Below are positions 1 to 64,000 of a stretch of DNA of 64,000 bases, in pieces; the stretch's first letter is position 1, and every line of letters starts with the position of its first letter. This DNA is from Massilia violaceinigra (GTDB lineage: Bacteria; Pseudomonadota; Gammaproteobacteria; Burkholderiales; Burkholderiaceae_D): assembly GCF_002752675.1 (NCBI RefSeq), contig NZ_CP024608.1, forward strand, positions 6,634,001 through 6,698,000. The letters are read 5' to 3'. Both the position numbers and the translations under genes were made by a program. The notes beneath the pieces were generated by a model. That model was not told the origin of the DNA, did no database searches, and saw only the letters and a program-made list of their open reading frames with translations.

Positions 1-752
1 CTTGAAGCAGGGTATCGAGACGACCTATCAGGCACACAAGGGGCGTATGGGCTATCGGCGTATCGCTGACGTGCTGCGCAAGGCAGGCCATCGCGCATGC
101 GCCAATACCGTCCAGCGCTGCATGCAGGCAATGAAGCTGACATCGCTGGTACGCATCAAGAAATACAAGTCGTACAAGGGGGAAGTGGGCAAGACTGCGC
201 CGAACATCTTGCTGCGCGATTTCAACGCAGAGGGGGTGAATCAGAAGTGGGCAACCGACGTCACCGAGATGAAAGTCGCTGGTCAGAAAGTGTATCTATC
301 ACCCGTGATGGACCTGTTCAACGGGGAAATTGTAGCGTATGAAATGGACACGCGTCCGGTACTCGGACTGGTGACAGGCATGCTCAAAAAAGCCTTCCGG
401 AAGTTGCGTGCCGACGATAAACCGATCGTCCATTCAGATCAGGGATGGCAGTATCGCATGCCGGCCTACCAGCACATGCTGGCGCAGAAAGGCATCGTGC
501 AGAGCATGTCTCGCAAAGGCAACTGCCTCGACAACGCAGCCATGGAGAGCTTCTTCGCAGTGCTGAAGACGGAGTATTACCACCTGAACAAATTTAGTAG
601 CGTCGACGAGTTGAAAAAAGGTCTGGCCGAGTACATTGACTACTATAATCACTGCCGTATCAAGATGAAGCTGAACGGACTGAGCCCGGTGCAATACCGA
701 ACCCAGCATTCGCTTTGATTTAATCAAAACACCGTCCAACTTTCTTGGGTCA
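1..752 (+). mobile_element. IS3-family insertion sequence, right part only
   Basis: The element is cut by the left edge of the window, so its left end and any orfA are not visible. The transposase gene ends at 718 and the element probably ends at the CA dinucleotide at 751-752, after an AT-rich stretch and the sequence gtccaactttcttgggtca, because IS3-family termini usually read TG...CA. The exact end is inferred; the matching left inverted repeat and target duplication lie outside the window. Confidence 0.7.
2..718 (+). CDS. IS3-family transposase OrfB (partial, integrase core)
   Basis: Catalyses cut-and-copy movement of the IS through a DDE active site. An HTH_21-like segment (about residues 8-45) precedes the rve integrase core. 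The catalytic residues are visible as D86 (in WATDV), D146 (in HSDQGWQY) and E182 (in NAAMESFF); the 35-residue spacing between the last D and E is the classical DD(35)E of this family. The C-terminal YNHCRIKMKLNGLSPVQYR segment is the typical IS3 ending. The TTG at position 2 is only the first in-window start; IS3 OrfB proteins are longer, and are normally made by frameshifting from an upstream orfA. The visible part shows no stop or frameshift, so the element may be active. Confidence 0.9.
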   Translation: MKQGIETTYQAHKGRMGYRRIADVLRKAGHRACANTVQRCMQAMKLTSLVRIKKYKSYKGEVGKTAPNILLRDFNAEGVNQKWATDVTEMKVAGQKVYLSPVMDLFNGEIVAYEMDTRPVLGLVTGMLKKAFRKLRADDKPIVHSDQGWQYRMPAYQHMLAQKGIVQSMSRKGNCLDNAAMESFFAVLKTEYYHLNKFSSVDELKKGLAEYIDYYNHCRIKMKLNGLSPVQYRTQHSL

Positions 753-757
753 CTTCA

Positions 758-829
758 CAGGCGGGAATCCAATTCCGTAGCGCAGTCACAGGCGGCTCGA
801 CGAACCTGGATTCCCGCCTGCGCGGGAAT
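758..829. repeat. REP/dRS3-like palindromic repeat
   Basis: The 13-base word caggcgggaatcc at 758-770 is repeated as its exact reverse complement at 808-820. The second arm is itself half of a 20-bp palindrome, attcccgcctgcgcgggaat, at 810-829. This fits the ATTCCC-N8-GGGAAT pattern known as dRS3 in Neisseria and common as intergenic repeats in other Betaproteobacteria. It lies directly beside the IS right end. Confidence 0.7.
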
Positions 830-853
830 GACGGAGCTTAAGTTAACGGCATT

Positions 854-1019
854 AGGGTCAGACCTCGATTAGGAAACACTTATAACACTTATCCGAGCAG
901 GCGGATGCGTCGACGTCCCGGCAGCAATTTCATGCGGGAGGATGATGGTAATTCGGGTGTCACGATGCGTGGACGAGCCGCTTGAGGGCAGACACATTTC
1001 CTAACCGAGGTCTGACCCC
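854..1019. repeat. Inverted repeat pair around about 120 bp, MITE/REPIN-like
   Basis: Left arm 854-876 (agggtcagacctcgattaggaaa) and right arm 997-1019 are reverse complements with two mismatches over 23 bases. Partial direct copies of the right-arm core (tctgaccccgg) follow at 1011-1021 and 1055-1065. The 120-bp interior has no ORF. Such 'gggtcagacc' arms recur in intergenic repeats of Burkholderiales; a small non-autonomous mobile element or REPIN is the likeliest reading. Together with the neighbouring palindrome it fills the gene-free stretch 753-1106. Confidence 0.6.
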
Positions 1020-1106
1020 GGTTAGGAAAGAATGTTAAATGTTGCTAGTCAGAGCTCTGACCCCGGTGTGTGGCGGCGGTCGTCGCTGAAGTGAGAGGCG
1101 GGGGAC

Positions 1107-1472
1107 TTATTTGTCCTGGGCGTCGATGTCGGCCAGCGATTCGCGGCCTTTGTCGGTCACGCCGTGGCCGCCCGCTTCGAGCGGGGCGATGTGCGATTTT
1201 TTGCCGAGGAAGACCAGCACGTCGGCGTCAACCACCGCCGCCGGGTCGGCCAGCAGCGCGCGCAGGCCGGCGATGCAGCGGCGCAGGAACAGGACCTGCT
1301 GCCCCTTGTCCGTCAGCGCCAGCTTGCCGTCCTTGCTGTACTGGATCATCTTCAGGCCCGCCAGACGCTTGGCGTTGCGCCCGACGCAGGCGTTGAAGCG
1401 GTCATGCTTCGCCCCGCCCAGGATGTGCCCGAGCGCGTCGTATTCGTCTGTGGTCAATTTCTCGTTCTTCAT
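1107..1472 (-). CDS. Hypothetical protein, 121 aa
   Basis: A cytoplasmic protein with no signal peptide or membrane segment and no family that I recognise. The start at 1472 is chosen because GGAAAG lies 5 bases upstream; the open frame extends further to 1541 but without a comparable site. The middle part (KRLAGLKMIQYSKDGKLALTDKGQQVLFLRR) has the feel of a winged-helix fold: a helix, a short beta pair, then 'LTDKG', a motif frequent in PadR/MarR-like and transposon-linked proteins. A DNA-binding role is thus possible but unproven. It stands alone on its strand, followed by a small membrane-protein gene in the same direction. Confidence 0.7.
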   Translation of the reverse strand: MKNEKLTTDEYDALGHILGGAKHDRFNACVGRNAKRLAGLKMIQYSKDGKLALTDKGQQVLFLRRCIAGLRALLADPAAVVDADVLVFLGKKSHIAPLEAGGHGVTDKGRESLADIDAQDK

Positions 1473-1554
1473 TGCTGCTTTCCATGTGGCCAATTTTCGG
1501 CCCCCATGGTAACCGCGCAGGCTGCCCGCGGCAACCTGCATTCGCTGACAACAG

Positions 1555-1692
1555 TTACTTTACTGTGCGGAACAGGAACCAGACAACGCCAATACTGATC
1601 AATGCGCTGACCAGCAGCACCACCTGCATCGGGCGCGAACGCAGTACCGAAGAGCGGCCAAGGTAGATCTTGTTGTGTAAGGAATTGCCCAT
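1555..1692 (-). CDS. Small single-pass membrane protein, 45 aa
   Basis: A short gene starting at the second of two adjacent ATGs (1692), which places AGGAG six bases upstream. The product has a basic N-terminus (KIYLGRSSVLRSR) and one hydrophobic helix, VVLLVSALISIGVVWFLF, near the C-terminus, so it is probably an inner-membrane micropeptide with the N-terminus inside. Function unknown. The strong ribosome site and the clear topology are the grounds for calling it real. Confidence 0.6.
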   Translation of the reverse strand: MGNSLHNKIYLGRSSVLRSRPMQVVLLVSALISIGVVWFLFRTVK

Positions 1693-1916
1693 CATGTTCT
1701 CCTGGAACAAAACAACGGTTGATGGATGAATTATAGAAAGCAGATGCCATTCCGGTTGTGATGAGGAGCACAAATAATAACAAATGTAGGCTGAGAGCAA
1801 CACTGTCGGCGACCTGCCGCCACGGCCTACCGCGCGCCAGCCGATCCCTTGCAATGTTAGCATCGTTGCGAGAGCGCCGCGCCAGTGCGGCACCTCCTTA
1901 CCGATTGGAGAATCCC

Positions 1917-2219
1917 ATGCACGCCACCAAATCTTTTCCCGACCCGGCCGACGCCAAATCGCTTGTCGACGAGGCCGACATCGGCAGCGGCGAAAAACCG
2001 CCTTCGCAAATCGAAACCGAGGCCATCATCCGCCAGATCCCCCCCCTGCCGCCATCGGACCAGAACGATGCCGATAACGACAATGGCGCTTCGGCCGCCG
2101 CCAACCAGTTCGATGGTGGAGAGAACCGCGACAAGCGCGAACATGACGCGTCGCTCGAACGCGATGAGCCAAGCGAACAGCTCGACCAGCTCGATCCGGT
2201 CCCGCCCAAGGGCCAGTAA
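1917..2219 (+). CDS. Acidic, disordered hypothetical protein, 100 aa
   Basis: Begins at ATG 1917 with GGAG at 1907-1910. The sequence is rich in Asp, Glu, Pro, Ser and Gln with no hydrophobic core, so it is probably intrinsically disordered and cytoplasmic. I do not recognise a family. Its Pro/Asp-rich composition resembles that of the small gene on the opposite strand just downstream (2271-2444), but the two are not obviously homologous. Confidence 0.6.
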   Translation: MHATKSFPDPADAKSLVDEADIGSGEKPPSQIETEAIIRQIPPLPPSDQNDADNDNGASAAANQFDGGENRDKREHDASLERDEPSEQLDQLDPVPPKGQ

Positions 2220-2270
2220 GTATCCGTCCCGGCTGGTCCGGGCACGCCGGCGCGTGCCGATGCGTGCCCG

Positions 2271-2444
2271 TTACGCCTTGATCGGCGGCACCGGCATGAC
2301 CGGCTCTTCGACCGGCGCGTTGACCGGCGGCGGCACGTCGTCCGGAAGCGGGCTCGGTTTCGGATCGGTGGGCGGCACGCCGTCCGGATCGGGGGTCGAA
2401 TGGGCGCGCCGCGGCGCTGCGGATGGGTTCTCGTTGCTGGTCAT
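2271..2444 (-). CDS. Proline-rich small protein, 57 aa
   Basis: Start at ATG 2444 is supported by GAGGAAAG eight bases upstream; the longer frame to 2525 lacks such a site. About a third of the residues are proline, mostly in the C-terminal half (PLPDDVPPPVNAPVEEPV), so no globular fold is expected. Function unknown. It faces the 100-aa disordered protein gene convergently. Confidence 0.55.
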   Translation of the reverse strand: MTSNENPSAAPRRAHSTPDPDGVPPTDPKPSPLPDDVPPPVNAPVEEPVMPVPPIKA

Positions 2445-2603
2445 GGAATGCCTTTCCTCAAGTGGTAATGCGACTGTCAACACCGCGCTGTCCGGGGCGA
2501 TGAACGCCCTGCGCGCGCGCGGCAAACCTGCCTTTTGCGGTATCGTTGATCCTTCCGGACGCCCCCCGGGATCACCACCACCTCAGCAAAAAGGTTATAG
2601 CGC

Positions 2604-3287
2604 ATGTGCGGACGTCTCGATCAAAACCATACCGCCATTGAATACGTCGCGGCGATGCACTGGCGCGGCGCCGAACCGCGGGTTGCCAGCCAGGCCGCAC
2701 CCAGCTACAACGCGCCACCCGGCACCTGGCGCCCGCTGGTGCGCGTCGTCGGCGACCAGCTCGTCGTCGAGGATGCCTTCTGGGGCTACCGCGCCTCGTG
2801 GGCCGCGGACAAGCTGCCGATCGCCATCAATGCGCGCCTCGAAAAACTCACCAACCGTTACTGGACGCCCCTGCTCAAGGCCGGCCGCGCCATCGTGCCG
2901 GCGGACGGCTGGTACGAATGGACCGGCGAAAAGGGCAAAAAGCAGCCCTGGCACATCCACCTCAAGACGCGCGAGCCGCTCTTCATGGCGGCCATCGGCG
3001 CCTGCGGCAGCGAGCGCGAGCAGGCGGCCGAGTCGGGCTTCGTGATCGTCACCGCCGATGCCGAGGGCGGCATGGTCGATGTGCACGACCGCCGCCCCAT
3101 CGTCTTCAGCGCCGAGGACGCGGCCCTGTGGCTCGACCCGGACCTGTCCGCCCAGCAAGCCGAACAGCTGGCACGCTCGGTGGCGCTCGCCCCGGACGCC
3201 TTCGACTGGCACCCGGTCGCCAAGGACGTGGGCCGCGCCAGCAACGACGGCCCGCACCTGGCGGCCCAGCGCGATCTGCTGGCCTGA
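2604..3287 (+). CDS. yedK: SOS response-associated peptidase (SRAP/HMCES family)
   Basis: YedK-type proteins trap abasic sites in single-stranded DNA by forming a thiazolidine crosslink through their N-terminal cysteine, which protects the site during replication. The family's key residues are present: Cys2 (exposed after Met removal), Asn76 in INARLE, Glu105 in DGWYEW, and His161 in VHDRRP. At 227 residues the protein has the usual length. The gene stands alone; no LexA box was recognised in the short upstream region. Confidence 0.93.
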   Translation: MCGRLDQNHTAIEYVAAMHWRGAEPRVASQAAPSYNAPPGTWRPLVRVVGDQLVVEDAFWGYRASWAADKLPIAINARLEKLTNRYWTPLLKAGRAIVPADGWYEWTGEKGKKQPWHIHLKTREPLFMAAIGACGSEREQAAESGFVIVTADAEGGMVDVHDRRPIVFSAEDAALWLDPDLSAQQAEQLARSVALAPDAFDWHPVAKDVGRASNDGPHLAAQRDLLA

Positions 3288-3310
3288 CCCCTGCCCCGGC
3301 ACGCGCCGGA

Positions 3311-3577
3311 TCAGCGCTCGGGCTCGCGCTCGCGCGCCATGGCCAGCAGGTTGTCGACTTCGATCCGTGCTACCTCCACGCCGGCAAGGCAAGCCACTTC
3401 CGGGGTGGCGTGGCCGCCGGCCGTCTGGCTGCGCGTGAGCGCTGGCGCGGGATCGGTATCCTGCCCGCCCTGCCCGGTCTTGGTGATGCGGTATTCGAAA
3501 TCCCACTGGTCGCCGCAATCCTTGACCGGCGTGACCACGATGGTAAAACCCTTGTATTCGTCCGTTGTGATTTGCAT
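3311..3577 (-). CDS. Hypothetical protein, 88 aa
   Basis: Start at 3577 has GAGGAT upstream. The N-terminal half (YKGFTIVVTPVKDCGDQWDFEYRITKTG) alternates hydrophobic and polar residues like a small beta sheet, and the C-terminal half looks helical. It resembles small conserved proteins of Oxalobacteraceae of unknown role, but I cannot assign a family. No signal peptide. It is convergent with yedK, with 23 bases between their ends. Confidence 0.65.
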   Translation of the reverse strand: MQITTDEYKGFTIVVTPVKDCGDQWDFEYRITKTGQGGQDTDPAPALTRSQTAGGHATPEVACLAGVEVARIEVDNLLAMAREREPER

Positions 3578-3714
3578 ATCATCCTCATTGTTGTTCGCAG
3601 CCTAGCATGGAAGGCCGCCGGCATGGCGCCGGCGCGCCAATCGTGCGCCGCCCCCTCCCCGGCGCGTGCCGGACCCGGTATAGTGGCGCTTCCCTCCGCT
3701 CCCGCCCGCCCACG

Positions 3715-4623
3715 ATGAAGACTGCCCTGCCGTCCCTGGTTCCCGCCCTTCTGGTGCCCGCCGTGCTCGCCTCCGGCGGCGCCCTCGCTGCGCCGATGAC
3801 CCTGGCCGACTACCTGGCCTTGAGCGGCCCGCCGCCGACCGCCAAAATCGCCTACGGCAGCGCGCCCTCGCAGTTCGCCGAACTGTTCCGCCCGGCCGGC
3901 CCCGGGCCGTTTCCGGTGGTGGTGCTGGTGCACGGCGGCTGCTGGACGGTGGAGTACGGCGGCATCAGCCAGATGCACAATGTGGCCGGGGCCCTGGCCG
4001 CGCGCGGCATCGCCGTGTGGAACGTGGAATACCGCCGCGTCGACGAGGAAGGCGGCGGCTATCCCGGCACCTACCTGGACATGAACGCCGCGCTCGACAA
4101 GCTGGCCGCCGAAGCGCCCGCCCACCAGCTCGACACCAGCCGCATCGTCGCGGTCGGCCATTCGGCCGGCGGCCAGCTGGTGCAGTGGATCGCGGGACGC
4201 AGCCGGATTCCCGCCAGCAGTCCGCTGTTCCAGCCCAGCCCCTTGCCGGTGCGCGAGGTGATCAGCCTGGGCGGCCTGGCCGACCTGCGCCACGAGCAGG
4301 CGCTGATCAAGACCAGCTGCGGGCGCGACCTGGCGCAACTGGCCGGCACGCCGAGCGCCAGCCGGCCCGATATCTTCGCCGACACCAACGCCGCCGAGCT
4401 CATGCCCAACGGCAGCCGCACGCTGCTCGTCACGGGCGAACTCGACACCATCTCGCCGCCGCGCGCGGCCCACGATTACGCGGCGCGGGCACGCGCCGCC
4501 GGCGACCGCGCCGAGGTGCTGATCCTGCCCGGCGCCAGCCACTACGATGAAATCGCGGCCAGCTCGCCAGCGTGGAAACTGATCCTGCCCTTGATCGAAA
4601 CCGCCCTCGGCAGGAGCAGATAA
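3715..4623 (+). CDS. Secreted alpha/beta hydrolase (esterase/lipase type)
   Basis: A 302-residue protein with a cleavable signal peptide (ending around ALAAP) and a serine-hydrolase fold. The oxyanion motif HGGCW, the nucleophile elbow GHSAGG, a late Asp in LVTGELDT and a final His in GASHYDE form the expected catalytic set. The HGG pattern places it with the HSL/BD-FAE carboxylesterase group, which act on small acyl esters; the natural substrate is unknown. I start it at 3715 because the longer frame to 3607 adds an Arg-rich stretch that would bury the signal peptide. Monocistronic. Confidence 0.85.
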   Translation: MKTALPSLVPALLVPAVLASGGALAAPMTLADYLALSGPPPTAKIAYGSAPSQFAELFRPAGPGPFPVVVLVHGGCWTVEYGGISQMHNVAGALAARGIAVWNVEYRRVDEEGGGYPGTYLDMNAALDKLAAEAPAHQLDTSRIVAVGHSAGGQLVQWIAGRSRIPASSPLFQPSPLPVREVISLGGLADLRHEQALIKTSCGRDLAQLAGTPSASRPDIFADTNAAELMPNGSRTLLVTGELDTISPPRAAHDYAARARAAGDRAEVLILPGASHYDEIAASSPAWKLILPLIETALGRSR

Positions 4624-4842
4624 CCTGGCGCGCCCAGGCGGCAGACGTTGCCGGGCGACGCCAGACTGTGTCGGAAACCGCAGTCACCGACGAAAAGCGA
4701 TTAACAGTTACATACGCTTCGCGTAGCGTGTCACTCAGGGCAGCCCGATCCGCGCTGTCCCGGCACGACCAGCATCAACCAGCAGAACCAGCAGCGCGCC
4801 CGCCATCGCCCGACCACGTCCAGACGTTATACGGAGAACCGC

Positions 4843-6465
4843 ATGCTCGACAATCCGAAGCCAGGCACGCGCCTGCTGGCCGCTTTCCTGACCGTCGCCA
4901 TCGTGGGCGCCATCGTGGCCGCTGCCGGCATCGTCCACAAAGCGGACATGATCGGGCAGGCCGGGCGCACCGACGATCAGACACTGGCCCGGCGCTCCCA
5001 CGCCAAGCAAGCGCACATCCACCTGATCCATATCGGACGGGCCGGCGCGCTCCTTGCCGCGACGCCCGAGCAGGTGCGCCGCTTGAGCGGCCAGCTCGAC
5101 AAGGCGCGCCCGCGCTACACGCTTGAGATAGGTAAAAAGCTGCGGGCCGAGGTCGACCGTGGCTTGGCCGGCTACGCGGCCAGGCTGCCGGACTTGCTGA
5201 AACAGGCGCTGGCTTTCACGCCCGAGGGCAAGGCCGCAGCGGCCGAACTTGCGCCCGGCCCGCTGGCGGCCAAGGCCAACAGCGTCGACGACCAGCTTTC
5301 CGCGCTGGCCCGCCCGAACGAGAAAAAATCCGCCGTGATGGCCGCCCCATCGAGCCGGCACGGCCAGGGCAGCCAGGCGCTGACGCTGGCCCTGGCGCTC
5401 GGCAGCCTGGGCGCGGGCGTGGGGCTGGGTTTGTGGATCACGCGCGGCCTGACGCGCCAGCTGGGGGCCGAGCCGGCCTGCCCGGTGCAGGTGGGCGGCG
5501 CGATGGCCGCGGGTGAATTGCCGAGCGTGATCCGGCCCCGCCCCGGCGACAACGACAGCCTGCTGCACGCGATGGAAACCATGCGCGCCGCGCTGGAGAG
5601 GATCGCAGCCCAGGTACGCAGCGGCACCGGCACCGTTGCCGCCGCATCCGGCCAGGGCGCGGCCGGCAGCCTGGGCCAGTCCGCGCGCACCGGGCAGCAG
5701 GCCAGCGCACCGGAACCGGCGGCGTCCTCGATGGAAGAGCTCACCGGCAGCGTCATGCGGAACGCCGACAATATGCGCGAAACCGATGTGCCGGCGGCGA
5801 GCGCGGCCGAGGTGGCCGGGCGCGGCGGCTCAGTGGCGCACACCTTGGCCTCGATCAACGATTCCTCGCGCACGATCGCCGATATCATCGGCGTCATCGA
5901 CGGCATCGCTTTCCAGACCAATATCCTGGCGCTCAACGCGACCGTGGAAGCGGCAGAGGCCGGCGAACAGGGGCGCGGCTTTGCGATGGTGGCCAGCGAG
6001 GTGCGCAACCTGGCGCAGCGCTCGGCGGCGGCCGCCAGGGAAATCAAGACCCTGATCGACGATTCGGTCGGCCAGCTCGATGCCTGCGGCAAGCTGGTCG
6101 ACCACGCTGGCGTGACCATGGCCGACATCGTGGAATCGATCACGCGCGTGACCGGCCTCATGTCCGGCATCGCGCCGGCCGGTGTGGAGCAGAGCGCCGG
6201 CATCGAGCAGGTGAACATGGCAATCAGCCAGATGCATGAAGTGACCCGGCAAAACGCGGCGCTGGTCGAACAGGCGGCCGCGGCGGCCGGATCGATGCAG
6301 GAGCAGGCGGCTCACCTGGCGCACGTGGTCAGTATCTTCAAGCTGGGCAACGAGCAGGCCGCGCGCGCGGCCGTACCGCTGCCCCAGGCGGCCGCGCGCG
6401 CAGCAGCCATGCGGCCACCGACCGTTGCGCTGGCGGCCGGCGCGGCGCCGGAGGGGGAAACATGA
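4843..6465 (+). CDS. Methyl-accepting chemotaxis protein, diverged tandem copy
   Basis: Membrane chemoreceptor of 540 residues: TM1 about 11-31, a helical periplasmic domain (4HB type), TM2 about 179-200, a HAMP linker and the cytoplasmic methylation/signalling coiled coil. It is a paralogue of the next gene. Compared with that copy it carries changes at normally invariant places: [16 protein letters not shown] in the hairpin tip instead of [16 protein letters not shown], proline insertions in the adaptation helix (SAPEPAASS in place of SSLEQTASA), a cysteine in DACGK, and a four-residue deletion after AGRGGSV that shifts the heptad register. It may no longer signal normally. The GGAG ribosome site is intact. 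Confidence 0.88.
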
Positions 6466-6703
6466 GCCAACAGATCTTCACGCAGCCCGGATAATGTTGC
6501 TGCATTGAAATTTTCGTGAAGTTCTCGCAAAAAAGTGCGCACGCGGACGAATATCGGTTATCAAGATGGCGAACTTGGCGTAGCGTGTACTCACGGAAGC
6601 CCGATCCGCTGTCCTCACTGCAATAGCAGCCTGCCCCATCGCGGCGGAGTGCCGCGCCCTTGCGCAACAGTCTGACCCCCCATACGTTTTCACGGAGACA
6701 TCC

Positions 6704-8323
6704 ATGCTCAACAACATGAAGGTAGGCACGCGCCTGCTCGGTTCCTTTCTGATCATAGCGCTGCTGGGAAGCGCGGTGGCCGCCATCGGCATCTTCAACA
6801 TGGCCACCATGAACGAGCAGGCCGAGCTGGCGTACGACAGGGAATTGCTGGGCCTTTCGTATACCAAGCAAGCCAACATCGACCTGATCGGCATGGGGCG
6901 CGCCGCGCGCGGGGTGCTCCTGGCCGACACGCCGCAGGCCGTGCGCCTGTCCATGGCGCAGGTCGAGCAGTCGCGGCGCCAGCTGCACGACAACCTGGAC
7001 CAGTCGCGCACGCGCTTCAAGACCGTCACCAGCAAGAGAATCCTGGCCGATGTCGACAGCAGCGTCGCCCAATACGAGGCGCTGCTGGCGCAGTTGATGA
7101 CCCTGGCGCAGGACCGCACCCCCGAGGGACAACGCGCCGCCGCCCGGTTTGCGACCGGAACCGTGTCAGCGATGGGCAATCTTGCCGACGGCCACCTCGC
7201 GGCGCTGGCCAAACGCAAGGAGAAAACCTCTTCCGAAGCGGCCACCGCATCCCATGATCGCTACGAAAGCAGCCGCACCCTGATGCTGGCGCTGACCATC
7301 GGCAGCCTGGCGCTCGGCGCGGGCCTGGGGTGGCTCATCACGCGCCGCCTGACGCGCCAGCTGGGCGGCGAGCCGGGTTACGCGGTGCAGGTGGCCGACG
7401 CCATCGCCGCAGGCGAATTGTCGACCGTGATTCAAACCCGCTCCGGCGACAACCGCAGCCTGCTGTACGCGATGGAAACCATGCGCGCCGCGCTGGTCGG
7501 AATCGTGGCCCAGGTGCGCAGCGGCACCGATACCATCGCGACCGCATCCGGCCAGATCGCGGCCGGCAACCTGGACCTGTCCTCGCGCACCGAGCAGCAG
7601 GCCAGTTCGCTGGAACAGACCGCGTCCGCGATGGAAGAGCTCACCAGCACCGTCAAGCAGAACGCCGACAACGCGCGCCAGGCCAATGTGCTGGCGGTGG
7701 CCGCTTCCGAAGTGGCCGGACGCGGCGGCGCGGTGGTGGCCGAGGTGGTCCACACCATGGCATCGATCAACGATTCCTCGCGCAAGATCGTCGATATTAT
7801 CGGCGTCATCGACGGCATCGCTTTCCAGACCAATATCCTGGCGCTCAACGCGGCCGTGGAAGCGGCGCGCGCCGGCGAGCAGGGGCGCGGCTTTGCGGTG
7901 GTGGCCAGCGAGGTGCGCAACCTGGCGCAGCGCTCGGCGGCGGCCGCCAGGGAAATCAAGACCCTCATCAACGATTCGGTCGACAAGGTCGACGCGGGCG
8001 GCAAGCTGGTCGACCAGGCCGGCGTGACGATGGCCGAGATCGTGCACTCGATCACGCGCGTGACCGGCATCATGTCCGGCATCGCCTCGGCCAGCATGGA
8101 GCAGACCGCCGGCATCGAGCAGGTGAACATCGCGATCAGCCAGATGGATGAAGTGACCCAGCAAAATGCGGCGCTGGTCGAACAGGCGGCCGCAGCGGCG
8201 GGCTCGATGCAGGAACAGGCGGCCACGCTGGCACGCGTGGTCAGCATTTTCAAGCTGGGCAACGACAAGCCCGCGCGCCCGGCCTTGGCGGGGCCGGCGC
8301 GTGCGCGCGCACTTATGGCGTGA
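6704..8323 (+). CDS. Methyl-accepting chemotaxis protein
   Basis: A 539-residue chemoreceptor that would relay ligand binding in the periplasm to CheA/CheW. TM1 lies at about 11-31, the periplasmic four-helix domain at 32-190, TM2 at 192-213, HAMP at about 214-268, and the signalling domain follows with the canonical hairpin tip [16 protein letters not shown] at 382-397. No C-terminal CheR-binding pentapeptide is present. It is the better preserved member of a tandem pair, and even the 5' regions of the two genes are related, showing a duplication that included the promoter. Its last 11 bases overlap the end of the convergent ferredoxin gene. Confidence 0.93.
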
Positions 8324-8606
8324 CGCGGCGCGCCGCCGGCGCCCACAGAACCAGGTCGGCGCGCGCCACCGCCACGCACGGCAAGGTCTCGCCGGCGCGT
8401 CGTTCGTCCGCGCTCAGGCCCGGCCAGTCGATCAGGTAAGCCACCTCGCCCGCCGCCACCCGGCACAGGCAGGTGCGGCAGGTGCCGTTGCGGCAGGAAC
8501 TGGGCAGCACGATGCCGGCGTCCTCGGCCGCCAGCAGCAGCGCGCGCCCTGCGCCCGCCTCGAAGCGCCAGCCGGCCGGCTGCACGGTAATCAGATAACT
8601 GTCCAT
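8313..8606 (-). CDS. 2Fe-2S ferredoxin, plant type
   Basis: A 97-residue electron carrier. The cluster ligands are visible as CRNGTCRTC (Cys, five residues, Cys, two residues, Cys) and the distant Cys in LPCVAVA, the C-X5-C-X2-C plus C pattern of chloroplast-type ferredoxins as well as of the reductase domains of oxygenases. No partner reductase or oxygenase is adjacent, so the electron acceptor is unknown. The 3' end overlaps the chemoreceptor gene on the other strand. Confidence 0.88.
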
Positions 8607-8716
8607 GCGCGCATTTTACCCGGCCCGCCTGCCCTTCCAGGCCTTAGTACGGTGCCGCACAGACTATATATCCGACCGGAACTAATCTAAGCTATCCGAT
8701 TCCCAAGGGGCTTTAA

Positions 8717-9742
8717 TTGAAACCATCTTCGCTTTGCCTGATCGCCGCCATGTTTGCAGGCGCGGCCACCATTCCAACCGCCATGGCCGCCAGCGCGCCG
8801 TCCACCCTGACGATCGAGGCTGTCAATGCGGCGGGCAAGACGCCTGACCCGGCCGCCAAGCCAGCCAAGCCGGCCAAGGGCGCGAAAGCGGGCAAGCTGG
8901 CGGCGCCGGCCCTGCTGCGCGCCCAGGTCCTGCTCGACCGCGCGCGTTTTTCGAGCGGCGAGATCGATGCCGCGTCCGGCTCCAACATGCGCCTGGCGCT
9001 GGCCGGCTTCCAGAAGAAAGCTGGCCTCGAACCATCCGGCACGCTTGACGAAGCGACCTGGACCGCGCTGAACGCCGACACCGCCGACGCCCTGCTCAGC
9101 CACACCCTGAGCGACGCCGATGTGGCCGGTCCGTTCCAAGCCATTCCCGAGAGCATGGCCGAGAAAGCCAAGCTGACCTCGCTCGGCTACGGCAGCGCGG
9201 CCGAAGCGCTGGGTGAAAAATTCCATGTCAGCCCGGCCCTGCTGGCGCGCCTCAATCCAGGCAAGGATCTCGGCCGCGCCGGCGAGACCATCGTCGTGCC
9301 GAACGTGCTCGACACCGAGCCGCTGCCGAAAGCGGCCAAGATCGTGGTGGACCGCTCGGACCGCTCGCTGACCCTGCTCGACGCCGAGGGCAAGGTCCTG
9401 GCCCAGTTCCCGGCATCGACCGGCAGCTCGCACGATCCGCTGCCGATCGGCACCTGGAAGGTGAACGGCGTGGCACGCCAGCCGGTCTACCACTACAACC
9501 CGAAACTGTTCTGGGATGCCAGCCCGGGCGACAAGAAAGCCAAGCTGCCGGCCGGCCCCAACAACCCGGTGGGCGTGGCCTGGGTCGATCTGTCGAAAGA
9601 CCATTACGGCATCCACGGCACCCCGGTGCCGGCCTCGATCGGCAAGACCCAGTCGCACGGTTGCATCCGCCTGACCAACTGGGATGTGGCCACGCTGACC
9701 GAGTCGGTCGGCTACGGCACCGAAGTGCTGCTGCAGGAATGA
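8717..9742 (+). CDS. L,D-transpeptidase (YkuD) with peptidoglycan-binding domain
   Basis: A periplasmic enzyme that crosslinks peptidoglycan stem peptides or anchors proteins to them. It has a signal peptide ending near TAMAA, a PG_binding_1 helical bundle (about 62-120), a LysM-like stretch (about 155-195) and the YkuD catalytic domain (about 206-340). The active-site motif is HG (300-301) followed by SHGCIR with nucleophile Cys316. The start is a TTG at 8717, the only one placed well against AAGGGG (8705-8710); there is no in-frame ATG before the signal peptide. The M23 peptidase gene follows after 52 bases, making a cell-wall pair. Confidence 0.9.
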   Translation: MKPSSLCLIAAMFAGAATIPTAMAASAPSTLTIEAVNAAGKTPDPAAKPAKPAKGAKAGKLAAPALLRAQVLLDRARFSSGEIDAASGSNMRLALAGFQKKAGLEPSGTLDEATWTALNADTADALLSHTLSDADVAGPFQAIPESMAEKAKLTSLGYGSAAEALGEKFHVSPALLARLNPGKDLGRAGETIVVPNVLDTEPLPKAAKIVVDRSDRSLTLLDAEGKVLAQFPASTGSSHDPLPIGTWKVNGVARQPVYHYNPKLFWDASPGDKKAKLPAGPNNPVGVAWVDLSKDHYGIHGTPVPASIGKTQSHGCIRLTNWDVATLTESVGYGTEVLLQE

Positions 9743-9794
9743 AGCAAGAGAAAAATTGCTCGGCACACCCTTCACAACGAAAAAGGATAATTTT

Positions 9795-10523
9795 ATGAAA
9801 TGGCTTCTTACTTTCCTGGCAGGCTTGCTGCTCGGCGCAGGCTCCCTGTTCGGCTACTTGCGCGCGGTGCCCAAGCCGGCCGAGGTGGTCGTGGTGGCGC
9901 CTGCGGTGCCGGCGCCGGCGCCGGCCGCAGCCGCTGCAACGCCCCCGAGCGGCGTGTCCTTGCCGGTCTCCGACCTGCCCGGCGCCCCGGTGGTAAGCAC
10001 CGACCTGACCGAACTCGATTTGCCGCTGCGTCCGGCCGCCAGCGAGATCGCCGCGCCCGCCGCGAATGGCGCCAACCCGGCCGCCGTGCCGGCCAGCGGC
10101 AAGCTGATGGTGCCGGTCGAGGGCATCAAGCTGTCCAGCCTGCGCGACAATTTCGACCAGCCGCGCGGCGCCGACCGTCACCATGAAGCGTTGGACATCA
10201 TGGCGCCCAAGGGTACCAAGGTGCTGGCGGTCAGCGACGGCAAACTGGTCAAGCTGTTCAACAGCAAGCCGGGCGGCCTGACGGTGTACCAGTTCGATCC
10301 GAGCGAAAAATACGCGTATTACTACGCGCACCTGGACCGTTACGCCGAGGGCGTGAAGGAAGGCATGGAACTCAAGCGGGGCGATCTGGTCGGCTATGTC
10401 GGCGTGACCGGCAATTCGGACCCGAACGCACCCCACCTGCACTTTGCCGTGGTCGAACTGACCGCCGAAAAGAAATGGTGGAAAGGCACGCCTATCAACC
10501 CATTCCCATTGCTGGGCGAGTAA
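9795..10523 (+). CDS. M23 family metallopeptidase (LytM-like)
   Basis: A membrane-anchored or exported zinc peptidase, 242 residues. One N-terminal hydrophobic helix (residues 3-22) is followed by a long Ala/Pro linker and the M23 domain. Zinc and catalytic residues are seen as H130-x3-D134, H179 in YAHLD and HLHF (214-217). Such enzymes cut the peptide crosslinks of peptidoglycan, or, if inactive, act as division activators. All zinc ligands are present, so catalysis is likely. The ATG at 9795 follows AAGGAT. It lies downstream of the L,D-transpeptidase on the same strand, and abuts the next convergent gene with no spacer. Confidence 0.88.
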   Translation: MKWLLTFLAGLLLGAGSLFGYLRAVPKPAEVVVVAPAVPAPAPAAAAATPPSGVSLPVSDLPGAPVVSTDLTELDLPLRPAASEIAAPAANGANPAAVPASGKLMVPVEGIKLSSLRDNFDQPRGADRHHEALDIMAPKGTKVLAVSDGKLVKLFNSKPGGLTVYQFDPSEKYAYYYAHLDRYAEGVKEGMELKRGDLVGYVGVTGNSDPNAPHLHFAVVELTAEKKWWKGTPINPFPLLGE

Positions 10524-11651
10524 TCAGTTCTGGCGCAGGGCGCGCACGCGCCGTGCGCGCCGCATGCCGAGCAGCATCATGCCTGCTCCGAGCGCCAGGA
10601 TGGCCGGCGTGCCCGGTTCGGACACCTTGGCCACGCCATCGTCCGGCGTGAGCAGGAAACCGCGGCACAGGCCGGTCGTATTGCAACCGTGCGCCGTGAT
10701 CTGCCCCAGGTCGTTGATATCGGCCGCGTAGTTGAGCGTCCACCCGAAGCCCGGCCCCACCAGCGAATTCAAATCGAGCATCGTGCCATCCGCGTACAGG
10801 AAGGCGTGCACGGCCATGCCGCCGGCGATGTCGGAACTGCCCACCGCATGGCCCGCATTGTTGATCCCGTAACTGACGCTGTTGGCGCCGCCCAGGGTGT
10901 TCAGGTCGGTCATCACGCCATTGTCGTACATGAAGGCATGCGCGTTGGCGTCGCCCGCCAGATAGGAAAACCCCACCACCGCGCCACGGTCGTTGATCCG
11001 GTTCGCTTCGCTGTAGTTGCCGCCCAGGGTGCCGAGGTCGCGCATGCCGCTGTCGTCGGCGCGAAAGGCGTGATACTGGCCGTTGGCCAGTTCCGAGCGC
11101 CCCACCACCACCCCGCTGTCATTGATGTCCGTGCCGAGGCTGCTGTCGCCGCCCAGGGTGCCGAGGTCGCGCATCTGGCCGCCCGGCGTGTAGCGAAATG
11201 CCGCCTGGGTGCCGTCGGCGCGGTCGGCGCTGCCGCCGACCTGGCCGGCATTGTTGATGCCCTTGGCGGCGCTGTTGCTGCCGCCCAGGGTGCCGAGGGT
11301 GTCGATCTTGCCCCCGCTAAAAGTGACCGCGCGCGATTCGCCGCTGCCGGTCAGCACCTGGCCGGCCGCCACCCCGGCGTCGTTGATGCCGCTGGCAAAG
11401 CTGCGCGTCGACTTGTCGGGACTCAGGCTTTGCATGGCGCCGCCGCGCGAGACGTAGGCGCTGCTGATGTTGTTGCTGTTGAGCGAGTAACCGACCACCG
11501 AGCCGCTGTTGTTGATGGCGCGCACGTCGCCGCTGTCGCCGCCGAGGCTGCCCAGATTCTTGACGGAATATAAAGGCGCGGCCTGTGCAGCGGCCGGGAT
11601 CAGGAAAACGGACAGCAGACCGAGCTGCAACAGACGCGGTGTAACGGGCAT
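10524..11651 (-). CDS. HAF-repeat extracellular protein with PEP-CTERM-like tail
   Basis: A secreted 375-residue protein made of HAF repeats: at least six cycles of 'DLGTLGG...INxxGxVVGxS...HAF' that probably build a beta-propeller-like or solenoid structure. A signal peptide ends near AAAQA. The C-terminus reads VSEPGTPAILALGAG followed by a hydrophobic stretch and an Arg-rich end, which matches the PEP-CTERM sorting plan (motif, helix, basic tail) processed by exosortase/archaeosortase-type enzymes. No exosortase gene is in the window. The function of HAF proteins is unknown; a surface or biofilm role is likely. Confidence 0.85.
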   Translation of the reverse strand: MPVTPRLLQLGLLSVFLIPAAAQAAPLYSVKNLGSLGGDSGDVRAINNSGSVVGYSLNSNNISSAYVSRGGAMQSLSPDKSTRSFASGINDAGVAAGQVLTGSGESRAVTFSGGKIDTLGTLGGSNSAAKGINNAGQVGGSADRADGTQAAFRYTPGGQMRDLGTLGGDSSLGTDINDSGVVVGRSELANGQYHAFRADDSGMRDLGTLGGNYSEANRINDRGAVVGFSYLAGDANAHAFMYDNGVMTDLNTLGGANSVSYGINNAGHAVGSSDIAGGMAVHAFLYADGTMLDLNSLVGPGFGWTLNYAADINDLGQITAHGCNTTGLCRGFLLTPDDGVAKVSEPGTPAILALGAGMMLLGMRRARRVRALRQN

Positions 11652-11787
11652 GAGGGACTCCAGAACGATGAACAGACGCGCCAGGCTGCCTGGACGCGTG
11701 CGTCGATTCTAATCCCGATTTCCTCACGCACATTATGTTGCCCACAAAATAGTTCCGACCGTACACACATCACCCCGAAATTTTGGA

Positions 11788-13542
11788 TTAAGGCAACTGT
11801 TCGTTGATATCGCTCCCCACATTCACTGCCGCGTAGGCGCGCTGCACGGCCACCGCCTCCTTGCTGTTCTTGCCATACAGTTCCTCGGCGGCGGCCAGCA
11901 CCTTGGCGCGCGCATCCTTGTAGTCGGTAATTGAGGTAAAGCGCGTGGTGGCCGCGTTGAACCAGATGCGGTACGCCTTGTCGAGGCCGATGCCGCTCAT
12001 CGCCCGCGGCGTGGCGGTGAGGTAGGTGCTGTGGGCCTCGCTGGCGGGGTCGGCGTGCGAGCCCTGTGCCAGGAAATAAAACATGCGGTTGTTCGGGCCG
12101 CTGCTGTAATGCACGTCCAGGCGCCTGAGCCTGGACGACCAGGCATCCGGACTGGTGCCATCCTTGCTCGGGCGAATCATGTAGCGCAAGGGCGTGCCGG
12201 TCTTGCTGATCTCCTTGCCGATCATCCAGTCGTTGCCGCCGGCGGGAATCAGCGTGCCGCCGGCGCCGGCGCGCGCGTAGGCTTCCACCACTTCGCCGGT
12301 GATGTCGGACGACGATTCGTTCAAGCCGCCCGACTCGCCCGCGTACACCAGGCGCGAGGTGGCGTCGGTCACGCCATGGCCCATTTCGTGGCCCACCACG
12401 TCGAGCGCGCCCAGGCTGTTGAAGGTCGAGCCGTCGCCGATGAACATGCATTTGCAGGTATCGCTGTAGTAGGCGTTGTCGTAGGCCGTGTTCACGTGGG
12501 CGGCAATGTAGGTGGCGGTGTCCTGCCCGTCCAGCGAATGCCAGCCCAGCGCGTTCCTGAGCATGTCGTAGGTGCTGGCCAGCCCCCACATGGCGTTGAC
12601 CGCCGCGGTCTGGCCGTTGGCGTCGGTGGTGCTGCCGCCGGCGATGTACTGCTTGCCGTCGCCCCAGGCATTGCTGCTGTTGGTGAACACCTCCCCGGCG
12701 CTGCTGCCGTGATTGGCGTTGGTCACGGCCAGCCCGCCGAACTTGCCGCCCTTGGCGCGCAGCGGATCGATCATGCGAAAGCCGGCGCCGCCCTCGCTGG
12801 TGCTGAGCGGCACCTCGCCGCTGTACTGGCTCTTGCCGGTGCCGGCGGCGCTTTGCAGCATGCTCCACTGCGCCAGGATGCGCCCGTTGCGGGCGCTGAC
12901 GATGGTGTCGTGGTAGACCGGCAGCGGGCCGGCGCGCAGGCGCGTGCCGACCAGCCAGGCCAGCTCATAACCGGTCACCACGTCGGCCATGTCGAGCGCG
13001 TTGAGGGCGTCGTCGGTCTTGCCCAGCGCGGCCGGCAGGCGCTCGCTACGGACCAGCGGAAAGACGATCAGTTCGGCCGCCGGCGGCGTCTCGGCCACGG
13101 CACCGGCGCGCACCGAGCGCAGCACCACGGCGATGGCCTCGGCCGCCGTCAGCGCCGGCTTCACATCGAATTCGGCCGTGGCCGCTCCGAGCTGGTTGGC
13201 GCTGCCGCGCCCGAGGTGGACGCGCCGCGCCGAGACCGATTCGCGCACGATCTTGCCGGCGCCATCGGCCACCAGCACCGATTCCGAACCGAACACGCGT
13301 ACGCCCTTGTACGTATGGTGGGCGCGCACCACCGTGCTACCCTGCAAGCCTGGATGCCGGGAAGCGAGCAGGAAATGGTGGTCGGCATCCAGCCCGTGCC
13401 GGGCCCGCTGCGCGGCCAGCTGGCCGACCAGCGCGGCGGCGTTCGGTGTCGGCGTCACGGGACCGTTCATCAATGGCGGTGCGGCGGCGCCGGCCAGGTG
13501 AACAGCGAGCGCAACAGCCAGCAGGATCGGACGAATTGTCAT
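11788..13542 (-). CDS. M4-family (thermolysin-like) secreted metalloprotease
   Basis: A secreted zinc endopeptidase precursor of 584 residues. Order: signal peptide, FTP/PepSY propeptide (to about 235), M4 N-domain and M4 C-domain. The zinc motif HEMGH is at 385-389 and the third ligand Glu409 lies in GGLNES, 20 residues later, as in thermolysin. The propeptide acts as chaperone and inhibitor in this family. ATG 13542 is preferred because it starts the signal peptide and follows GAGATG; the frame continues upstream to 13602. It has no operon partner. Its substrate range cannot be read from the sequence. Confidence 0.92.
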   Translation of the reverse strand: MTIRPILLAVALAVHLAGAAAPPLMNGPVTPTPNAAALVGQLAAQRARHGLDADHHFLLASRHPGLQGSTVVRAHHTYKGVRVFGSESVLVADGAGKIVRESVSARRVHLGRGSANQLGAATAEFDVKPALTAAEAIAVVLRSVRAGAVAETPPAAELIVFPLVRSERLPAALGKTDDALNALDMADVVTGYELAWLVGTRLRAGPLPVYHDTIVSARNGRILAQWSMLQSAAGTGKSQYSGEVPLSTSEGGAGFRMIDPLRAKGGKFGGLAVTNANHGSSAGEVFTNSSNAWGDGKQYIAGGSTTDANGQTAAVNAMWGLASTYDMLRNALGWHSLDGQDTATYIAAHVNTAYDNAYYSDTCKCMFIGDGSTFNSLGALDVVGHEMGHGVTDATSRLVYAGESGGLNESSSDITGEVVEAYARAGAGGTLIPAGGNDWMIGKEISKTGTPLRYMIRPSKDGTSPDAWSSRLRRLDVHYSSGPNNRMFYFLAQGSHADPASEAHSTYLTATPRAMSGIGLDKAYRIWFNAATTRFTSITDYKDARAKVLAAAEELYGKNSKEAVAVQRAYAAVNVGSDINEQLP

Positions 13543-13748
13543 CAGGCATCTCCAGTGAAAAGGCCCTACCCCAGAAACGGCGCAGGCAACACCGATTGTC
13601 ACAGCAGATATCCATGAAGAATTTGCTCAAGCGCAAAGAAAAGCCGAAATCCGCCACGCTCGCCGTCATCGTACGGTCATGCAAGCTTGCTACGCTCTGC
13701 GTTTTTGCAGTTTCAACACTTGTTCCCACCACACCGGAGTCCATTGCG

Positions 13749-14909
13749 ATGTACCAAGCGTCCCGTACCACCCTGTCCCTGATGTGCGCCGCCAGCGTTG
13801 CGGCCTTGATGACCGCTTGCGGCGGCGACGACACCCCCGAGCTGCAAAATCCCGGCGCCAGCTGGCCGCCGCAGCCGACCGTGACCGCGCACCGCGGCGC
13901 CTCGGCCCTGCGTCCGGAACACACCTTGGCGTCGTACCAGAAGGCGATTGAAGACGGCGCCGACATGGTCGAACCGGACCTGGTGGCGACCAGGGATGGG
14001 GTGCTGGTGGCACGCCACGAAAACGAAATCTCGGGCACGACGAACGTCGCGGCGCTGCCGCAGTTCGCCAGCCGCAAGGCCACCAAGACCATCGACGGCA
14101 TTCCCGTCAGCGGCTGGTTCACGGAAGACTTCACCCTGGCCGAACTGAAAACCCTGCGCGCCAAAGAGCGCATTCCCGCCAACCGCCCGGCCAATACCGC
14201 GTTCGACGGCCAGTTCGAGGTGCCGACCTTGCAGGAAGTGGTCGACCTGGTGAAGAAGGAAAGCCAGGCGCGCAAGAAGACCATCGGCATCTACCCCGAG
14301 ACCAAGCATCCGACCTACTTCAAGAACATCGGCCTGCCGCTCGAAAAGCGCCTGGTCGACCTGCTGGTGGCCAATGGCTATCGCGGCAAGGACGCCGCGG
14401 TGTACCTGCAATCGTTTGAAGTGGCCAACCTGAAGGAATTGCGCAAGCTGACCGACATGCGCATCGTGCAGCTGATCGACAATCCGGCCAACCCGCCGGC
14501 GGCCAATGGCGCGCCGCGCAATGCGCCCTACGACTTTGTCGCCGCCGGCAGCAAAAAAACCTACAAGGACCTGACCACGCCGGCCGGCCTGAAAGAGATC
14601 GCCACCTATGCCGACGCCGTCTCGCCCTACAAGGAAGTGATCATCGCGCGCACCGCCGCCAATGAACTGGGCGCGCCGACCAGCTTCGTGGCCGACGCCC
14701 ACGCCGCCGGACTGAAAGTGCACACCTGGACCCTGCGTCCGGAAAACCCGTTCCTGCCGCCGACCATGCGGCGCGGGAACGTGGCCTCGCCGAGCGAGCG
14801 CGGTGACGCCGTGGCCGAAATCACGGCCTACCTGAACGCCGGCATCGACGGCTTCTTCACCGACGATCCGGCCGTGGGCCGCGCGGCCGTCGCCCAGTTC
14901 AAAAAATAG
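13749..14909 (+). CDS. Glycerophosphodiester phosphodiesterase, lipoprotein
   Basis: Hydrolyses glycerophosphodiesters to glycerol-3-phosphate and an alcohol, using Ca2+ or Mg2+. The GDPD barrel is marked by AHRGASALRPEHT (catalytic His and Arg, then Glu/His), VEPDLVATRDG and ARHENEISGTT, and ends in DGFFTDDP. The N-terminus has a hydrophobic segment and a lipobox LMTAC, so the enzyme is probably tethered in the periplasm or outer membrane (GlpQ-like). I start at ATG 13749 with GGAG upstream; the frame extends to 13446 but an earlier start would displace the lipobox. The longer GDPD inserts resemble those of GlpQ. Confidence 0.88.
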   Translation: MYQASRTTLSLMCAASVAALMTACGGDDTPELQNPGASWPPQPTVTAHRGASALRPEHTLASYQKAIEDGADMVEPDLVATRDGVLVARHENEISGTTNVAALPQFASRKATKTIDGIPVSGWFTEDFTLAELKTLRAKERIPANRPANTAFDGQFEVPTLQEVVDLVKKESQARKKTIGIYPETKHPTYFKNIGLPLEKRLVDLLVANGYRGKDAAVYLQSFEVANLKELRKLTDMRIVQLIDNPANPPAANGAPRNAPYDFVAAGSKKTYKDLTTPAGLKEIATYADAVSPYKEVIIARTAANELGAPTSFVADAHAAGLKVHTWTLRPENPFLPPTMRRGNVASPSERGDAVAEITAYLNAGIDGFFTDDPAVGRAAVAQFKK

Positions 14910-14957
14910 CCGGCACAGCGCGTCGCCGGTGCCGGCAGCACCAAGCGACGCGCAGCG

Positions 14958-17096
14958 TTACCAGGTGCGGTTCCAGCTGAGCGCCAGGGTGCGTCCGCGG
15001 CCCGCGAACGTCCCGGTCGCGTCGAGCGCCGCCGCCGATTGCGAGTAGTAGCCGACATACTGCTTGTCGAGCACATTTTCCACGCTGACCCCGATGCGCC
15101 CGTACGCGCTCTCGAACGTCACGGCCATGTCGGCCAGGGTGTAGCCCTTGAAATGCTCTTCCAGGTTGCTGGTGCCGACCTTGCGTCCGATGTTGATGTC
15201 GCGGTCGCGCAGGTGGCTCGCCTGCACGCGCAGCTGGGCCTTGGGCGCGAACTGCCAGTTCGCCCCGAGCACACCCTTGTCCGGACCCTGCGAGCGCGCC
15301 GACAGCGCCAGGTCGAGCGGCGCGCCCTGGCTGGCCGCCGTTTTGCCGTCGGTGACGGCGTAGCTGCCGAACACCGACACCGTCTTCACCGGCCGCCAGT
15401 CGCCCGACACTTCCCAGCCCTTGACCACCGTCGGCACCCGCTCGACCGAGCCGATGCCGGCCGCATTCACGCGCAGCACGCTGCCCAGCTTCGAGCGCGA
15501 ATCGTAGCGCGACAGGCCCACCTGCCCATCGGCGCCGCGCCAGTTGACGCCGACTTCGTTGTTGCGCGTGATGATGGGTTTCAGGTCGATCAGGGTCGCC
15601 ACCGACTTGCCGTTGGTGTTCACGCCACGCAGCACCAGGCCCACGTCGGGCAGGCCGAAGCCTTCGGAACTGGCCACGAAGGCCGACCAGCGCGGTGCGA
15701 AGCGCCACACCGCGCCGATATTCCTGATCGACTTCGAGAACTCGGTCTCGCCGCCCTCCACCAGCCGGTTGCCGTAGGCCGCCAGAGTGGTGTAGGTGTC
15801 GACCGTGAGCCTGGCCTGCTCATGGCGCACGCCGCCGCGCAGCGTCACCGGGCCGATTTCATATTCGAGCTGCGCGAACGGCGCCGTCGATTTGAATTGC
15901 AGCTGCGGCACCCAGGTGCGGTTGGTGGCGGCCAGGCGCTGCAGGGTATTGTCGTGCAGGATATCCAGGCCGACCGTCATTTCCAGCCCATCGGCCAGCA
16001 TGTCGGGACGCACCCAGGTCATGCGCGCGCCGCGCTTGTCGGCCACGATCTGCGACTGGTCCCACAGGGTGCCGACCGGCGCCAGGCGCACATCCTGGAA
16101 GGTCGCCACCGGCGTGGCGCCGTACAACGCTTCGAAATCGTGGCTGAACAGCTGTGCGCTGAAGGCGCCGCCGAACAGTTCATCGTGGCGGTAATCGAGG
16201 CTGGCGCTGCGCACCTTGTTACGCGGCGGCTCGCCCGGCGCCCGGCCCGGCAGCGATGTCGTGGTCACCCCGGCGGCCACCACGCCCGGCTCGTTCCTGT
16301 AGTCGCCCTCGCCGCGCAGGTTGAAGCGGTTCAGGCTCAATTGCATGCGCTGGGCACCGAAGCGCTGGCCGATCTTGAGGAACAGGTCGTCGCCGCGGCT
16401 GTCGAGGGTGTCGCCCTGGACGTTGTCGATGCCGAGGCGGCGCCCGTCGCCGTCGTAGCCCATGCCGCGCCGCTGCAGGCCGACGTAGCCGAGCAGGTCG
16501 AAGCCGCCATCCTTGTGGGTGACGCTGTAGCCGGTTTTCCAGTCCAGGTTATCGGAGCGCAGCTGGCTTGATGCGCGCACGTTCAGGCCGTGCGTGGTGC
16601 CGTCGGCGCGCGCGGTCTTGGTGATGTAGTTGATGATGCCGCCGGTCGCGCCCATGCCCTGCATGGCGGAGGCGCCGTTGATCACTTCGATGCGCTCGAT
16701 GATGGCGCTGTCGGCAAAATAGCCCTCGCGCGAGCCGGCGCGCAGCGGGTTCGATTGCGGTATGCCGTCGAGCAGGATCAGCGGCTGGCGTCCGCGCAGC
16801 GATTCGCCGGTCGAGGTCATTTTCTGCCGACTCGGCGCGTAGCCCGGCACGTAGGTCGCCAGCGCTTGCGAGGGGTCGTCGGCGATCAGGTATTGCGATG
16901 CCAGTTCCTGCTGGCCGATGACAGAAATCGCGCCCGGAATCTTGTCCACGGCCTTGGCGCCGCGCGTGGCCGTGACCACCACCGTGCTGGAGGATGCGGC
17001 CTCGGCGCCGGCGCCTTGCTGGGCCAGCGCGTCGGTGTTCGCCATGAGCAGGCAGGCCAGCGCAACCGCGCGGGAAAGGGGCGTCAGTGTGGTCAT
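14958..17096 (-). CDS. TonB-dependent outer membrane receptor (iron uptake)
   Basis: A 712-residue gated beta-barrel that takes up a ferric chelate with energy from TonB-ExbBD. Signal peptide to about residue 26, then a TonB-box-like segment (STVVVTATRG), the plug with LLDGIPQS and IERIEVINGAS, and the barrel ending in a terminal aromatic (SWNRTW). A Fur-like dyad lies 54 bases upstream in the shared intergenic region with the PepSY gene, so iron repression is likely. The substrate is probably a siderophore, given the Fur box and PepSY partner, but cannot be named. Confidence 0.9.
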   Translation of the reverse strand: MTTLTPLSRAVALACLLMANTDALAQQGAGAEAASSSTVVVTATRGAKAVDKIPGAISVIGQQELASQYLIADDPSQALATYVPGYAPSRQKMTSTGESLRGRQPLILLDGIPQSNPLRAGSREGYFADSAIIERIEVINGASAMQGMGATGGIINYITKTARADGTTHGLNVRASSQLRSDNLDWKTGYSVTHKDGGFDLLGYVGLQRRGMGYDGDGRRLGIDNVQGDTLDSRGDDLFLKIGQRFGAQRMQLSLNRFNLRGEGDYRNEPGVVAAGVTTTSLPGRAPGEPPRNKVRSASLDYRHDELFGGAFSAQLFSHDFEALYGATPVATFQDVRLAPVGTLWDQSQIVADKRGARMTWVRPDMLADGLEMTVGLDILHDNTLQRLAATNRTWVPQLQFKSTAPFAQLEYEIGPVTLRGGVRHEQARLTVDTYTTLAAYGNRLVEGGETEFSKSIRNIGAVWRFAPRWSAFVASSEGFGLPDVGLVLRGVNTNGKSVATLIDLKPIITRNNEVGVNWRGADGQVGLSRYDSRSKLGSVLRVNAAGIGSVERVPTVVKGWEVSGDWRPVKTVSVFGSYAVTDGKTAASQGAPLDLALSARSQGPDKGVLGANWQFAPKAQLRVQASHLRDRDINIGRKVGTSNLEEHFKGYTLADMAVTFESAYGRIGVSVENVLDKQYVGYYSQSAAALDATGTFAGRGRTLALSWNRTW

Positions 17097-17149
17097 ACGG
17101 GGAAAATCCTTGATGGTGGGACAGATGTGTTGACATTCGGAGTACAATG

Positions 17150-17172
17150 TGAATGATAACGATTCCCATTCA
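17150..17172. promoter_or_regulatory. Fur-box-like dyad shared by divergent iron genes
   Basis: The sequence tgaatgataacgattcccattca forms a dyad with perfect 6-base outer arms (TGAATG/CATTCA) and a core (GATAACGATT) close to the Fur consensus GATAATGATAAT. It sits 54 bases from each of the two divergent starts (17096 minus, 17226 plus), so one Fur dimer site could close both promoters. Confidence 0.7.
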
Positions 17173-17225
17173 ATTATTCAAGAAGCATTAAATACGATGT
17201 GTCCTGCCCTCGATTGTTCCTTCCC

Positions 17226-18407
17226 ATGAAACCCGCCATCCGCTTTGTCCACCTGTGGGCCGGACTGATTTTCGGGACCATCCTCGTCGTCCTCGGCCTG
17301 ACCGGCAGCGCGCTGGCGTGGATGCACGAACTCGATGTGCTGCTCAATCCCACCCTGCTGCAGGTCGCGCCGCCGCCCGGCATGGCGCGCGGCGCCGCCA
17401 TGCGCGTGGCGCCGGCCACCGTACAGGCGGCCACCGAGCGCCTGCAGCGCGATCCGCTGTACGGGCGCCCCAGCCAGCTGATGTTCCCGGAACGTGCCGG
17501 CGACGTGTTCGTGGCGTGGTACCGCGATCCGAAACAGCAGGCATCGACCTGGAACGTGGCCGTGTCGCGCCAGGTGATGCTGGACCCGGCCACCCTGGCC
17601 GTGACCGGCGAGCGCACCTGGGGCGGCTTCGCTTTCTCGCGCCCGCAACTGATGTCGACCCTGTTCCACATTCACCGCTACCTGGTGGCGGGCGACACCG
17701 GCAAGACCGTGATCGGGGTCACCGGCGTGGCGCTGCTGCTGCTTTCGATCACCGGCATCGTGCTGTGGTGGCCGCGCATGACGGCGTCCGCCATCAAGGG
17801 CGCGCTGACGGTGCGCCATGGCGGCAACTGGCCGCGCTTTAACTTCCAGCTGCATCGCGCCGGCGGCTTCTTTGCCGCGCCGGTGCTGCTGGTGCTGGCG
17901 GTATCGGGCGTGTATTTCAATATGCCGCAGTGGGTGCTGCCGGTGGTGGGCGCGGTGGCCACCCTGGCCCCGGCCGGCAAGCCGGTCAACCTTAGCGCGC
18001 CCGATGCGGCGCCGATTGCCCCATCGGCGGCGATGGCGGCGGCGCAGGCGCAGTTTCCGAACGCGCGCGTATCGCGCCTGGCGCTGCCGGCCAAGCCCGG
18101 CCAGCCTTATGAAATCCGCCTGCGCCAACCAAGCGAACTGCGCGCCGGCGACGGCGCCACGCGCGTGTCGATCGACGCCGGCGACGCCAGCGTGCTGCGC
18201 ACGGTCGACCCGCAGCGCGCCCCGGCCGGCGATACATTCTTGAGCTGGATGTTCCCGCTGCATACCGGCGAAGCATTCGGCATCGCGGGACGCACCTTCA
18301 TCAGCATCTTCGGCGTGGTGCCGCTGATGTTCTTCGTGACCGGGCTGGTCATCTGGATCAAGCTGCACCGCCCCAGGAAGCGCAAGGCCAAGCCCATCGC
18401 TGCCTGA
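17226..18407 (+). CDS. PepSY-associated transmembrane protein (iron-uptake linked)
   Basis: An inner-membrane protein of 393 residues with four hydrophobic helices: about 8-30, about 160-182, about 215-235 and near the C-terminus (about 358-380). Between them lie PepSY domains in the periplasm. This family (PiuB/FsrB-like) often sits beside TonB receptors and is thought to reduce ferric siderophores, with conserved His residues (HLWAGL, HIHRYL) binding haem. I start at ATG 17226 since the family begins 'MK..R..HLW'; a GTG at 17199 is in frame but has no better ribosome site. Regulated together with the divergent receptor through the Fur-like dyad. Confidence 0.85.
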   Translation: MKPAIRFVHLWAGLIFGTILVVLGLTGSALAWMHELDVLLNPTLLQVAPPPGMARGAAMRVAPATVQAATERLQRDPLYGRPSQLMFPERAGDVFVAWYRDPKQQASTWNVAVSRQVMLDPATLAVTGERTWGGFAFSRPQLMSTLFHIHRYLVAGDTGKTVIGVTGVALLLLSITGIVLWWPRMTASAIKGALTVRHGGNWPRFNFQLHRAGGFFAAPVLLVLAVSGVYFNMPQWVLPVVGAVATLAPAGKPVNLSAPDAAPIAPSAAMAAAQAQFPNARVSRLALPAKPGQPYEIRLRQPSELRAGDGATRVSIDAGDASVLRTVDPQRAPAGDTFLSWMFPLHTGEAFGIAGRTFISIFGVVPLMFFVTGLVIWIKLHRPRKRKAKPIAA

Positions 18408-18853
18408 GCTGACGGAGATGTTGCGCCATCCACGGCGCGATGTCCCGTCGGCCACCGACGCCGGCGGCATCGGACAAATACTTTATACGGTTTACCTTTC
18501 GCGAAACTTGCATTCTCCGGCTGACAGGCCGGCCTCCCTACCCTCGTTGTATTCTGTTCACTCCACCTGCCCCACAGTCCAATTTCATGGACATTCCTAC
18601 ATTCTGTCTATAGATTAGATGCGGCAATCGTTGTTAATTAATATTCCACAAAACAAACATTGAACATGGGGAGGTGTCCGCGTTTTTCGCTGGATCCGAG
18701 GCAGATCACGCCACGGCAGGCACATCTGAAACAAAGTCCACCTCACGCAACAAGGCTGCAAAGGTCGCCTGTTTTTCACCCGTTTTCCCATTCAGGGTGA
18801 GGCGACAGCTTGAGCTTTTCTTGATCTAACTGCATCCGCCAAGAGAGATTTTA
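18408..18853. other. Intergenic region, no gene found
   Basis: A 446-base stretch between the PepSY gene and the second TonB receptor. It is more AT-rich than its neighbours around 18590-18660 and probably holds the receptor's promoter and a long leader; aagagag at 18841-18847 is the likely ribosome site. No Fur-like box, terminator with T-run or ORF of coding character was recognised. Confidence 0.5.
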
Positions 18854-21439
18854 ATGAAAAAGACTTTTCCAATTGCAGTCATGTTGTTATCCACTGGCGC
18901 CGCCGTCGCGCAAAGCCCTCCGCCTCAACCACCCGCTCCCGACACTGCCGCCCCCGCCGCAGCCCCAGCGGAAGAAATTCAGAAAGTCGTGATTGTCTCA
19001 ACCGGTAGCCGCGGTTCGCAGCGCACCGTCGTCGATGCGCCCGTCCCGGTCGACATCATCAACACCAAAGACTTGAACAAGACTGGCCAGATCTCGCTGG
19101 ACAAGGCCCTTGGCATGCGCGTGCCCTCGTTTAACACCGTGCAGACCCCGGTCAATGACGCCACTTCCCTGCTCGATCCTTACGAGATCCGCAACATGGG
19201 GCCGAGCCGTTCACTGATCCTGATTAACGGCAAGCGCAAGAATTCGAGCGCGCTGATTTACACCCAGACCTCCCCAGGCCGCGGTGAAAGCGGTTCCGAC
19301 ATTTCCGCCATTCCGCAAGACGCGATCAAGCGCATCGAAGTGCTGCGCGACGGCGCGTCGGCCCAATACGGCTCCGACGCGATTTCGGGCGTGGTCAACA
19401 TCATCCTGAAAGATAATCCTCAAGGCGGCTCGCTGACCGCGCGCGCCGGGGTCACCCACGAGGGCGACGGCAAGATGGGGGCGCTGAGCCTGAACCATGG
19501 CATACCCCTGTCCGACAAGGGCTTCGTCAACTACACGATCGACGTGTCGAAAGTCGGCCTGGCCGAACGCTCGGGCATCGTGGACGGCCGCGGCGACGCT
19601 GCCGACTTCGGCGCCGACCTGCAAAAGGACGTGCTGCCATTCCTGGCCAAGTACCCTACCGCCGGCAACATCAACGGCTCGCCTGAAACCAAGGCCAACA
19701 AGTTCCTGGTCAACAGCCGTCTCGATATCACCGACGAGTTCAGCATTTACGGCAACGCGGCCTACGTCAAGAAACAGGTCAACAGCTTCGCCAACTACCG
19801 CACGCCGTACTGGCGTCCGACCGACTTCGGCCTGCTGCATGCGGCCGACCAGCCGTATGTCGGCTATGTGCCCGACTTCATCGGCAAGCTCGACGACTAC
19901 AACGCGACCCTGGGCGCCAAGTTTTCCGTGGGCGACTGGAACGGCGACGTCAGCCTGACCATCGGCGGCAACAAGCAAGCCTATGAAGTGCACAACTCGG
20001 TCAACCGCGGCATTGAAAACGCGCGTCTCGACGCCATCGCCGCGGGCAAGACCCCCGGCCCGCGTTCGCCGACCAGTTTCGATGCCGGCGGCACGCGCTT
20101 TCGCCACACCGTGGTCAATGCCGACGTCTCCAAGCAGGTCAACGATTCCATCAATGTGTATGCCGGTACCGAGCTGCGCAGGGAAAAATATGACGTCATC
20201 GCCGGCGAATTCGCTTCGTACACCGCGGGCGGCGCCGATTCGTATGCCGGCAACATGCCGGAGAATGCCCTGTCGGCCGACCGCAAGAACTACGGCATTT
20301 ACGGCGGCAGCATGTTCGACATCACCAAGCAGTGGCTGATCGACCTGACCGGCCGCTACGAAAAATACAGCGACTTCGGCAACGCCACCGTCGGCAAGCT
20401 GAGCACCCGCTACAAGGTCAGCGACATGGTCACGCTGCGCGGCTCGCTCTCGAGCGGCTTCCGGGCGCCGTCGCTGCACCAGATCTACACCCAGAAGAAG
20501 CAGTATGCCTTCGTGCCCGGTTCGGGCATCCAGGTATCGGGCCTGACCAACAATATGTCGCCCGAAGCGCGCGCGCTCAACGTGCCGCAGCTGAAAGCGG
20601 AAAAGTCGAAAAACGTGACGCTGGGCCTGGGCTTGACGCCCGATGCCAACACCAGCGTCACGCTCGACTACTACCATATCTCGCTGAAAGACCGCATCAT
20701 CCTGGGCAAGGAAATCAAGCCGACGGGCGATTCGACACAGGAACTGGACAAGATCCTCGCCGCCGGCGGCGTGGTCTCGCTCAGTTTCTTCGCCAATGCG
20801 CTCGACAGCCAGACTTCCGGCATCGACTATGTCGTCAGCCGCAGGAATATCCCGGCCCTGGACGGCAAGCTGGCGGTGAACCTGTCGGGTAACTACACGC
20901 TGAAGAACGAGCGTGACGGCGCGATCAACAACCCGCCGGCGATTGCCGCCGCGCGCCAGTCGGTGCTCGACGCGACCCAGGAAGCGCTGATGTTCACCTC
21001 GCGTCCGAAGCACAAGACGGTGCTCGGCCTCGATCTGGATTACAGCAAGTTGAACTTCTCGCTCAACAACACGCTGTACGGCCCGACCCAGTTCCGCAAT
21101 GCGGGGCTGGACGACAACCTGATGGTCAAGTTCAAGACCCGCACCGTGACCGACTTCGCGCTCAACTACCAGTTGACGAACAACACCACCCTGTCGTTCA
21201 ACGTCAACAATATGTTCGACGTCCTGCCGAAGTGGGATCTGAAGCCGGTCAACAACACCGCCAAGGGGAACGACATCCTGACCAGCACGGCCAAGGATCC
21301 GAAGACCGGCATGACTCCGCGTGAAACCCAGGTCAACCTGATCACCTTCAACGGACGCTACCCGATCGTGACCTACGATGGCTCGCATTTCAGCCAGCTG
21401 GGCCGTGCGTACAATATGTCGCTCAACGTGCGCTTCTGA
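18854..21439 (+). CDS. TonB-dependent receptor, 861 aa
   Basis: A large outer-membrane receptor. Signal peptide to about residue 19, a Pro/Ala-rich linker, plug domain with KRIEVLRDGASAQYGSDAI and GVVNIILKD, and a barrel of about 600 residues ending in NVRF with the usual terminal Phe. The 'RVPSFN.....TSLLDPYEIRNMGPSRSLILINGKR' style of plug is typical of receptors for oligosaccharides, peptides or other non-iron substrates in Proteobacteria, and no Fur-like site precedes it. Substrate unknown. It has an unusually long 5' intergenic region of its own. Confidence 0.9.
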   Translation: MKKTFPIAVMLLSTGAAVAQSPPPQPPAPDTAAPAAAPAEEIQKVVIVSTGSRGSQRTVVDAPVPVDIINTKDLNKTGQISLDKALGMRVPSFNTVQTPVNDATSLLDPYEIRNMGPSRSLILINGKRKNSSALIYTQTSPGRGESGSDISAIPQDAIKRIEVLRDGASAQYGSDAISGVVNIILKDNPQGGSLTARAGVTHEGDGKMGALSLNHGIPLSDKGFVNYTIDVSKVGLAERSGIVDGRGDAADFGADLQKDVLPFLAKYPTAGNINGSPETKANKFLVNSRLDITDEFSIYGNAAYVKKQVNSFANYRTPYWRPTDFGLLHAADQPYVGYVPDFIGKLDDYNATLGAKFSVGDWNGDVSLTIGGNKQAYEVHNSVNRGIENARLDAIAAGKTPGPRSPTSFDAGGTRFRHTVVNADVSKQVNDSINVYAGTELRREKYDVIAGEFASYTAGGADSYAGNMPENALSADRKNYGIYGGSMFDITKQWLIDLTGRYEKYSDFGNATVGKLSTRYKVSDMVTLRGSLSSGFRAPSLHQIYTQKKQYAFVPGSGIQVSGLTNNMSPEARALNVPQLKAEKSKNVTLGLGLTPDANTSVTLDYYHISLKDRIILGKEIKPTGDSTQELDKILAAGGVVSLSFFANALDSQTSGIDYVVSRRNIPALDGKLAVNLSGNYTLKNERDGAINNPPAIAAARQSVLDATQEALMFTSRPKHKTVLGLDLDYSKLNFSLNNTLYGPTQFRNAGLDDNLMVKFKTRTVTDFALNYQLTNNTTLSFNVNNMFDVLPKWDLKPVNNTAKGNDILTSTAKDPKTGMTPRETQVNLITFNGRYPIVTYDGSHFSQLGRAYNMSLNVRF

Positions 21440-21501
21440 TCATCCGATGATCGCGCCGGTAAAGATGTTCCCGTCTTGAACCGGCGCCGGCAAAGCTGGT
21501 T

Positions 21502-21532
21502 GGCGGTGCGCTGGAAAAAACTTCCAGCCCGC
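21502..21532 (+). terminator. Hairpin downstream of the TonB receptor, possible terminator
   Basis: GCTGGAA (21510-21516) and TTCCAGC (21522-21528) can form a 7-bp stem around a 5-base loop, extended by GGCGG/CCGCC outside. There is no T-run after it, so it would be Rho-assisted or simply an mRNA-protecting hairpin. Confidence 0.3.
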
Positions 21533-21622
21533 CGCCGGCCAGTTCCTCCTGACTGAACCGATGCCGACGTCGCGTTGCATGAGGCTGTGGGCTAGTTCGC
21601 TCGTGTCATTTTCCAAAAAAAG

Positions 21623-22024
21623 TCAGCCGTTGACCCAGTTTTCCAGTCTGAGCCCAGGGTAGGCGACAAAGTCGCGTTCGTTATTTGTGACAAGAGTCAC
21701 GTCAAGCGCCACGGCATGCGCTGCGATGAGCTTGTCGAGCTGATCCTTTTTGCGGTCGCGCGTCGCTTCCCTGATCGGGCCATACGCCACCGCTGCAGAA
21801 GCATCGAATGGAACGACGTTGATATCTTTTACGAGTGCAGCGAGGTTCTGCCGTTCACGCAAGATATTCGCGGAGATGGTCACGCCATATTCCAGTTCGG
21901 CGAAGGTAATCGCCGACATGACCACATCGCCCACGTAGCATTGGGCAAAGCGCCTGGCCACTTGCTCAGGTTGCTCCCTCATCAAATAGATGCAGATATT
22001 GGTGTCGAGCATGTACAACGGCAT
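21623..22024 (-). CDS. vapC: PIN-domain toxin, VapC type
   Basis: An Mg2+-dependent endoribonuclease that stops translation by cutting tRNA or rRNA when not held by its antitoxin. The four acidic residues of the PIN site are visible: D7 in LDTN, E43 in FAELEYG, D97 in DKLIAAHA and D118 in NERDF. At 133 residues it has normal length. It starts inside the stop of the antitoxin gene (TAATG-like overlap), as usual for co-translated vapBC pairs. Product looks intact. Confidence 0.93.
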   Translation of the reverse strand: MPLYMLDTNICIYLMREQPEQVARRFAQCYVGDVVMSAITFAELEYGVTISANILRERQNLAALVKDINVVPFDASAAVAYGPIREATRDRKKDQLDKLIAAHAVALDVTLVTNNERDFVAYPGLRLENWVNG

Positions 22025-22260
22025 TACAACGCCTCCCGGTCGCTCTGCTCCTGGTCGCCGCGTCCGTCCGCCATGAAATCAGGCCCGAATTGGGCAAATT
22101 TATCCAGCACACCAGCAAGCGAGCGCCGTGCAGGGCGAATGCGAAGCTCGTCGCCGACACGTTCAATTTCCAGTTCAATGTCGGTCCGATCATAGGCCAG
22201 TTCGGAGGGAATCCGGACCGCCTGCGAATTTCCATTTCGAAAAACTTTGGTCGTTTTCAT
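22024..22260 (-). CDS. vapB: Antitoxin, VapB/AbrB type
   Basis: A 78-residue antitoxin and autorepressor. The N-terminal swapped-hairpin AbrB fold is recognised from KVFRNGNSQAVRIPSEL, which binds DNA, followed by an acidic C-terminal tail that wraps the toxin (KFAQFGPDFM and beyond). The gene overlaps vapC by one base and both are probably transcribed from a promoter just upstream of 22260. Confidence 0.92.
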   Translation of the reverse strand: MKTTKVFRNGNSQAVRIPSELAYDRTDIELEIERVGDELRIRPARRSLAGVLDKFAQFGPDFMADGRGDQEQSDREAL

Positions 22261-22310
22261 CTGCTTGTCCAGAGGTGTACCCGGATGTAATGTACCACGC
22301 CTTCATCACC

Positions 22311-22328
22311 GTACATACATGTGTGCAC
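22311..22328. promoter_or_regulatory. Candidate vapBC operator dyad
   Basis: An imperfect 18-base dyad, gtacatacatgtgtgcac, with seven of nine pairs matching, about 50 bases upstream of vapB. AbrB-type antitoxins bind such dyads in their own promoters. Assignment rests only on position and symmetry. Confidence 0.3.
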
Positions 22329-22448
22329 AACGGTGAACAGCGGGTGCTGGCGCGGCCCATGTGTACCTCCACGCGCGGGTTCACGGACAATGGGGCAACT
22401 GAAGCGCCAACTCCCGAATTGGCAACCTGCCTGACGATCCGCGCGGCG

Positions 22449-23678
22449 CTACAGGCCCGCGTCCTTGAGCGCCGCCTCGATCCGATGCAGCGCCTGTAGC
22501 TGATACGATGCGTCGCCTGACGGATTGTTGTCGGCCAGCTTATTCATCATCACCGTATAACTGATGCCTGACGAGAGTTGGCGCAGCACGGTTGAAACGC
22601 CGGGATCGGCGCCGGTGAATCCACCATTATTCTTCGCGCCGTCGAGCGGCACGCCTTCCGGCATGCGGTAGTGGGCCGCGAACAGCGTCATCGCCTTTGC
22701 CGTGGAGATCATCTGGCCGGCCGGAGCCCAATTTTCGGCCCGGACTGCGCCGTCGAGCGCCAGGACAGTGGTGCCGGGGAAAAAGACGCTAGGCGCCATG
22801 ATCGTGGTGATGTAATGCGGCTCGCGCGGATGACGATCGCGCATCAGCGAGCGCATCACCTGGAAATCGTCCTTTGGAACGCCCAGCGGCCCCATGATGT
22901 TTTCTTGAACGTAGGTGACGTAGCCCGCCCCGGACGCCTTTTCGATGATCTGTCCGAGTAACAGATAGCCAAAATTCGAATAGGCCGTTTTTGTGCCAGG
23001 GACGAAATCGAGTTGCTGGCGCAGGACAAAGCGAATGATATCGTCCTGTTGCGGCGGCGCCGACAAGCCGAGCGATTGCTGGATATCGAACTCGGATTGC
23101 ATCGGGTCGCCGCTGATGTCGGCATCCCAGCCACCTTGATGTTCCAGCAGCTGGGCGATGGTGATCGCGCCTGCCCGGGCATCGGGCAACGCCGGCTGCA
23201 GTTCGCGCGCCAGCCAGCATGGAGCGTTGAACCCGGTGCAAAACACATGGTCGGTGAGGGCGAGCTTGCGCTCGCGCGCCAGTTTCTGGATCGCCGCGGC
23301 GGTGACCGGCTTGACGATGCTGGCGGTGATGAACAGGGCATCGGCCGGCAGGGCAATCTGGCGGGCGCTATCGCGATGGCCATAGCCACGCTCGGCGAGC
23401 ATGACGCCATCCTTGGCCACCGCCACCGTGGCGGCGGTGATACCATTGGCGGCCATGAAAGGCTTCATGGCGGCGTCGATTTTGCCATTCAGATCGCTGC
23501 TGCAAGCAAGCAGTTCGGCCACCGATGCGCCGGGCTGCTGCGCCGTGCAAGTAAGCGATTTGCCGGCATTCGACGCCACGTCGCCACTGCTTCCGCCGCC
23601 ACATCCGGCCAGCACGGCAATGAAAGCGGCGCCAATAACGGACTGCGTTGCGCCAGGTAGATACGATAACAATTTCAT
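22449..23678 (-). CDS. Serine hydrolase lipoprotein, class C beta-lactamase/PBP-like fold
   Basis: A 409-residue lipoprotein (lipobox VLAGC, Cys26) with the penicillin-binding fold of the beta-lactamase/DD-peptidase/esterase superfamily. The acylated serine is in S120-I-V-K123 and the second motif is Y233-S-N. The third motif (KTG/HTG-like) is not clear; a GGFTG near the end may take its place. It is more likely a peptidase or esterase than a true beta-lactamase. The start has AAGGAGT upstream. It is divergent from the two-component genes 88 bases away, which might control it. Confidence 0.8.
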   Translation of the reverse strand: MKLLSYLPGATQSVIGAAFIAVLAGCGGGSSGDVASNAGKSLTCTAQQPGASVAELLACSSDLNGKIDAAMKPFMAANGITAATVAVAKDGVMLAERGYGHRDSARQIALPADALFITASIVKPVTAAAIQKLARERKLALTDHVFCTGFNAPCWLARELQPALPDARAGAITIAQLLEHQGGWDADISGDPMQSEFDIQQSLGLSAPPQQDDIIRFVLRQQLDFVPGTKTAYSNFGYLLLGQIIEKASGAGYVTYVQENIMGPLGVPKDDFQVMRSLMRDRHPREPHYITTIMAPSVFFPGTTVLALDGAVRAENWAPAGQMISTAKAMTLFAAHYRMPEGVPLDGAKNNGGFTGADPGVSTVLRQLSSGISYTVMMNKLADNNPSGDASYQLQALHRIEAALKDAGL

Positions 23679-23730
23679 GCGACTCCTTCTTCAGTTCAAA
23701 GTAAGACGCGATTATCGCAACAGTAATCTT

Positions 23731-23761
23731 TTGCAAATCTTAAGACCGGCAGATCTATAAT
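23731..23761 (+). promoter_or_regulatory. Sigma70-like promoter of the two-component operon
   Basis: TTGCAA at 23731-23736 and a perfect TATAAT at 23756-23761, 19 bases apart. The -10 ends five bases before the ATG of the regulator gene, so transcription would begin at or next to the start codon. Confidence 0.55.
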
Positions 23762-23766
23762 GCGCG

Positions 23767-24426
23767 ATGCACATACTGATCATTGAAGACGATCTCGACC
23801 TCGGTCGAGCCCTGCAGAAAGCGCTCCGTCTGGAAGGTTTCAGCAGCGAGTGGCTGCGCCAGGCCGTCGACGCGCCCCGCTCGTTCGAGGGCCTCCACTA
23901 CGCCTGCATTCTGCTGGACCTGTCGCTGCCGGACGGCGACGGGAAAACGCTGCTGGCCCGCTGGCGCAGCGAGGGCGTGGCAATTCCCATCATTATCATG
24001 ACGGCACGCGGCGCACTGGAAGAGCGCATCGCGGGGCTCGACGGCGGTGCGGACGATTTCATCGTCAAGCCTTTCGCCACGGTGGAACTGGCCTCCCGCA
24101 TGCGCGCCGTGCTGCGCCGCTATGCGCAGCAGTCCACGCAAGTGTGGACCATCGGCGATCTAGAACTGGAGCCAAAGTCCTATCTGGCGCGACTGGCCGG
24201 AAATCCCGTCGATTTGTCGCGCCGCGAATTTCAGCTGATGCTGGAACTGGCGCGCGAACCGGGTGTCGTGGTGTCGAAAAGCGCCCTGTCCGAGCGCCTC
24301 GAACCGCTCGGCGAGCCGGTCAACTTCGGCGCCATCGACGTGCATATCTTTAACTTGCGCGGCAAGATAGGCGGGCACCGGATCCGCACCGTGCGCGGGG
24401 TTGGCTACATGCTCGTCCCATGCTGA
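23767..24426 (+). CDS. OmpR-family response regulator
   Basis: Cytoplasmic DNA-binding regulator, 219 residues. Receiver domain 1-115 with acidic pair E7-D8-D9, phospho-acceptor D51 in LLDLSLPDGDG, T in IIMTARG and K in VKPF; winged-helix effector from about 125 with RRVGYML-type wing (TVRGVGYML). No ribosome site precedes the ATG, in line with the promoter being placed for a leaderless transcript. The kinase gene overlaps its end by seven bases. Closest in style to QseB/PmrA regulators. Confidence 0.9.
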   Translation: MHILIIEDDLDLGRALQKALRLEGFSSEWLRQAVDAPRSFEGLHYACILLDLSLPDGDGKTLLARWRSEGVAIPIIIMTARGALEERIAGLDGGADDFIVKPFATVELASRMRAVLRRYAQQSTQVWTIGDLELEPKSYLARLAGNPVDLSRREFQLMLELAREPGVVVSKSALSERLEPLGEPVNFGAIDVHIFNLRGKIGGHRIRTVRGVGYMLVPC

Positions 24427-25784
24427 ATTTTCTCCGCCCCACGCTGGTCAGGCGCGTGGTCCTGGCGCTGATGATGGCGTTTTTCATCGCCTGGTTGTTG
24501 TTATTGGCGGTGATATTCATCGAGGCGGTAGATCCGGCCGTCACGGACAAGAGCATCCAGGAGGTGGGACAGGGACTGGGCGCATCGCTGGCGCGGCTCG
24601 ACAATGCGGGAGAAGCACGCGCCGTCGCCGCAGCCACGTCGGAACAGATCGAGCGGCTCTACCGCACCTACGACATTCCGGCACTCATGCTGATCCAGCT
24701 GAACGATCAGGATGGAACGCGCTTGTATTCATCCCCCGCGGCCGGCCCCGCCCTGCCGGACGGCAGCCTCGGCGCGCTGACGACGGCACGTGTCAATGGC
24801 AGGTCGTTCCGGGTTTTCAAGGGCACGGCCGGGCGCTGGACGGTCACGGTGGCCGGGTCGAGGGTGGACGACAGCTTTTTGCTGATGTCGATCACGCGCG
24901 ACCTGGTCTATTATCTGCTGATCGCCTTTCCCTGCATTCTGCTGCCGGTCTGGATTGCCGTCTCGCGCGGCATGCGCCCGCTGCGGCAAATGAGCAAGCG
25001 GATCGCCGCGCGCGGCACCGACGACATGTCGCCCACCGGCGTCGATCCGATCTATGCCGAGCTGACGCCGCTGGCGGGCGCGCTGGACCGCCTGCTTGCG
25101 CAACTGCGCGAGAAAATCGCCCGCGAACATGGCTTCGTCCAGGACGCCGCGCACGAACTGCGCACGCCGATGGCGGTCATTTCCGCCCAGGCCCACGTAC
25201 TGGCCGTCGAGCCTGAACTGGAGGGGCGGCGCGAAGCGCAGCGCCATCTCGATCAGGCGATCGGGCGCGGATCGCACCTGATTGCGCAGTTGCTAGCGCT
25301 GGCGCGGGTGGACAGCACGCGCGTCGGCGACACCAGCACCATCGACGTGGCCCATCTGGTGCGCCACGAACTGGCGCGGTCGGCGCCAACAGCGATGGAA
25401 AACGGCATCGAACTGGCGCTGGAGGCGCCCGAGCGCTTGCCGTTCACACTCGAGGTGCATGCGTTTCAATCGATCCTGAACAACCTGTTGGACAACGCGC
25501 TGCGCTATGCGCATGCCGGCGCCAATATCGGCGTCGAACTGGCTCGGGAAAACGGCTATCTGACGCTCGCCGTTGCCGACGACGGGCCGGGTATTGCGGA
25601 GCCGGACCGGGCGCATATCTTCGAGCGCTTTTACCGCGCCAGGTCGCAGGACAAGACCGGCTCGGGCCTCGGCCTGGCGATCGTCAAGCAGGCCACATTG
25701 CGGATGAACGGCACGGTCACGCTGACGCCAGGTCCGGGCGGGCGCGGTTGCCGCTTCGTCGTGCGGATCGCGACGCCGCCATGA
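24420..25784 (+). CDS. Sensor histidine kinase
   Basis: Partner of the preceding regulator. TM1 (about 13-36), a periplasmic sensor of about 125 residues, TM2 (about 161-183), a HAMP-like linker, the dimerisation domain with H245 in AAHELRTPM, and an ATPase domain with NNLLDNALRYA, DDGPGIAE, FERFYRA and GSGLGLAIVKQ. It resembles QseC/PmrB-class kinases. The periplasmic domain shows no family I can name, so the stimulus is unknown. All catalytic boxes are intact. Confidence 0.9.
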   Translation: MLNFLRPTLVRRVVLALMMAFFIAWLLLLAVIFIEAVDPAVTDKSIQEVGQGLGASLARLDNAGEARAVAAATSEQIERLYRTYDIPALMLIQLNDQDGTRLYSSPAAGPALPDGSLGALTTARVNGRSFRVFKGTAGRWTVTVAGSRVDDSFLLMSITRDLVYYLLIAFPCILLPVWIAVSRGMRPLRQMSKRIAARGTDDMSPTGVDPIYAELTPLAGALDRLLAQLREKIAREHGFVQDAAHELRTPMAVISAQAHVLAVEPELEGRREAQRHLDQAIGRGSHLIAQLLALARVDSTRVGDTSTIDVAHLVRHELARSAPTAMENGIELALEAPERLPFTLEVHAFQSILNNLLDNALRYAHAGANIGVELARENGYLTLAVADDGPGIAEPDRAHIFERFYRARSQDKTGSGLGLAIVKQATLRMNGTVTLTPGPGGRGCRFVVRIATPP

Positions 25785-25870
25785 TGGGACCTGCCGATGA
25801 CTTGCGCGGCTGCCGTGCCGGTTCAAGGATGCCTGACGGTCCAGGCCGATAGCTGACGAATTACACGCGC

Positions 25871-26242
25871 CTATTGAATTTTGCAATACGCAGTTCCCCG
25901 GTCCGGTCCGATTGCTTCGACTACGCAATAATGTGCACCTGTCGTGCGGGTTGTAACTTCATGGTCATTGGTATCACCTCTGAAATTGTCGCTCAAGACA
26001 AACCTGCCGGTTTCGGAATCGACGATCCTGCAATGGCCAAGATCGGGAGCGTATGCAATATTGATCGTGCACCGGTAAGCGATCTTTTTATCCGCACCAG
26101 CATTGACGGTACCGGTTTGGCAGCGTCCTTCGGACGAACGGCAAGTCTTGGCGTTTTGCGCCCACGCGGAGTGCATTGACCCAGCTAAGGTGAACATTGT
26201 AGCCGTCAGCACAACGGCTTTCAGGGTGATTTGCTTAGACAT
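25871..26242 (-). CDS. Secreted Cys-containing hypothetical protein, 123 aa
   Basis: Exported: a clear signal peptide ends at SAWAQ. The mature part (about 94 residues) contains six cysteines (in KTCRSSEGRC, YRCTI, GHCRI, YCVVE, YCKIQ), consistent with disulphide bonding in the periplasm or outside. AAGGGAG upstream of ATG 26242 supports the start. Family not recognised. It is convergent with the sensor kinase gene, 86 bases away. Confidence 0.75.
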   Translation of the reverse strand: MSKQITLKAVVLTATMFTLAGSMHSAWAQNAKTCRSSEGRCQTGTVNAGADKKIAYRCTINIAYAPDLGHCRIVDSETGRFVLSDNFRGDTNDHEVTTRTTGAHYCVVEAIGPDRGTAYCKIQ

Positions 26243-26901
26243 GATTACTCCCTTTTTCCAAGTACACGAACCACGCTTTCACAGCGCGGCTTGGCTGACT
26301 TTCTCGCAAAAGATATATTCAATTGAGATGAATCCTCCCCCTGCAGGAACTGCCAGGCCGACTGTGACGATTGAACCAGGCTCTCCTCGTCGTACCGCTC
26401 GTATAGCGTTTCTGATTCGATCCGTGGTTCCCGCATCACGCCATGGCACTCGGAGTTAGTTCTCATCATGTCGCGGTCTTTCAAGCCTCCGTTGGGGCAG
26501 CTCAATCAATCTGATGCGTTTTACGAGGTGCGCGGAGCGGCGAGGATAAGCTGGCGCACGAGGCCAGTTCGGCCAACCGGGGCACCGGTGTGCCGATGCG
26601 GCCGCTGTCAACCGCTTGCATGGCGCTGCCCGGCTTTTCGAGGCGGGCAGCGCCGCCAAGGAAAAGCAATACGTGGATGGGAGAAAGGAATTCCTGAGCT
26701 ATACGGTGCTCAGCCGTCAGGTCGTGCCATCGCCACGCGGCAAAAGAACGCGGCGTTGCGCCCGCGATCTCACTTACTGCAGCAATAACTCTTCCGGTAC
26801 CGCTTGAGATGGTCCTGCTTTTGCCATGTGCGGACTACCATTCTCTCACCTGAACGTGGACAGACGGGATGCCATCGTACAGTAGCGAGGATGCGGCCGG
26901 G
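26243..26901. other. Gene-free stretch of about 660 bases, content unclear
   Basis: Short frames exist on both strands (for example 26468-26788 and 26616-26807 on the plus strand) but none has a convincing ribosome site, codon pattern or recognisable product. The plus frame around 26610-26760 has a locally protein-like stretch (LFEAGSAAKEKQYVDGRKEF) with no intact ends, so the region may hold the remnant of a decayed gene. Confidence 0.4.
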
Positions 26902-27840
26902 CTAACTGGCGCTACGCTGGTAAAACCCTTCCAGCTCGCTGCGCACCAGCTCCTGGCCGTGTTCGATCACAAAATCCTGGAACGCGGCGGCCACCTTGGG
27001 GATCGGCTGGCCGGCCAGGTGCATCACCTGCCAGTCGGCGTCGACCGGATTGCCCTTGAGCGGAAGCATGCGCAGCAAGCCGGATTTGAATTCGAGCGCG
27101 CAGGCGTGCACCGACAGGAAGCCCACGCCCAGGCCCGCCGACACCATGCGCTTGATCGCCTCGTTGGACGAGACTTCGGAGCCGAAGTTAAGCGCGTGTC
27201 CGCCCTCCTTGAACAGCCGCTCCACCGCCGTGCGCGTGCCCGAGCCGCGCTCGCGCACCAGCAGATTGGCGCCCACCACATCGGCCAAGGTCAGCTTGCG
27301 CTTCTTCATCAATGGATGGTCGGCGGCGGCCACGAAGCCCATCGGGTGGCGCGCGAAGCGGGCCGCGTTGGTGCGCAGTTCGCGCGGCGGCGTGCCCATG
27401 ATGGCCACGTCGATCTCCTGGCGCGCCAGCATGTTGACGATTTCAACCCGGTTGCCGACCTGGAGTTTCAGGCGCACGTCGGGCCGCTCCAGCGTGAACG
27501 GCACCAGCAGCGGCGGCAGCAAATGCTCGGCCGTGGTGACCGCGCCGATGCGCAGCGTGCCGCTGGTGACGCCCTGCAGCGCCGACAGCTCCTCGCCGGC
27601 GTGCTCCCACAGGCGCAGGATGCGTTCGGCGAAATCGACCATCACCTCGCCGGCCGCGGTCAGCTGGATGCCGCGCCCGTCCTTGCGCACCAGCGCCACG
27701 CCGGTGATGCTTTCCAGCGTGCGCAGTTGGAGCGACACCGCCGGCTGCGTCACGTGCATGGCCTCCGCCGCTTTCGACACGCTCTCGTGGCGGGCCACGA
27801 GAACCAGCGACTGGAGCTGGCGGAAGCTGGCGTGATACAT
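26902..27840 (-). CDS. LysR-family transcriptional regulator (CbbR/CysB-like)
   Basis: A 312-residue regulator: winged helix-turn-helix in the first 65 residues (SVSKAAEAMHVTQPAVSLQLRTLE pattern), then a two-lobed periplasmic-binding-protein-like effector domain. LTADVVG and LLVRERGSGTRTAVER in the effector domain are typical of the CbbR branch, which usually controls carbon fixation or related genes, though none are nearby. AGGGAAT precedes the start. The neighbouring mipA-like gene is on the same strand upstream, 81 bases away, so the LysR gene may be co-transcribed or independent. Confidence 0.88.
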   Translation of the reverse strand: MYHASFRQLQSLVLVARHESVSKAAEAMHVTQPAVSLQLRTLESITGVALVRKDGRGIQLTAAGEVMVDFAERILRLWEHAGEELSALQGVTSGTLRIGAVTTAEHLLPPLLVPFTLERPDVRLKLQVGNRVEIVNMLARQEIDVAIMGTPPRELRTNAARFARHPMGFVAAADHPLMKKRKLTLADVVGANLLVRERGSGTRTAVERLFKEGGHALNFGSEVSSNEAIKRMVSAGLGVGFLSVHACALEFKSGLLRMLPLKGNPVDADWQVMHLAGQPIPKVAAAFQDFVIEHGQELVRSELEGFYQRSAS

Positions 27841-27921
27841 AAGCTATTCCCTATCGATGTGTGAATTACGCGATAAACCCGTTTCTGCCACGCCATGATA
27901 GACCAGTTGGCGCGGCCCGGT

Positions 27922-28719
27922 TCAGAATGCGTAATTGACCGTCACCGCCAGCAGCGGCGCCGTCTTGCGCTTGACGATCGGGCTGTCGGCGGCGTCGCCC
28001 ACGATGCTGACCACGCCGGCCATGGTGTTGACCGACCATGCCTTGCCCAGCTTGCGGTTCCAGTTGATACCCGCATTCACGCGCGAAAAACCGGCCTTGG
28101 TGTCGTAACGCTTGTAGCCGGACGTCAGGCTCTGGGCCGCGGTAACGCCATAAAACGCCTGCATGTTCTTTTTGTCGCTGTAGGTGGCCGACACGAACAG
28201 GCCCAGCTGGTTCGCTTCGCTCTTGATCAAAGGTGCCTGCGCGCCAAACTCATAGCTGTTGCCGCGCTCGCGGTGCGTGAGCGCCATCATGGCGCGCATG
28301 CCGATGCCGATGCCGCCGTCGAACTCATAGCCGACACCGAACACACCCAGCGCCGACGTCTTGATTTCGCCCATGCCCCTGAGCGCGTCGGATCCCTGCG
28401 AGATGCCGTGATCGCGGTCGCTGCGGCTCGGCGCGACGCCGAGCGCGCCGCTCAGGGACACCGGCCCGAACTTGGTCTTGTAGCCAATGCCGCTCACCGT
28501 GCTGGCGAAAAACCCGCTGCTGTGCTGATAGTCGGCCACCAGTACCGGCACTGCCCGGTTCTTGTCGCTGCCGGAGTATTCGGGAATGGCCGCCACGCCC
28601 AGGCCCAGGGTCATGGTCGATTCGCCCGGCTTGGCGGGGGCGACGCCCATCTCGGCGGCATGAAGGGTGGGAGCAAGCGTGCTCAGCAGGATGATGGCGG
28701 CGTGGCGAAAACGTAACAT
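27922..28719 (-). CDS. MipA/OmpV family outer membrane protein
   Basis: A 265-residue beta-barrel with signal peptide ending near LHAAE. The MipA/OmpV pattern is evident from IPEYSGSDKNRAVPVL early on, alternating amphipathic strands, and the C-terminal VTVNYAF with final Phe. Family members are outer-membrane scaffolds or porin-like proteins; MipA in E. coli bridges MltA and PBP1B, others are linked to antibiotic or stress responses. The AAGGA site fits ATG 28719. It may be regulated by the LysR gene that follows it, or by the upstream region shared with the divergent dehydrogenase. Confidence 0.87.
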   Translation of the reverse strand: MLRFRHAAIILLSTLAPTLHAAEMGVAPAKPGESTMTLGLGVAAIPEYSGSDKNRAVPVLVADYQHSSGFFASTVSGIGYKTKFGPVSLSGALGVAPSRSDRDHGISQGSDALRGMGEIKTSALGVFGVGYEFDGGIGIGMRAMMALTHRERGNSYEFGAQAPLIKSEANQLGLFVSATYSDKKNMQAFYGVTAAQSLTSGYKRYDTKAGFSRVNAGINWNRKLGKAWSVNTMAGVVSIVGDAADSPIVKRKTAPLLAVTVNYAF

Positions 28720-28976
28720 GACTGTGTCCTTGGACTAGAGGTTGGCGGTGTTTGCTTGATAACTTGAAACAACGGACGGGAGTGTCGCAACCTTTCCAAA
28801 GCTGCACCATGCAATCCTCGGGTGTACCGAACGGCGCCCTCAAACGTAGCGCCAGGAGGTACTTTCGGTCCTTGTCCTTGATACCGGTCATGCGGCCGGC
28901 ACATGCATACGAATAAGTCGGGGCTTATGGATATCCACAAATGTCTGATTTTTCTTTTGTAGCGTGCGCATCTATA

Positions 28977-28991
28977 TTGACATCCGGTCAA
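28977..28991. promoter_or_regulatory. Dyad upstream of the NDH-2-like gene
   Basis: TTGAC-ATCCG-GTCAA, a perfect 5-bp dyad with 5-base spacer, about 40 bases before the start of the dehydrogenase gene. It resembles FNR/CRP-family half-sites (TTGAT...ATCAA) but the spacing is one base longer than usual. The intergenic region 28720-29029 holds this site and presumably the divergent mipA promoter; no gene. Confidence 0.3.
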
Positions 28992-29029
28992 CGCACTTTC
29001 CCATCGCGACACCTACAGGAGAAGACACC

Positions 29030-30328
29030 ATGGAAACCATCGTCATCGTCGGCGGCGGCGCCGGAGGGCTGGAACTGGCCACCCGGCTCGGCAACAGCGC
29101 CGGCAAGGCAGGCCGCGCACGCGTCGTACTGGTCGACCGCTGGCCCACCCATTTCTGGAAGCCGCTGCTGCACACGGTCGCTTCGGGCAAGCACGATCCC
29201 CAGGTGATGGCGATCGACTACGCGGCGCAGGCGTCCGAACACGGCTTCGAGTTCGCGCGCGGCGAAGTGCTGGGCGTGGACCGTGAAACGCGGCGCGTGT
29301 CGCTGGCGCCGTGGATCGCCGACGACGGCGCCGAAGTGCTCCCCGCCCGCTCGATCGGCTACGACAAGCTGGTGCTGGCACTCGGGTCGGTCACCAACTT
29401 CTTCGGCGTGCCCGGGGCCGAACAGCACGTGCTGACCCTGGACGACGTGGCGCAGGCCGAAACGTTCCGCCAGCGCTTCGTGGATGGCTGTATCCAGGCC
29501 AGCGCGCGCCAGGCCGCCGGCGGCCAGCTCAATCCCGGCATCGACATCGTGATCGTCGGCGGCGGCGCCACCGGGGTGGAGCTGGCGGCCGAATTGAGCC
29601 ACAGCGCGCGCACGCTGGCCAAATACAATGTGCACGCGCTCGATCCGGTGCGCCATGTGCGCATCCGCATCCTGGAGCGCGGTTCGCTGCTGCTGCCGCA
29701 CCTGCATCCGCGCCTGTCCAAGCGCGCCGCGCGCCATCTGCGCGCGCTCGGCATCAAGGTGCTCACCGATACCGCCGTGGCGCGCGTCGATGGCGGCGCG
29801 GTGCTCGATACGGAAGGCTGCACCTACCCGTCGGCGATCACCCTGTGGGCGGCGGGTGTGGAAGCGCCGCCGCTGTGCGCCACGCTGGGATTGACCACCA
29901 ACCCCCTGCGCCAGATCGCGGTCGCGCCTTCGCTGCAGGCGCTGGAAGATCCGGACGTGTATGCGATCGGCGACTGCGCCAATTTTGTGTGTCCGATCAT
30001 GGGGAAAGTACCGCCACGCGCGCAGGCCGCGCACCAGCAGGCCATGTATCTGGCGCAGGTGCTGGGGCAGGCGTCACCGCTCAAGGCGCCCTTTGCCTAC
30101 CGCGATTACGGCTCGCTGGTGTCGCTCGGGCCACTGGCGGCGGTCGGTGTACTCACCGGCACGGCCGGCGGGCGCAAATACCCGGTGGGCGGCGTGCTGG
30201 CCAGGTTGTTGTATTCGCTGATGTACCGCAAGCACCAGATGGCGCTGCACGGGGTGGTGAGGATGTCGGCGCAGACGGTGGCGGACTGGATTCGCCAGAA
30301 GCTCTCGCCGGCGGTCAAGCTGCATTAG
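29030..30328 (+). CDS. ndh: NADH dehydrogenase type II-like FAD oxidoreductase
   Basis: A 432-residue flavoprotein that moves electrons from NAD(P)H to quinone without pumping protons. FAD-binding motif GGGAGGLELA is at the N-terminus, the substrate-loop style VDRWPTHFWKPLLH follows, a second Rossmann motif GGGATGVELAAEL binds NADH, and IGDCANF closes the FAD site. The C-terminal segment (VLARLLYSLMYRKHQMALHG) is a membrane-association helix. AGGAGAAG before ATG 29030 fixes the start; the longer frame to 28964 is rejected. Gene symbol is by family likeness. Confidence 0.85.
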   Translation: METIVIVGGGAGGLELATRLGNSAGKAGRARVVLVDRWPTHFWKPLLHTVASGKHDPQVMAIDYAAQASEHGFEFARGEVLGVDRETRRVSLAPWIADDGAEVLPARSIGYDKLVLALGSVTNFFGVPGAEQHVLTLDDVAQAETFRQRFVDGCIQASARQAAGGQLNPGIDIVIVGGGATGVELAAELSHSARTLAKYNVHALDPVRHVRIRILERGSLLLPHLHPRLSKRAARHLRALGIKVLTDTAVARVDGGAVLDTEGCTYPSAITLWAAGVEAPPLCATLGLTTNPLRQIAVAPSLQALEDPDVYAIGDCANFVCPIMGKVPPRAQAAHQQAMYLAQVLGQASPLKAPFAYRDYGSLVSLGPLAAVGVLTGTAGGRKYPVGGVLARLLYSLMYRKHQMALHGVVRMSAQTVADWIRQKLSPAVKLH

Positions 30329-30430
30329 GCCGCGCCGGGCGCGCGTGGCGATTGCCGGCGTCCGCCGCTTGGGTTTATAGTCAGGCCTGGTGTTCAAGAT
30401 CATTGACATGCACGGACAAAGGAGATCGCC

Positions 30431-31921
30431 ATGCCGCATCTGCCACCCCCCGGCCTGCCCACGCCGGCGCGCCGGCGCCTCGCCTGCGCCCTCTTCGTCG
30501 GCGCCGCCGCCGGTACGGCCCATGCGGGCGGCTGGGATATCGTCTCGGCGTCGCGCACTTACAACACCATTCCGCTGAAAAGCGACGACACCGTCAACCC
30601 CATGCGCGGCTACCACCGCTGGCAAAACCAGGAACTGGTGCCGCAGGCGGCGCCCGCCCGCGACGCTTTCCGCCGCTACCACTGGCGCGACCTCGAAGGC
30701 GTGCAGGGCCAGTACACGTTCGGCGCCATCCTGGCCGACCTGAAAACGGCGCGTGACCAGGGCCGCAAGTACGCGTTCAGGCTGCGCATGATGGCCGGCT
30801 ACGACGACGGCCAGCTGTATGCCCCCGCCTACCTGGCCGGCAATGCATCCTGCCTGCACGGTTGCGGCTTCTGGGCCGACGCCGGCGCCGCTTCCGGCAA
30901 GACCTGGGTGCCCGACTGGAACGATCCGTTTGTGCTGGCGCGTTCGCGCGCGCTGCTGCAGGCGCTGGCGCAAGCGATTGCCGCTTCCGGCAACGCCGCC
31001 AGCATCGCCTGGATCGACGTCGGCCTGTACGGCCAGTACGGCGAATGGGCGATTCGCAAGAGCGTCTACACCAACCGCCCGGCCGGCATCGAGGAAGCCA
31101 CCACGGCGACCCGGCGCGCGCTCGCAAAAATGCATTTCGAGGCCTTCCCCACCCAGCAATTCGTCATGTTCATCCCGTACGCGAACCGCGACGCGCTGCG
31201 CTACGCCCTGCTCGAACAGACCATCACCACTAAACCGGTGGGCTTGCGCGCCGACTGCCTGGCCCAGGCGGGCTACTTCAAGCAGTGGACCGATCACGCG
31301 GACGAGTGGCGCCAGTTTGCCGACCAATGGCGCAAAGCGCCCTTCATCGCCGAATTCTGCCCGTTTGAAAGCGGCCACCCGACCAACGGACCGGCGACGG
31401 CGCGCGCCCAGGCCAGCGAATTTCACATCTCCTCGGTGGGCAATGCGAACTTCGCGCTGTCCAAACCGGACGATCAACGCTGGCTGTCGCTGAGCGACCC
31501 GGAACGACACGACATGCTGATGCTGGGCCGCGAGGCGGGCTACCGCTACGGCGTCGACAGCACCTGGGTGAGCCTCACGGGCGATGGCCAGCTGACCCTG
31601 GCGGCCACCTTCCGCAACAGCGGCAACGCGCCCACCTACGAGCCGTGGAACGTCAAGCTGGAGATCGTCGACACCAGCGGCATGGCGCGCTGGTCGGGCA
31701 CCGTGCCGGTCGCGTTGAACAGCCTCGCCGGCGGCGGCGTGACCACGAGGGTGCAATCGAGCTGGCGGGTGCCGGCGCTGGCGGCGGGCACCTATACCCT
31801 GCGGCTGGTTGCGCGCGACGCCCGCCCGGCCGATGGCCAGCAGCGCCGCCCCCTGGCATGGGTGTTGGGTGAACGCGACGCCGACGGCGGCCTGACCTTG
31901 CGCAGCCTGCGCCGGCGCTGA
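30431..31921 (+). CDS. Secreted DUF4874/DUF4832-type protein, glycosidase-like
   Basis: An exported protein of 496 residues (signal peptide to about GTAHA). The motif VNPMRGYHRW near the N-terminus and the (beta/alpha) barrel-like middle with WIDVGLYGQYGEW correspond to DUF4874/DUF4832 proteins, thought to be glycoside hydrolase-like enzymes. Conserved acidic residues in this barrel (D and E in IDVGLYGQYGEW) could be catalytic. The last 110 residues look like an Ig-like beta sandwich. AAAGGAGA precedes the ATG. Substrate unknown; probably an extracellular polysaccharide. Confidence 0.75.
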   Translation: MPHLPPPGLPTPARRRLACALFVGAAAGTAHAGGWDIVSASRTYNTIPLKSDDTVNPMRGYHRWQNQELVPQAAPARDAFRRYHWRDLEGVQGQYTFGAILADLKTARDQGRKYAFRLRMMAGYDDGQLYAPAYLAGNASCLHGCGFWADAGAASGKTWVPDWNDPFVLARSRALLQALAQAIAASGNAASIAWIDVGLYGQYGEWAIRKSVYTNRPAGIEEATTATRRALAKMHFEAFPTQQFVMFIPYANRDALRYALLEQTITTKPVGLRADCLAQAGYFKQWTDHADEWRQFADQWRKAPFIAEFCPFESGHPTNGPATARAQASEFHISSVGNANFALSKPDDQRWLSLSDPERHDMLMLGREAGYRYGVDSTWVSLTGDGQLTLAATFRNSGNAPTYEPWNVKLEIVDTSGMARWSGTVPVALNSLAGGGVTTRVQSSWRVPALAAGTYTLRLVARDARPADGQQRRPLAWVLGERDADGGLTLRSLRRR

Positions 31922-31976
31922 CATGGGGCAGCCCCATGGTAGCATCGGATTTACCCGACAAATTGCGAGGGCAATG

Positions 31977-32588
31977 ATGACAAAGAACTTGATTGGACCA
32001 TTCGCTGCGCTGTTGGTGGGGGCGCTCATGTCCGGCTGCGACACGATGACGCCGGACGAGTGCAAGGCCGCCAACTGGAGCGATATCGGTCTGCGCGACG
32101 GCGCGGCTGGAAAGCCCATCTCCATGCTGGAAGAGCGCGCCAAAGCCTGCTCGAAGGCCGGCACCGCGATCGATTCGGCCGGCTACATCGCCGGCCGCGA
32201 ACGCGGCTTGCAGACCTTTTGCCGGCTCGAGAACGCCGCGCCGCTCGGCCTGAACGGCACCGCTTATGCCGGTGTCTGCCCGGCGCCGCTCGACTTCGAG
32301 TTCCGCCGCCGCCATCAGGCCGGATACGCCGTTTATACCCTGCGCAACGAGATCAGCGGGTTCGATAGCCGTAGCGATCGTTTGCAACGCAAGCTGCGCG
32401 AGGCCGACAGTGACGAATCGAAGCAACTTGCGGCCAGCGACAAGGACGACGAGCGCAAGCGCATTCGCCGGGAATTCGACGAGCGCCGGCGCCATCTGCG
32501 CAATGAACTGCGCGACATCGACCGCTCGCTGCAAGGCACGCGCGACGCCCTGCGGTCCGCCGAATATATCGTCGATACACTGCGCTAA
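31977..32588 (+). CDS. DUF2799 lipoprotein
   Basis: A 203-residue lipoprotein: hydrophobic N-terminus and lipobox ALMSGC. The DUF2799 pattern is seen in CKAANWSDIGLRDGAAG and the GYIAGRERGLQTFC segment; the C-terminal third is a charged coiled coil (about 130-200) rich in Arg, Asp and Glu. Role unknown; such proteins sit in the outer membrane facing the periplasm. ATG 31977 is chosen over 31974 for better distance to GAGG. It follows the DUF4832 gene by 55 bases and may be in its operon. Confidence 0.82.
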   Translation: MTKNLIGPFAALLVGALMSGCDTMTPDECKAANWSDIGLRDGAAGKPISMLEERAKACSKAGTAIDSAGYIAGRERGLQTFCRLENAAPLGLNGTAYAGVCPAPLDFEFRRRHQAGYAVYTLRNEISGFDSRSDRLQRKLREADSDESKQLAASDKDDERKRIRREFDERRRHLRNELRDIDRSLQGTRDALRSAEYIVDTLR

Positions 32589-32630
32589 GCGTAGCGCGGC
32601 GCCGCGCCGGGGGGATACCGGCCGGCGCCC

Positions 32631-32680
32631 TGCATTTCGCGCCGCCCCGCTGCATTTCGCGCCGCTTTCCCGCATTTCGT
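32631..32680 (+). promoter_or_regulatory. Three phased GCATTTCG repeats, probable LytTR operator
   Basis: The word gcatttcg occurs at 32632, 32652 and 32672, spaced exactly 20 bases (two helical turns). Flanking bases are also shared between the first two units (tgcatttcgcgccgc). LytTR-domain regulators bind direct repeats on one face of the helix with about 20-21-base period, and a LytTR regulator gene ends the operon that starts 75 bases downstream. Confidence 0.6.
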
Positions 32681-32754
32681 CGCATGCCCGCTTCTCTCCG
32701 GTTTGATGTCGATAAAGTCACTTCATCGCAATCACAAACCCACCGGAGAATCCC

Positions 32755-33177
32755 ATGCGCCACCTGCTCGCTACCGCCTTCTGCACCGCCGCCCTGCTGA
32801 CCGCATCCCTGGCCAGCGCCGCCGACCTCACCATCCGCATCGACGACGTGCGCAGCGACGACGGCACGGTCATGGTGGCCCTGTATAACTCGGCCGGCAG
32901 CTTCCTCAAAAAACCCGTCGGCGCCGCCGGCGAAAAAGCCGTCAAAGGCAGCACCACCATCACCATCAAGGACCTGCCAGCGGGCGCCTACGCCTACGCC
33001 ATCTACCACGATGCCAACGCCAATGGCAAAATGGATGCCAACATGATGGGCATCCCGACCGAGGACTTCGCATTCAGTAATAACGCCCTCGGTAAAATGG
33101 GCCCACCCAAATTCGACGACGCCATGTTCACCCTTCCAGCGGCTGGCCTGGACGCCACCGTCAGCCTGAAACACTAA
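32755..33177 (+). CDS. DUF2141 periplasmic protein
   Basis: An exported 140-residue beta-sandwich protein with signal peptide cut near LASAA. DUF2141 is recognised from IDDVRSDDGTVMVALY, LPAGAYAYAIYHDANANGKMD and the closing GIPTEDFAFSNNA. It has Cna-B/transthyretin-like architecture and unknown role. First gene of a probable operon with the carotenoid oxygenase (13 bases downstream), a sensor kinase and a LytTR regulator; the phased repeats upstream are the likely control site. DUF2141 genes often neighbour carotenoid or membrane-lipid enzymes, so a related function is possible. Confidence 0.85.
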   Translation: MRHLLATAFCTAALLTASLASAADLTIRIDDVRSDDGTVMVALYNSAGSFLKKPVGAAGEKAVKGSTTITIKDLPAGAYAYAIYHDANANGKMDANMMGIPTEDFAFSNNALGKMGPPKFDDAMFTLPAAGLDATVSLKH

Positions 33178-33190
33178 GCCGGAGACCGCC

Positions 33191-34687
33191 ATGCAACGCC
33201 GCACCTTCCTCACCTGCGCCACCAGCCTGGCCGCCCTCGGCCTCGTTCCCGGCAGCGCCATGGCCGATGCCGCCACTTTCCAGCGCTTCCATGCGGCGCT
33301 CAAGCGCGACCCCACGCTGGCGGTGTATGCCAACACGGTCGGCCAGCAGTCCGGCATCGCGCGCATCGTCGGGCGCATCCCGTCGGATCTGAACGGCGTG
33401 TTCTTCCGCAATGGCCCCGGGCGCTTTGAACTGGGCGGCGAACGCCACCACCACTGGTTTGACGGCGACGGCTTCGCCCAGCGCTGGCAGATCGCCGGCG
33501 GAAAAGTGAGCCACATCGGCAAATTTGTCGACACCGAACGCTTCACCGAAGAAAACGCCGCCGGCAAGTTCCTCTATCCATCCTTCGGCACGCATGTCGA
33601 CCGGCGCGGCGTCAAGACCAACGACACCATGAACGCGGCCAATACCAACCTGCTGCCCTTCAACGGGCGTGTGTACGCCCTGTGGGAAGGCGGCTCGGCC
33701 ATCGAGGTCGATGCGCAGACCCTGGCCACGGTCGGCATCAAGACCTGGAACGAGGACATGAAGTCGATGCCGTTTTCGGCCCACCCCAAGATCGATCCGG
33801 ATGGCGGCATGTGGAATTTCGGCGCCCTCCCCGGCGGCAACCGCCTGGCCCTGTACCGCATCGGCGCCGATGGCAAGGTGCTTAAAACCGCCATGGTCAG
33901 CGTGCCGCAACTGGCCATGGTGCATGACTTCGTGGTCAGCGCGAACCATCTGATTTTCCTGATTCCGCCGTATGACATGATCAGGGCCGACGACCGCAGC
34001 TTCGCCGAGCAGCACCACTGGGCCGGCAGCGGCGCCAATGCGCGCCCGCTGCGGGTGGTGGTCGTCTCCAAGGCCACCATGGAGATCCGCCAGACCTTCG
34101 AGCTGCCGCCGCATATGGTTTTCCACTTCGGGAATGCCTTCGACGACGGCGCAACCACCCGCTTCGACGTGGTGCTGCACGAGGGCGATGCGCTGGCCGA
34201 CGTCGGTCGCGTCATGCGCGGCGAGCGCCAGAAAAATTCGTCCGGCCGCGGCTTCGCGGCCCAGGTCACGCTCGATTACGCGAGCGGCAAGGCCACCACG
34301 GCGCGCCTGTTCGGCGCCAGCGAATTCCCGCGCGTGATGCCGCAGGTGGTTACGAGCCGCCACCGCCAGCTTGCGCTACTAAGCAGTTCAGCCCGCAATA
34401 CGGAGATCTTGCTCGACACCGTCAATCTGGTCGGCACCGACACCGGCAAGGCCGACAGCTACCGCTTCGACGCCGGCTGGCAGATGGAAGAACACGTGCT
34501 GGTCCCACGCGCCGGCGCCCGCTCGGAAACCGACGGTTACCTGGTCGGCGTGGCGCAGGACACCAAACGCGGGCACACCGTGATGACCGTGTTCGACGCT
34601 GCCCGCATCAAGGCCGGTCCGGTGGCGCTGGCACGCCTTCCCTACCGCGCACCGCACTGCTTCCACGGTAATTTTCTGGCTGCCTGA
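33191..34687 (+). CDS. Carotenoid oxygenase (RPE65/CCD family), Tat-exported
   Basis: An Fe(II)-dependent dioxygenase family that splits carotenoids, stilbenes or related polyenes at a double bond. The four iron-binding histidines are in place: H198 (FSAHPK), H245 (MVHDF), H312 (FHFGNAF) and H492 (CFHGNF), on the seven-bladed propeller typical of the family. The N-terminus MQRRTFLTC begins a Tat-type signal, so the folded enzyme is probably exported, unusual for a carotenoid enzyme. Substrate is not known; a periplasmic lipid-soluble polyene or a phenylpropanoid dimer are options. Its stop overlaps the kinase start by one base. Confidence 0.88.
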   Translation: MQRRTFLTCATSLAALGLVPGSAMADAATFQRFHAALKRDPTLAVYANTVGQQSGIARIVGRIPSDLNGVFFRNGPGRFELGGERHHHWFDGDGFAQRWQIAGGKVSHIGKFVDTERFTEENAAGKFLYPSFGTHVDRRGVKTNDTMNAANTNLLPFNGRVYALWEGGSAIEVDAQTLATVGIKTWNEDMKSMPFSAHPKIDPDGGMWNFGALPGGNRLALYRIGADGKVLKTAMVSVPQLAMVHDFVVSANHLIFLIPPYDMIRADDRSFAEQHHWAGSGANARPLRVVVVSKATMEIRQTFELPPHMVFHFGNAFDDGATTRFDVVLHEGDALADVGRVMRGERQKNSSGRGFAAQVTLDYASGKATTARLFGASEFPRVMPQVVTSRHRQLALLSSSARNTEILLDTVNLVGTDTGKADSYRFDAGWQMEEHVLVPRAGARSETDGYLVGVAQDTKRGHTVMTVFDAARIKAGPVALARLPYRAPHCFHGNFLAA

Positions 34688-35853
34688 TGACGATGACTCA
34701 CAGTCCCCCGCACACCTCGTCGCATCCGCTGGATGTGATTCCCCTGTTCCGGCGCTGGCCATGTTCACCGTGGCGCGACGTGCTCTATACCGGCATCTGG
34801 AACAGTCTGATCGCCATCTTCCTCACGGCGGCGAACATGCTGTTCAGCGGTGAAAGCCGCGGCTTTCCCGATTTTTTCGGGCCGACGCTGGTGATTTCGA
34901 ACGTGGTGGGCTACCTGATCCATGCGGTGCTCAGCGGCGCTGACTGGCTGCTGCGCGGCTGGCCGTCGCGCCTCGTCGGGCTGCCGCGCGTCCTGTACTT
35001 CCTCACCACGGTGGGACTGTGCGTGGTCGCGGGCATCGTCATCGGCACCAGTCTGCTCAAAGGCGTCAATCCGCTGCACTATCTGACCGGCGGCGCGGAC
35101 CTGGCGCCGCTGCTGCCATTTGCGCTGTTTACGGCCCTGATCATGGTCATTGTGCTGGTCAGCGGCGAGCGCCGCGTCGCCACCGAAACGCTGGCCGCGC
35201 GCCAGGGCGAGCAGATCGCCAGCGCCGCCCAGTTGCTGGCCGAAGCGCGCCTGCGCGCACTGCAGGCCCAGATCGAGCCGCATTTTTTGTACAACACCCT
35301 GGCCAACGTGGTCGGCCTGATCGACACCAATCCCGTCCAGGCACGCCACATGCTTGAACGCTTCATCGACTACCTGCGCGCCAGCCTCGCCGCCAGCCGC
35401 GCCGAGGAGGCCACCCTGGGCGCGGAACTCGATCTGGTGGCCGCCTACCTCGACGTGCTGGCGGTGCGCATGGGCGCGCGTCTGTCGTACCGCATCGAGG
35501 CCGACGGCTGCCGCCAGATCGGCATGGCGCCCATGCTGCTCCAGCCGCTCGTCGAAAACGCCGTCGCGCACGGACTCGAACCGAAGGTCGAGGGTGGCGA
35601 GATCGTGATCCGCGCGAGTTGCCGCGACGGGCAGCTGTGCATCGAAGTGAGCGACACCGGCGCGGGGCTGGGCAATGCCCCGCCCAAGCCGGGCGGCGGG
35701 GTCGGCCTGTCCAATTTGCGGGCGCGCCTGCGCAGTCTCCACGGCGTCGGAGCTCAGGTACAATTACTCGAAAATGAACCGTGCGGGATCACCGTGCGCC
35801 TCCTGCTGCCACTGAAAGACACGCCGCCATCGACCATCCACGCGCCCTCCTAG
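34687..35853 (+). CDS. LytS-type sensor histidine kinase (His_kinase/YpdA class)
   Basis: A 388-residue membrane kinase: four hydrophobic helices (about 34-52, 64-88, 102-124, 140-160), then the His_kinase domain with H199 in PHFLYNTLANVVG and an ATPase domain with VENAVAHGLE and GVGLSNLRARL. It has almost no extracytoplasmic domain, so the signal is probably sensed inside the membrane, for example a hydrophobic product of the carotenoid oxygenase encoded just upstream. The start codon overlaps the previous stop (TGATG), which points to translational coupling. Confidence 0.88.
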   Translation: MTMTHSPPHTSSHPLDVIPLFRRWPCSPWRDVLYTGIWNSLIAIFLTAANMLFSGESRGFPDFFGPTLVISNVVGYLIHAVLSGADWLLRGWPSRLVGLPRVLYFLTTVGLCVVAGIVIGTSLLKGVNPLHYLTGGADLAPLLPFALFTALIMVIVLVSGERRVATETLAARQGEQIASAAQLLAEARLRALQAQIEPHFLYNTLANVVGLIDTNPVQARHMLERFIDYLRASLAASRAEEATLGAELDLVAAYLDVLAVRMGARLSYRIEADGCRQIGMAPMLLQPLVENAVAHGLEPKVEGGEIVIRASCRDGQLCIEVSDTGAGLGNAPPKPGGGVGLSNLRARLRSLHGVGAQVQLLENEPCGITVRLLLPLKDTPPSTIHAPS

Positions 35854-36611
35854 CGGACGACGAACCGCACCTGCTCGACTACCTGCAAACGCAGCTGGCC
35901 ACGGCATGGCCGCAGCTGCGCATCGTCGGCAAAGCCGGCAACGGCATCGAAGCGCTGCGCCTGATCGACGAGCTGGCGCCGGACGTGGTCTTCCTCGACA
36001 TCCAGATGCCGGGCCTGAACGGCCTCACGCTGGCCGGGCGGCTGACGGCGGACGGCAAGGCGCCGCACATCGTGTTCGTCACTGCCCATCACGAGTACGC
36101 GGTCGACGCTTTTGATCATGCGGCGCTCGACTACCTGCTCAAGCCGACCACGCCGGAGCGGCTGGCCAAGACCGTCGCCAAGCTCAAACTGGCGCTGCAT
36201 GCACCCGCGCCAGCGGTGGCGCCGGATGCCCTGCGCGCGCTGCTGCAGCAGCTTGCCGCGCCGGTTCCTGCCGCGCCGGTGGCCGCGCCGCTGCAATGGA
36301 TACGCGCCGCGCATGGCGACGAGACGCGCCTGATCGCCATCGACGAAGTGATCTACTTCCAGAGCAACGACAAATATACCAGCGTGTTTTTGCAGGACGG
36401 CGAATGCCTGATCCGCACGCCGCTGAGCAAGCTGCGCGAGCAGCTCGACGAGGCGCGCTTCTGGCAGATTCACCGCAGCGTGATCGTCGCCGCCAAGTCG
36501 GTGGCCGGCACCCACACCGATTTCCGCGGCCGCCTCGTGGTCAAGCTCAAGGAACGGCGCGAGCAGCTCACCGTCAGCCGCAATTACGCCGAGCAGTTCA
36601 AGCAGATGTAG
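35781..36611 (+). CDS. LytTR-family response regulator
   Basis: Cytoplasmic regulator of about 276 residues or less: receiver domain (DDE in RALLADDEPH, phospho-acceptor D73 in VVFLDIQMPGLNG) and C-terminal LytTR DNA-binding domain (about 175-275). The start is uncertain. The only ordinary in-frame start is the GTG at 35781, which gives a 73-base overlap with the kinase gene and a poor ribosome site; homologous regulators usually start a few residues before RALLADDE, where here only an ATC (35829) is in frame. It is the likely binder of the phased repeats upstream of the operon. Confidence 0.85.
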   Translation: MRDHRAPPAATERHAAIDHPRALLADDEPHLLDYLQTQLATAWPQLRIVGKAGNGIEALRLIDELAPDVVFLDIQMPGLNGLTLAGRLTADGKAPHIVFVTAHHEYAVDAFDHAALDYLLKPTTPERLAKTVAKLKLALHAPAPAVAPDALRALLQQLAAPVPAAPVAAPLQWIRAAHGDETRLIAIDEVIYFQSNDKYTSVFLQDGECLIRTPLSKLREQLDEARFWQIHRSVIVAAKSVAGTHTDFRGRLVVKLKERREQLTVSRNYAEQFKQM

Positions 36612-36625
36612 CGGTGCGATGGACG

Positions 36626-37003
36626 TCAAGCCGCGCGCTCGGCGAAGACTTCCTTCGCCGCAAAAAGGCCATTGATGGCAGCGGGAAAGCCCGCGTACAA
36701 GGCCATCTGCATCATCACCTCCACGATTTCATCGCGCGTGCAGCCGACATTGAGCGCGCCATGAATATGCACCCGCAGCTGCGGCGCCGCCGTGCCGAGC
36801 GCGCACAGGGCTGCGATCGTGGCTATCTCGCGCGACCGCAAATCGAGGCCCGGACGCGAATAGATATCGCCAAAGCCAAACTCAATCAGCAGCCGGCCAA
36901 AATCGGGCGCGATACCGGCCAGGCTGGCGATCACTCTTTCGCCCTGCTCGCCATCGATTTCCTTCAGCTTGGCCCAGCCGCGTGCGTAGCGGTCCTTGTC
37001 CAT
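36626..37003 (-). CDS. Carboxymuconolactone decarboxylase family protein
   Basis: A 125-residue helical protein with the CMD fold (AhpD superfamily). The segment [21 protein letters not shown] carries the conserved His and Cys of the family, but not the CxxC of AhpD-type peroxidases, so it is closer to 4-carboxymuconolactone decarboxylase-like enzymes, which act in aromatic degradation. No pathway neighbours are present; real substrate unknown. AAGGAGAA precedes ATG 37003. It is divergent from the LysE gene, with a clear dyad between them. Confidence 0.85.
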
Positions 37004-37075
37004 CGTCTTCTCCTTGTGGTGGTTGATGGAGCGACTGTAGGGCCAGCCGGCGCGATGGTCCAATACCGTTTATGT

Positions 37076-37092
37076 GATACCTTTTCGGTATC
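37076..37092. promoter_or_regulatory. GATACC-N5-GGTATC dyad, likely operator
   Basis: Perfect 6-bp inverted repeat with 5-base spacer in the 109-base region between the divergent CMD and LysE genes; another half-site (ataccg) lies at 37063-37068. A repressor of one or both genes is expected to bind here; no regulator gene is adjacent. Confidence 0.5.
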
Positions 37093-37112
37093 GAATCATC
37101 AAGGACGATCTC

Positions 37113-37730
37113 ATGGACGCCGCTACACTGACGCTGTTTGTTCCCGCCTGCTTTGCGCTGAATATGGCACCGGGCCCCAACAACCTGCTCTCGCTGAGCA
37201 ATGCGACGCGCTACGGTTTTCGCCAATCGTGCGCTGCGGGACTGGGCAGGCTGGTGGCATTCGCGGGGATGCTGGTCCTCGCTTCCGCCGGCCTGGCGGT
37301 GATCCTGCACACGTCCGAACTGCTGTTCTACGCGATCAAGATCGTGGGCGCGGCCTATCTGTTTTACCTGGCCGTACAACTGTGGCGCGCGCCAGCGGCG
37401 GCGCAGGATGCCGCGCAGTCGCCAGCCGCCGGCTTGTTCGGTCTTGCGCGCCAGGAGTTCCTGGTCGCTGCCGGCAACCCCAAGGCGATCCTGATCTTCA
37501 CCGCCTTCCTGCCGCAGTTCGTCAGCCCCGCCGAAGCATCCGCGCCGCAGTTTGCGGTGCTGGGTATCCTGTTCCTGCTGCTCGAACTGCTCGCCATCGC
37601 CGCCTACGCCTATATGGGCGTGCACCTGCGCCGCTGGTTTGCCCAGCCGCGCGGGCAGCGCATCTTCAACCGCAGTTGCGCGGTGCTGCTGGCCGGCGCG
37701 GGCACGGGCCTGCTGGCGGCGCGCCGCTAA
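37113..37730 (+). CDS. LysE/RhtB family transporter
   Basis: An inner-membrane exporter of amino acids or related metabolites, 205 residues with five to six hydrophobic helices. The family signature near the N-terminus (NMAPGPNNLLSLSNATRYGFRQS) is complete, and ALGNPKA-type NPKAILIFTAFLPQFV is present in the middle. AAGGA at 37101-37105 supports ATG 37113. Its 3' end overlaps the stop of the convergent M50-HlyD gene by four bases. The exported substrate cannot be predicted. Confidence 0.87.
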   Translation: MDAATLTLFVPACFALNMAPGPNNLLSLSNATRYGFRQSCAAGLGRLVAFAGMLVLASAGLAVILHTSELLFYAIKIVGAAYLFYLAVQLWRAPAAAQDAAQSPAAGLFGLARQEFLVAAGNPKAILIFTAFLPQFVSPAEASAPQFAVLGILFLLLELLAIAAYAYMGVHLRRWFAQPRGQRIFNRSCAVLLAGAGTGLLAARR

Positions 37731-39832
37731 AAACCAAGATAGGCGTTGATGGTGGCCAGCATGCCGGTCAGGCCGTCGAGTACCGGGTTGTGCGCCGCCG
37801 AGACGATCCTGACGCTGCCCGTCATGGTGCGGCCGGGCGCGGCCTGCGGTGCATCGATGTTGACGTCGACCGCGTAAAACGCGCCGTGCAGGCGTTCGCC
37901 GGCGGGCGTCTGCACGGCCGGCAGCGGCCCGTGCGAGAGCGATGTCAGGGCTCTTTCGGCGGCCGTGCTGCTGGCCGCCACGCTGACGGCGCGCACAGTT
38001 CCGCGCATGACCGTGAGCGGGTCCCCATCGGGAAAAAAGCGCACCATCGCGCCATTGCGCACCCGCCGGTAATCGACCTCGCGCACATACGCCACCGCCT
38101 GCAGAGTGGCACCATCGGCCGGCAGCAGGGTCGCGATCTTCTCGTTCATGCGCAGCCAGCGCCCTTCGACGATATGGGAAGGCAGGTCGCGCACGATGGC
38201 ATTGCGGCTGGCGCGCACGGTCAGGCGCGCGATCTCGGCCTGGACGCTGTCGCGTTCGACCATGCGCTCGGCCAGCGTTTGCTGCAGCACGTCGGACTGG
38301 TCGAACGTGCTGCTGTTGGTGGCCGCCTTGTCCAGGCGCGCCTGCGCTTCGCGGATGCGGGCTTCAAGCGTCACCAGCCGGTGGGCCAGCTCCGGCGAGG
38401 CCAGTTCGAGCACGATGTCGCCGGCCTTGACGCGCTGCCCATTGTGCACATGCAGCGCGCGCACCTGCGCACTCGCCGGCACGAACAGGTTCTGGCGCGC
38501 GGCCACCGTCAGGAACGCCGGCGCCTCGACCCGCCCCGACCAGGGCAGCACGGTCACCAGCAGCAGGCCGACCAGCGCCGCTCCGTACCAGCGGCGCCGC
38601 GCGCGCGTGATCTCGCTACGGCGCGGCCACATGGCGGCCAGTTCCGCCACCACCGGTTTGACGATGAACCAGCCGATTTCCACCGCCGCCAGCGGCACGC
38701 CGAGCAGCGGAGGAAAACTGATGAAGACAAAATAGGCGATCCCCAAGAACAGCACCAGCCGGTACAGGGCCGTGCCGAAACCGAAGCCAGCCAGTGCCCA
38801 CAGGGGCAGGCCGGCATGCGGCGCCGGGGGCTCGTTCAAGCCGATCCAGCGCCGCAGCACCATGCGCGCGGCGCGAAACGAGGCTTCCTGCAGGTTCGGA
38901 TAATCGAGCAGGTCCGACAGCAGGTAATAGCCGTCAAAGCGCATGAAGGGATTGAGGTTAATCACCAGCGACAGCACCCATGCGGTGCCGGCGATGATGA
39001 ACATCGCGCTTTGCAGCGGCCCTTCCGGCAGCAGCAGCCAGCCCCAGGTCGCCAGCACGGCAAATACCAGCTCGGTCGCAATGCCGGCCACGCTCACCTG
39101 CAGACGCGCGCGCCAGTCGGCCAGTTTCCAGATGTCGTTCACGTCGGTGTACAGCACGGGCCACAGCACCAGCAGCGCCACGCCGGTGCGCGTAACGCGC
39201 AGGCCCTGGCGCTTGGCCGCCACGCCATGGCCCACTTCATGGGTGGATTTGAGCAGGGCCAGCGACAGCGCGATCCACAGCGCCCCTTCGAGGCTGAAGG
39301 CGTAGCTGAAAGTAGCGCCGAAGCGGTCGGTCTGGGTCATCACCTGCCCCACGGCGATCAGCCCGAGCAGCGCGATGACGATCCAGAAGCCGGGCCGGAA
39401 GAGGAATTCCAGGCGCGGTGCCAGCCAGCCGTAGAAGCGGTCGGGATTGGCCAGCGGGACGCGCAGGAACAGGTAATTGTGCAGCAGCCAGCTGCCCCAC
39501 GGCGTGGGCGGCGGCGCGAGACTGGCCAGTGCCGCGGTGGCGCTGCGCTCGCGCCGCGCCAGCAACTGATGCTGGTGCAGGAACAGCAGCAGCGCCTCGA
39601 GGTTGGCCGCCTCCGGCGCGAGCGGCATCGCATCCTGCAAGGCCGCCAGCGCTGCGGCGCTGCTGCCAAGGTGCCAGTGCGCCAGCATCTGGAACTCGGC
39701 CTCGCCGATCTGGAAGAAGCGGTTGCGCAGCGGGTCGTACAGTCGCCACGATGGTGTGCCCAGGGGCGACGGCCCGGCCGCGAAAATCTCGATGTCGTCG
39801 CGCAGCGGCGGCAGGTGCTCGGGCAGCGCCAT
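37727..39832 (-). CDS. Site-2 protease (M50) fused to HlyD-type adaptor, PqqD-like N-terminus
   Basis: A 701-residue multi-pass membrane protein, last gene of the giant-protein operon. Residues 1-95 look like a PqqD-type winged helix (WRLYDPLRNRFFQIGEAEFQML), a fold that binds leader peptides in peptide-modification systems. A metalloprotease membrane domain follows, with zinc motif H198-EVG-H202 and the third ligand D300 in LNPFMRFDGYY, among about eight to ten hydrophobic helices. From about residue 410 a TM helix leads into an HlyD periplasmic part (lipoyl-like HVHNGQRVKAGDIVLEL, coiled coil, beta barrel). This YydH-like arrangement is associated with peptide export or processing. It is one base from the preceding gene, so co-translation is likely. 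Confidence 0.82.
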   Translation of the reverse strand: MALPEHLPPLRDDIEIFAAGPSPLGTPSWRLYDPLRNRFFQIGEAEFQMLAHWHLGSSAAALAALQDAMPLAPEAANLEALLLFLHQHQLLARRERSATAALASLAPPPTPWGSWLLHNYLFLRVPLANPDRFYGWLAPRLEFLFRPGFWIVIALLGLIAVGQVMTQTDRFGATFSYAFSLEGALWIALSLALLKSTHEVGHGVAAKRQGLRVTRTGVALLVLWPVLYTDVNDIWKLADWRARLQVSVAGIATELVFAVLATWGWLLLPEGPLQSAMFIIAGTAWVLSLVINLNPFMRFDGYYLLSDLLDYPNLQEASFRAARMVLRRWIGLNEPPAPHAGLPLWALAGFGFGTALYRLVLFLGIAYFVFISFPPLLGVPLAAVEIGWFIVKPVVAELAAMWPRRSEITRARRRWYGAALVGLLLVTVLPWSGRVEAPAFLTVAARQNLFVPASAQVRALHVHNGQRVKAGDIVLELASPELAHRLVTLEARIREAQARLDKAATNSSTFDQSDVLQQTLAERMVERDSVQAEIARLTVRASRNAIVRDLPSHIVEGRWLRMNEKIATLLPADGATLQAVAYVREVDYRRVRNGAMVRFFPDGDPLTVMRGTVRAVSVAASSTAAERALTSLSHGPLPAVQTPAGERLHGAFYAVDVNIDAPQAAPGRTMTGSVRIVSAAHNPVLDGLTGMLATINAYLGF

Positions 39833-39833
39833 C

Positions 39834-41186
39834 TCAAAGGCCGATCAGCCGGCGCAGGGCTGCCAGCGGCCGACGCAGCATGTGGTATGCCAGCGGCGCG
39901 CGTTCGCCGTACAGACGCACCGTTCCCTTGAGCCCGAGCTGGGGCGGCTGCCCCGTGAAGTGCCCGCGCAGCCGGTAGGCGCTGCCGCCTTCGGGGGCGG
40001 TTTCGGTTTCGTAGCTGCTGCCGTCGAGCGTGGCCGGCACCGATGCCAGCGGCGCGGTATGCAGCGACAGGCTCATTTGCGCGCCGGGCATGAGCGCGAT
40101 CGCATCGGCCGGCGGCAGCCAGGCTTGCAGGGCCACGCGGGCCGGGTCGGCCAGGGTCATGATATGTTCACCGGTGACGACCGGTTTCCCTACCAGGTCG
40201 AGCGGGTCCGAAAACACCACCACTCCGTCGGCCGGGGCTTTGACGGTCAGGCGCTGAACCAGTTCGCCCAGATACGCCAGCTCGGCCTGTTTTTCCTCGA
40301 TCCGCGCCGACAGCGCGGCCACGTCGGCACGCGAGCCGTCGTCGCTGAAACCTTTCTGGCTCGAGCGCAGCCAGTCGGCGCGTGCGATGTCGAGCGATTT
40401 GGTCGCCACCGCGAGGCGGTTGCGCACCCCGGTGTCGTCGAGGGCAAACAGCGCCTGGCCCGTCTTGACGGCCTGGTTGGGCCGCACCAGCACTGCGCGG
40501 ATCGGCGCGTCGGCCGGCGCAGCCAGCACCAGCGGCGCCAGCGCCACCACTTCGCCGCTGACCACCACCGACATGCGCAGGGGCAGCAATAGCAGCAGCG
40601 ACAGCGCCAGCACGCCGAAACGCAGGCGGCGGCTGCTCCAGCGCTTGCGCAGTCGCGCGCGCAAATTGCGGTGTTGGCGCCGCCAGCCCCACAAGGCGTG
40701 GCCATGAAAGATGGCCGCTTCCTGCAGCAGCGCCACCTCGTGCGGCTCGAACGGCGTGGCGCGCGCCAGGCACATGACACCCGGCCACGGCTCGCCCGGC
40801 GACGGCAGCGGAAGCCACAGCAAATGCGCAGGCAACCACTCGCTCCACTGGCTGGCCAGGCGCTCGGGAAAATCGGCTGGACCCAGTGCGGCCGCCTGCG
40901 TGCGCGCCTCCGGCAGCTGTTTAATGCGATGTGCGGCCAAGGCATTCATCCACAGCACGAACGGGCTGTCGCCTTCAATTCGCGCCAGGCCGGAAGCGTG
41001 GGTGACCCTGCCGCCGCCAACGTCCGATGGTTGCCACAGCAGCGCCAGATGGTAGGGCAGCAGCTGGAAGGTCTGGTTGACGATCGCGTACGCGGCCAGG
41101 TCTTCGCTGCGTGCCTGGCTGACGTCGCGCGCCAGCGACAGCAGGCCTGCCAGCAGGTCGGCGCGCGCGTCCACGCTAGCGTTCAT
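39834..41186 (-). CDS. GAF domain-HlyD fusion, membrane adaptor
   Basis: A 450-residue inner-membrane protein. Residues about 8-170 are cytoplasmic and GAF-like (SLARDVSQARSEDLAAYAIVNQTFQLLPYHLALLWQ), a TM helix lies at about 190-206, then the periplasmic HlyD pattern: lipoyl-like APADAPIRAVLVRPNQAVKTGQALFALDD, coiled coil, barrel (ADGVVVFSDPLDLVGKPV). It would couple a cytoplasmic signal or partner to the channel. The gene overlaps the previous one by 11 bases. A sensory domain fused to an export adaptor is not usual in ordinary type I systems. Confidence 0.8.
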   Translation of the reverse strand: MNASVDARADLLAGLLSLARDVSQARSEDLAAYAIVNQTFQLLPYHLALLWQPSDVGGGRVTHASGLARIEGDSPFVLWMNALAAHRIKQLPEARTQAAALGPADFPERLASQWSEWLPAHLLWLPLPSPGEPWPGVMCLARATPFEPHEVALLQEAAIFHGHALWGWRRQHRNLRARLRKRWSSRRLRFGVLALSLLLLLPLRMSVVVSGEVVALAPLVLAAPADAPIRAVLVRPNQAVKTGQALFALDDTGVRNRLAVATKSLDIARADWLRSSQKGFSDDGSRADVAALSARIEEKQAELAYLGELVQRLTVKAPADGVVVFSDPLDLVGKPVVTGEHIMTLADPARVALQAWLPPADAIALMPGAQMSLSLHTAPLASVPATLDGSSYETETAPEGGSAYRLRGHFTGQPPQLGLKGTVRLYGERAPLAYHMLRRPLAALRRLIGL

Positions 41187-41943
41187 TGAACTGCGCCGTC
41201 CCGCTCATGCCGGCGATGAGTTCCGGATGCTTGCCTTCGACCGCGCCGGTCAGTTCGACCGTGCGGCTCGCCGGATCGACGCGCCCATTGATCACACGCA
41301 CGCGCGCCGGGTAGCTCTTGCCGGTTTCGTCGACGACGATGGTGAACGCGGCGCCCTCCCCCAGCCAGCTGAGCCAGCGCGATGGCACGTGCAGCTGGAA
41401 GCGGAAGGCGCTGTTGTCGATCAGCTCCAGCAAGGGCTGGCCGGCGGCCACGGTTTCGTGGGCGCGCGCGCGCAGGCGCACCAGGCGCCCCGAAAACGGC
41501 GCGCTGATGCTGCAGTAACCCATTTGTGCCTTGACCACGTTCACCTGGGCCAGCGCCTTGTCGACCGCGCTGGCGGCCAGGCGTACATCGAGTTCGCTGG
41601 CCGAGCGGTAGCTTTTCAGTTCCTGCTTGCTGGCGTTGGTTTCGCGCGCGGAGGCCAGTTCCGATTCGCTCATTTTCAGCCGCGCGGCCTGTTCGGCGCA
41701 GTCGAAGCGGACCAGCGTGTCGCCCTTGCGAATGCGGCTGCCCAGCGCCGCCGGCAAGGCCACGATGCGCGCCGCGATCTGGCTGGAGATGACCGCTTCG
41801 TTTTCCGGCACCAGCAGCACCCGGATCGGATCGCCGCTTTTTGCCGCCGGCGCGGGCACAGGCGCCTTGGTCTGGGCCATGACCAGCGCCGGCAGAAGAA
41901 CAGCACATAGCGAGAAGGCGCATACCGTCGGCATGCGCGTCAT
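41176..41943 (-). CDS. HlyD/RND-type periplasmic adaptor protein
   Basis: A 255-residue exported adaptor (signal peptide ending LVMAQ). The split lipoyl domain surrounds a short coiled coil (about 90-135); key stretch GSRIRKGDTLVRFDC and, on the other side, CSISAPFSGRLVRLRARAHETVAAGQPLLEL. It has no TM anchor besides the signal, so would act as soluble periplasmic sleeve of the envelope channel. Overlaps tolC by four bases (ATGA) and the GAF-HlyD gene by eleven, so the three are surely translated as one unit. Confidence 0.85.
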   Translation of the reverse strand: MTRMPTVCAFSLCAVLLPALVMAQTKAPVPAPAAKSGDPIRVLLVPENEAVISSQIAARIVALPAALGSRIRKGDTLVRFDCAEQAARLKMSESELASARETNASKQELKSYRSASELDVRLAASAVDKALAQVNVVKAQMGYCSISAPFSGRLVRLRARAHETVAAGQPLLELIDNSAFRFQLHVPSRWLSWLGEGAAFTIVVDETGKSYPARVRVINGRVDPASRTVELTGAVEGKHPELIAGMSGTAQFNER

Positions 41944-43451
41944 GGTTTGGAGCTCTCCTGGGTCCGCAGAATCTGGTCGACGCTCCAGCGTTGCAGGCTC
42001 CGGTCCAGGCCCGCCGAGAAGTCGGCAAGGCTGGCCGCCTGCGATGGGATGGCCAGGTCGACGCCCATCGAATTGAGCATGCGCGCATGTGCGGCCTGCA
42101 TCGCGGCCTGCGAGTTGGCGCGCTGGAGGCTGGAAAGCACTGCACGCGCCTGCGCGCGAATCGCTTCGAGCTCGTTTTCGGCCGAACTCTTGACGGCGTT
42201 CGCCATCTGCGTGTTGATGCGCTGATCGATCCCGTCGAGACGGCGCGCCAGTTCGAATTCCTCGATGCTCTGGCGATAGCGCTCGGCGGCGATGCGCACC
42301 TGCGCCATCACGGCCATGGTCAGGGCCGCGCGGCGCGTGTCGTCGACCTTGACCTGGGCCTCGTGCTGGCGGCGCGCGGCCGGCAGCGAGAACGCCTTGA
42401 ACAGGTTGAACGAGACGCGCAGGCCCGATTCGTACCAGCTGTTGTGGTACAGATATTTGTTCGAGTCGTACTGGAAGCCCGTGTCGAACGACAGGCCGGG
42501 CAGGATGCTGAGCATCGTCTTGCGCATTTCGAGCGCGCTGTTACGCAGGCGGTAGTCTTCTTCACGCAGTTCGGCGCGATTGACCAGCGCATAGTCTTCT
42601 ATACGCGGCAACGCAGCCACGTCCAGCATCGGCGGCATGGCCGGCTCGGCGCCGCTGTCCTTGAGGCGGAACGCGATGCCCGGACGCAGATTCATCAGCG
42701 CCGCCAGTTCGATGCGCGCGCTTTCCAGTTCGTTGCGGCGGCTGCGCAACTGCTGCACGATTTCGAGCAGGCCGCGCTGGTAGATCAGCGCCTGCAGCGG
42801 CGGCATCAGGCGCTTCTCTTCGATCTTCTTCGAATCGGTCAGCGCCGTCTCGGCCACGCCATGCAGGCGGTCGATCTCCGCGGTCCAGCGCTGCGCCGCC
42901 ATCGCGCGCCAGTAGGCGGTGTAGACCTCCTGCGTGATGTTCTGCAGCGTCTTGCGGCGCCGTTCCTCGGCGATCAGCGCCTGGTTGGCGCTTTGCTGCG
43001 CGCGCACGTAGCTCAGGCCGAAATCGAGCGCGTTCCACGAAAAGGTCAGCTGGTCGGTGTTGCGGCTGCGTTCCTGGGCCACCGACACGTCGGTCTGGAC
43101 CACCCCGGTGCGCAAGTTCATCGCGGTCCCACCCGGATCGTTGTTGCGGGTGGTGTAGCCGGCCGCCGCGGTCAGGCGCGGCAGCATGTCGTAGAACCCC
43201 AGGTCGAGCTGACTTTTCAGCAGCGCGTTTTCCATCAGCTTAACGCGGTTCTCCAGGTTGTACTGGTAGGCGCGCGCCAGCACGTCGGCGAAACTGAGCT
43301 CGCCGCTGACCGGCTCCTGGTCGCGGAACATCGCCTGCTGGTCGCTGCTCACGCGCGCCTGTCGCTCGGCCTCGGTGGTCACCACCGGGGTGAGGGTACA
43401 ACCGGCCAGCATGGCGGCGGCGAGAGCAAGCGGCATCACTTTGATGAGCAT
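41940..43451 (-). CDS. TolC-family outer membrane factor, lipoprotein
   Basis: A 503-residue outer-membrane channel protein with lipobox (LAAAMLAGC) and two OEP repeats of long helices and beta strands. TolC likeness is evident from the coiled-coil helices rich in Ala, Glu, Arg and Gln, the LARAYQYNLENRV motif and the C-terminal LNSMGVDL. It should form the exit duct for the giant protein encoded 51 bases upstream. I start at 43451, where GGGAAC precedes the ATG and the lipobox is well placed; the frame opens earlier at 43481 with no better site. Confidence 0.88.
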   Translation of the reverse strand: MLIKVMPLALAAAMLAGCTLTPVVTTEAERQARVSSDQQAMFRDQEPVSGELSFADVLARAYQYNLENRVKLMENALLKSQLDLGFYDMLPRLTAAAGYTTRNNDPGGTAMNLRTGVVQTDVSVAQERSRNTDQLTFSWNALDFGLSYVRAQQSANQALIAEERRRKTLQNITQEVYTAYWRAMAAQRWTAEIDRLHGVAETALTDSKKIEEKRLMPPLQALIYQRGLLEIVQQLRSRRNELESARIELAALMNLRPGIAFRLKDSGAEPAMPPMLDVAALPRIEDYALVNRAELREEDYRLRNSALEMRKTMLSILPGLSFDTGFQYDSNKYLYHNSWYESGLRVSFNLFKAFSLPAARRQHEAQVKVDDTRRAALTMAVMAQVRIAAERYRQSIEEFELARRLDGIDQRINTQMANAVKSSAENELEAIRAQARAVLSSLQRANSQAAMQAAHARMLNSMGVDLAIPSQAASLADFSAGLDRSLQRWSVDQILRTQESSKP

Positions 43452-43502
43452 GGAAGGTTCCCTGTGGTGTGGTTGGTTCATGTCGGTCGGGCTTCTCCGG
43501 AG

Positions 43503-46500
43503 TTAGCGCTGGCGCGCCGCGAGCGCCAGCAATTGGTCGCGTCCCTGCGTTTGCCGGGCGTGCGCATTGGCGATCTGTGCCACCAGACCGGTCTTGCCGG
43601 GGCGCGCAGCCTCGCCCGCATCGGCGCTGCCGCCAGGCCGTGGCGGTGCCCCCTCCAGCGCTGCCTCCGGGCCCCGATACTCCTTGGCGCCCTGCTGGAC
43701 CTGGCCCGCCTCCGACTTGATGGTAAAGCGGATCGTGCGCTTGGCTTTGACGTCGCTGCCATCGGCATCGCGCAGCTTGAGGCCACGGATCACTTTCTCG
43801 TATTCGGTCACCGAGGCGCCGCCGCTCAGCACCATGGTGCCGGTGGCGGCGTCGAATACCGACGTGATGTTGGGCGAGGAGACGGTCAGGGCCAGCTGGT
43901 CGCGCTGCGGCACCAGGCCATCGTCGATGCGCACCACGGCCGAAACCAGCCGCACCGTATCCTTGTCGGCGGCGCTGCCGTCGGCCTGGCGCACATTGAT
44001 CGAGAAGCCGGCGCCGATGTCGCTCGGGTTGAACGATTCCCCCACGCGCGAGGTACCGGTCGCGGTGTTGCCGGTCTCGATTTCGAATACGCTGACGCGT
44101 ACCGGCTCCTGCGTCAGCAGGCCGGTGGCGCGCAAGCCGCTCGCCAGCACCGGGGAAGGCACGCCGGCCGCCACCAGCGGCATGCCCGGCGCCAGCACGG
44201 CGCTGTCGAGCGGCGCCGGGCCTGGCGCCTGCGCAGGCGCCGCATCCGGCGCCACGGGCGCGTCGACGATGACGGGAGCGACAGGCGCAGTGACGCCGGT
44301 CGAATTTGCATCGGCGCCCAACAGCGGTTCAGCGGCCGGCAGGGTATCGGGCGTAAAGACGATGCCGGTATCGGTCAGCGTGACGGCGCGCGTGCTGGCG
44401 CCGCCCGCGTTACCGGCGGCGTCGGTCAGGCGCGTGACGATGCTCCAGTTGCCGCCATGTGCGCCCGTGTCAGGCGCGTTCCAGCCAGTCCCGCCGACCG
44501 TTGCCGGCACCCAGCTGGCGCCGCCATCAAAGCTCACTTCCAGCAGCTCGCCGGCAGCCAGCGGTGCCGAAACGGTGCCGCTGACGGTGCGCCCCGCTCC
44601 GCCATCGCTGGTAATAAAGTCGCCGGCGGCGTCGGTGTCACGCTCCATCGTCTCGATGGTGACGGTTTGCGCGGGCGCGCTGGTATCGATGCGCAGCGCG
44701 TAGCCGGCTGACGGTACGCCGGCGCGCCCGGTCGCGCTGTTTTCCACGCGTGCCGTGTAGCTGACGCTGGCGCCATCGGCCAAGGCGCTGTCGGCGTAGC
44801 TCCAGGCGGTACCGGTGACGCTGGCCGTGCCGATGCGTACGCCATTGCGGTAGACCGCAAGCACTTCATTCGGGCCGAGTGCCGCGGACAACGCCCCGCT
44901 CACGCCTGGCGCACTATCGTTGGTTGCGCCGCCGTTGGCGACGGTGCCGGTCACGGGACCGACATCGTCAACGACGGTCGTGATGGTCACGCTTTGCGCC
45001 GGCGCACCCAGGTCGATCGTGATGCTGTACGGGGCCGAGGCGGTGCTGTTGATACCTGTGACGCTGTTTTCCACACGCGCCGTGTAGGCGTACGTGGCGC
45101 CGTCCGCCAGGCCGCTGTCGGCATAAGTCCATGCCGCGCCGCTGACGCTGGCGTTGCCGATGCGCGTGCCGTCGCGGTAGACAGCCACCACCTCGTTCGC
45201 ACCCGGCGCCAGGGCCAGGGCCAGCGTGCCGGCCAGCAGCGGCGTGGTGTCGTTGCTGATGCCGCCGCTGGCCACCGTGCCAGTCGAAGGCGCAGCGTCA
45301 TCGGTGATGCTGCTGATGCCAACCGCCTGCACCGGGTCGGCCTGCAGCACCACCGCGCGCGCCGCGGCGCCGCCAGTATTGCCGGCCGCGTCGACGATGC
45401 GCGTCGTGATAGTCCAGTTGGCGCTGTGGGCCGCCGCATCAAGGGCAGACCAGCCGGTGCCGCTGACGCTGGCCACGACCCAGCTTGCGCCATCGTCGAA
45501 GCTGGCCTGCAGCACTTCGCCGGTGCCGAGCACCGAAGACAATGTGCCCGTCACCACGCGTCCCGCGCCGCCGTCGCCGGTGACAAAGTCGCCGGCAATG
45601 CCACTGTCGCGTGTCATCGCCACGATGACGACGCCCTGCGCAGGCGCGCTGGCGTCGATGCTCACCGCGTATGCGCCGGAAGCGCTGCCTGCCAGCGTTG
45701 TAACGAGGTTTTCCACCTGGGCGGTGTAGCTGTAGCTGGCGCCGTCGAGCAGGCCGCCATCGGCGAAGGTCCAGGCGCCACCCAGCACGCTGGCGTTACC
45801 GATGCGGGTGCCGTTGCGGTACACCGCCAGCACCTCGTTCGCACCCAGCGGCGCGGATATGGTGCCGCTCACCCCAGGCGCGGTATCGTTGGTGACGCCG
45901 CCGCTCGCGACCGTGCCGGTCAGCGCCGCGACATCGTCGGCGATGGCGGTAACGGCCACTGTCTGCACGGGCGCGCCGGACAGAATGACATCCCGGCTGA
46001 CGGCCGGGCCGACATTGCCGGCGCTGTCGACGATGCGCGCCGAGATGGTCCAGCCGGCGGCATGCGCAGCGCTGTCGGTGCTCGCCCAGGCGCTGCCGGT
46101 CACGGTTGCGAGGCTCCAGGTGACGCCGCCATCATGACTGATTTCGAGCACATCGCCGGTTCCCAGCGGCGCCGTGAGCGTGCCGCTGACCACGCGGCCG
46201 GCGGCGCCATCGCTGGTGATGAAGTCGCCCGCAATGCCGCTGTCGCGCGTCATGGCGGCGATGGCCACGCCCTGCGCCGGCGCGGCGGTATCGACCACGA
46301 TCGTGTAGGCGTTCGATGGTGTGCCGGTCGATGGCGTAGCGGTATTGTCGATGCGCGCGGTGTAGCTGTACGTGGCGCCGTTCACCAGGGCGCTGTCGGT
46401 GAAGCTCCAGGTGGCGCCGCTAACGCTTGCATTGCCGATCTTGACCCCGTCGCGCAGCACGGACACGATCTCGTTCGCGCCAAGCGGCGCGGACAGCGTG

Positions 46501-49500
46501 CCCGAAATGGCCGGCGCGTTGTCGTTGGTGACGCCGCCGCTGGCGATGATGCCGGTGACGCGCGCCACGTCATCCGTCACCGCCGTGATGGCCACGCTGG
46601 TGCCGGCCGCGCCTTGCAGCACCACGTTCTGCGTGGCAGCGCCACCGGTATTGCCGGCAGCATCGACGATGCGGGTGGTGATGGTCCAGTTGCCGGTGTG
46701 GACGCCGGCGTCGAGCGCCGTCCAGCCGGTGCCGTCGACGCTGGCCACGACCCAGTTCGCACCGCCGTCGAAGCTCAGCTCCAGCACCTCGCCGTTCGCG
46801 AGCGTACTCCCCAGGGTGCCGGTCACGGTGCGCCCGGCGGCGCCGTCGGTGGTGATGAAGTCGCCCGGCGTGCCGCTGTCGCGCGTCATCGAGACAATCG
46901 TGACGTTTTGCGCGGGGGCGCCGGTATCGAGCACGATGGCGTATGCGCCCGATGCCGTGCCAGCCGTGCCGGCCAGCGAGTTCTCCACCTGCGCGGTGTA
47001 ACTGTGGGTAGCGTCGGCCAGGCCGCTGTCGGCGTAGGTCCAGCCGGTGCCGCTGACGGTGGCGTCGCCAAGCCGGACGCCGTTGCGGTACACGCCCACG
47101 ACCTCGTTGGCACCCAATCCGGCCGAGATGGTGCCGGCCAGCGCCGGCGCGGCGTCGTTGGTGGCGCCGCCGTTGGCCACCGTGCCGATGACCGGCGCCA
47201 CGTCGTCGGCAATGCTGGTGATAATCACCGTCTGCGCCGGCACGTTGGCATTGGTGCTGACGTTGACGGTGGCCGTGGCGCTGGCGGCAGCATTGCCGGC
47301 ATCGTCGCGCGCGCTGAATGCGAACGTGCGCGCGCCGAGTGTCGAGGCAGCGCCGGCGTCGTTCCGATAGCTGATGTCGCGCGCCACAGCCTGGGCTTCG
47401 GCCGCACTCATGGCGGCGAAATCGTAGCGCTGGATGGAAAAGACGCCGGCGGCGTAAGAAAGATTCACGCGCACGCCGCCGACCATGATGTCGGTGCGGG
47501 TAGTGACGCTGTCGCTGCCGTCGGCGGCAACCACGGTGCCGCCGAACACCAGCTTCTCGCTGGCGCCGTCGGCTCCCGCCAGGCCGCCCACGGCCAGCGT
47601 GAGGCGCAGCAGCCGGTTGCTCGCATCGACCAGGGTCAGAGGATCGGCGCCATCGTCCAGGCTGACCGCCCCCCCGTTGACGCTGGCGACGCTGCGATCA
47701 AGCGTGGCGCCGTTCGAGGGCGCCAGGTCGATCACGGGCGCGGCCAGATCCTGCACCGTGAGCTCGTTGCTGCTGCTGTCGGCCAGGATGTTGCCGGCGA
47801 CGTCGCGAATGGTCGCCACCACCTGGTACACGCCGTCGAAGCCGGCGCCGGCACTGGCGGGCGTGAGGGCGTCGGCCTCGGGAATGGCCAGCGTCCAAGT
47901 GGCGCCGGTGACGCTCAGGCGGCCATCACCGGCGAGGTAGGTCTTGCCGTTGACGGTGACGGCGAGCGTTTCGCCGGCGCCCAGGGTGACGCTGCCGGAA
48001 ATTTGCGGCGTGCTGTCGGATGTGACCAGCGGATGGACCACGCTCACCGGGCCATTCGGCGCAGCGGTGTCAACGATCACCGTTTGCGTAGCGACCGCGC
48101 CGAGGCCAACCTGCGCGCTCAGGGCGTAGCTGCCGTCGGCGAGCGTGCTGCCCTGGAAGTCGTAGCTCCAGTTGCCGGCACCATCGGCGGTGACGGTCAG
48201 GCCGTTGGCGAACACATTGCCGCCGGCGCCGGGACCGGTCATCACCAGCTTGACCAGCGCGCCCGGTGCCGCGCTGCCGCGGAACAGCAGCGTGTTATCG
48301 GAGGTGATGAAGTCGCCCGCGATGGCGCTGTCGGTGCTGATGCTGTCGATGGTGGCGTTGGCGCCGGCGATGCTCTTGTCGTGCAGGACGGTGGCCACCG
48401 CGACGTACGGGGTGCCGCCCGCATCAAGGTAGGTGGCGGTGACGGTGATGGTGCCGTTGGCCAGCCCGCGCAGGTTGGCCGGCGCCAGCTGCCACGCGTT
48501 GGCACTGACGGTGGCGGTGTCGGCCAGCGTGGTAACGCCGTCGGTGATGGTGATGGACAACGTGGCGCCGTCCGGCACGCCGCTGGTGGACCCGCGCAGG
48601 ATCACGCTGGTGTCTTCGCTGGCGACCAGGATGCCGTTCGGCGTATTGCTGCCCGTGTAATCGAGTTCGGTGGTGATGGCAATGGCCGGCGCGGCGATGT
48701 CGATCACCATCGCCTTGCTGCTGCTGGCGCTGTTGCCGGCCAGGTCGGTGCCGCTGGCGGTAATCGTCAGCTGCGCGCCGTTGGAAAACGCTACCGGCCC
48801 GCCGCTGCCCGCCGGGACCGCATCACCGGTATCGATGCTCCAGGTGCCGTCAGGCGCCACCGTGGTGGTGTAGCTCAGGGTACCGCCGCCGCTGATGGCC
48901 ACGTCGACCGCGATCGCGCGGCCGACTTCGATGTCGGTGGTGCCGCGCAAGACCGGGCTGGTATCGGCCGTCTTGTAGTTGGTGGTGATGCCGATATCGG
49001 CGCGCGTGTCGATCACGATCGCGCGGCTGACGGTGCTGGTGACGCCGGAAGCGTCGGTGACGGCGGCGCGCAGGGTGTAGCTGCCGTCGCCGAGGGCGGC
49101 ATCGAGGCTGCGGTCGACCGACCACGCTCCGCCGGCAGCGCTGGCGAGCTGGCGGAAGACTTCGGCGCCGCTGGCGTCTTCCAGCGTCACGCTCACCATG
49201 GCGCCGGTTGTCGCGCTGCCGTTGAACACCAGCGTGGTGTCGCTGGTGAGGAAGTCGGCGCCGGCGCCGCTGTCGGCGCTGATGCCGCCGATGGCCAGCG
49301 CCTGGGCATCGATGACGATGGTCTGGGTGCTGAGCGCTCCGTTGCCGTTGACGGTGGTGGCGGCGGTCAGCGTGTAGCTGCCGTTGGCCAGCGAGGTGGC
49401 GCTGAAGTCGAAGGTCCACACGCCGGTGACCGGGTCCGCCACTGGCGTGCCGATCACGGTGCCGTTCAGGCGCAGGGTGACGGTCGCACCCAGTGCGGCG

Positions 49501-52500
49501 CTGCCGCTGAAGGTCAGGTTGCGCTGGTTGGTGATGAAGTCGGCCGGCGTGCCGCTGTCCGGGCTGATCGCCATGATCGACGTGGCCGCCACGCTGGCGG
49601 CGTTGCCGGCCGGGTCGCTGGCGGTGGCGATGATGATGCTGTCGGCCGGAGTCGGGATGGCCGACTGCACGCGCCAGCTGCCGTCGGCCTGCACCGTGGT
49701 GCTGTAGGTCGCTTCGACGGCGCCGGTGCGGTCGCTGTTGATGGTAACGGTAACGGTGGCGCCCGCGGCCAGGCCGGCGCTGGTGCCGGTGATCAGGGGC
49801 AGATTATTGGCCACGCTGGCCGCCGCCGTGATGTTGAGCACCGGCGCGGTCTTGTCATGCACGGTCGTGGTGCTGGTGCTGGCGCTGTCGCTGGTGGCGG
49901 GGTTGCGGTCGGGGTCGACCACGGCCGCCACCGTCAGCGTGCCGTCGTTCAGGGCCGACAGGTTCATGCCGGTCACGCTCCAGCTGCCGTCATCGGCCAC
50001 GGTGGCGGTGGCGGTCGGGTCGACGGTGGCGTTGTCGCCATCGGAGACGGTGACCTTGACCTCCCCGCCGGCGGCATTGACGGCGCGCCCGCGGATGGTG
50101 ACGCTGTCGTCCTCGGTGGCGTTGACCAGGCCATTGGCATCGACCACCTCGGTGATGCTGACCGACGGCGTGCCGGTCACCAGCAGCAGCGTCGGCTGGG
50201 TCACGTCCGAGACGGTGTAGAAGGTGCCGGCGCCGCTGCCGACTGTATCGGTCAGCTGGGCCTTCACGATCAGGGGACCGTTGTTGAAGCTCTTGACCAC
50301 CGCCTCGGTCAGCACGGCGCTCCAGGTACCGTTGATGTTACGGGTCAGGGTGACGCCGGTGTCGGCATTGGTTTTGGTGTGCACGCCGTCCGTAATCGAC
50401 AGCGTCAACGTGCCGCTGGCCGTGGTCTTGGTATTGGCGAAGGTGCCGGAGATGGTGACGCCGCCGAGAATGTCGCTGCTGGTGATGGTGGTGTCGCCGC
50501 TGCCGGTGCCGGTGATGCCGCTGATGGTGACCACCGGCGGATTCACGTTCGGGGTCTGGTAGGCCACCGTCTGTTCCGCGTTGGCGACCTTGTTGCCGGC
50601 CAGGTCGGTGGCGCTGGACGAGGCGGTAATCTTCACGGTGCCGTTGCTGCTCAGGCTTAGCGTTGTCGAAAAATCCCCGTTGGCGTCGACCGTCGCGCTC
50701 AAGCCGGTTTGCGGATAGTCGGTAACGAGCGAGATGACCGAGCCGGCCGGCAGGTTGGCGTTGCCGGTGACGACCGGGGAGCTGGTCTTGATGATCGACG
50801 GCGTGGTCAGCACGATCTGCGGTGCGATCTTGTCGTGGATGATGGCCTTTTGCGCGCTGGTGCCCAGCACCGTCGCCGTCACGGTCAGGCCGGCGCTGTT
50901 CAGGGCCGACAGATCGAATGCGTTGCCGTCGTTGGCCGTGCCGGCGCCGGACGACAGCAGCGTGAACGTACCGTTGGCGGCCACCACGGCGGTCTTGGTG
51001 TAGTCGAGCGTGCCGTCCGAGATGGTGATGACCACCGAGCTGCCCTGCGCCACGTTGGTCGTGGTACCGCTGACGATGACGGAATCGTCCTCGGCCATGT
51101 TGAAGATGCCGTCACCGGTGATGATATTGGCGAGGCTGCCGCCGTTGGCAATGGTCGTCTCGATGCCGGTCAGGTTGTTGGCGGCGGTTCCGATCGTGAT
51201 GCCCGGGATGACCACGCTCAGGTTTTGCGTGTTGCTGGCGCTCTGCCCGCTCGCGTCGAGCGGGGTACTGGCCACCACCACCGCGCTGCCCGACAGGCCC
51301 GCCACCGGCATCGCGCCGGCTACTGGCTGCAACGGCCCGCTGGTATCCAGGCTCCAGTTGCCGCTGGCATCGGTCTGCACGGAATAGGTAATCCGGTCGG
51401 TCGTGCCATTGCCAGTCGGGTCGATGGATACCGTGATGAAGCCGCTCAGCACCGACGAGGTGCCGGCAAAGGTGGGTTTGGGCACCGTAACGGTGACGTT
51501 GTCGTCGTTGACGCCATCGTTGTCGACGATATCGATGCTCGGTCCGCCGATGATCACCAACTCGCCGCTGGTGGTGTCGGCCACGGTGGCGCCGCCGCGC
51601 GTGACCTCGGCCACGATCTGGTAAGTCTGGTCGGGCGCGAGCGCGCCCACGGTGCCGCCGCCGTCCTTGATGGCGCTGGCCAGGTCGACGCTCCAGCTGT
51701 TGCCGGCCGGCACCAGGGTGTACGTGGCCAGCAAGCTGCCGGGATTGCCCGCGTTGTTTGTGTACAGCTTGACAGTGAGCGTGTCGCCGGCCACGTTGGT
51801 CCAGCTGCCGCCGATGGTCGGGCTGGTCGAGCCGGTGCTCTGGCTGGTCACGGTGGGCCGGTTCAGCCCGACCGCGCTGCCCACATTGCCGGCGGCGTCG
51901 ATGGCCGAGGCCGTGATTTTCGTGGTCGGCGTCAGGCCGCCGGCGGGCAGGCTGCCCGAGAGCGGCGTGGCAGTGGCGGTATTCAGGGTCCAGGCGCCGC
52001 CAGCCACCACCACCTGGTACAGCACATTGGCGGTAGCGGGGTTGTTGTCCGGGTCGAGCGTCAAGGTCACGACTGCGCCGTCGGGCAGGTCGGAGGTGCC
52101 GCTCAGGGTCGGCGTGCCGGCCGTGGTGGTGGCGAGCGGGTTGATGGCAACCAGCGGCGCGGTTTTGTCGAGCACGACGGTGGCGGTATCGGTCGCGGTA
52201 CTGCCGCTTTCGGTGACCGAGGCGGCCACGCTCAGGGTACCTTCGGCCAGGCCGGACAGGTTGACGTTCGATACGCTCCAGGTATTGAGTCCGTTGACGC
52301 CGGCGACGACGGTGGCGCTGGCATTGGTGCTGCCGGCGCCGCTGTCGGTAATGACCAGGCTGACGGTGGCACCGGCCGCAGCCTTGGTGCCGCCCGACAG
52401 GGTGACTGCCGCAGCCTCCGTGGCGCCCGACGCGCCGGCCAGTTTGCCGTCGCCGACCGGTTCGTTAATGGTGATCGACAGCCCGTCCGGCACCGGATTG

Positions 52501-53966
52501 GCAGCCGACATGGGCGACGTGAACGCGCCCAGGGCGGCGAAGGTGGCGTTCTTGTCGTAGGCCGCGCCGACCCCGTTCAGGTCACCGTTGATGGGGCCGG
52601 TCTGGGTTTGCGTGAAGCTGATGTACTGCACCACCGTGTCTTTCCCGTAGTTGGCAATGCCGCCGGCGCCACGCGGGCCGGCCACGCCGCTGCGGTCGGT
52701 GGCCGACGGTTTGGCCAGCACGATGGCGATATCGGCGATCGGCACGCGCCAGTTGATGAACACGTCGGTGCCGTTGGCGCCGGTCAGGTTGCTGTTGCTG
52801 CTGCCGGGCGCGGGCACGGCGGCCGGGGCCCAGTCCGAATCTGTCGCGGCCGACACCGCCACCACGGAATAGTTGGATGGCGAGAAGGCGTACACGCCAT
52901 TGTTCGGCAGCCAGCCGGTCGGCAGGGCCGAGGTGGAGGTGGTATTCGGCGAGACGTTGGCGCCGGTGCCGGGGTCGAGCAGGCGCACGGCCTGGCCGTT
53001 GTTGCGTCCATCAACCGAGAAGAACAGGTCGACCCGCCCGTCCCGGTTGGCATCCATGCCGACGATGGCCACGCCCGAAAAATTGGTGACGCTGGTCGGG
53101 TTGTCGATGCGCATGCGAAACACCAGCGTGTCGTCGCCGGTGGCCGCCGTGCCCTTGTCGTCGTAGGCGGTGTAGAGCGAGCCGTGGGTGGCGTCGCCGA
53201 TGATGTCGGTGTCGGCCGCGCCGGCCTGGGTATCGTTGAAAGGATCGCGTACCGGGCCTTTCATGATCGTGGTCCAGCCGGTGGAGCCCGACAGGTTGAT
53301 CGTGGCAAGGCGGTTGGCATAGCTGGCGCCGTCGCCCAGGCCGGGGCTGAACAGCGCCGGGGCGGCGATCGCACCGGTGCGGTATTCGAGCGTCCAGTCG
53401 GCGCCGGCGGTGCCGCCGCTGTCGTTGCTGGAGGCGGCCACGTCGGCGCCGGTGAGCGCGGCGAGGCGCTCGGCCAGGGCCACGCCGGCCTGGCCGGCGG
53501 CGACATCGCACCCGTAGACGAGGATGTCGGCGTCGGCGGTCAAGGCGTGCGACCACGCGGCCACCTGGGCGGCGCGCGCGTCGAGGGTGGCACTGCTGAG
53601 CGCCTGGCCGGGCAGCGCGATAAACGCATCCGAGCCGTGCGAGATGAGGTGGATGGCGGCCACGTCGTGGCGGGCGGCGAGGATGTCGCTGATCTGGTCG
53701 ATGCCGTCGCGCCCGGCCGCCAGCTCGATCACTTCGGCGGTTGCGCCGAAGGCCTGGCGGATCTGCGCCGGGTCGGCGACTTCGGGCGAAATGAAGACGA
53801 TCTGGACCGGTCCGGCTGAGGCGGGCGCGTCGGCTGGCGGTGGCGCTTGCGGCGCTGCCGTGGCCGCATCCCAGGATATCAGCGCTGCCCCGTCGAACAA
53901 CATGCGCGGTTCGAGTGCGGACAATTCAACATGGCGCTTCAGGCCGGGGGTGCGGTTCGTCGACAT
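43503..53966 (-). CDS. Giant Ig-repeat protein with LEPR motif and DUF4347 domain, 3487 aa
   Basis: A very large, low-Cys surface or secreted protein, first gene of a five-gene operon. There is no Sec signal; instead a basic N-terminus holds LEPRMLFDGAA (residues 18-28), a motif that marks a large group of giant proteins in Proteobacteria. Residues about 53-200 are DUF4347, with H106, HG at 110-111 (LISHG) and C153 (YGCDVA), reminiscent of caspase-fold peptidases. A beta-rich domain follows, then Ig-like repeats of about 100 residues to residue 3200, including nine alternating modules (2247-3201). The C-terminus is charged and helical. No RTX nonapeptides were seen. Starting at 53966 places the motif near the N-terminus; the frame runs to 54128 with no extra features. 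Adhesin or biofilm function is likely by analogy. Confidence 0.9.
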   Translation of the reverse strand: MSTNRTPGLKRHVELSALEPRMLFDGAALISWDAATAAPQAPPPADAPASAGPVQIVFISPEVADPAQIRQAFGATAEVIELAAGRDGIDQISDILAARHDVAAIHLISHGSDAFIALPGQALSSATLDARAAQVAAWSHALTADADILVYGCDVAAGQAGVALAERLAALTGADVAASSNDSGGTAGADWTLEYRTGAIAAPALFSPGLGDGASYANRLATINLSGSTGWTTIMKGPVRDPFNDTQAGAADTDIIGDATHGSLYTAYDDKGTAATGDDTLVFRMRIDNPTSVTNFSGVAIVGMDANRDGRVDLFFSVDGRNNGQAVRLLDPGTGANVSPNTTSTSALPTGWLPNNGVYAFSPSNYSVVAVSAATDSDWAPAAVPAPGSSNSNLTGANGTDVFINWRVPIADIAIVLAKPSATDRSGVAGPRGAGGIANYGKDTVVQYISFTQTQTGPINGDLNGVGAAYDKNATFAALGAFTSPMSAANPVPDGLSITINEPVGDGKLAGASGATEAAAVTLSGGTKAAAGATVSLVITDSGAGSTNASATVVAGVNGLNTWSVSNVNLSGLAEGTLSVAASVTESGSTATDTATVVLDKTAPLVAINPLATTTAGTPTLSGTSDLPDGAVVTLTLDPDNNPATANVLYQVVVAGGAWTLNTATATPLSGSLPAGGLTPTTKITASAIDAAGNVGSAVGLNRPTVTSQSTGSTSPTIGGSWTNVAGDTLTVKLYTNNAGNPGSLLATYTLVPAGNSWSVDLASAIKDGGGTVGALAPDQTYQIVAEVTRGGATVADTTSGELVIIGGPSIDIVDNDGVNDDNVTVTVPKPTFAGTSSVLSGFITVSIDPTGNGTTDRITYSVQTDASGNWSLDTSGPLQPVAGAMPVAGLSGSAVVVASTPLDASGQSASNTQNLSVVIPGITIGTAANNLTGIETTIANGGSLANIITGDGIFNMAEDDSVIVSGTTTNVAQGSSVVITISDGTLDYTKTAVVAANGTFTLLSSGAGTANDGNAFDLSALNSAGLTVTATVLGTSAQKAIIHDKIAPQIVLTTPSIIKTSSPVVTGNANLPAGSVISLVTDYPQTGLSATVDANGDFSTTLSLSSNGTVKITASSSATDLAGNKVANAEQTVAYQTPNVNPPVVTISGITGTGSGDTTITSSDILGGVTISGTFANTKTTASGTLTLSITDGVHTKTNADTGVTLTRNINGTWSAVLTEAVVKSFNNGPLIVKAQLTDTVGSGAGTFYTVSDVTQPTLLLVTGTPSVSITEVVDANGLVNATEDDSVTIRGRAVNAAGGEVKVTVSDGDNATVDPTATATVADDGSWSVTGMNLSALNDGTLTVAAVVDPDRNPATSDSASTSTTTVHDKTAPVLNITAAASVANNLPLITGTSAGLAAGATVTVTINSDRTGAVEATYSTTVQADGSWRVQSAIPTPADSIIIATASDPAGNAASVAATSIMAISPDSGTPADFITNQRNLTFSGSAALGATVTLRLNGTVIGTPVADPVTGVWTFDFSATSLANGSYTLTAATTVNGNGALSTQTIVIDAQALAIGGISADSGAGADFLTSDTTLVFNGSATTGAMVSVTLEDASGAEVFRQLASAAGGAWSVDRSLDAALGDGSYTLRAAVTDASGVTSTVSRAIVIDTRADIGITTNYKTADTSPVLRGTTDIEVGRAIAVDVAISGGGTLSYTTTVAPDGTWSIDTGDAVPAGSGGPVAFSNGAQLTITASGTDLAGNSASSSKAMVIDIAAPAIAITTELDYTGSNTPNGILVASEDTSVILRGSTSGVPDGATLSITITDGVTTLADTATVSANAWQLAPANLRGLANGTITVTATYLDAGGTPYVAVATVLHDKSIAGANATIDSISTDSAIAGDFITSDNTLLFRGSAAPGALVKLVMTGPGAGGNVFANGLTVTADGAGNWSYDFQGSTLADGSYALSAQVGLGAVATQTVIVDTAAPNGPVSVVHPLVTSDSTPQISGSVTLGAGETLAVTVNGKTYLAGDGRLSVTGATWTLAIPEADALTPASAGAGFDGVYQVVATIRDVAGNILADSSSNELTVQDLAAPVIDLAPSNGATLDRSVASVNGGAVSLDDGADPLTLVDASNRLLRLTLAVGGLAGADGASEKLVFGGTVVAADGSDSVTTRTDIMVGGVRVNLSYAAGVFSIQRYDFAAMSAAEAQAVARDISYRNDAGAASTLGARTFAFSARDDAGNAAASATATVNVSTNANVPAQTVIITSIADDVAPVIGTVANGGATNDAAPALAGTISAGLGANEVVGVYRNGVRLGDATVSGTGWTYADSGLADATHSYTAQVENSLAGTAGTASGAYAIVLDTGAPAQNVTIVSMTRDSGTPGDFITTDGAAGRTVTGTLGSTLANGEVLELSFDGGANWVVASVDGTGWTALDAGVHTGNWTITTRIVDAAGNTGGAATQNVVLQGAAGTSVAITAVTDDVARVTGIIASGGVTNDNAPAISGTLSAPLGANEIVSVLRDGVKIGNASVSGATWSFTDSALVNGATYSYTARIDNTATPSTGTPSNAYTIVVDTAAPAQGVAIAAMTRDSGIAGDFITSDGAAGRVVSGTLTAPLGTGDVLEISHDGGVTWSLATVTGSAWASTDSAAHAAGWTISARIVDSAGNVGPAVSRDVILSGAPVQTVAVTAIADDVAALTGTVASGGVTNDTAPGVSGTISAPLGANEVLAVYRNGTRIGNASVLGGAWTFADGGLLDGASYSYTAQVENLVTTLAGSASGAYAVSIDASAPAQGVVIVAMTRDSGIAGDFVTGDGGAGRVVTGTLSSVLGTGEVLQASFDDGASWVVASVSGTGWSALDAAAHSANWTITTRIVDAAGNTGGAAARAVVLQADPVQAVGISSITDDAAPSTGTVASGGISNDTTPLLAGTLALALAPGANEVVAVYRDGTRIGNASVSGAAWTYADSGLADGATYAYTARVENSVTGINSTASAPYSITIDLGAPAQSVTITTVVDDVGPVTGTVANGGATNDSAPGVSGALSAALGPNEVLAVYRNGVRIGTASVTGTAWSYADSALADGASVSYTARVENSATGRAGVPSAGYALRIDTSAPAQTVTIETMERDTDAAGDFITSDGGAGRTVSGTVSAPLAAGELLEVSFDGGASWVPATVGGTGWNAPDTGAHGGNWSIVTRLTDAAGNAGGASTRAVTLTDTGIVFTPDTLPAAEPLLGADANSTGVTAPVAPVIVDAPVAPDAAPAQAPGPAPLDSAVLAPGMPLVAAGVPSPVLASGLRATGLLTQEPVRVSVFEIETGNTATGTSRVGESFNPSDIGAGFSINVRQADGSAADKDTVRLVSAVVRIDDGLVPQRDQLALTVSSPNITSVFDAATGTMVLSGGASVTEYEKVIRGLKLRDADGSDVKAKRTIRFTIKSEAGQVQQGAKEYRGPEAALEGAPPRPGGSADAGEAARPGKTGLVAQIANAHARQTQGRDQLLALAARQR
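44364..47228 (-). repeat. Nine alternating Ig-like repeat units in the giant protein gene
   Basis: Two related unit types of about 105 codons alternate in the order B-A-B-A-B-A-B-B-A (reading in gene direction). Type A carries 'MTRDSGxxGDFIT' and 'RIVDAAGNTGGA'; type B carries 'SGGxTNDxAP' and 'ANEVxxVYRxGxRIGNASV'. The pattern points to expansion by duplication of an A-B pair followed by loss or gain of one unit. Confidence 0.85.
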
Positions 53967-54279
53967 CGGAGATTCCGTTTCAAAGGGACCGGTCACACGC
54001 GCGGATGGCGGACTGGTCAAAAATCTGGACACGGTTTGTTGGGTGTCAACGGAAACAAATATAGCGTAGATTTTGTGGGATACAGGGGCGCGATTCGACG
54101 TTTTTGGCAATACTGTCGCGTACGCCATACGGAATTGCCAGTTTTATATCGTGGCGCTGCGGTGAGGAATGCGATAGCGGTCGGAGGGCGAACGACGTGA
54201 CAAGGCGCCCCGCCGCGCGGCTGGCGGCAGAGGCGAAGGCGGAGAGTCAGCGGCGCCGGACGCCGCCGCAGCGGGCTGC
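53967..54279. other. Upstream region of the giant-protein operon
   Basis: This 313-base interval before the giant gene's start has no gene of its own. On the minus strand it carries TTGACA at 54049-54044 with 17 bases to AGATTT, a weak but correctly spaced sigma70-like promoter, and a further AT-rich TATATT at 54063-54058. It is richer in A/T than the surroundings, fitting a promoter. No dyad operator was recognised. Confidence 0.4.
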
Positions 54280-54474
54280 TCAGTCGGTGCCGACGACCGG
54301 TATGCCCAGGAATTTCTGCAAGTCGACCACGCGCGGGCCGACTTGTTCAATGGCTTCGGCCAGGCGCGCGCGGGTGACGCCGAACTGGCCGGTCCAGTAG
54401 ACCAGCTCCGCCTCCACATTGACGTTGATGCGGTCGTAGTCCTGGGGATTCGGTTCGAGCGGATTGTCTGACAT
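54280..54474 (-). CDS. DUF3606 protein, 64 aa
   Basis: A small cytoplasmic protein with the DUF3606 pattern DYDRINVNVEAELVYWTGQFGVTRARLAEAIEQVG. The fold is a helix-turn-helix-like pair; the function is unknown, and such proteins are common as short single genes in Proteobacteria. GGAGAA precedes ATG 54474; the frame continues to 54582 without such support. Separate from the giant operon: it lies upstream of it in the same direction, over 300 bases away. Confidence 0.85.
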   Translation of the reverse strand: MSDNPLEPNPQDYDRINVNVEAELVYWTGQFGVTRARLAEAIEQVGPRVVDLQKFLGIPVVGTD

Positions 54475-54629
54475 GGTGTTCTCCGGTGTGGCGCGTAGTG
54501 CGTCCGTATCCTCACAGCTTGACAGCGCGTTCCCGCGCACACCGTTCGATGACGCACGCATGGCGCCGCGGGCAGTTTTCACAAGGCAAGGCGACTCGGA
54601 GTAACTCGGAGTAAGATACCGCCCTCATC

Positions 54630-55433
54630 ATGCTGCCACGACCGACCATGCGACGCCCACTAGCGCTTCTGTTGAGTTCTCTCGCGCTGCTGACGCTCAG
54701 GATGGATAGCAGCGCCAGCATCCGGCCCCCTGCCCATCCGGCACTGGCCGCCCTGCCCGCTCACATGATCTGGGCATGGGAGCGGCCGGAAGACCTGCGC
54801 TGGCTGCCCGCCGGTGTCGGCGTCGCCTACGTCGCCTCGACCGTGCTGCTGCAGGGCGACGAAGCGCTGGTCTACCGGCGCGCCGCGCCGCTGCTGCTGG
54901 CCGCCAGCGTGCCGCGGGTGCCGGTGCTGCACGTGGATATGTCGTGGCGCCGACCGCCGGCCCTCACCGACGCGCAGAGCCGGCGCGTCGCCGACGAACT
55001 GCTGCGCCTGGCCGGACGCGCCAACCGCCAGGTGGTGCAGCTCGACTTCGAGGTGCGCCGCTCGCAGCGGCCCTTCCTGGCGCGCACCATCGGCGCCATC
55101 CGCGCCCGCCTCGACCCCGCCATCGCGCTGTCGGTCACGGCGCTGGCCTCGTGGTGCCTGGACGATTACTGGCTGCACGATATCGCCGCCGACGAAGTGG
55201 TGCCGATGGCCTTTCGCATGGGTGGCGATCAGCACGCCCTGCGCGCCCGCCTGCTGCAGCAGCGCGGCTTTACCCGCGCGCGTTGCGGCGCGGCCATCGG
55301 CTTTTCCACCGACGAACCGATGATGGCGGTGCGCGAAGGCCGCCACTACTATTTTTCACCGCAAGCCTGGAGCGCCGCCCGCTGGCAGGCGCTGCGCAGC
55401 GCTCCCCGTTCATCCATTCCATCGAGACCCTAA
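54630..55433 (+). CDS. DUF3142 secreted or membrane-associated protein
   Basis: A 267-residue protein with a hydrophobic N-terminus (LALLLSSLALLTL) and the DUF3142 barrel: MIWAWERPEDLRWL at the start, VPVLHVDM, VQLDFEVRRSQRPF in the middle and ALASWCLDDYWLHDI. This resembles glycoside-hydrolase-like TIM barrels, where D in QLDFEV could be catalytic. Two possible starts (54630, 54648), neither with a strong ribosome site. Only three bases separate its stop from the next gene, so the two should work together. Confidence 0.78.
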   Translation: MLPRPTMRRPLALLLSSLALLTLRMDSSASIRPPAHPALAALPAHMIWAWERPEDLRWLPAGVGVAYVASTVLLQGDEALVYRRAAPLLLAASVPRVPVLHVDMSWRRPPALTDAQSRRVADELLRLAGRANRQVVQLDFEVRRSQRPFLARTIGAIRARLDPAIALSVTALASWCLDDYWLHDIAADEVVPMAFRMGGDQHALRARLLQQRGFTRARCGAAIGFSTDEPMMAVREGRHYYFSPQAWSAARWQALRSAPRSSIPSRP

Positions 55434-55436
55434 GCC

Positions 55437-57707
55437 ATGCGCCTATCCCGCACCTGTTCCCTCCTCGCCTCCGCCTTCCTGTGGATGGTGGCCCTGCCCG
55501 CCTCGGCCAGCGGCGGCGACGACTTCCAGACCAACCGCTTCGCCTCCGAATTCCAGCCCGCTAACGCCGAACTGTTCGCCTCCGGCAATCTGGGCGTGGT
55601 GCCGGGCAGTTACTGGCGCGTGTACCACTACCTGGCGTACCAGGCCGCGCGCGGGCGAGCGCTGACCAGGCAGCAGGTGGCGGCACTGGGCCTCAATACC
55701 TGGCACGTGGGCCGTTCCAGCGACTGGGCTGGCGTGGACCCTGAGAAAAACAGCGCGGATGCCTGGCTGGCCGCGCGCTCGCCGTACGCGGCGCAAGCGG
55801 CGCTGCCGGCCGATATCTGGATCGACCCGAGCGCCGACACGGCCGACAGCGAGAGCTATCTGAATTGCCATTCCGATGCGTTCAGGCAGGCCGGCGTCAC
55901 CATGGCCGCCCGCGCGCGCCTGGGTGCGGGCGGCAAGCCCGATGCGTGGTTCAAGCTGTGGCTGCAGGGACAGGACGCGGTGTTCTCGAACTGCGAAGAG
56001 CCGCCGCACGGATTCGGCGAGCCGGTGCCGAAACGCGTGGTCAAGCTGCCGCCGCCGCTGCCGGCCAACGCACCGGACTGGCTCAGGGATGACCACGCCT
56101 ACCAGACGGCCGCGGCCAATTTCTACGCGCGCAACTTCGATCTGGCGCGCACGCAATTCCAGGCGATCGCGCGCCAGCCCAAGTCGCCATGGCAGGCGCT
56201 GGCGCCTTACCTGGCCGCGCGCACGCTGATCCGCAAGGCCGTGCTGGACTATCCGCTGCGCGAGAAGCAGCCGGCGGCGCGCGAGCGCGTCGAGGCGCTG
56301 GCGCAGGCCAAACAGGAATTCGATGCACTGGCCCAGGCGTCCGGCCCTGCCCGGCAAATGGTGACCCTGGTCGAAGCACGCCTGAACCCGGCCGAACGGC
56401 TGGCCGCGCTGGCGCGTGCGCTCGACAAGGAACCGTTCGGTCCGGATACCCCGCGCATGCTGAGCGACTATCTGGTGTTGATGGACAAGATGATGGATAC
56501 GCAGCCGAACAGCGCCCTCGCGGCCAGGGAGCCGATGACCGCCTGGATTGCCGGCATGCAGGCCGGACTCGGGTCCGGTGACGTGTCGGTGGACCAGGCC
56601 AGGCAGCGCGCCAGCGCCATCGACGCTCTGCGCAAGAGCTGGCTCAAGCAGGGAGAGCCGCTCTGGCTGGCGCCGCTGCTCACCATGGCCCGCGCCAACG
56701 AGCTGACGGCGGCCGAGCGCAAGGCGGCGGCCGCCGTGCCGGCCTCGCATCCGCTGTACCAGACGCTGCAATACCACCTGGCGCGCCTGGCGCTGCTCGA
56801 ACAGCAGGCCGAGCGCGCCGACAAGGATATCGACCGCCTGCTGTCGGCCCACGGCAAGCAGATGTCGGTGGCAACCACCAATCGCTTTCTCGCGCTCAAG
56901 ATGGTGTCGGCCGGCACGGTGGATGACTTCCTCAAGGCGGCGCGGCGCCGGCCCGATCCGGTCGAGCGGGGCGAGGCCATCGATGCGGCGGCCACGGCGG
57001 ATGCCGCCGAGACCGATGAGGACTTCGGCATTGCCGTCTCGCGCCATCTGCCGATGGCGGAACTGAAGGTGCTGCTCAAGCATCCGCTGCTGCCGCCGGC
57101 ATGGAAGCCCATGCTGCAGGAAACCATGCTGACACGCGCGCTCATTTTCAATGACGAGGACACCGCGCTCGGACTGCTCGATGCGGTAGCTAAAACGCGC
57201 AAGAGCACCGCGCATTTGTACGAGCGCTACCGCAAGGCGGCGAGCGGCCCCGGGCGTCGACTTGCTGGCGCGCTGATTCTGGTCAACACGCCCGAGCTGC
57301 AGCCTTCGGTCATCGACAGGGACGACAAGTCGCGCTACTGGGGTTGTGCCGGGACGGCGGGACGGCCGCCGGTGGCGCCGCACGTGGTGATGCCGGCGCC
57401 GCGTTTCCTCGGTGCGCAGCGCACGGCGGAAGCGGCCAGGGAGCAAGAGATGCTGCTGCGCCTGCCCCTGCGCACCGAGTTCCTGGCGCCCGCCCTGCTG
57501 GAGTGGGCACGCACCAAGCCGGTGGACGACGAGGCGCCGAAAGCACTGCACTTCCTGGTCGCGTCGACCCGCATGGAATGCCCGTACGGCACCGCCGTAC
57601 CCGAGGAAAAACAATTGCGGGCACGGTACTCGCGCGAAGCGTATGAGGTGGCGCACAAGCTGTATCCGGCCAGTAAATGGACCAAGGCCACCAAGTACTA
57701 TTATTGA
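55437..57707 (+). CDS. Large exported helical-repeat protein, 756 aa, function unknown
   Basis: Exported (signal peptide to about ALPASA). After about 200 residues with several conserved Trp/Cys (WHVGRSSDWAGV, YLNCHSDAF), the rest is rich in Ala/Leu helices with TPR/SEL1-like spacing (residues about 220-740), so a periplasmic scaffold or binding protein is likely. It is translated directly after DUF3142 (three-base gap). I cannot name a family. A role together with the DUF3142 barrel in handling an envelope polysaccharide is a guess from context only. Confidence 0.75.
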   Translation: MRLSRTCSLLASAFLWMVALPASASGGDDFQTNRFASEFQPANAELFASGNLGVVPGSYWRVYHYLAYQAARGRALTRQQVAALGLNTWHVGRSSDWAGVDPEKNSADAWLAARSPYAAQAALPADIWIDPSADTADSESYLNCHSDAFRQAGVTMAARARLGAGGKPDAWFKLWLQGQDAVFSNCEEPPHGFGEPVPKRVVKLPPPLPANAPDWLRDDHAYQTAAANFYARNFDLARTQFQAIARQPKSPWQALAPYLAARTLIRKAVLDYPLREKQPAARERVEALAQAKQEFDALAQASGPARQMVTLVEARLNPAERLAALARALDKEPFGPDTPRMLSDYLVLMDKMMDTQPNSALAAREPMTAWIAGMQAGLGSGDVSVDQARQRASAIDALRKSWLKQGEPLWLAPLLTMARANELTAAERKAAAAVPASHPLYQTLQYHLARLALLEQQAERADKDIDRLLSAHGKQMSVATTNRFLALKMVSAGTVDDFLKAARRRPDPVERGEAIDAAATADAAETDEDFGIAVSRHLPMAELKVLLKHPLLPPAWKPMLQETMLTRALIFNDEDTALGLLDAVAKTRKSTAHLYERYRKAASGPGRRLAGALILVNTPELQPSVIDRDDKSRYWGCAGTAGRPPVAPHVVMPAPRFLGAQRTAEAAREQEMLLRLPLRTEFLAPALLEWARTKPVDDEAPKALHFLVASTRMECPYGTAVPEEKQLRARYSREAYEVAHKLYPASKWTKATKYYY

Positions 57708-57944
57708 CGCGACCTGAACATGCGCCGATCGTTTGGCCGGCATCAGCGCGCCGCCTGTGCCTGGACAGCGCCAGCGTGGCATGCAGCCGGGCATGTTCAT
57801 GCGTGCGCCAATCTGCCGCAAGGAAATGGTTTGGATCGACAGGATCGTGGCTGCCCCGCTCGGCGAAGCGACCGAATTTCTTTAGGCATTATCGGTGGGA
57901 TCACATAAGATGCCGCCGTGCCTGATCAATGAAAGAAGTAGGAA

Positions 57945-58424
57945 GTGAGCGAACTGAAGAAAGACCTGGAAGGCTTGAATGGCTGGCTGCTGATGGTGGG
58001 AATCGGCGTGCTGTTCACGCCGCTACGCATGCTGTTTCAATTACCGGAACTGTATGTGAATTTGTTCGGCAGCGCCCACTGGGTCGCCATGACCACGCCC
58101 GGCACGGGCGCCTACCATTCGGCGTGGAAGCCGCTGATTTTCACGGAAGTGGCGTTCAACTGCGGCATGCTCCTGACATCCTTCGTGCTGGTCTACCTGT
58201 TTTTCTCCAAGAAACGTGGCTTCCCGATGCTATTCATCGTGCTGCATGTGGCCGGAATCCTGTTCATGGTGTGCGAGAGCATGATCGTTCACCTGATCTT
58301 GCCCGCTGAGCCGCTGTTCGACCCGGCTACCAGTACCGATCTGGTGCGCTCGCTGCTCATGGCGCTGATCTGGGTGCCGTACATGCTGGTGTCGGAGCGG
58401 GTGGAACAGACGTTTGTGGAATGA
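57945..58424 (+). CDS. DUF2569 membrane protein, 159 aa
   Basis: Four-helix inner-membrane protein: helices at about 13-32, 65-90, 95-115 and 130-150. The start motif GLNGWLLMVGIGVL and the pattern of the later helices correspond to DUF2569, of unknown function. GTG at 57945 is the start, after AAGAAG. The cupin gene begins 17 bases after its stop, so the two form an operon. The 237 bases before it hold no recognised gene. Confidence 0.8.
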   Translation: MSELKKDLEGLNGWLLMVGIGVLFTPLRMLFQLPELYVNLFGSAHWVAMTTPGTGAYHSAWKPLIFTEVAFNCGMLLTSFVLVYLFFSKKRGFPMLFIVLHVAGILFMVCESMIVHLILPAEPLFDPATSTDLVRSLLMALIWVPYMLVSERVEQTFVE

Positions 58425-58441
58425 ATTGAAGGAGTCGGAAC

Positions 58442-58768
58442 ATGCCGCTATGCGATCTCACCAGCCTTGCCAAGGCGCTGCCGCGCGCGTGGCAGTCCAC
58501 CATCCTGGGCCGGGTCGGCCCCGCCCGCGTCAAGCTGCTCCGCATGGACGAGATGGCGTACGGCGAGGAAGTGCACGACTATAACGAGGCGCTGCTGGTC
58601 ATATCCGGGCGGATGATGCTGGAGGTGGCTGGCCAGCCGGTGACGGTGGAAGCCGGTCATCTGTACCTGGTCGAGGCGGGCGTCGCACACACGGTGCTGG
58701 CAGGCAGCCACGGCAGCCTGGTGATTATCGACGTTGCGCCGGAGCCGCTCACCGCTTGCTTGCCGTGA
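58442..58768 (+). CDS. Cupin-domain protein, 108 aa
   Basis: A single cupin_2 barrel: motif 1 region EEVHDYNEALLVISGRMMLEVAG and motif 2 region GHLYLVEAGVAHTVLAG. Two of the usual metal ligands (H in VHDYNE, H in VAHTV) are present, with E in NEALL. Such proteins are small sensors, epimerases or dioxygenases; with no partner enzyme the role is open. AAGGAG precedes the ATG. Likely co-transcribed with the DUF2569 gene. Confidence 0.85.
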   Translation: MPLCDLTSLAKALPRAWQSTILGRVGPARVKLLRMDEMAYGEEVHDYNEALLVISGRMMLEVAGQPVTVEAGHLYLVEAGVAHTVLAGSHGSLVIIDVAPEPLTACLP

Positions 58769-58816
58769 TCGCCTGCCCGTCATCCATCGTGGCATGGCGC
58801 GGCAAGGCGCGTGAGA

Positions 58817-58903
58817 TCAGACTTTGACGAAGTCGATCAGCGCGCGCAAGGCCGGTGAGATCGCGCGCGGGCTCGGCGGCGCCTGATGCGAAGGCCCAAA
58901 AGA
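58817..58903 (-). pseudogene. C-terminal remnant of a LysR-family regulator
   Basis: Reading the minus strand from 58903 gives a 28-residue end, SHQAPPSPRAISPALRALIDFVKV and stop; the 'SPALRALIDFV' ending is the usual C-terminus of LysR regulators. No start, helix-turn-helix or effector domain is present, and it abuts the stop of the following gene. The rest was deleted or replaced. Confidence 0.6.
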
Positions 58904-59347
58904 TTATTTCGGCGCCAGGGTGTCCGTTTCGCGGAACAGTTCCATCGCGCGCTGCGCATTCATGTCGGCCACACAGGCAAGCCGGCTGATCTCGTGCGAA
59001 TTGCCGGCGCCGCCGCCCGCGAGCGAGGTGGCGAAGGCGCACTGCGCCTGGCGATAACGGGCAAAGGCGGCGCCGGATTCCCGCAGCTTTGCCTGGGCCG
59101 CCTTGATGTAGTTGGCGTCTTCGTCCCACCTGGAAATGGCGTCAGCGGCCCTGGCCTCGGCCTTTTTCAGCGATGCCGCGCTGTCGATGGCCTTTTTGGC
59201 CAGGCACTCGCGCATGCCGGCCTGGGAAAATTCGCTGCATTCCTCGGCCGCATCGAATAGGCGCACCGGCTCGGCTGCCCGGGCCTGCACGGCGAGCAGT
59301 GCCGATGCGATTAGCGCCGCCCGGACGATCCCGTCCAGGGTGCGCAT
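58904..59347 (-). CDS. LprI-like (DUF1311) periplasmic protein, 147 aa
   Basis: Exported with a signal peptide (ALLAVQARA). The mature protein has four Cys in the DUF1311/LprI arrangement (EECSEFSQAGMRECLAKKA, YRQAQCAFATS, RLACVADM), where related proteins inhibit lysozyme or have unknown roles. The start at 59347 gives the signal peptide; the frame opens earlier at 59425, but with a Gly/Arg-rich head. Its stop touches the LysR remnant. Confidence 0.75.
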   Translation of the reverse strand: MRTLDGIVRAALIASALLAVQARAAEPVRLFDAAEECSEFSQAGMRECLAKKAIDSAASLKKAEARAADAISRWDEDANYIKAAQAKLRESGAAFARYRQAQCAFATSLAGGGAGNSHEISRLACVADMNAQRAMELFRETDTLAPK

Positions 59348-59456
59348 GGCGCAGTCGTCCAGGGCCGCGTCGCCAGACAAGTTTGCAAGACCTTGGGGCC
59401 ACCTTTTGAAACAGCCCATTGGCATCCTTGGGAAAATGGCGTTGAAACATCAACGC

Positions 59457-59496
59457 ATGTCAAACGATATCATTGCGCATGACATAAATGTCAATA
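59457..59496. promoter_or_regulatory. Repeated ATGTCA/TGACAT half-sites
   Basis: ATGTCA (59457), then TGACA-taaa-TGTCA (59481-59494, a perfect 5-bp dyad with its outer bases ATGACATAAATGTCAA). Three half-sites within 40 bases suggest a regulator site between the divergently or tandemly arranged LprI-like and YggL genes. Position-based inference only. Confidence 0.3.
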
Positions 59497-59506
59497 TCGA
59501 ATGAGA

Positions 59507-59854
59507 TCAGGCGGAATCAGTCCAGGCATCGACCAGCGGCCCAACGACGACATTTTCGAGCAACGCTTGATTCTCCAGCCAGGCGCCGACCGACGCGCGA
59601 TGGTGCTCGCCGAGCGGTGCGTACTTCACGCCCAAGGACACGATACCGTGAAAGGCCTCGGTGCCACCTCCGCCGAACACCAAGCCCTGCCCCTCGATCG
59701 CAACGTCGATGAACGCGTCCATCATTGGGTAGAGCGCGGGCCGGTCTGGCTCGCTGCGATAGCGGGCGTCGACAGCGAAGCAGAACTCCTGAAACTCGCC
59801 AACATGCTTTTTCTTCCTTTGCCGTCGGTTCAAGCGGTGTGCTGCACGACTCAT
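59507..59854 (-). CDS. yggL: YggL (DUF469) ribosome-associated protein
   Basis: Small basic-headed protein of 115 residues. YggL in E. coli binds the 50S subunit and influences ribosome assembly; the hallmark RRQRKKKHVGEFQEFCF at the N-terminus and the long conserved tail are both seen. Starts at the ATG 59854; a GTG three bases earlier is possible. Single gene. Confidence 0.82.
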   Translation of the reverse strand: MSRAAHRLNRRQRKKKHVGEFQEFCFAVDARYRSEPDRPALYPMMDAFIDVAIEGQGLVFGGGGTEAFHGIVSLGVKYAPLGEHHRASVGAWLENQALLENVVVGPLVDAWTDSA

Positions 59855-60080
59855 CACTTTTCATCCATTCGTCAGTAAAAAAGCATGATAGCAGCGTTGA
59901 AATAAAGAAATATGCAGCCGCTGTGGCAAATACCGCACGACAATGTTGTATTTTTACCCAGTAAAACGTTTGAAAATGATATTGCTTAGTTACACCCATC
60001 ATTGCTGATTGAGTAATGCACAAAGACAAGTCATACTCGTTATCCGCCCGAACCGGACGCGGACCAATTCAGGAGAGAGC

Positions 60081-60701
60081 ATGTTGATTGTATGGGGTAA
60101 GCGCACCTATGGCGCCGTGCACAAGGTGGGTGACACGTCGGTCAAAACCGTCTTCGGACACCTGTGGTATCTGCCCCTGTTTCCGATGAGCAGCCATTAT
60201 GTCGACGGCAAAACTGGCGCTTCCTTCGAGCTCAACAACATGAATGTCCGCTCGGTCCTGTGCGGCTACATGCGCGTATGGCTACCGGTCGTGTTTCTGT
60301 TCTTTTTAATGTCCTTTCAGGCCAGGCACACCGGAATCAAGGTGTTCTCCGGACTGGCGATGTTTCTTATGGTCGCGTTGGTGATCGGTTCCTATATTTT
60401 CGACAAAAAAGTCGTCAGCCCGTCGACCGTCCAGGTGCGCAATATGATGAAGCGCCATTTCGGCGTGGCGGTCGATCCGTATCAGTGCCTGACCAGCCTG
60501 CAGATGGAAATCGACGAACGGATGCGCGCACACAGCAGCGACTCGCTGGACGCGTTTTGGTACAAGAACTTGCTCAACGCCCCTGCCAGCCGGCCGGAAA
60601 TTGTTGAACTGGCCGTCCTGCGCGCCCGCTGCGACCAGCACGACCAGCCGCTGCAACAGCTCGCCCTGCAAAAACTGCCCGGCGTGCGCCTGGTAGCATA
60701 A
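60081..60701 (+). CDS. Membrane protein with two helices, 206 aa, unknown function
   Basis: Begins with MLIVWGKRTYG, followed by a short beta-like region (VFGHLWYLPLFPMSSHYV) found also in other small Betaproteobacterial membrane proteins; two adjacent TM helices at about 60-85 and 91-112; cytoplasmic C-terminal domain of about 90 residues. AGGAGAG before ATG 60081 fixes the start. No family name can be given. It is transcribed in the same direction as the DUF4349 gene but with a 200-base gap. Confidence 0.75.
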   Translation: MLIVWGKRTYGAVHKVGDTSVKTVFGHLWYLPLFPMSSHYVDGKTGASFELNNMNVRSVLCGYMRVWLPVVFLFFLMSFQARHTGIKVFSGLAMFLMVALVIGSYIFDKKVVSPSTVQVRNMMKRHFGVAVDPYQCLTSLQMEIDERMRAHSSDSLDAFWYKNLLNAPASRPEIVELAVLRARCDQHDQPLQQLALQKLPGVRLVA

Positions 60702-60902
60702 GCGCGTCGTTCGCTGGCGGTGCGCGGCCTCGTGCCCGCGCCGCCAGCCCATCCCTTCCCCACCTGCGCTGTTGAGGCCGCGTTTAACCCCGTTTTCCTC
60801 GTCGCATCGTTTAAAGAACAAGGGCGATGCAATTGCCCGTCTTATCGCAGCCGCCAATGCGCCGGATGGCTGCTTTCTTCGATCGACAACGCAAGGATTG
60901 CC

Positions 60903-61946
60903 ATGATGGACCTGAACCCCGTAACGCGCGCCGCCGGCTGCCTCACCCTGCTTGCCTTGATGGCGGCATGCTCGAAAAAAGAAACGATGGAATCGGCGCA
61001 AGTCGCTGCCGTCGCCCCGCTGGCCGAGAGTGCCGCAGCGCCGGCTGCCGCGCCGCCACCGCTGCCAGAGCTACGCGCGCGCAGACAGGCGGGAAATGAG
61101 GTGGCGCCAGCAGCCTCTGCCAAGGCCCTGACCACGGCAAGCGCCGGCGAGCAAATGGCCGGGGGCGCATCCACCTACATCGACAACAACGAGCGCAAGT
61201 TCATCCGTACGGCGAGCGCGCACTTTCGCGTCAAGGATGTGTATGTGGCCGCACTGGGGATCGAAGACACCGTGGCCGGCCATGGCGGTTTCGTGGTCAA
61301 GAACGATATCAGTACCGAAAGCACGAATACGCAGCGCCATCCGGGCGGCGACGGCAAGTTGATCGAGCTGAGCGAATACACCGTGCAAGCGCATTTGATC
61401 GTGCGCGTGCCCAGTGCCAAGACCCAGGAATTCCTGCGCGCGATTGCCGGTCATGTGGTGTTTCTGGATGCGCGCAAATACGCCGCCCACGACGCGCAAT
61501 TCGACGTGCTGCGCCAGCAACTGCAAGCCATGCGCGACCAGGAAACCCAGGGCGAACTGGGCGACGCGGTGCGGGATGGCGGCAAGCTGGTACAAAAGAC
61601 GGACGCGATTGCCATGCGCAGCGACGTCAAGGCCACGCGCGATGCCGCCCTGCTCGCGAAAAAGGAATTCGAGGACCGGGTCGCGTTCAGCACCATCGAC
61701 CTGACACTGCTCCAGCCATCGCGCGTGCTGCAAAGCGAGCGCGTGGATGTGGACAGTGTGTACCGCCAGTACCGTCCCGGCTTTGCCAGCCAGCTGCGCG
61801 ATCAGTTGCGCGGCGGCTGGGAAGGCTTGTTGACATTTTTCCTGGCGCTGGCCGGACTGTGGCCGCTATTGCTGATCGCCGCCGCAAGCAGCATGGTGCT
61901 GCGGCGCTTCCTGCGGCGTCAGAAAAAGGCCGTCGCGCCGGAGTAA
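60903..61946 (+). CDS. DUF4349 lipoprotein
   Basis: A 347-residue lipoprotein (lipobox ALMAAC). The DUF4349 domain (about 90-310) has the pattern KFIRTASAHFRVKDV near its start, VPSAKTQEFLRAIAG and a long helical hairpin, then a C-terminal TM helix (FFLALAGLWPLLLIAAASSM) followed by a basic tail. Both ends are thus membrane-bound. Function unknown. AAGGA at 60893-60897 favours the start at 60903. Confidence 0.85.
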   Translation: MMDLNPVTRAAGCLTLLALMAACSKKETMESAQVAAVAPLAESAAAPAAAPPPLPELRARRQAGNEVAPAASAKALTTASAGEQMAGGASTYIDNNERKFIRTASAHFRVKDVYVAALGIEDTVAGHGGFVVKNDISTESTNTQRHPGGDGKLIELSEYTVQAHLIVRVPSAKTQEFLRAIAGHVVFLDARKYAAHDAQFDVLRQQLQAMRDQETQGELGDAVRDGGKLVQKTDAIAMRSDVKATRDAALLAKKEFEDRVAFSTIDLTLLQPSRVLQSERVDVDSVYRQYRPGFASQLRDQLRGGWEGLLTFFLALAGLWPLLLIAAASSMVLRRFLRRQKKAVAPE

Positions 61947-62023
61947 GTGCTGGCGCGGCGGCAGCGACAAACGCGCTGGCACTGGCAGCGCGTCCGATGT
62001 CATGCGCGGGACCTCAACGAGGC

Positions 62024-62536
62024 TCAGGCGACGTTCTGGTCGCGCCGCGGCAGGCGCCAGTCCTTGCGGATGAAGTGGCAGGTGTAGCCGGACGGATTGC
62101 GCACCAGATAGTCCTGATGCTCAGGTTCGGCTTCCCAGAACGGCCCCGCCGGCGCCAGCTCGGTGACCACTGTCCCGGGCCACATGCCGGAGGCATCGAC
62201 GTCGGCGATGGTGTCGAGCGCGGTCGCCTTCTGCGCGTCGCTGGTGAAGAAAATGGCCGAGCGATAACTCATGCCGGTATCGTTGCCCTGGCGATTGACC
62301 GTGGACGGGTCGTGGATCTGGAAGAAAAATTCCAGCAACTGGCGGTAACTCATCACGTCAGGGTCGAACACGATCTCGATCGCTTCCGCGTGCGTTCCGT
62401 GGTTGCGGTAGGTGGCGTTGGGCACGTCGCCGCCCGAGTAACCGACGCGGGTGGACGTCACGCCGGGCATTTTGCGGATCAAGTCTTGCATGCCCCAAAA
62501 ACATCCGCCGGCCAGGATTGCTTGTTCTGATTTCAT
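62024..62536 (-). CDS. msrA: Peptide-methionine (S)-S-oxide reductase
   Basis: Repairs oxidised methionine in proteins using thioredoxin. The catalytic Cys12 is in GGCFWG, and [19 protein letters not shown] and WPGTVV-type segments complete the MsrA fold. At 170 residues it is of normal length and has no signal peptide. AGAGG before the ATG. Single gene. Confidence 0.95.
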
Positions 62537-62724
62537 GTGTGCCTCTCGTTGTCACCGCTTTGCGGCATCAGGAATAGATGGGACGCGACCGGGTAATTGC
62601 AATAGAGCGGAGGAAAACGACCGGCCGATCAATTGCCCGGCTTGGTAAAATCGGGATTGGCATCATCAATATGCAGCATCAGGTCGCTACACGGGCCATC
62701 AGAGATGGACAACGAGAACGGACG

Positions 62725-63567
62725 ATGACACAACAACCAGAACAAACCAACCCGGCACTGGCCGCCCCTGCGCCGGATGCAGATGCCCTGGGGGCACTCA
62801 TCGGGAGCTACGACAAAGGCTTTCCACAAGCGTCCACATTGTGGTTCATGGCCGCGCTATTGTTCGCTTTCGGCATATTCGTCTTCTGGCGCAGCGCGCA
62901 AAACCTTCCCGACACGACACCCGACGGCGTTGTGTACATACTGTACGCGATCGGGGTTATCGCCTTGGCCTTGGGCGTTGCCTTGGGCTGTTTCATCCGT
63001 CGCCTGGTGGCGGAGCAACCGGCATATGATGTGTTCGAGCATGGCATCCGTACGTGCAATCGCTACGGGGAACAGACCGCCCTGTATAGCGACATCGAGG
63101 ATATGTTTTCCCACAATAATCGCGCCATGGCCTTCCGCATATCGCCGCGAACCCCGTGGATTTTTCTCGGCTATTCCCCGGACCAGTTGGCCGTTTTAAG
63201 CGAACTGCACGACCGGCACAGGGCCCAGCGCGCCAAGACCTTGTTTCAACAAGCAATGGACGGCAAAACGGTGCTGTTCCGCTATTTCCAGAATACGAGC
63301 TGGCGGGCGAAAAACATGCTGATGAATTTCCCGACGTCCGAGCTAACACTGAACAAGCGGCAGCTGACAATCGGAGACAAGAGCATCGACCTCGACCGCA
63401 TCGACCATATTGACATCAGTGCCTGGACGTTGAAAAAAACGTTCCTTCACAAGGATGGGAGCATTTTTCATACCATGCCGATGAATGCTGTTCTGTCATT
63501 CGATGTGCTGTATCTTCTCCTCATGACGCTTCAGGCAGTCCAACCGCCGCAGCCCGCGCCACAATGA
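62725..63567 (+). CDS. Two-helix membrane protein, 280 aa, unknown function
   Basis: Two TM helices (about 35-55 and 73-95) near the N-terminus, then a cytoplasmic domain of about 180 residues in which EHGIRTCNRYGEQTALYSDIEDMF and DLDRIDHIDISAW look like the bPH/DUF-type beta sandwich seen in small regulatory membrane proteins. No family could be named. The start at 62725 precedes the first helix; the frame opens already at 62578, so an earlier start cannot be excluded. Confidence 0.7.
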   Translation: MTQQPEQTNPALAAPAPDADALGALIGSYDKGFPQASTLWFMAALLFAFGIFVFWRSAQNLPDTTPDGVVYILYAIGVIALALGVALGCFIRRLVAEQPAYDVFEHGIRTCNRYGEQTALYSDIEDMFSHNNRAMAFRISPRTPWIFLGYSPDQLAVLSELHDRHRAQRAKTLFQQAMDGKTVLFRYFQNTSWRAKNMLMNFPTSELTLNKRQLTIGDKSIDLDRIDHIDISAWTLKKTFLHKDGSIFHTMPMNAVLSFDVLYLLLMTLQAVQPPQPAPQ

Positions 63568-63627
63568 CCCGCCCATCGCGCACGCTCTCGCCGGGCTGTG
63601 GCGGACGCGTTCCAGTGCATGTTCGCC

Positions 63628-64000
63628 TTACTCCACCGCATGGCCAGATGATGCCGGTGGCGGATCCGATTCCGGAAAGGCGGGGCCCGGCGGCTCGCCC
63701 ATGATGAACATTCCGGTCGTTGGAGCGCCGGCGGTATCGTTTGAACCGGGCGGCGCATCGCCAGCGGTACAGCCGACAGCGGACAAGGCGAGCACCGCAG
63801 CGCCGGCAATGCCGGGCAGTTTGCGCCACGCCTGCCGCACCGCAGCGCGCGGGCTGTCGCTGCAATCGCTGGTCATGACGGTACCATCCTGGCGCTGGTA
63901 GAACCGCACACACAGGTCGCCGTTATGGTTTTCCGCCAGCAGCGCCGCCGCTTCCGTCGCGGGCATGGCGGACAGGTTGAATACGTTCTTGTTGCAGTCC
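63628..64000 (-). CDS. Partial gene, protein with CVRFYQRQDGT motif
   Basis: The 5' end lies beyond the right edge of the window. In the visible part the frame reads DCNKNVFNLSAMPATEAAALLAENHNGDLCVRFYQRQDG up to the edge, then a hydrophobic helix (LPGIAGAAVLALSAVGC) and a Pro/Gly-rich tail. This layout (Cys-rich head, LSAMT-like, CVRF) is a family of unknown function in Proteobacteria; the full protein probably starts with a further Cys pair that could bind a metal. Confidence 0.6.
   Translation of the reverse strand, partial: DCNKNVFNLSAMPATEAAALLAENHNGDLCVRFYQRQDGTVMTSDCSDSPRAAVRQAWRKLPGIAGAAVLALSAVGCTAGDAPPGSNDTAGAPTTGMFIMGEPPGPAFPESDPPPASSGHAVE

Follow-up and report, generated by a model that had tools for sequence, protein, structure and literature searches.

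Five genes in a row on the minus strand of contig NZ_CP024608.1 of Massilia violaceinigra would, on a reading of their content to which we give an even chance, form a machine dedicated to exporting and processing one giant adhesin-like protein. They lie in a window of 64,000 nucleotides (contig positions 6,634,001 to 6,698,000), which is the whole stretch of DNA that was analysed and to which the positions below refer. That this route does without an ABC transporter appears well supported by gene content and was partly known before. The branch that lacks a SecA gene, both motifs of its giant proteins, and the interpretation of its protease as a leader peptidase are new, as far as the literature searched shows; no paper on them was found in the open-access collection searched. 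The genes and their features are as follows.

37727..39832, minus strand: M50-HlyD protein (P0001), with Peptidase_M50 and HlyD_3 domains (Pfam)
38930..38959, minus strand: second active-site motif NLNPFMRFDG, M50-HlyD residues 292-301
39227..39241, minus strand: HExxH zinc motif HEVGH, M50-HlyD residues 198-202
39557..39811, minus strand: putative RRE (PqqD-like) region from the model, M50-HlyD residues 8-92
39834..41186, minus strand: GAF-HlyD protein, with HlyD_3 and a weak GAF match (Pfam)
41176..41943, minus strand: periplasmic adaptor of RND_mfp/HlyD type, 255 aa (Pfam HlyD_3)
41940..43481, minus strand: TolC-family outer membrane factor (Pfam OEP)
43503..53966, minus strand: gene of the giant putative substrate (LEPR protein), 3487 aa counted from the ATG before the LEPR motif
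43572..43586, minus strand: C-terminal LVAQI, the window's deviant of the tail motif, outside the strict pattern
53343..53801, minus strand: DUF4347 domain directly behind the LEPR motif, with conserved His and Cys
53887..53915 (contig 6687887-6687915), minus strand: N-terminal LEPRMLFDGA motif, proposed leader signal

The genes are closely packed. The giant gene and the TolC gene are 21 bases apart (51 with an alternative TolC start at 43451, where the protein looks lipoprotein-like by eye), the TolC and adaptor genes overlap by 4 bases and the adaptor and GAF-HlyD genes by 11, and a gap of 1 separates GAF-HlyD from M50-HlyD; an alternative upstream ATG at 54128 would lengthen the giant to 3541 aa. 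Coordinates and spacing agree with a sequence-only reading of the same DNA, which had described a five-gene operon on one strand with overlaps or gaps of 51 bases or less. Domain matches likewise agree with the neighbours it named (LysE, CMD and DUF3606 genes), and Pfam with its family labels, the GAF match of GAF-HlyD falling below the cut-off (16.9 bits; cut-off 22.4) with its fold backed by the model. GAF-HlyD has this GAF-fold domain at residues 1-175 and a MacA/HlyD-like adaptor part at about residues 202-431; MacA itself is a periplasmic adaptor without the M50 or GAF fusion seen here. The separate adaptor (P0003) scored 109 bits against TIGR01730 (RND_mfp; cut-off 94.9). No sigma-70-like promoter site was found, where shuffles gave 1.5, and terminator-like sites numbered 12 as compared to 9.0 (sd 3.5) in shuffled sequence. 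Elsewhere in the window, positions 33191-35853 hold two successive genes, the first RPE65-like and the next with His_kinase and HATPase domains.

The module recurs widely, which makes the operon more than a chance arrangement. The branch to which the window belongs, without a SecA gene in the locus, is denoted type A. Of 398 genomes sampled across the phylum, 92 had a P0001 relative, three of the 92 (G122, G290, G336) holding only an M50 protein without the HlyD part; in nearly all 398 genomes two candidates were scored, so that each genome has at least the number of copies counted and some sister modules may have escaped notice. A profile search of genome contigs with M50-HlyD gave at least 588 relatives among the 596 pattern matches listed, and 80 were kept. 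Together with 8 plasmid loci and 60 from the phylum sample (fetched from 111 type-A matches outside the window's own genome, E up to 3e-88, long contigs favoured), they make up 148 type-A loci. GAF-HlyD immediately preceded M50-HlyD, both on one strand, in 8/8 plasmid, 69/80 genome-contig, and 55/60 phylum-sample loci; GAF-HlyD, adaptor, and TolC were all found within the stretch in 7/8, 39/57, and 35/54 loci, counting those with at least 6.5 kb upstream. The complete order of giant, TolC, adaptor, GAF-HlyD, and M50-HlyD was observed on plasmids of Azospirillum, Variovorax, Kosakonia, and E. coli. Variants included a Magnetospirillum locus whose first gene encodes merely about 490 aa, four loci with the giant downstream of M50-HlyD (L044, L045, L054, L090), and one in which the opposite strand encodes the adaptors and TolC (L116). 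The three-gene part was matched in 24 of 5426 complete E. coli genomes, in 22 of them over at least 80%, and 21 of the 25 matching places were on plasmids. Relatives outside the Proteobacteria, among the matches listed, included those from Nitrospira, Desulfonema, and Desulfuromonadales; viral contigs yielded no P0001 relative. At one locus (L036, NZ_CP081687.1) the module adjoins an IS1 element and a malT gene, and at another (L040) type II secretion genes including gspE.

A short N-terminal pattern links the giant and the machine across genomes. The window's LEPRMLFDGA site is the sole match of the motif pattern in its own genome. Over the 398 genomes the DNA pattern for LE[PQ]RxxFD[GA] matched 57, comprising 55 of the 92 with a P0001 relative and 2 of the 306 without one (G389 and G189, the latter 57% complete), a genome-level association with a Fisher p of 6e-40; the reversed pattern, as a control, matched 4 of the same genomes. 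The exact pattern was missing in 37 of the 92 positive genomes, and at least two matches in positive genomes look chance-like by letters and place (that of G167 and one of the three in G058). Motif counts at the protein level took giants of at least 800 aa only: LE[PQ]Rxx[FLMY]D[GA] stood within the first 150 residues of 42 of the 48 giants with a complete N-terminus, as compared to 2 of 638 other ORFs and no occurrence in the giants' other 203,238 residues. Four of the six exceptions look like internal starts, two of these (L038, L151) having the motif in a short ORF directly upstream; L147 has LEARVMFDGA, and L162 is probably no true giant. Three genomes (G041, G026, G117) hold four pattern matches each; several giants may share one machine there, or several modules may exist. 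LEPR-XLL proteins (NF012209) resemble the window's giant in being large and in carrying a short N-terminal LEPR motif. The giant scored 13.6 bits (E 0.04) against that model, below its cut-off of 17, and the model, which may be too short for the threshold, had no match in the genome at E 0.001. By eye no hydrophobic signal was seen at the giant's N-terminus, and no Sec signal is evident there. Ig-like repeats (Big_13 / Ca2+-tandem) follow, with Big_13 in 9 stretches, in addition to DUF4347 (Pfam).

Of 73 giants, 57 carried a second motif, [FL][STAMRN]xQ[LVIMF] ([FL]SxQ[LV]-like), within their last 60 residues, and once tails were clustered it was present in 44 of 59 clusters; the controls were 85/3650 internal windows (2.3%), 160/3650 shuffled tails (4.4%), and 32/638 other ORFs (5.0%). 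Giants missing the pattern include the near misses FGDQL, FGAQL, FSAEL, and LVAQI. Common ancestry may explain part of this conservation. Two giants of the sister branch (L200, L207) share a different tail, W..DF..HLG.D....RNPNAGLR, so that the C-terminal signal may differ between the branches. An RTX tail was considered and rejected: the window's giant contains no GGxGxD motif, the 94 listed candidates (21 of them cut C-terminally) have 0 or 1 in their last 600 residues, and the same holds for the 73 giants whose C-terminus is complete and whose length is 800 aa or more.

No ABC transporter with a nucleotide-binding domain was found among the window's five genes, and in the 7.5 Mb genome the nearest of 80 type I ABC profile matches lay 37.7 kb from the operon, which upholds the earlier claim that no ABC ATPase is in or next to it. 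Among the 148 type-A relatives, an ABC-like gene lay anywhere in the stretch in 14 (plasmid 1/8, genome-contig 9/80, phylum-sample 4/60), at varying distance and on either strand. ABC transporters thus have no fixed place at these loci and do not always accompany them, and a hidden nearby ABC gene was rejected on the same grounds. Some of the 14 cases are themselves doubtful: the gene at L056 encodes an AAA_15 protein, that at L105 owes its count as an inside gene to a downstream MacAB-like set that has a TolC of its own, and L173 drops out of the filtered map. At L167 two ABC genes lie 0.1-1.1 kb off on the other strand. At L093 and L156 a HlyD-like and ABC pair lies 3-5 kb from the module, by chance or as a second exporter.

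The M50 protein had been taken for the membrane component of the system, a site-2 protease fused to an adaptor. Pfam confirms the fusion, and the role of the protein appears wider, since it also has an RRE-like domain and its active site is conserved. In the model, residues 8-92 form three strands and then three helices, and ten helices span residues 131 to 428; a MacA/HlyD-like adaptor part occupies about residues 432-681. Every one of the 147 type-A proteins with 600 aa or more, the window's included, kept HExxH. By hhalign, the type-A RRE region matched the sister-branch domain at 97.9%, and the N-termini of three M50-only proteins at a probability of 21.6%. The sister-branch domain exceeded the Pfam PqqD cut-off in 3 of 5 proteins; the type-A regions matched PqqD in 1 of 17 pieces (E 0.024) and in 0 of 30 whole proteins at E 0.01. 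Pfam PqqD had no match in the window's own genome, and the RRE region compared with PDB sequences gave nothing credible and matched no RRE. The VIA-align list for the model consisted of adaptor and biotinyl-domain folds, so the RRE and M50 parts were barely probed by that comparison. According to the available passages of its description, the daptide leader peptidase MpaP is an RRE-M50 fusion that cuts the leader of its precursor (PMC10036551). M50-HlyD likewise unites a putative RRE domain and an M50 intramembrane peptidase in one protein, the HExxH being seen directly and the RRE by way of the model and the sister domain, and it matched the daptide protease model NF041824 over residues 37-385 (E 2.6e-44), with 151.9 bits against a cut-off of 300. 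MpaP substrates, in those passages, are short peptides with modifying enzymes, whereas here the candidate substrate has 3487 aa and a HlyD part is joined to the protease. The RRE-like domain and the conserved active site suggest that the protein recognises a leader and cuts it. In the tree the window's M50-HlyD forms a branch by itself (best identity 39%), and it does not have the RESGF with which the family consensus ends.

M50-HlyD proteins of type A and of a sister branch (25-32% identity) fall in one tree; in a quick tree all 80 type-A proteins lay on one side of a branch with support 96, the midpoint root serving for drawing only. The typical sister order is giant, GAF-HlyD, M50-HlyD, SecA-like, adaptor. 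A SecA-like ORF was observed in 14 of 20 sister stretches, and 3 of the six others hold M50-only proteins; the three sister SecA-like proteins scanned had SecA_DEAD, P-loop_SecA, and preprotein cross-linking domains. No SecA-like ORF was found in the window or in the 148 type-A stretches, and the window's own genome had one SecA_DEAD match. Counted with Pfam SecA_DEAD at E 1e-15, which misses a divergent SecA-like ORF such as that of G010 (L204), a single SecA was present in 27/29 type-A genomes without a sister match, 5/19 with a sister match, and 12/12 without a P0001 relative. Extra SecA of type-A genomes was rejected as an explanation, the extra copies of G304 and G006 sitting in sister modules; all eight further extra SecA genes inspected lay beside a sister M50-HlyD. 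At L205 and L208 the sister module has no SecA-like gene in the stretch and the genome has one SecA match; these would be losses or intermediate forms. All five sister N-termini seen (L208, L233, L237, L238, L241) carried [LIM]E[PE]R..[FL]SA, LEPRLLLSA-like where type-A giants have LEPRxxFDGA. Ten upstream sister stretches were fetched, the N-terminus being absent from six; for the four sister motifs on separate stretches, the reading frame continues into the giant. The sequence-only reading had named no source of energy. A lead now comes from the sister branch, where a SecA-like ATPase is encoded next to M50-HlyD, which suggests that a machine of this kind needs ATP.

An ABC-free M50/GAF/HlyD module had already been predicted. 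In the available passages, Kamneva et al. 2015 (PMC4452313) describe a secondary SecA_DEAD / type I secretion-like module from which ABC genes are absent, propose SecA_DEAD as its ATPase and M50 as its membrane pore, and state that experiments are still required. Their module resembles the operon in its M50-HlyD, GAF-HlyD, HlyD/biotin_lipoyl protein, occasional OEP, and lack of ABC; the window's branch differs in having no SecA_DEAD gene in the locus, and those passages mention neither a substrate nor a LEPR motif, a C-terminal motif, or an RRE domain. The earlier idea of a distinct secretion route with a shared pathway is thus favoured by the lack of ABC in the module and by the substrate-machine link across genomes, but such a module with SecA has been known since 2015, and export is what we infer. 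The most far-reaching reading, which we hold at well short of even confidence, is a widespread export route in which an RRE-guided, adaptor-fused intramembrane protease replaces the ABC transporter, reading and cutting a RiPP-like leader on giant proteins and passing the chain to TolC, with type A having no ATPase of its own (housekeeping SecA or no nucleotide) and the sister branch a dedicated SecA-like motor. In our main reading, the one given an even chance, the RRE-like domain of M50-HlyD would bind the giant's LEPRMLFDGA leader, and its intramembrane protease part would cut that leader, as MpaP does with its precursor. Judging by their families, the three adaptors and TolC would then form the conduit across the periplasm and outer membrane, with the C-terminal motif as a second sorting or docking signal. 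Least secure is the driving force. With no ABC ATPase, a borrowed housekeeping SecA would be the most likely driver, a guess by analogy with the sister branch, and folding of the repeats outside may assist; against such borrowing, genomes with and without the module alike have one SecA.

Two-step type I secretion by LapA/LapBCE/LapG brings together a giant repeat adhesin, a TolC-type channel, a HlyD-type adaptor, and a proteolytic step. The operon shares all of these, but has no ABC and no RTX motif, its protease is intramembrane and adaptor-fused, and neither a LapG/LapD pair nor an N-terminal retention module was found among the window's five genes. C-terminal RTX repeats are common, not universal, in type I substrates; of a canonical type I system, the operon has the HlyD-type adaptor and TolC, and lacks the ABC transporter and those repeats. 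We consider it rather unlikely that a type I ABC exporter encoded elsewhere moves the giant, with the operon as outer conduit and trimming or releasing protease in the manner of LapG and LapA. Such exporters are frequent enough: LssB/LapB-type ABC was over the cut-off in 27 of the 50 positive genomes searched (out of 92, own included), and in the 23 lacking LssB over the cut-off, where HlyB and PrtD were sought, HlyB was over it in 5 and PrtD in 8, both in two; the window's own genome has a PrtD-type ABC over the cut-off and three HlyB-like matches below. At L043 the opposite strand carries a type I ABC + HlyD set at a distance of 4.8 kb from the module. According to the passages available, a Vibrio giant with a LEPR-XLL domain carries RTX sequence at its C-terminus (PMC10868602), which means that type I systems may serve LEPR proteins as well; the available text of two papers names the LEPR-XLL domain, and for DDxP giants that of a further paper regards type I secretion as likely, some of the genes being without linked type I genes. 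Against this exporter elsewhere stand eight of the 50 positives (G082, G023, G213, G298, G004, G061, G064, G088) with no match to the LssB, HlyB, and PrtD families at E 1e-150, 1e-150, and 1e-120; type I ABC of these families seems not to be needed genome-wide. One of the eight, G082, is a single contig of 4.1 Mb with a large ORF before TolC (L132) and a LEPR pattern match upstream. The scarcity of GGxGxD in the 73 giants also speaks against it, as does a module that supplies three adaptor-type proteins and its own TolC.

A stand-alone translocase without ATP, driven by proton motive force or an outside folding ratchet and with the M50 membrane part as channel, is in our judgement improbable. 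It would suit a module without an ABC gene, type-A stretches without a SecA-like ORF, and the ten helices of the M50-HlyD model, but the sister branch's SecA-like motor suggests an ATP need and site-2 proteases are not known to serve as channels for proteins. In the passages available, Kamneva et al. 2015 (PMC4452313) did propose an M50 pore. That the adaptors and TolC belong to a small-molecule efflux pump with an RND or MFS partner, the giant being a mere passenger, we regard as very improbable: the adaptor's score above the RND_mfp cut-off favours it, but no RND or MFS pump is among the window's five genes and LEPR giants stay with the machine even where the order is shuffled, as in the four loci with a downstream giant.

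If the protease does replace the ABC transporter as a reader of leaders, giant surface proteins of many Proteobacteria would exit by neither classical type I nor any other numbered route, and RiPP-style leader recognition would reach proteins of thousands of residues. Since one branch has a SecA-like motor and the other does not, removing genes could show what drives export, and the motifs allow a search for substrates and machines in any genome.

The domain directly behind the leader may add to the processing. Among 44 LEPR giants with 800 aa or more, 35 have DUF4347; the His of SHG is conserved in 43 of 46 domains and the Cys of GC in 45 of 46, and the sole match of DUF4347 in the PDB was 9qpe_G, itself named DUF4347 (E 0.0083). 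The domain, which we take to resemble a caspase-like cysteine peptidase, is possibly such an enzyme and thus a second protease at the giant's N-terminus.
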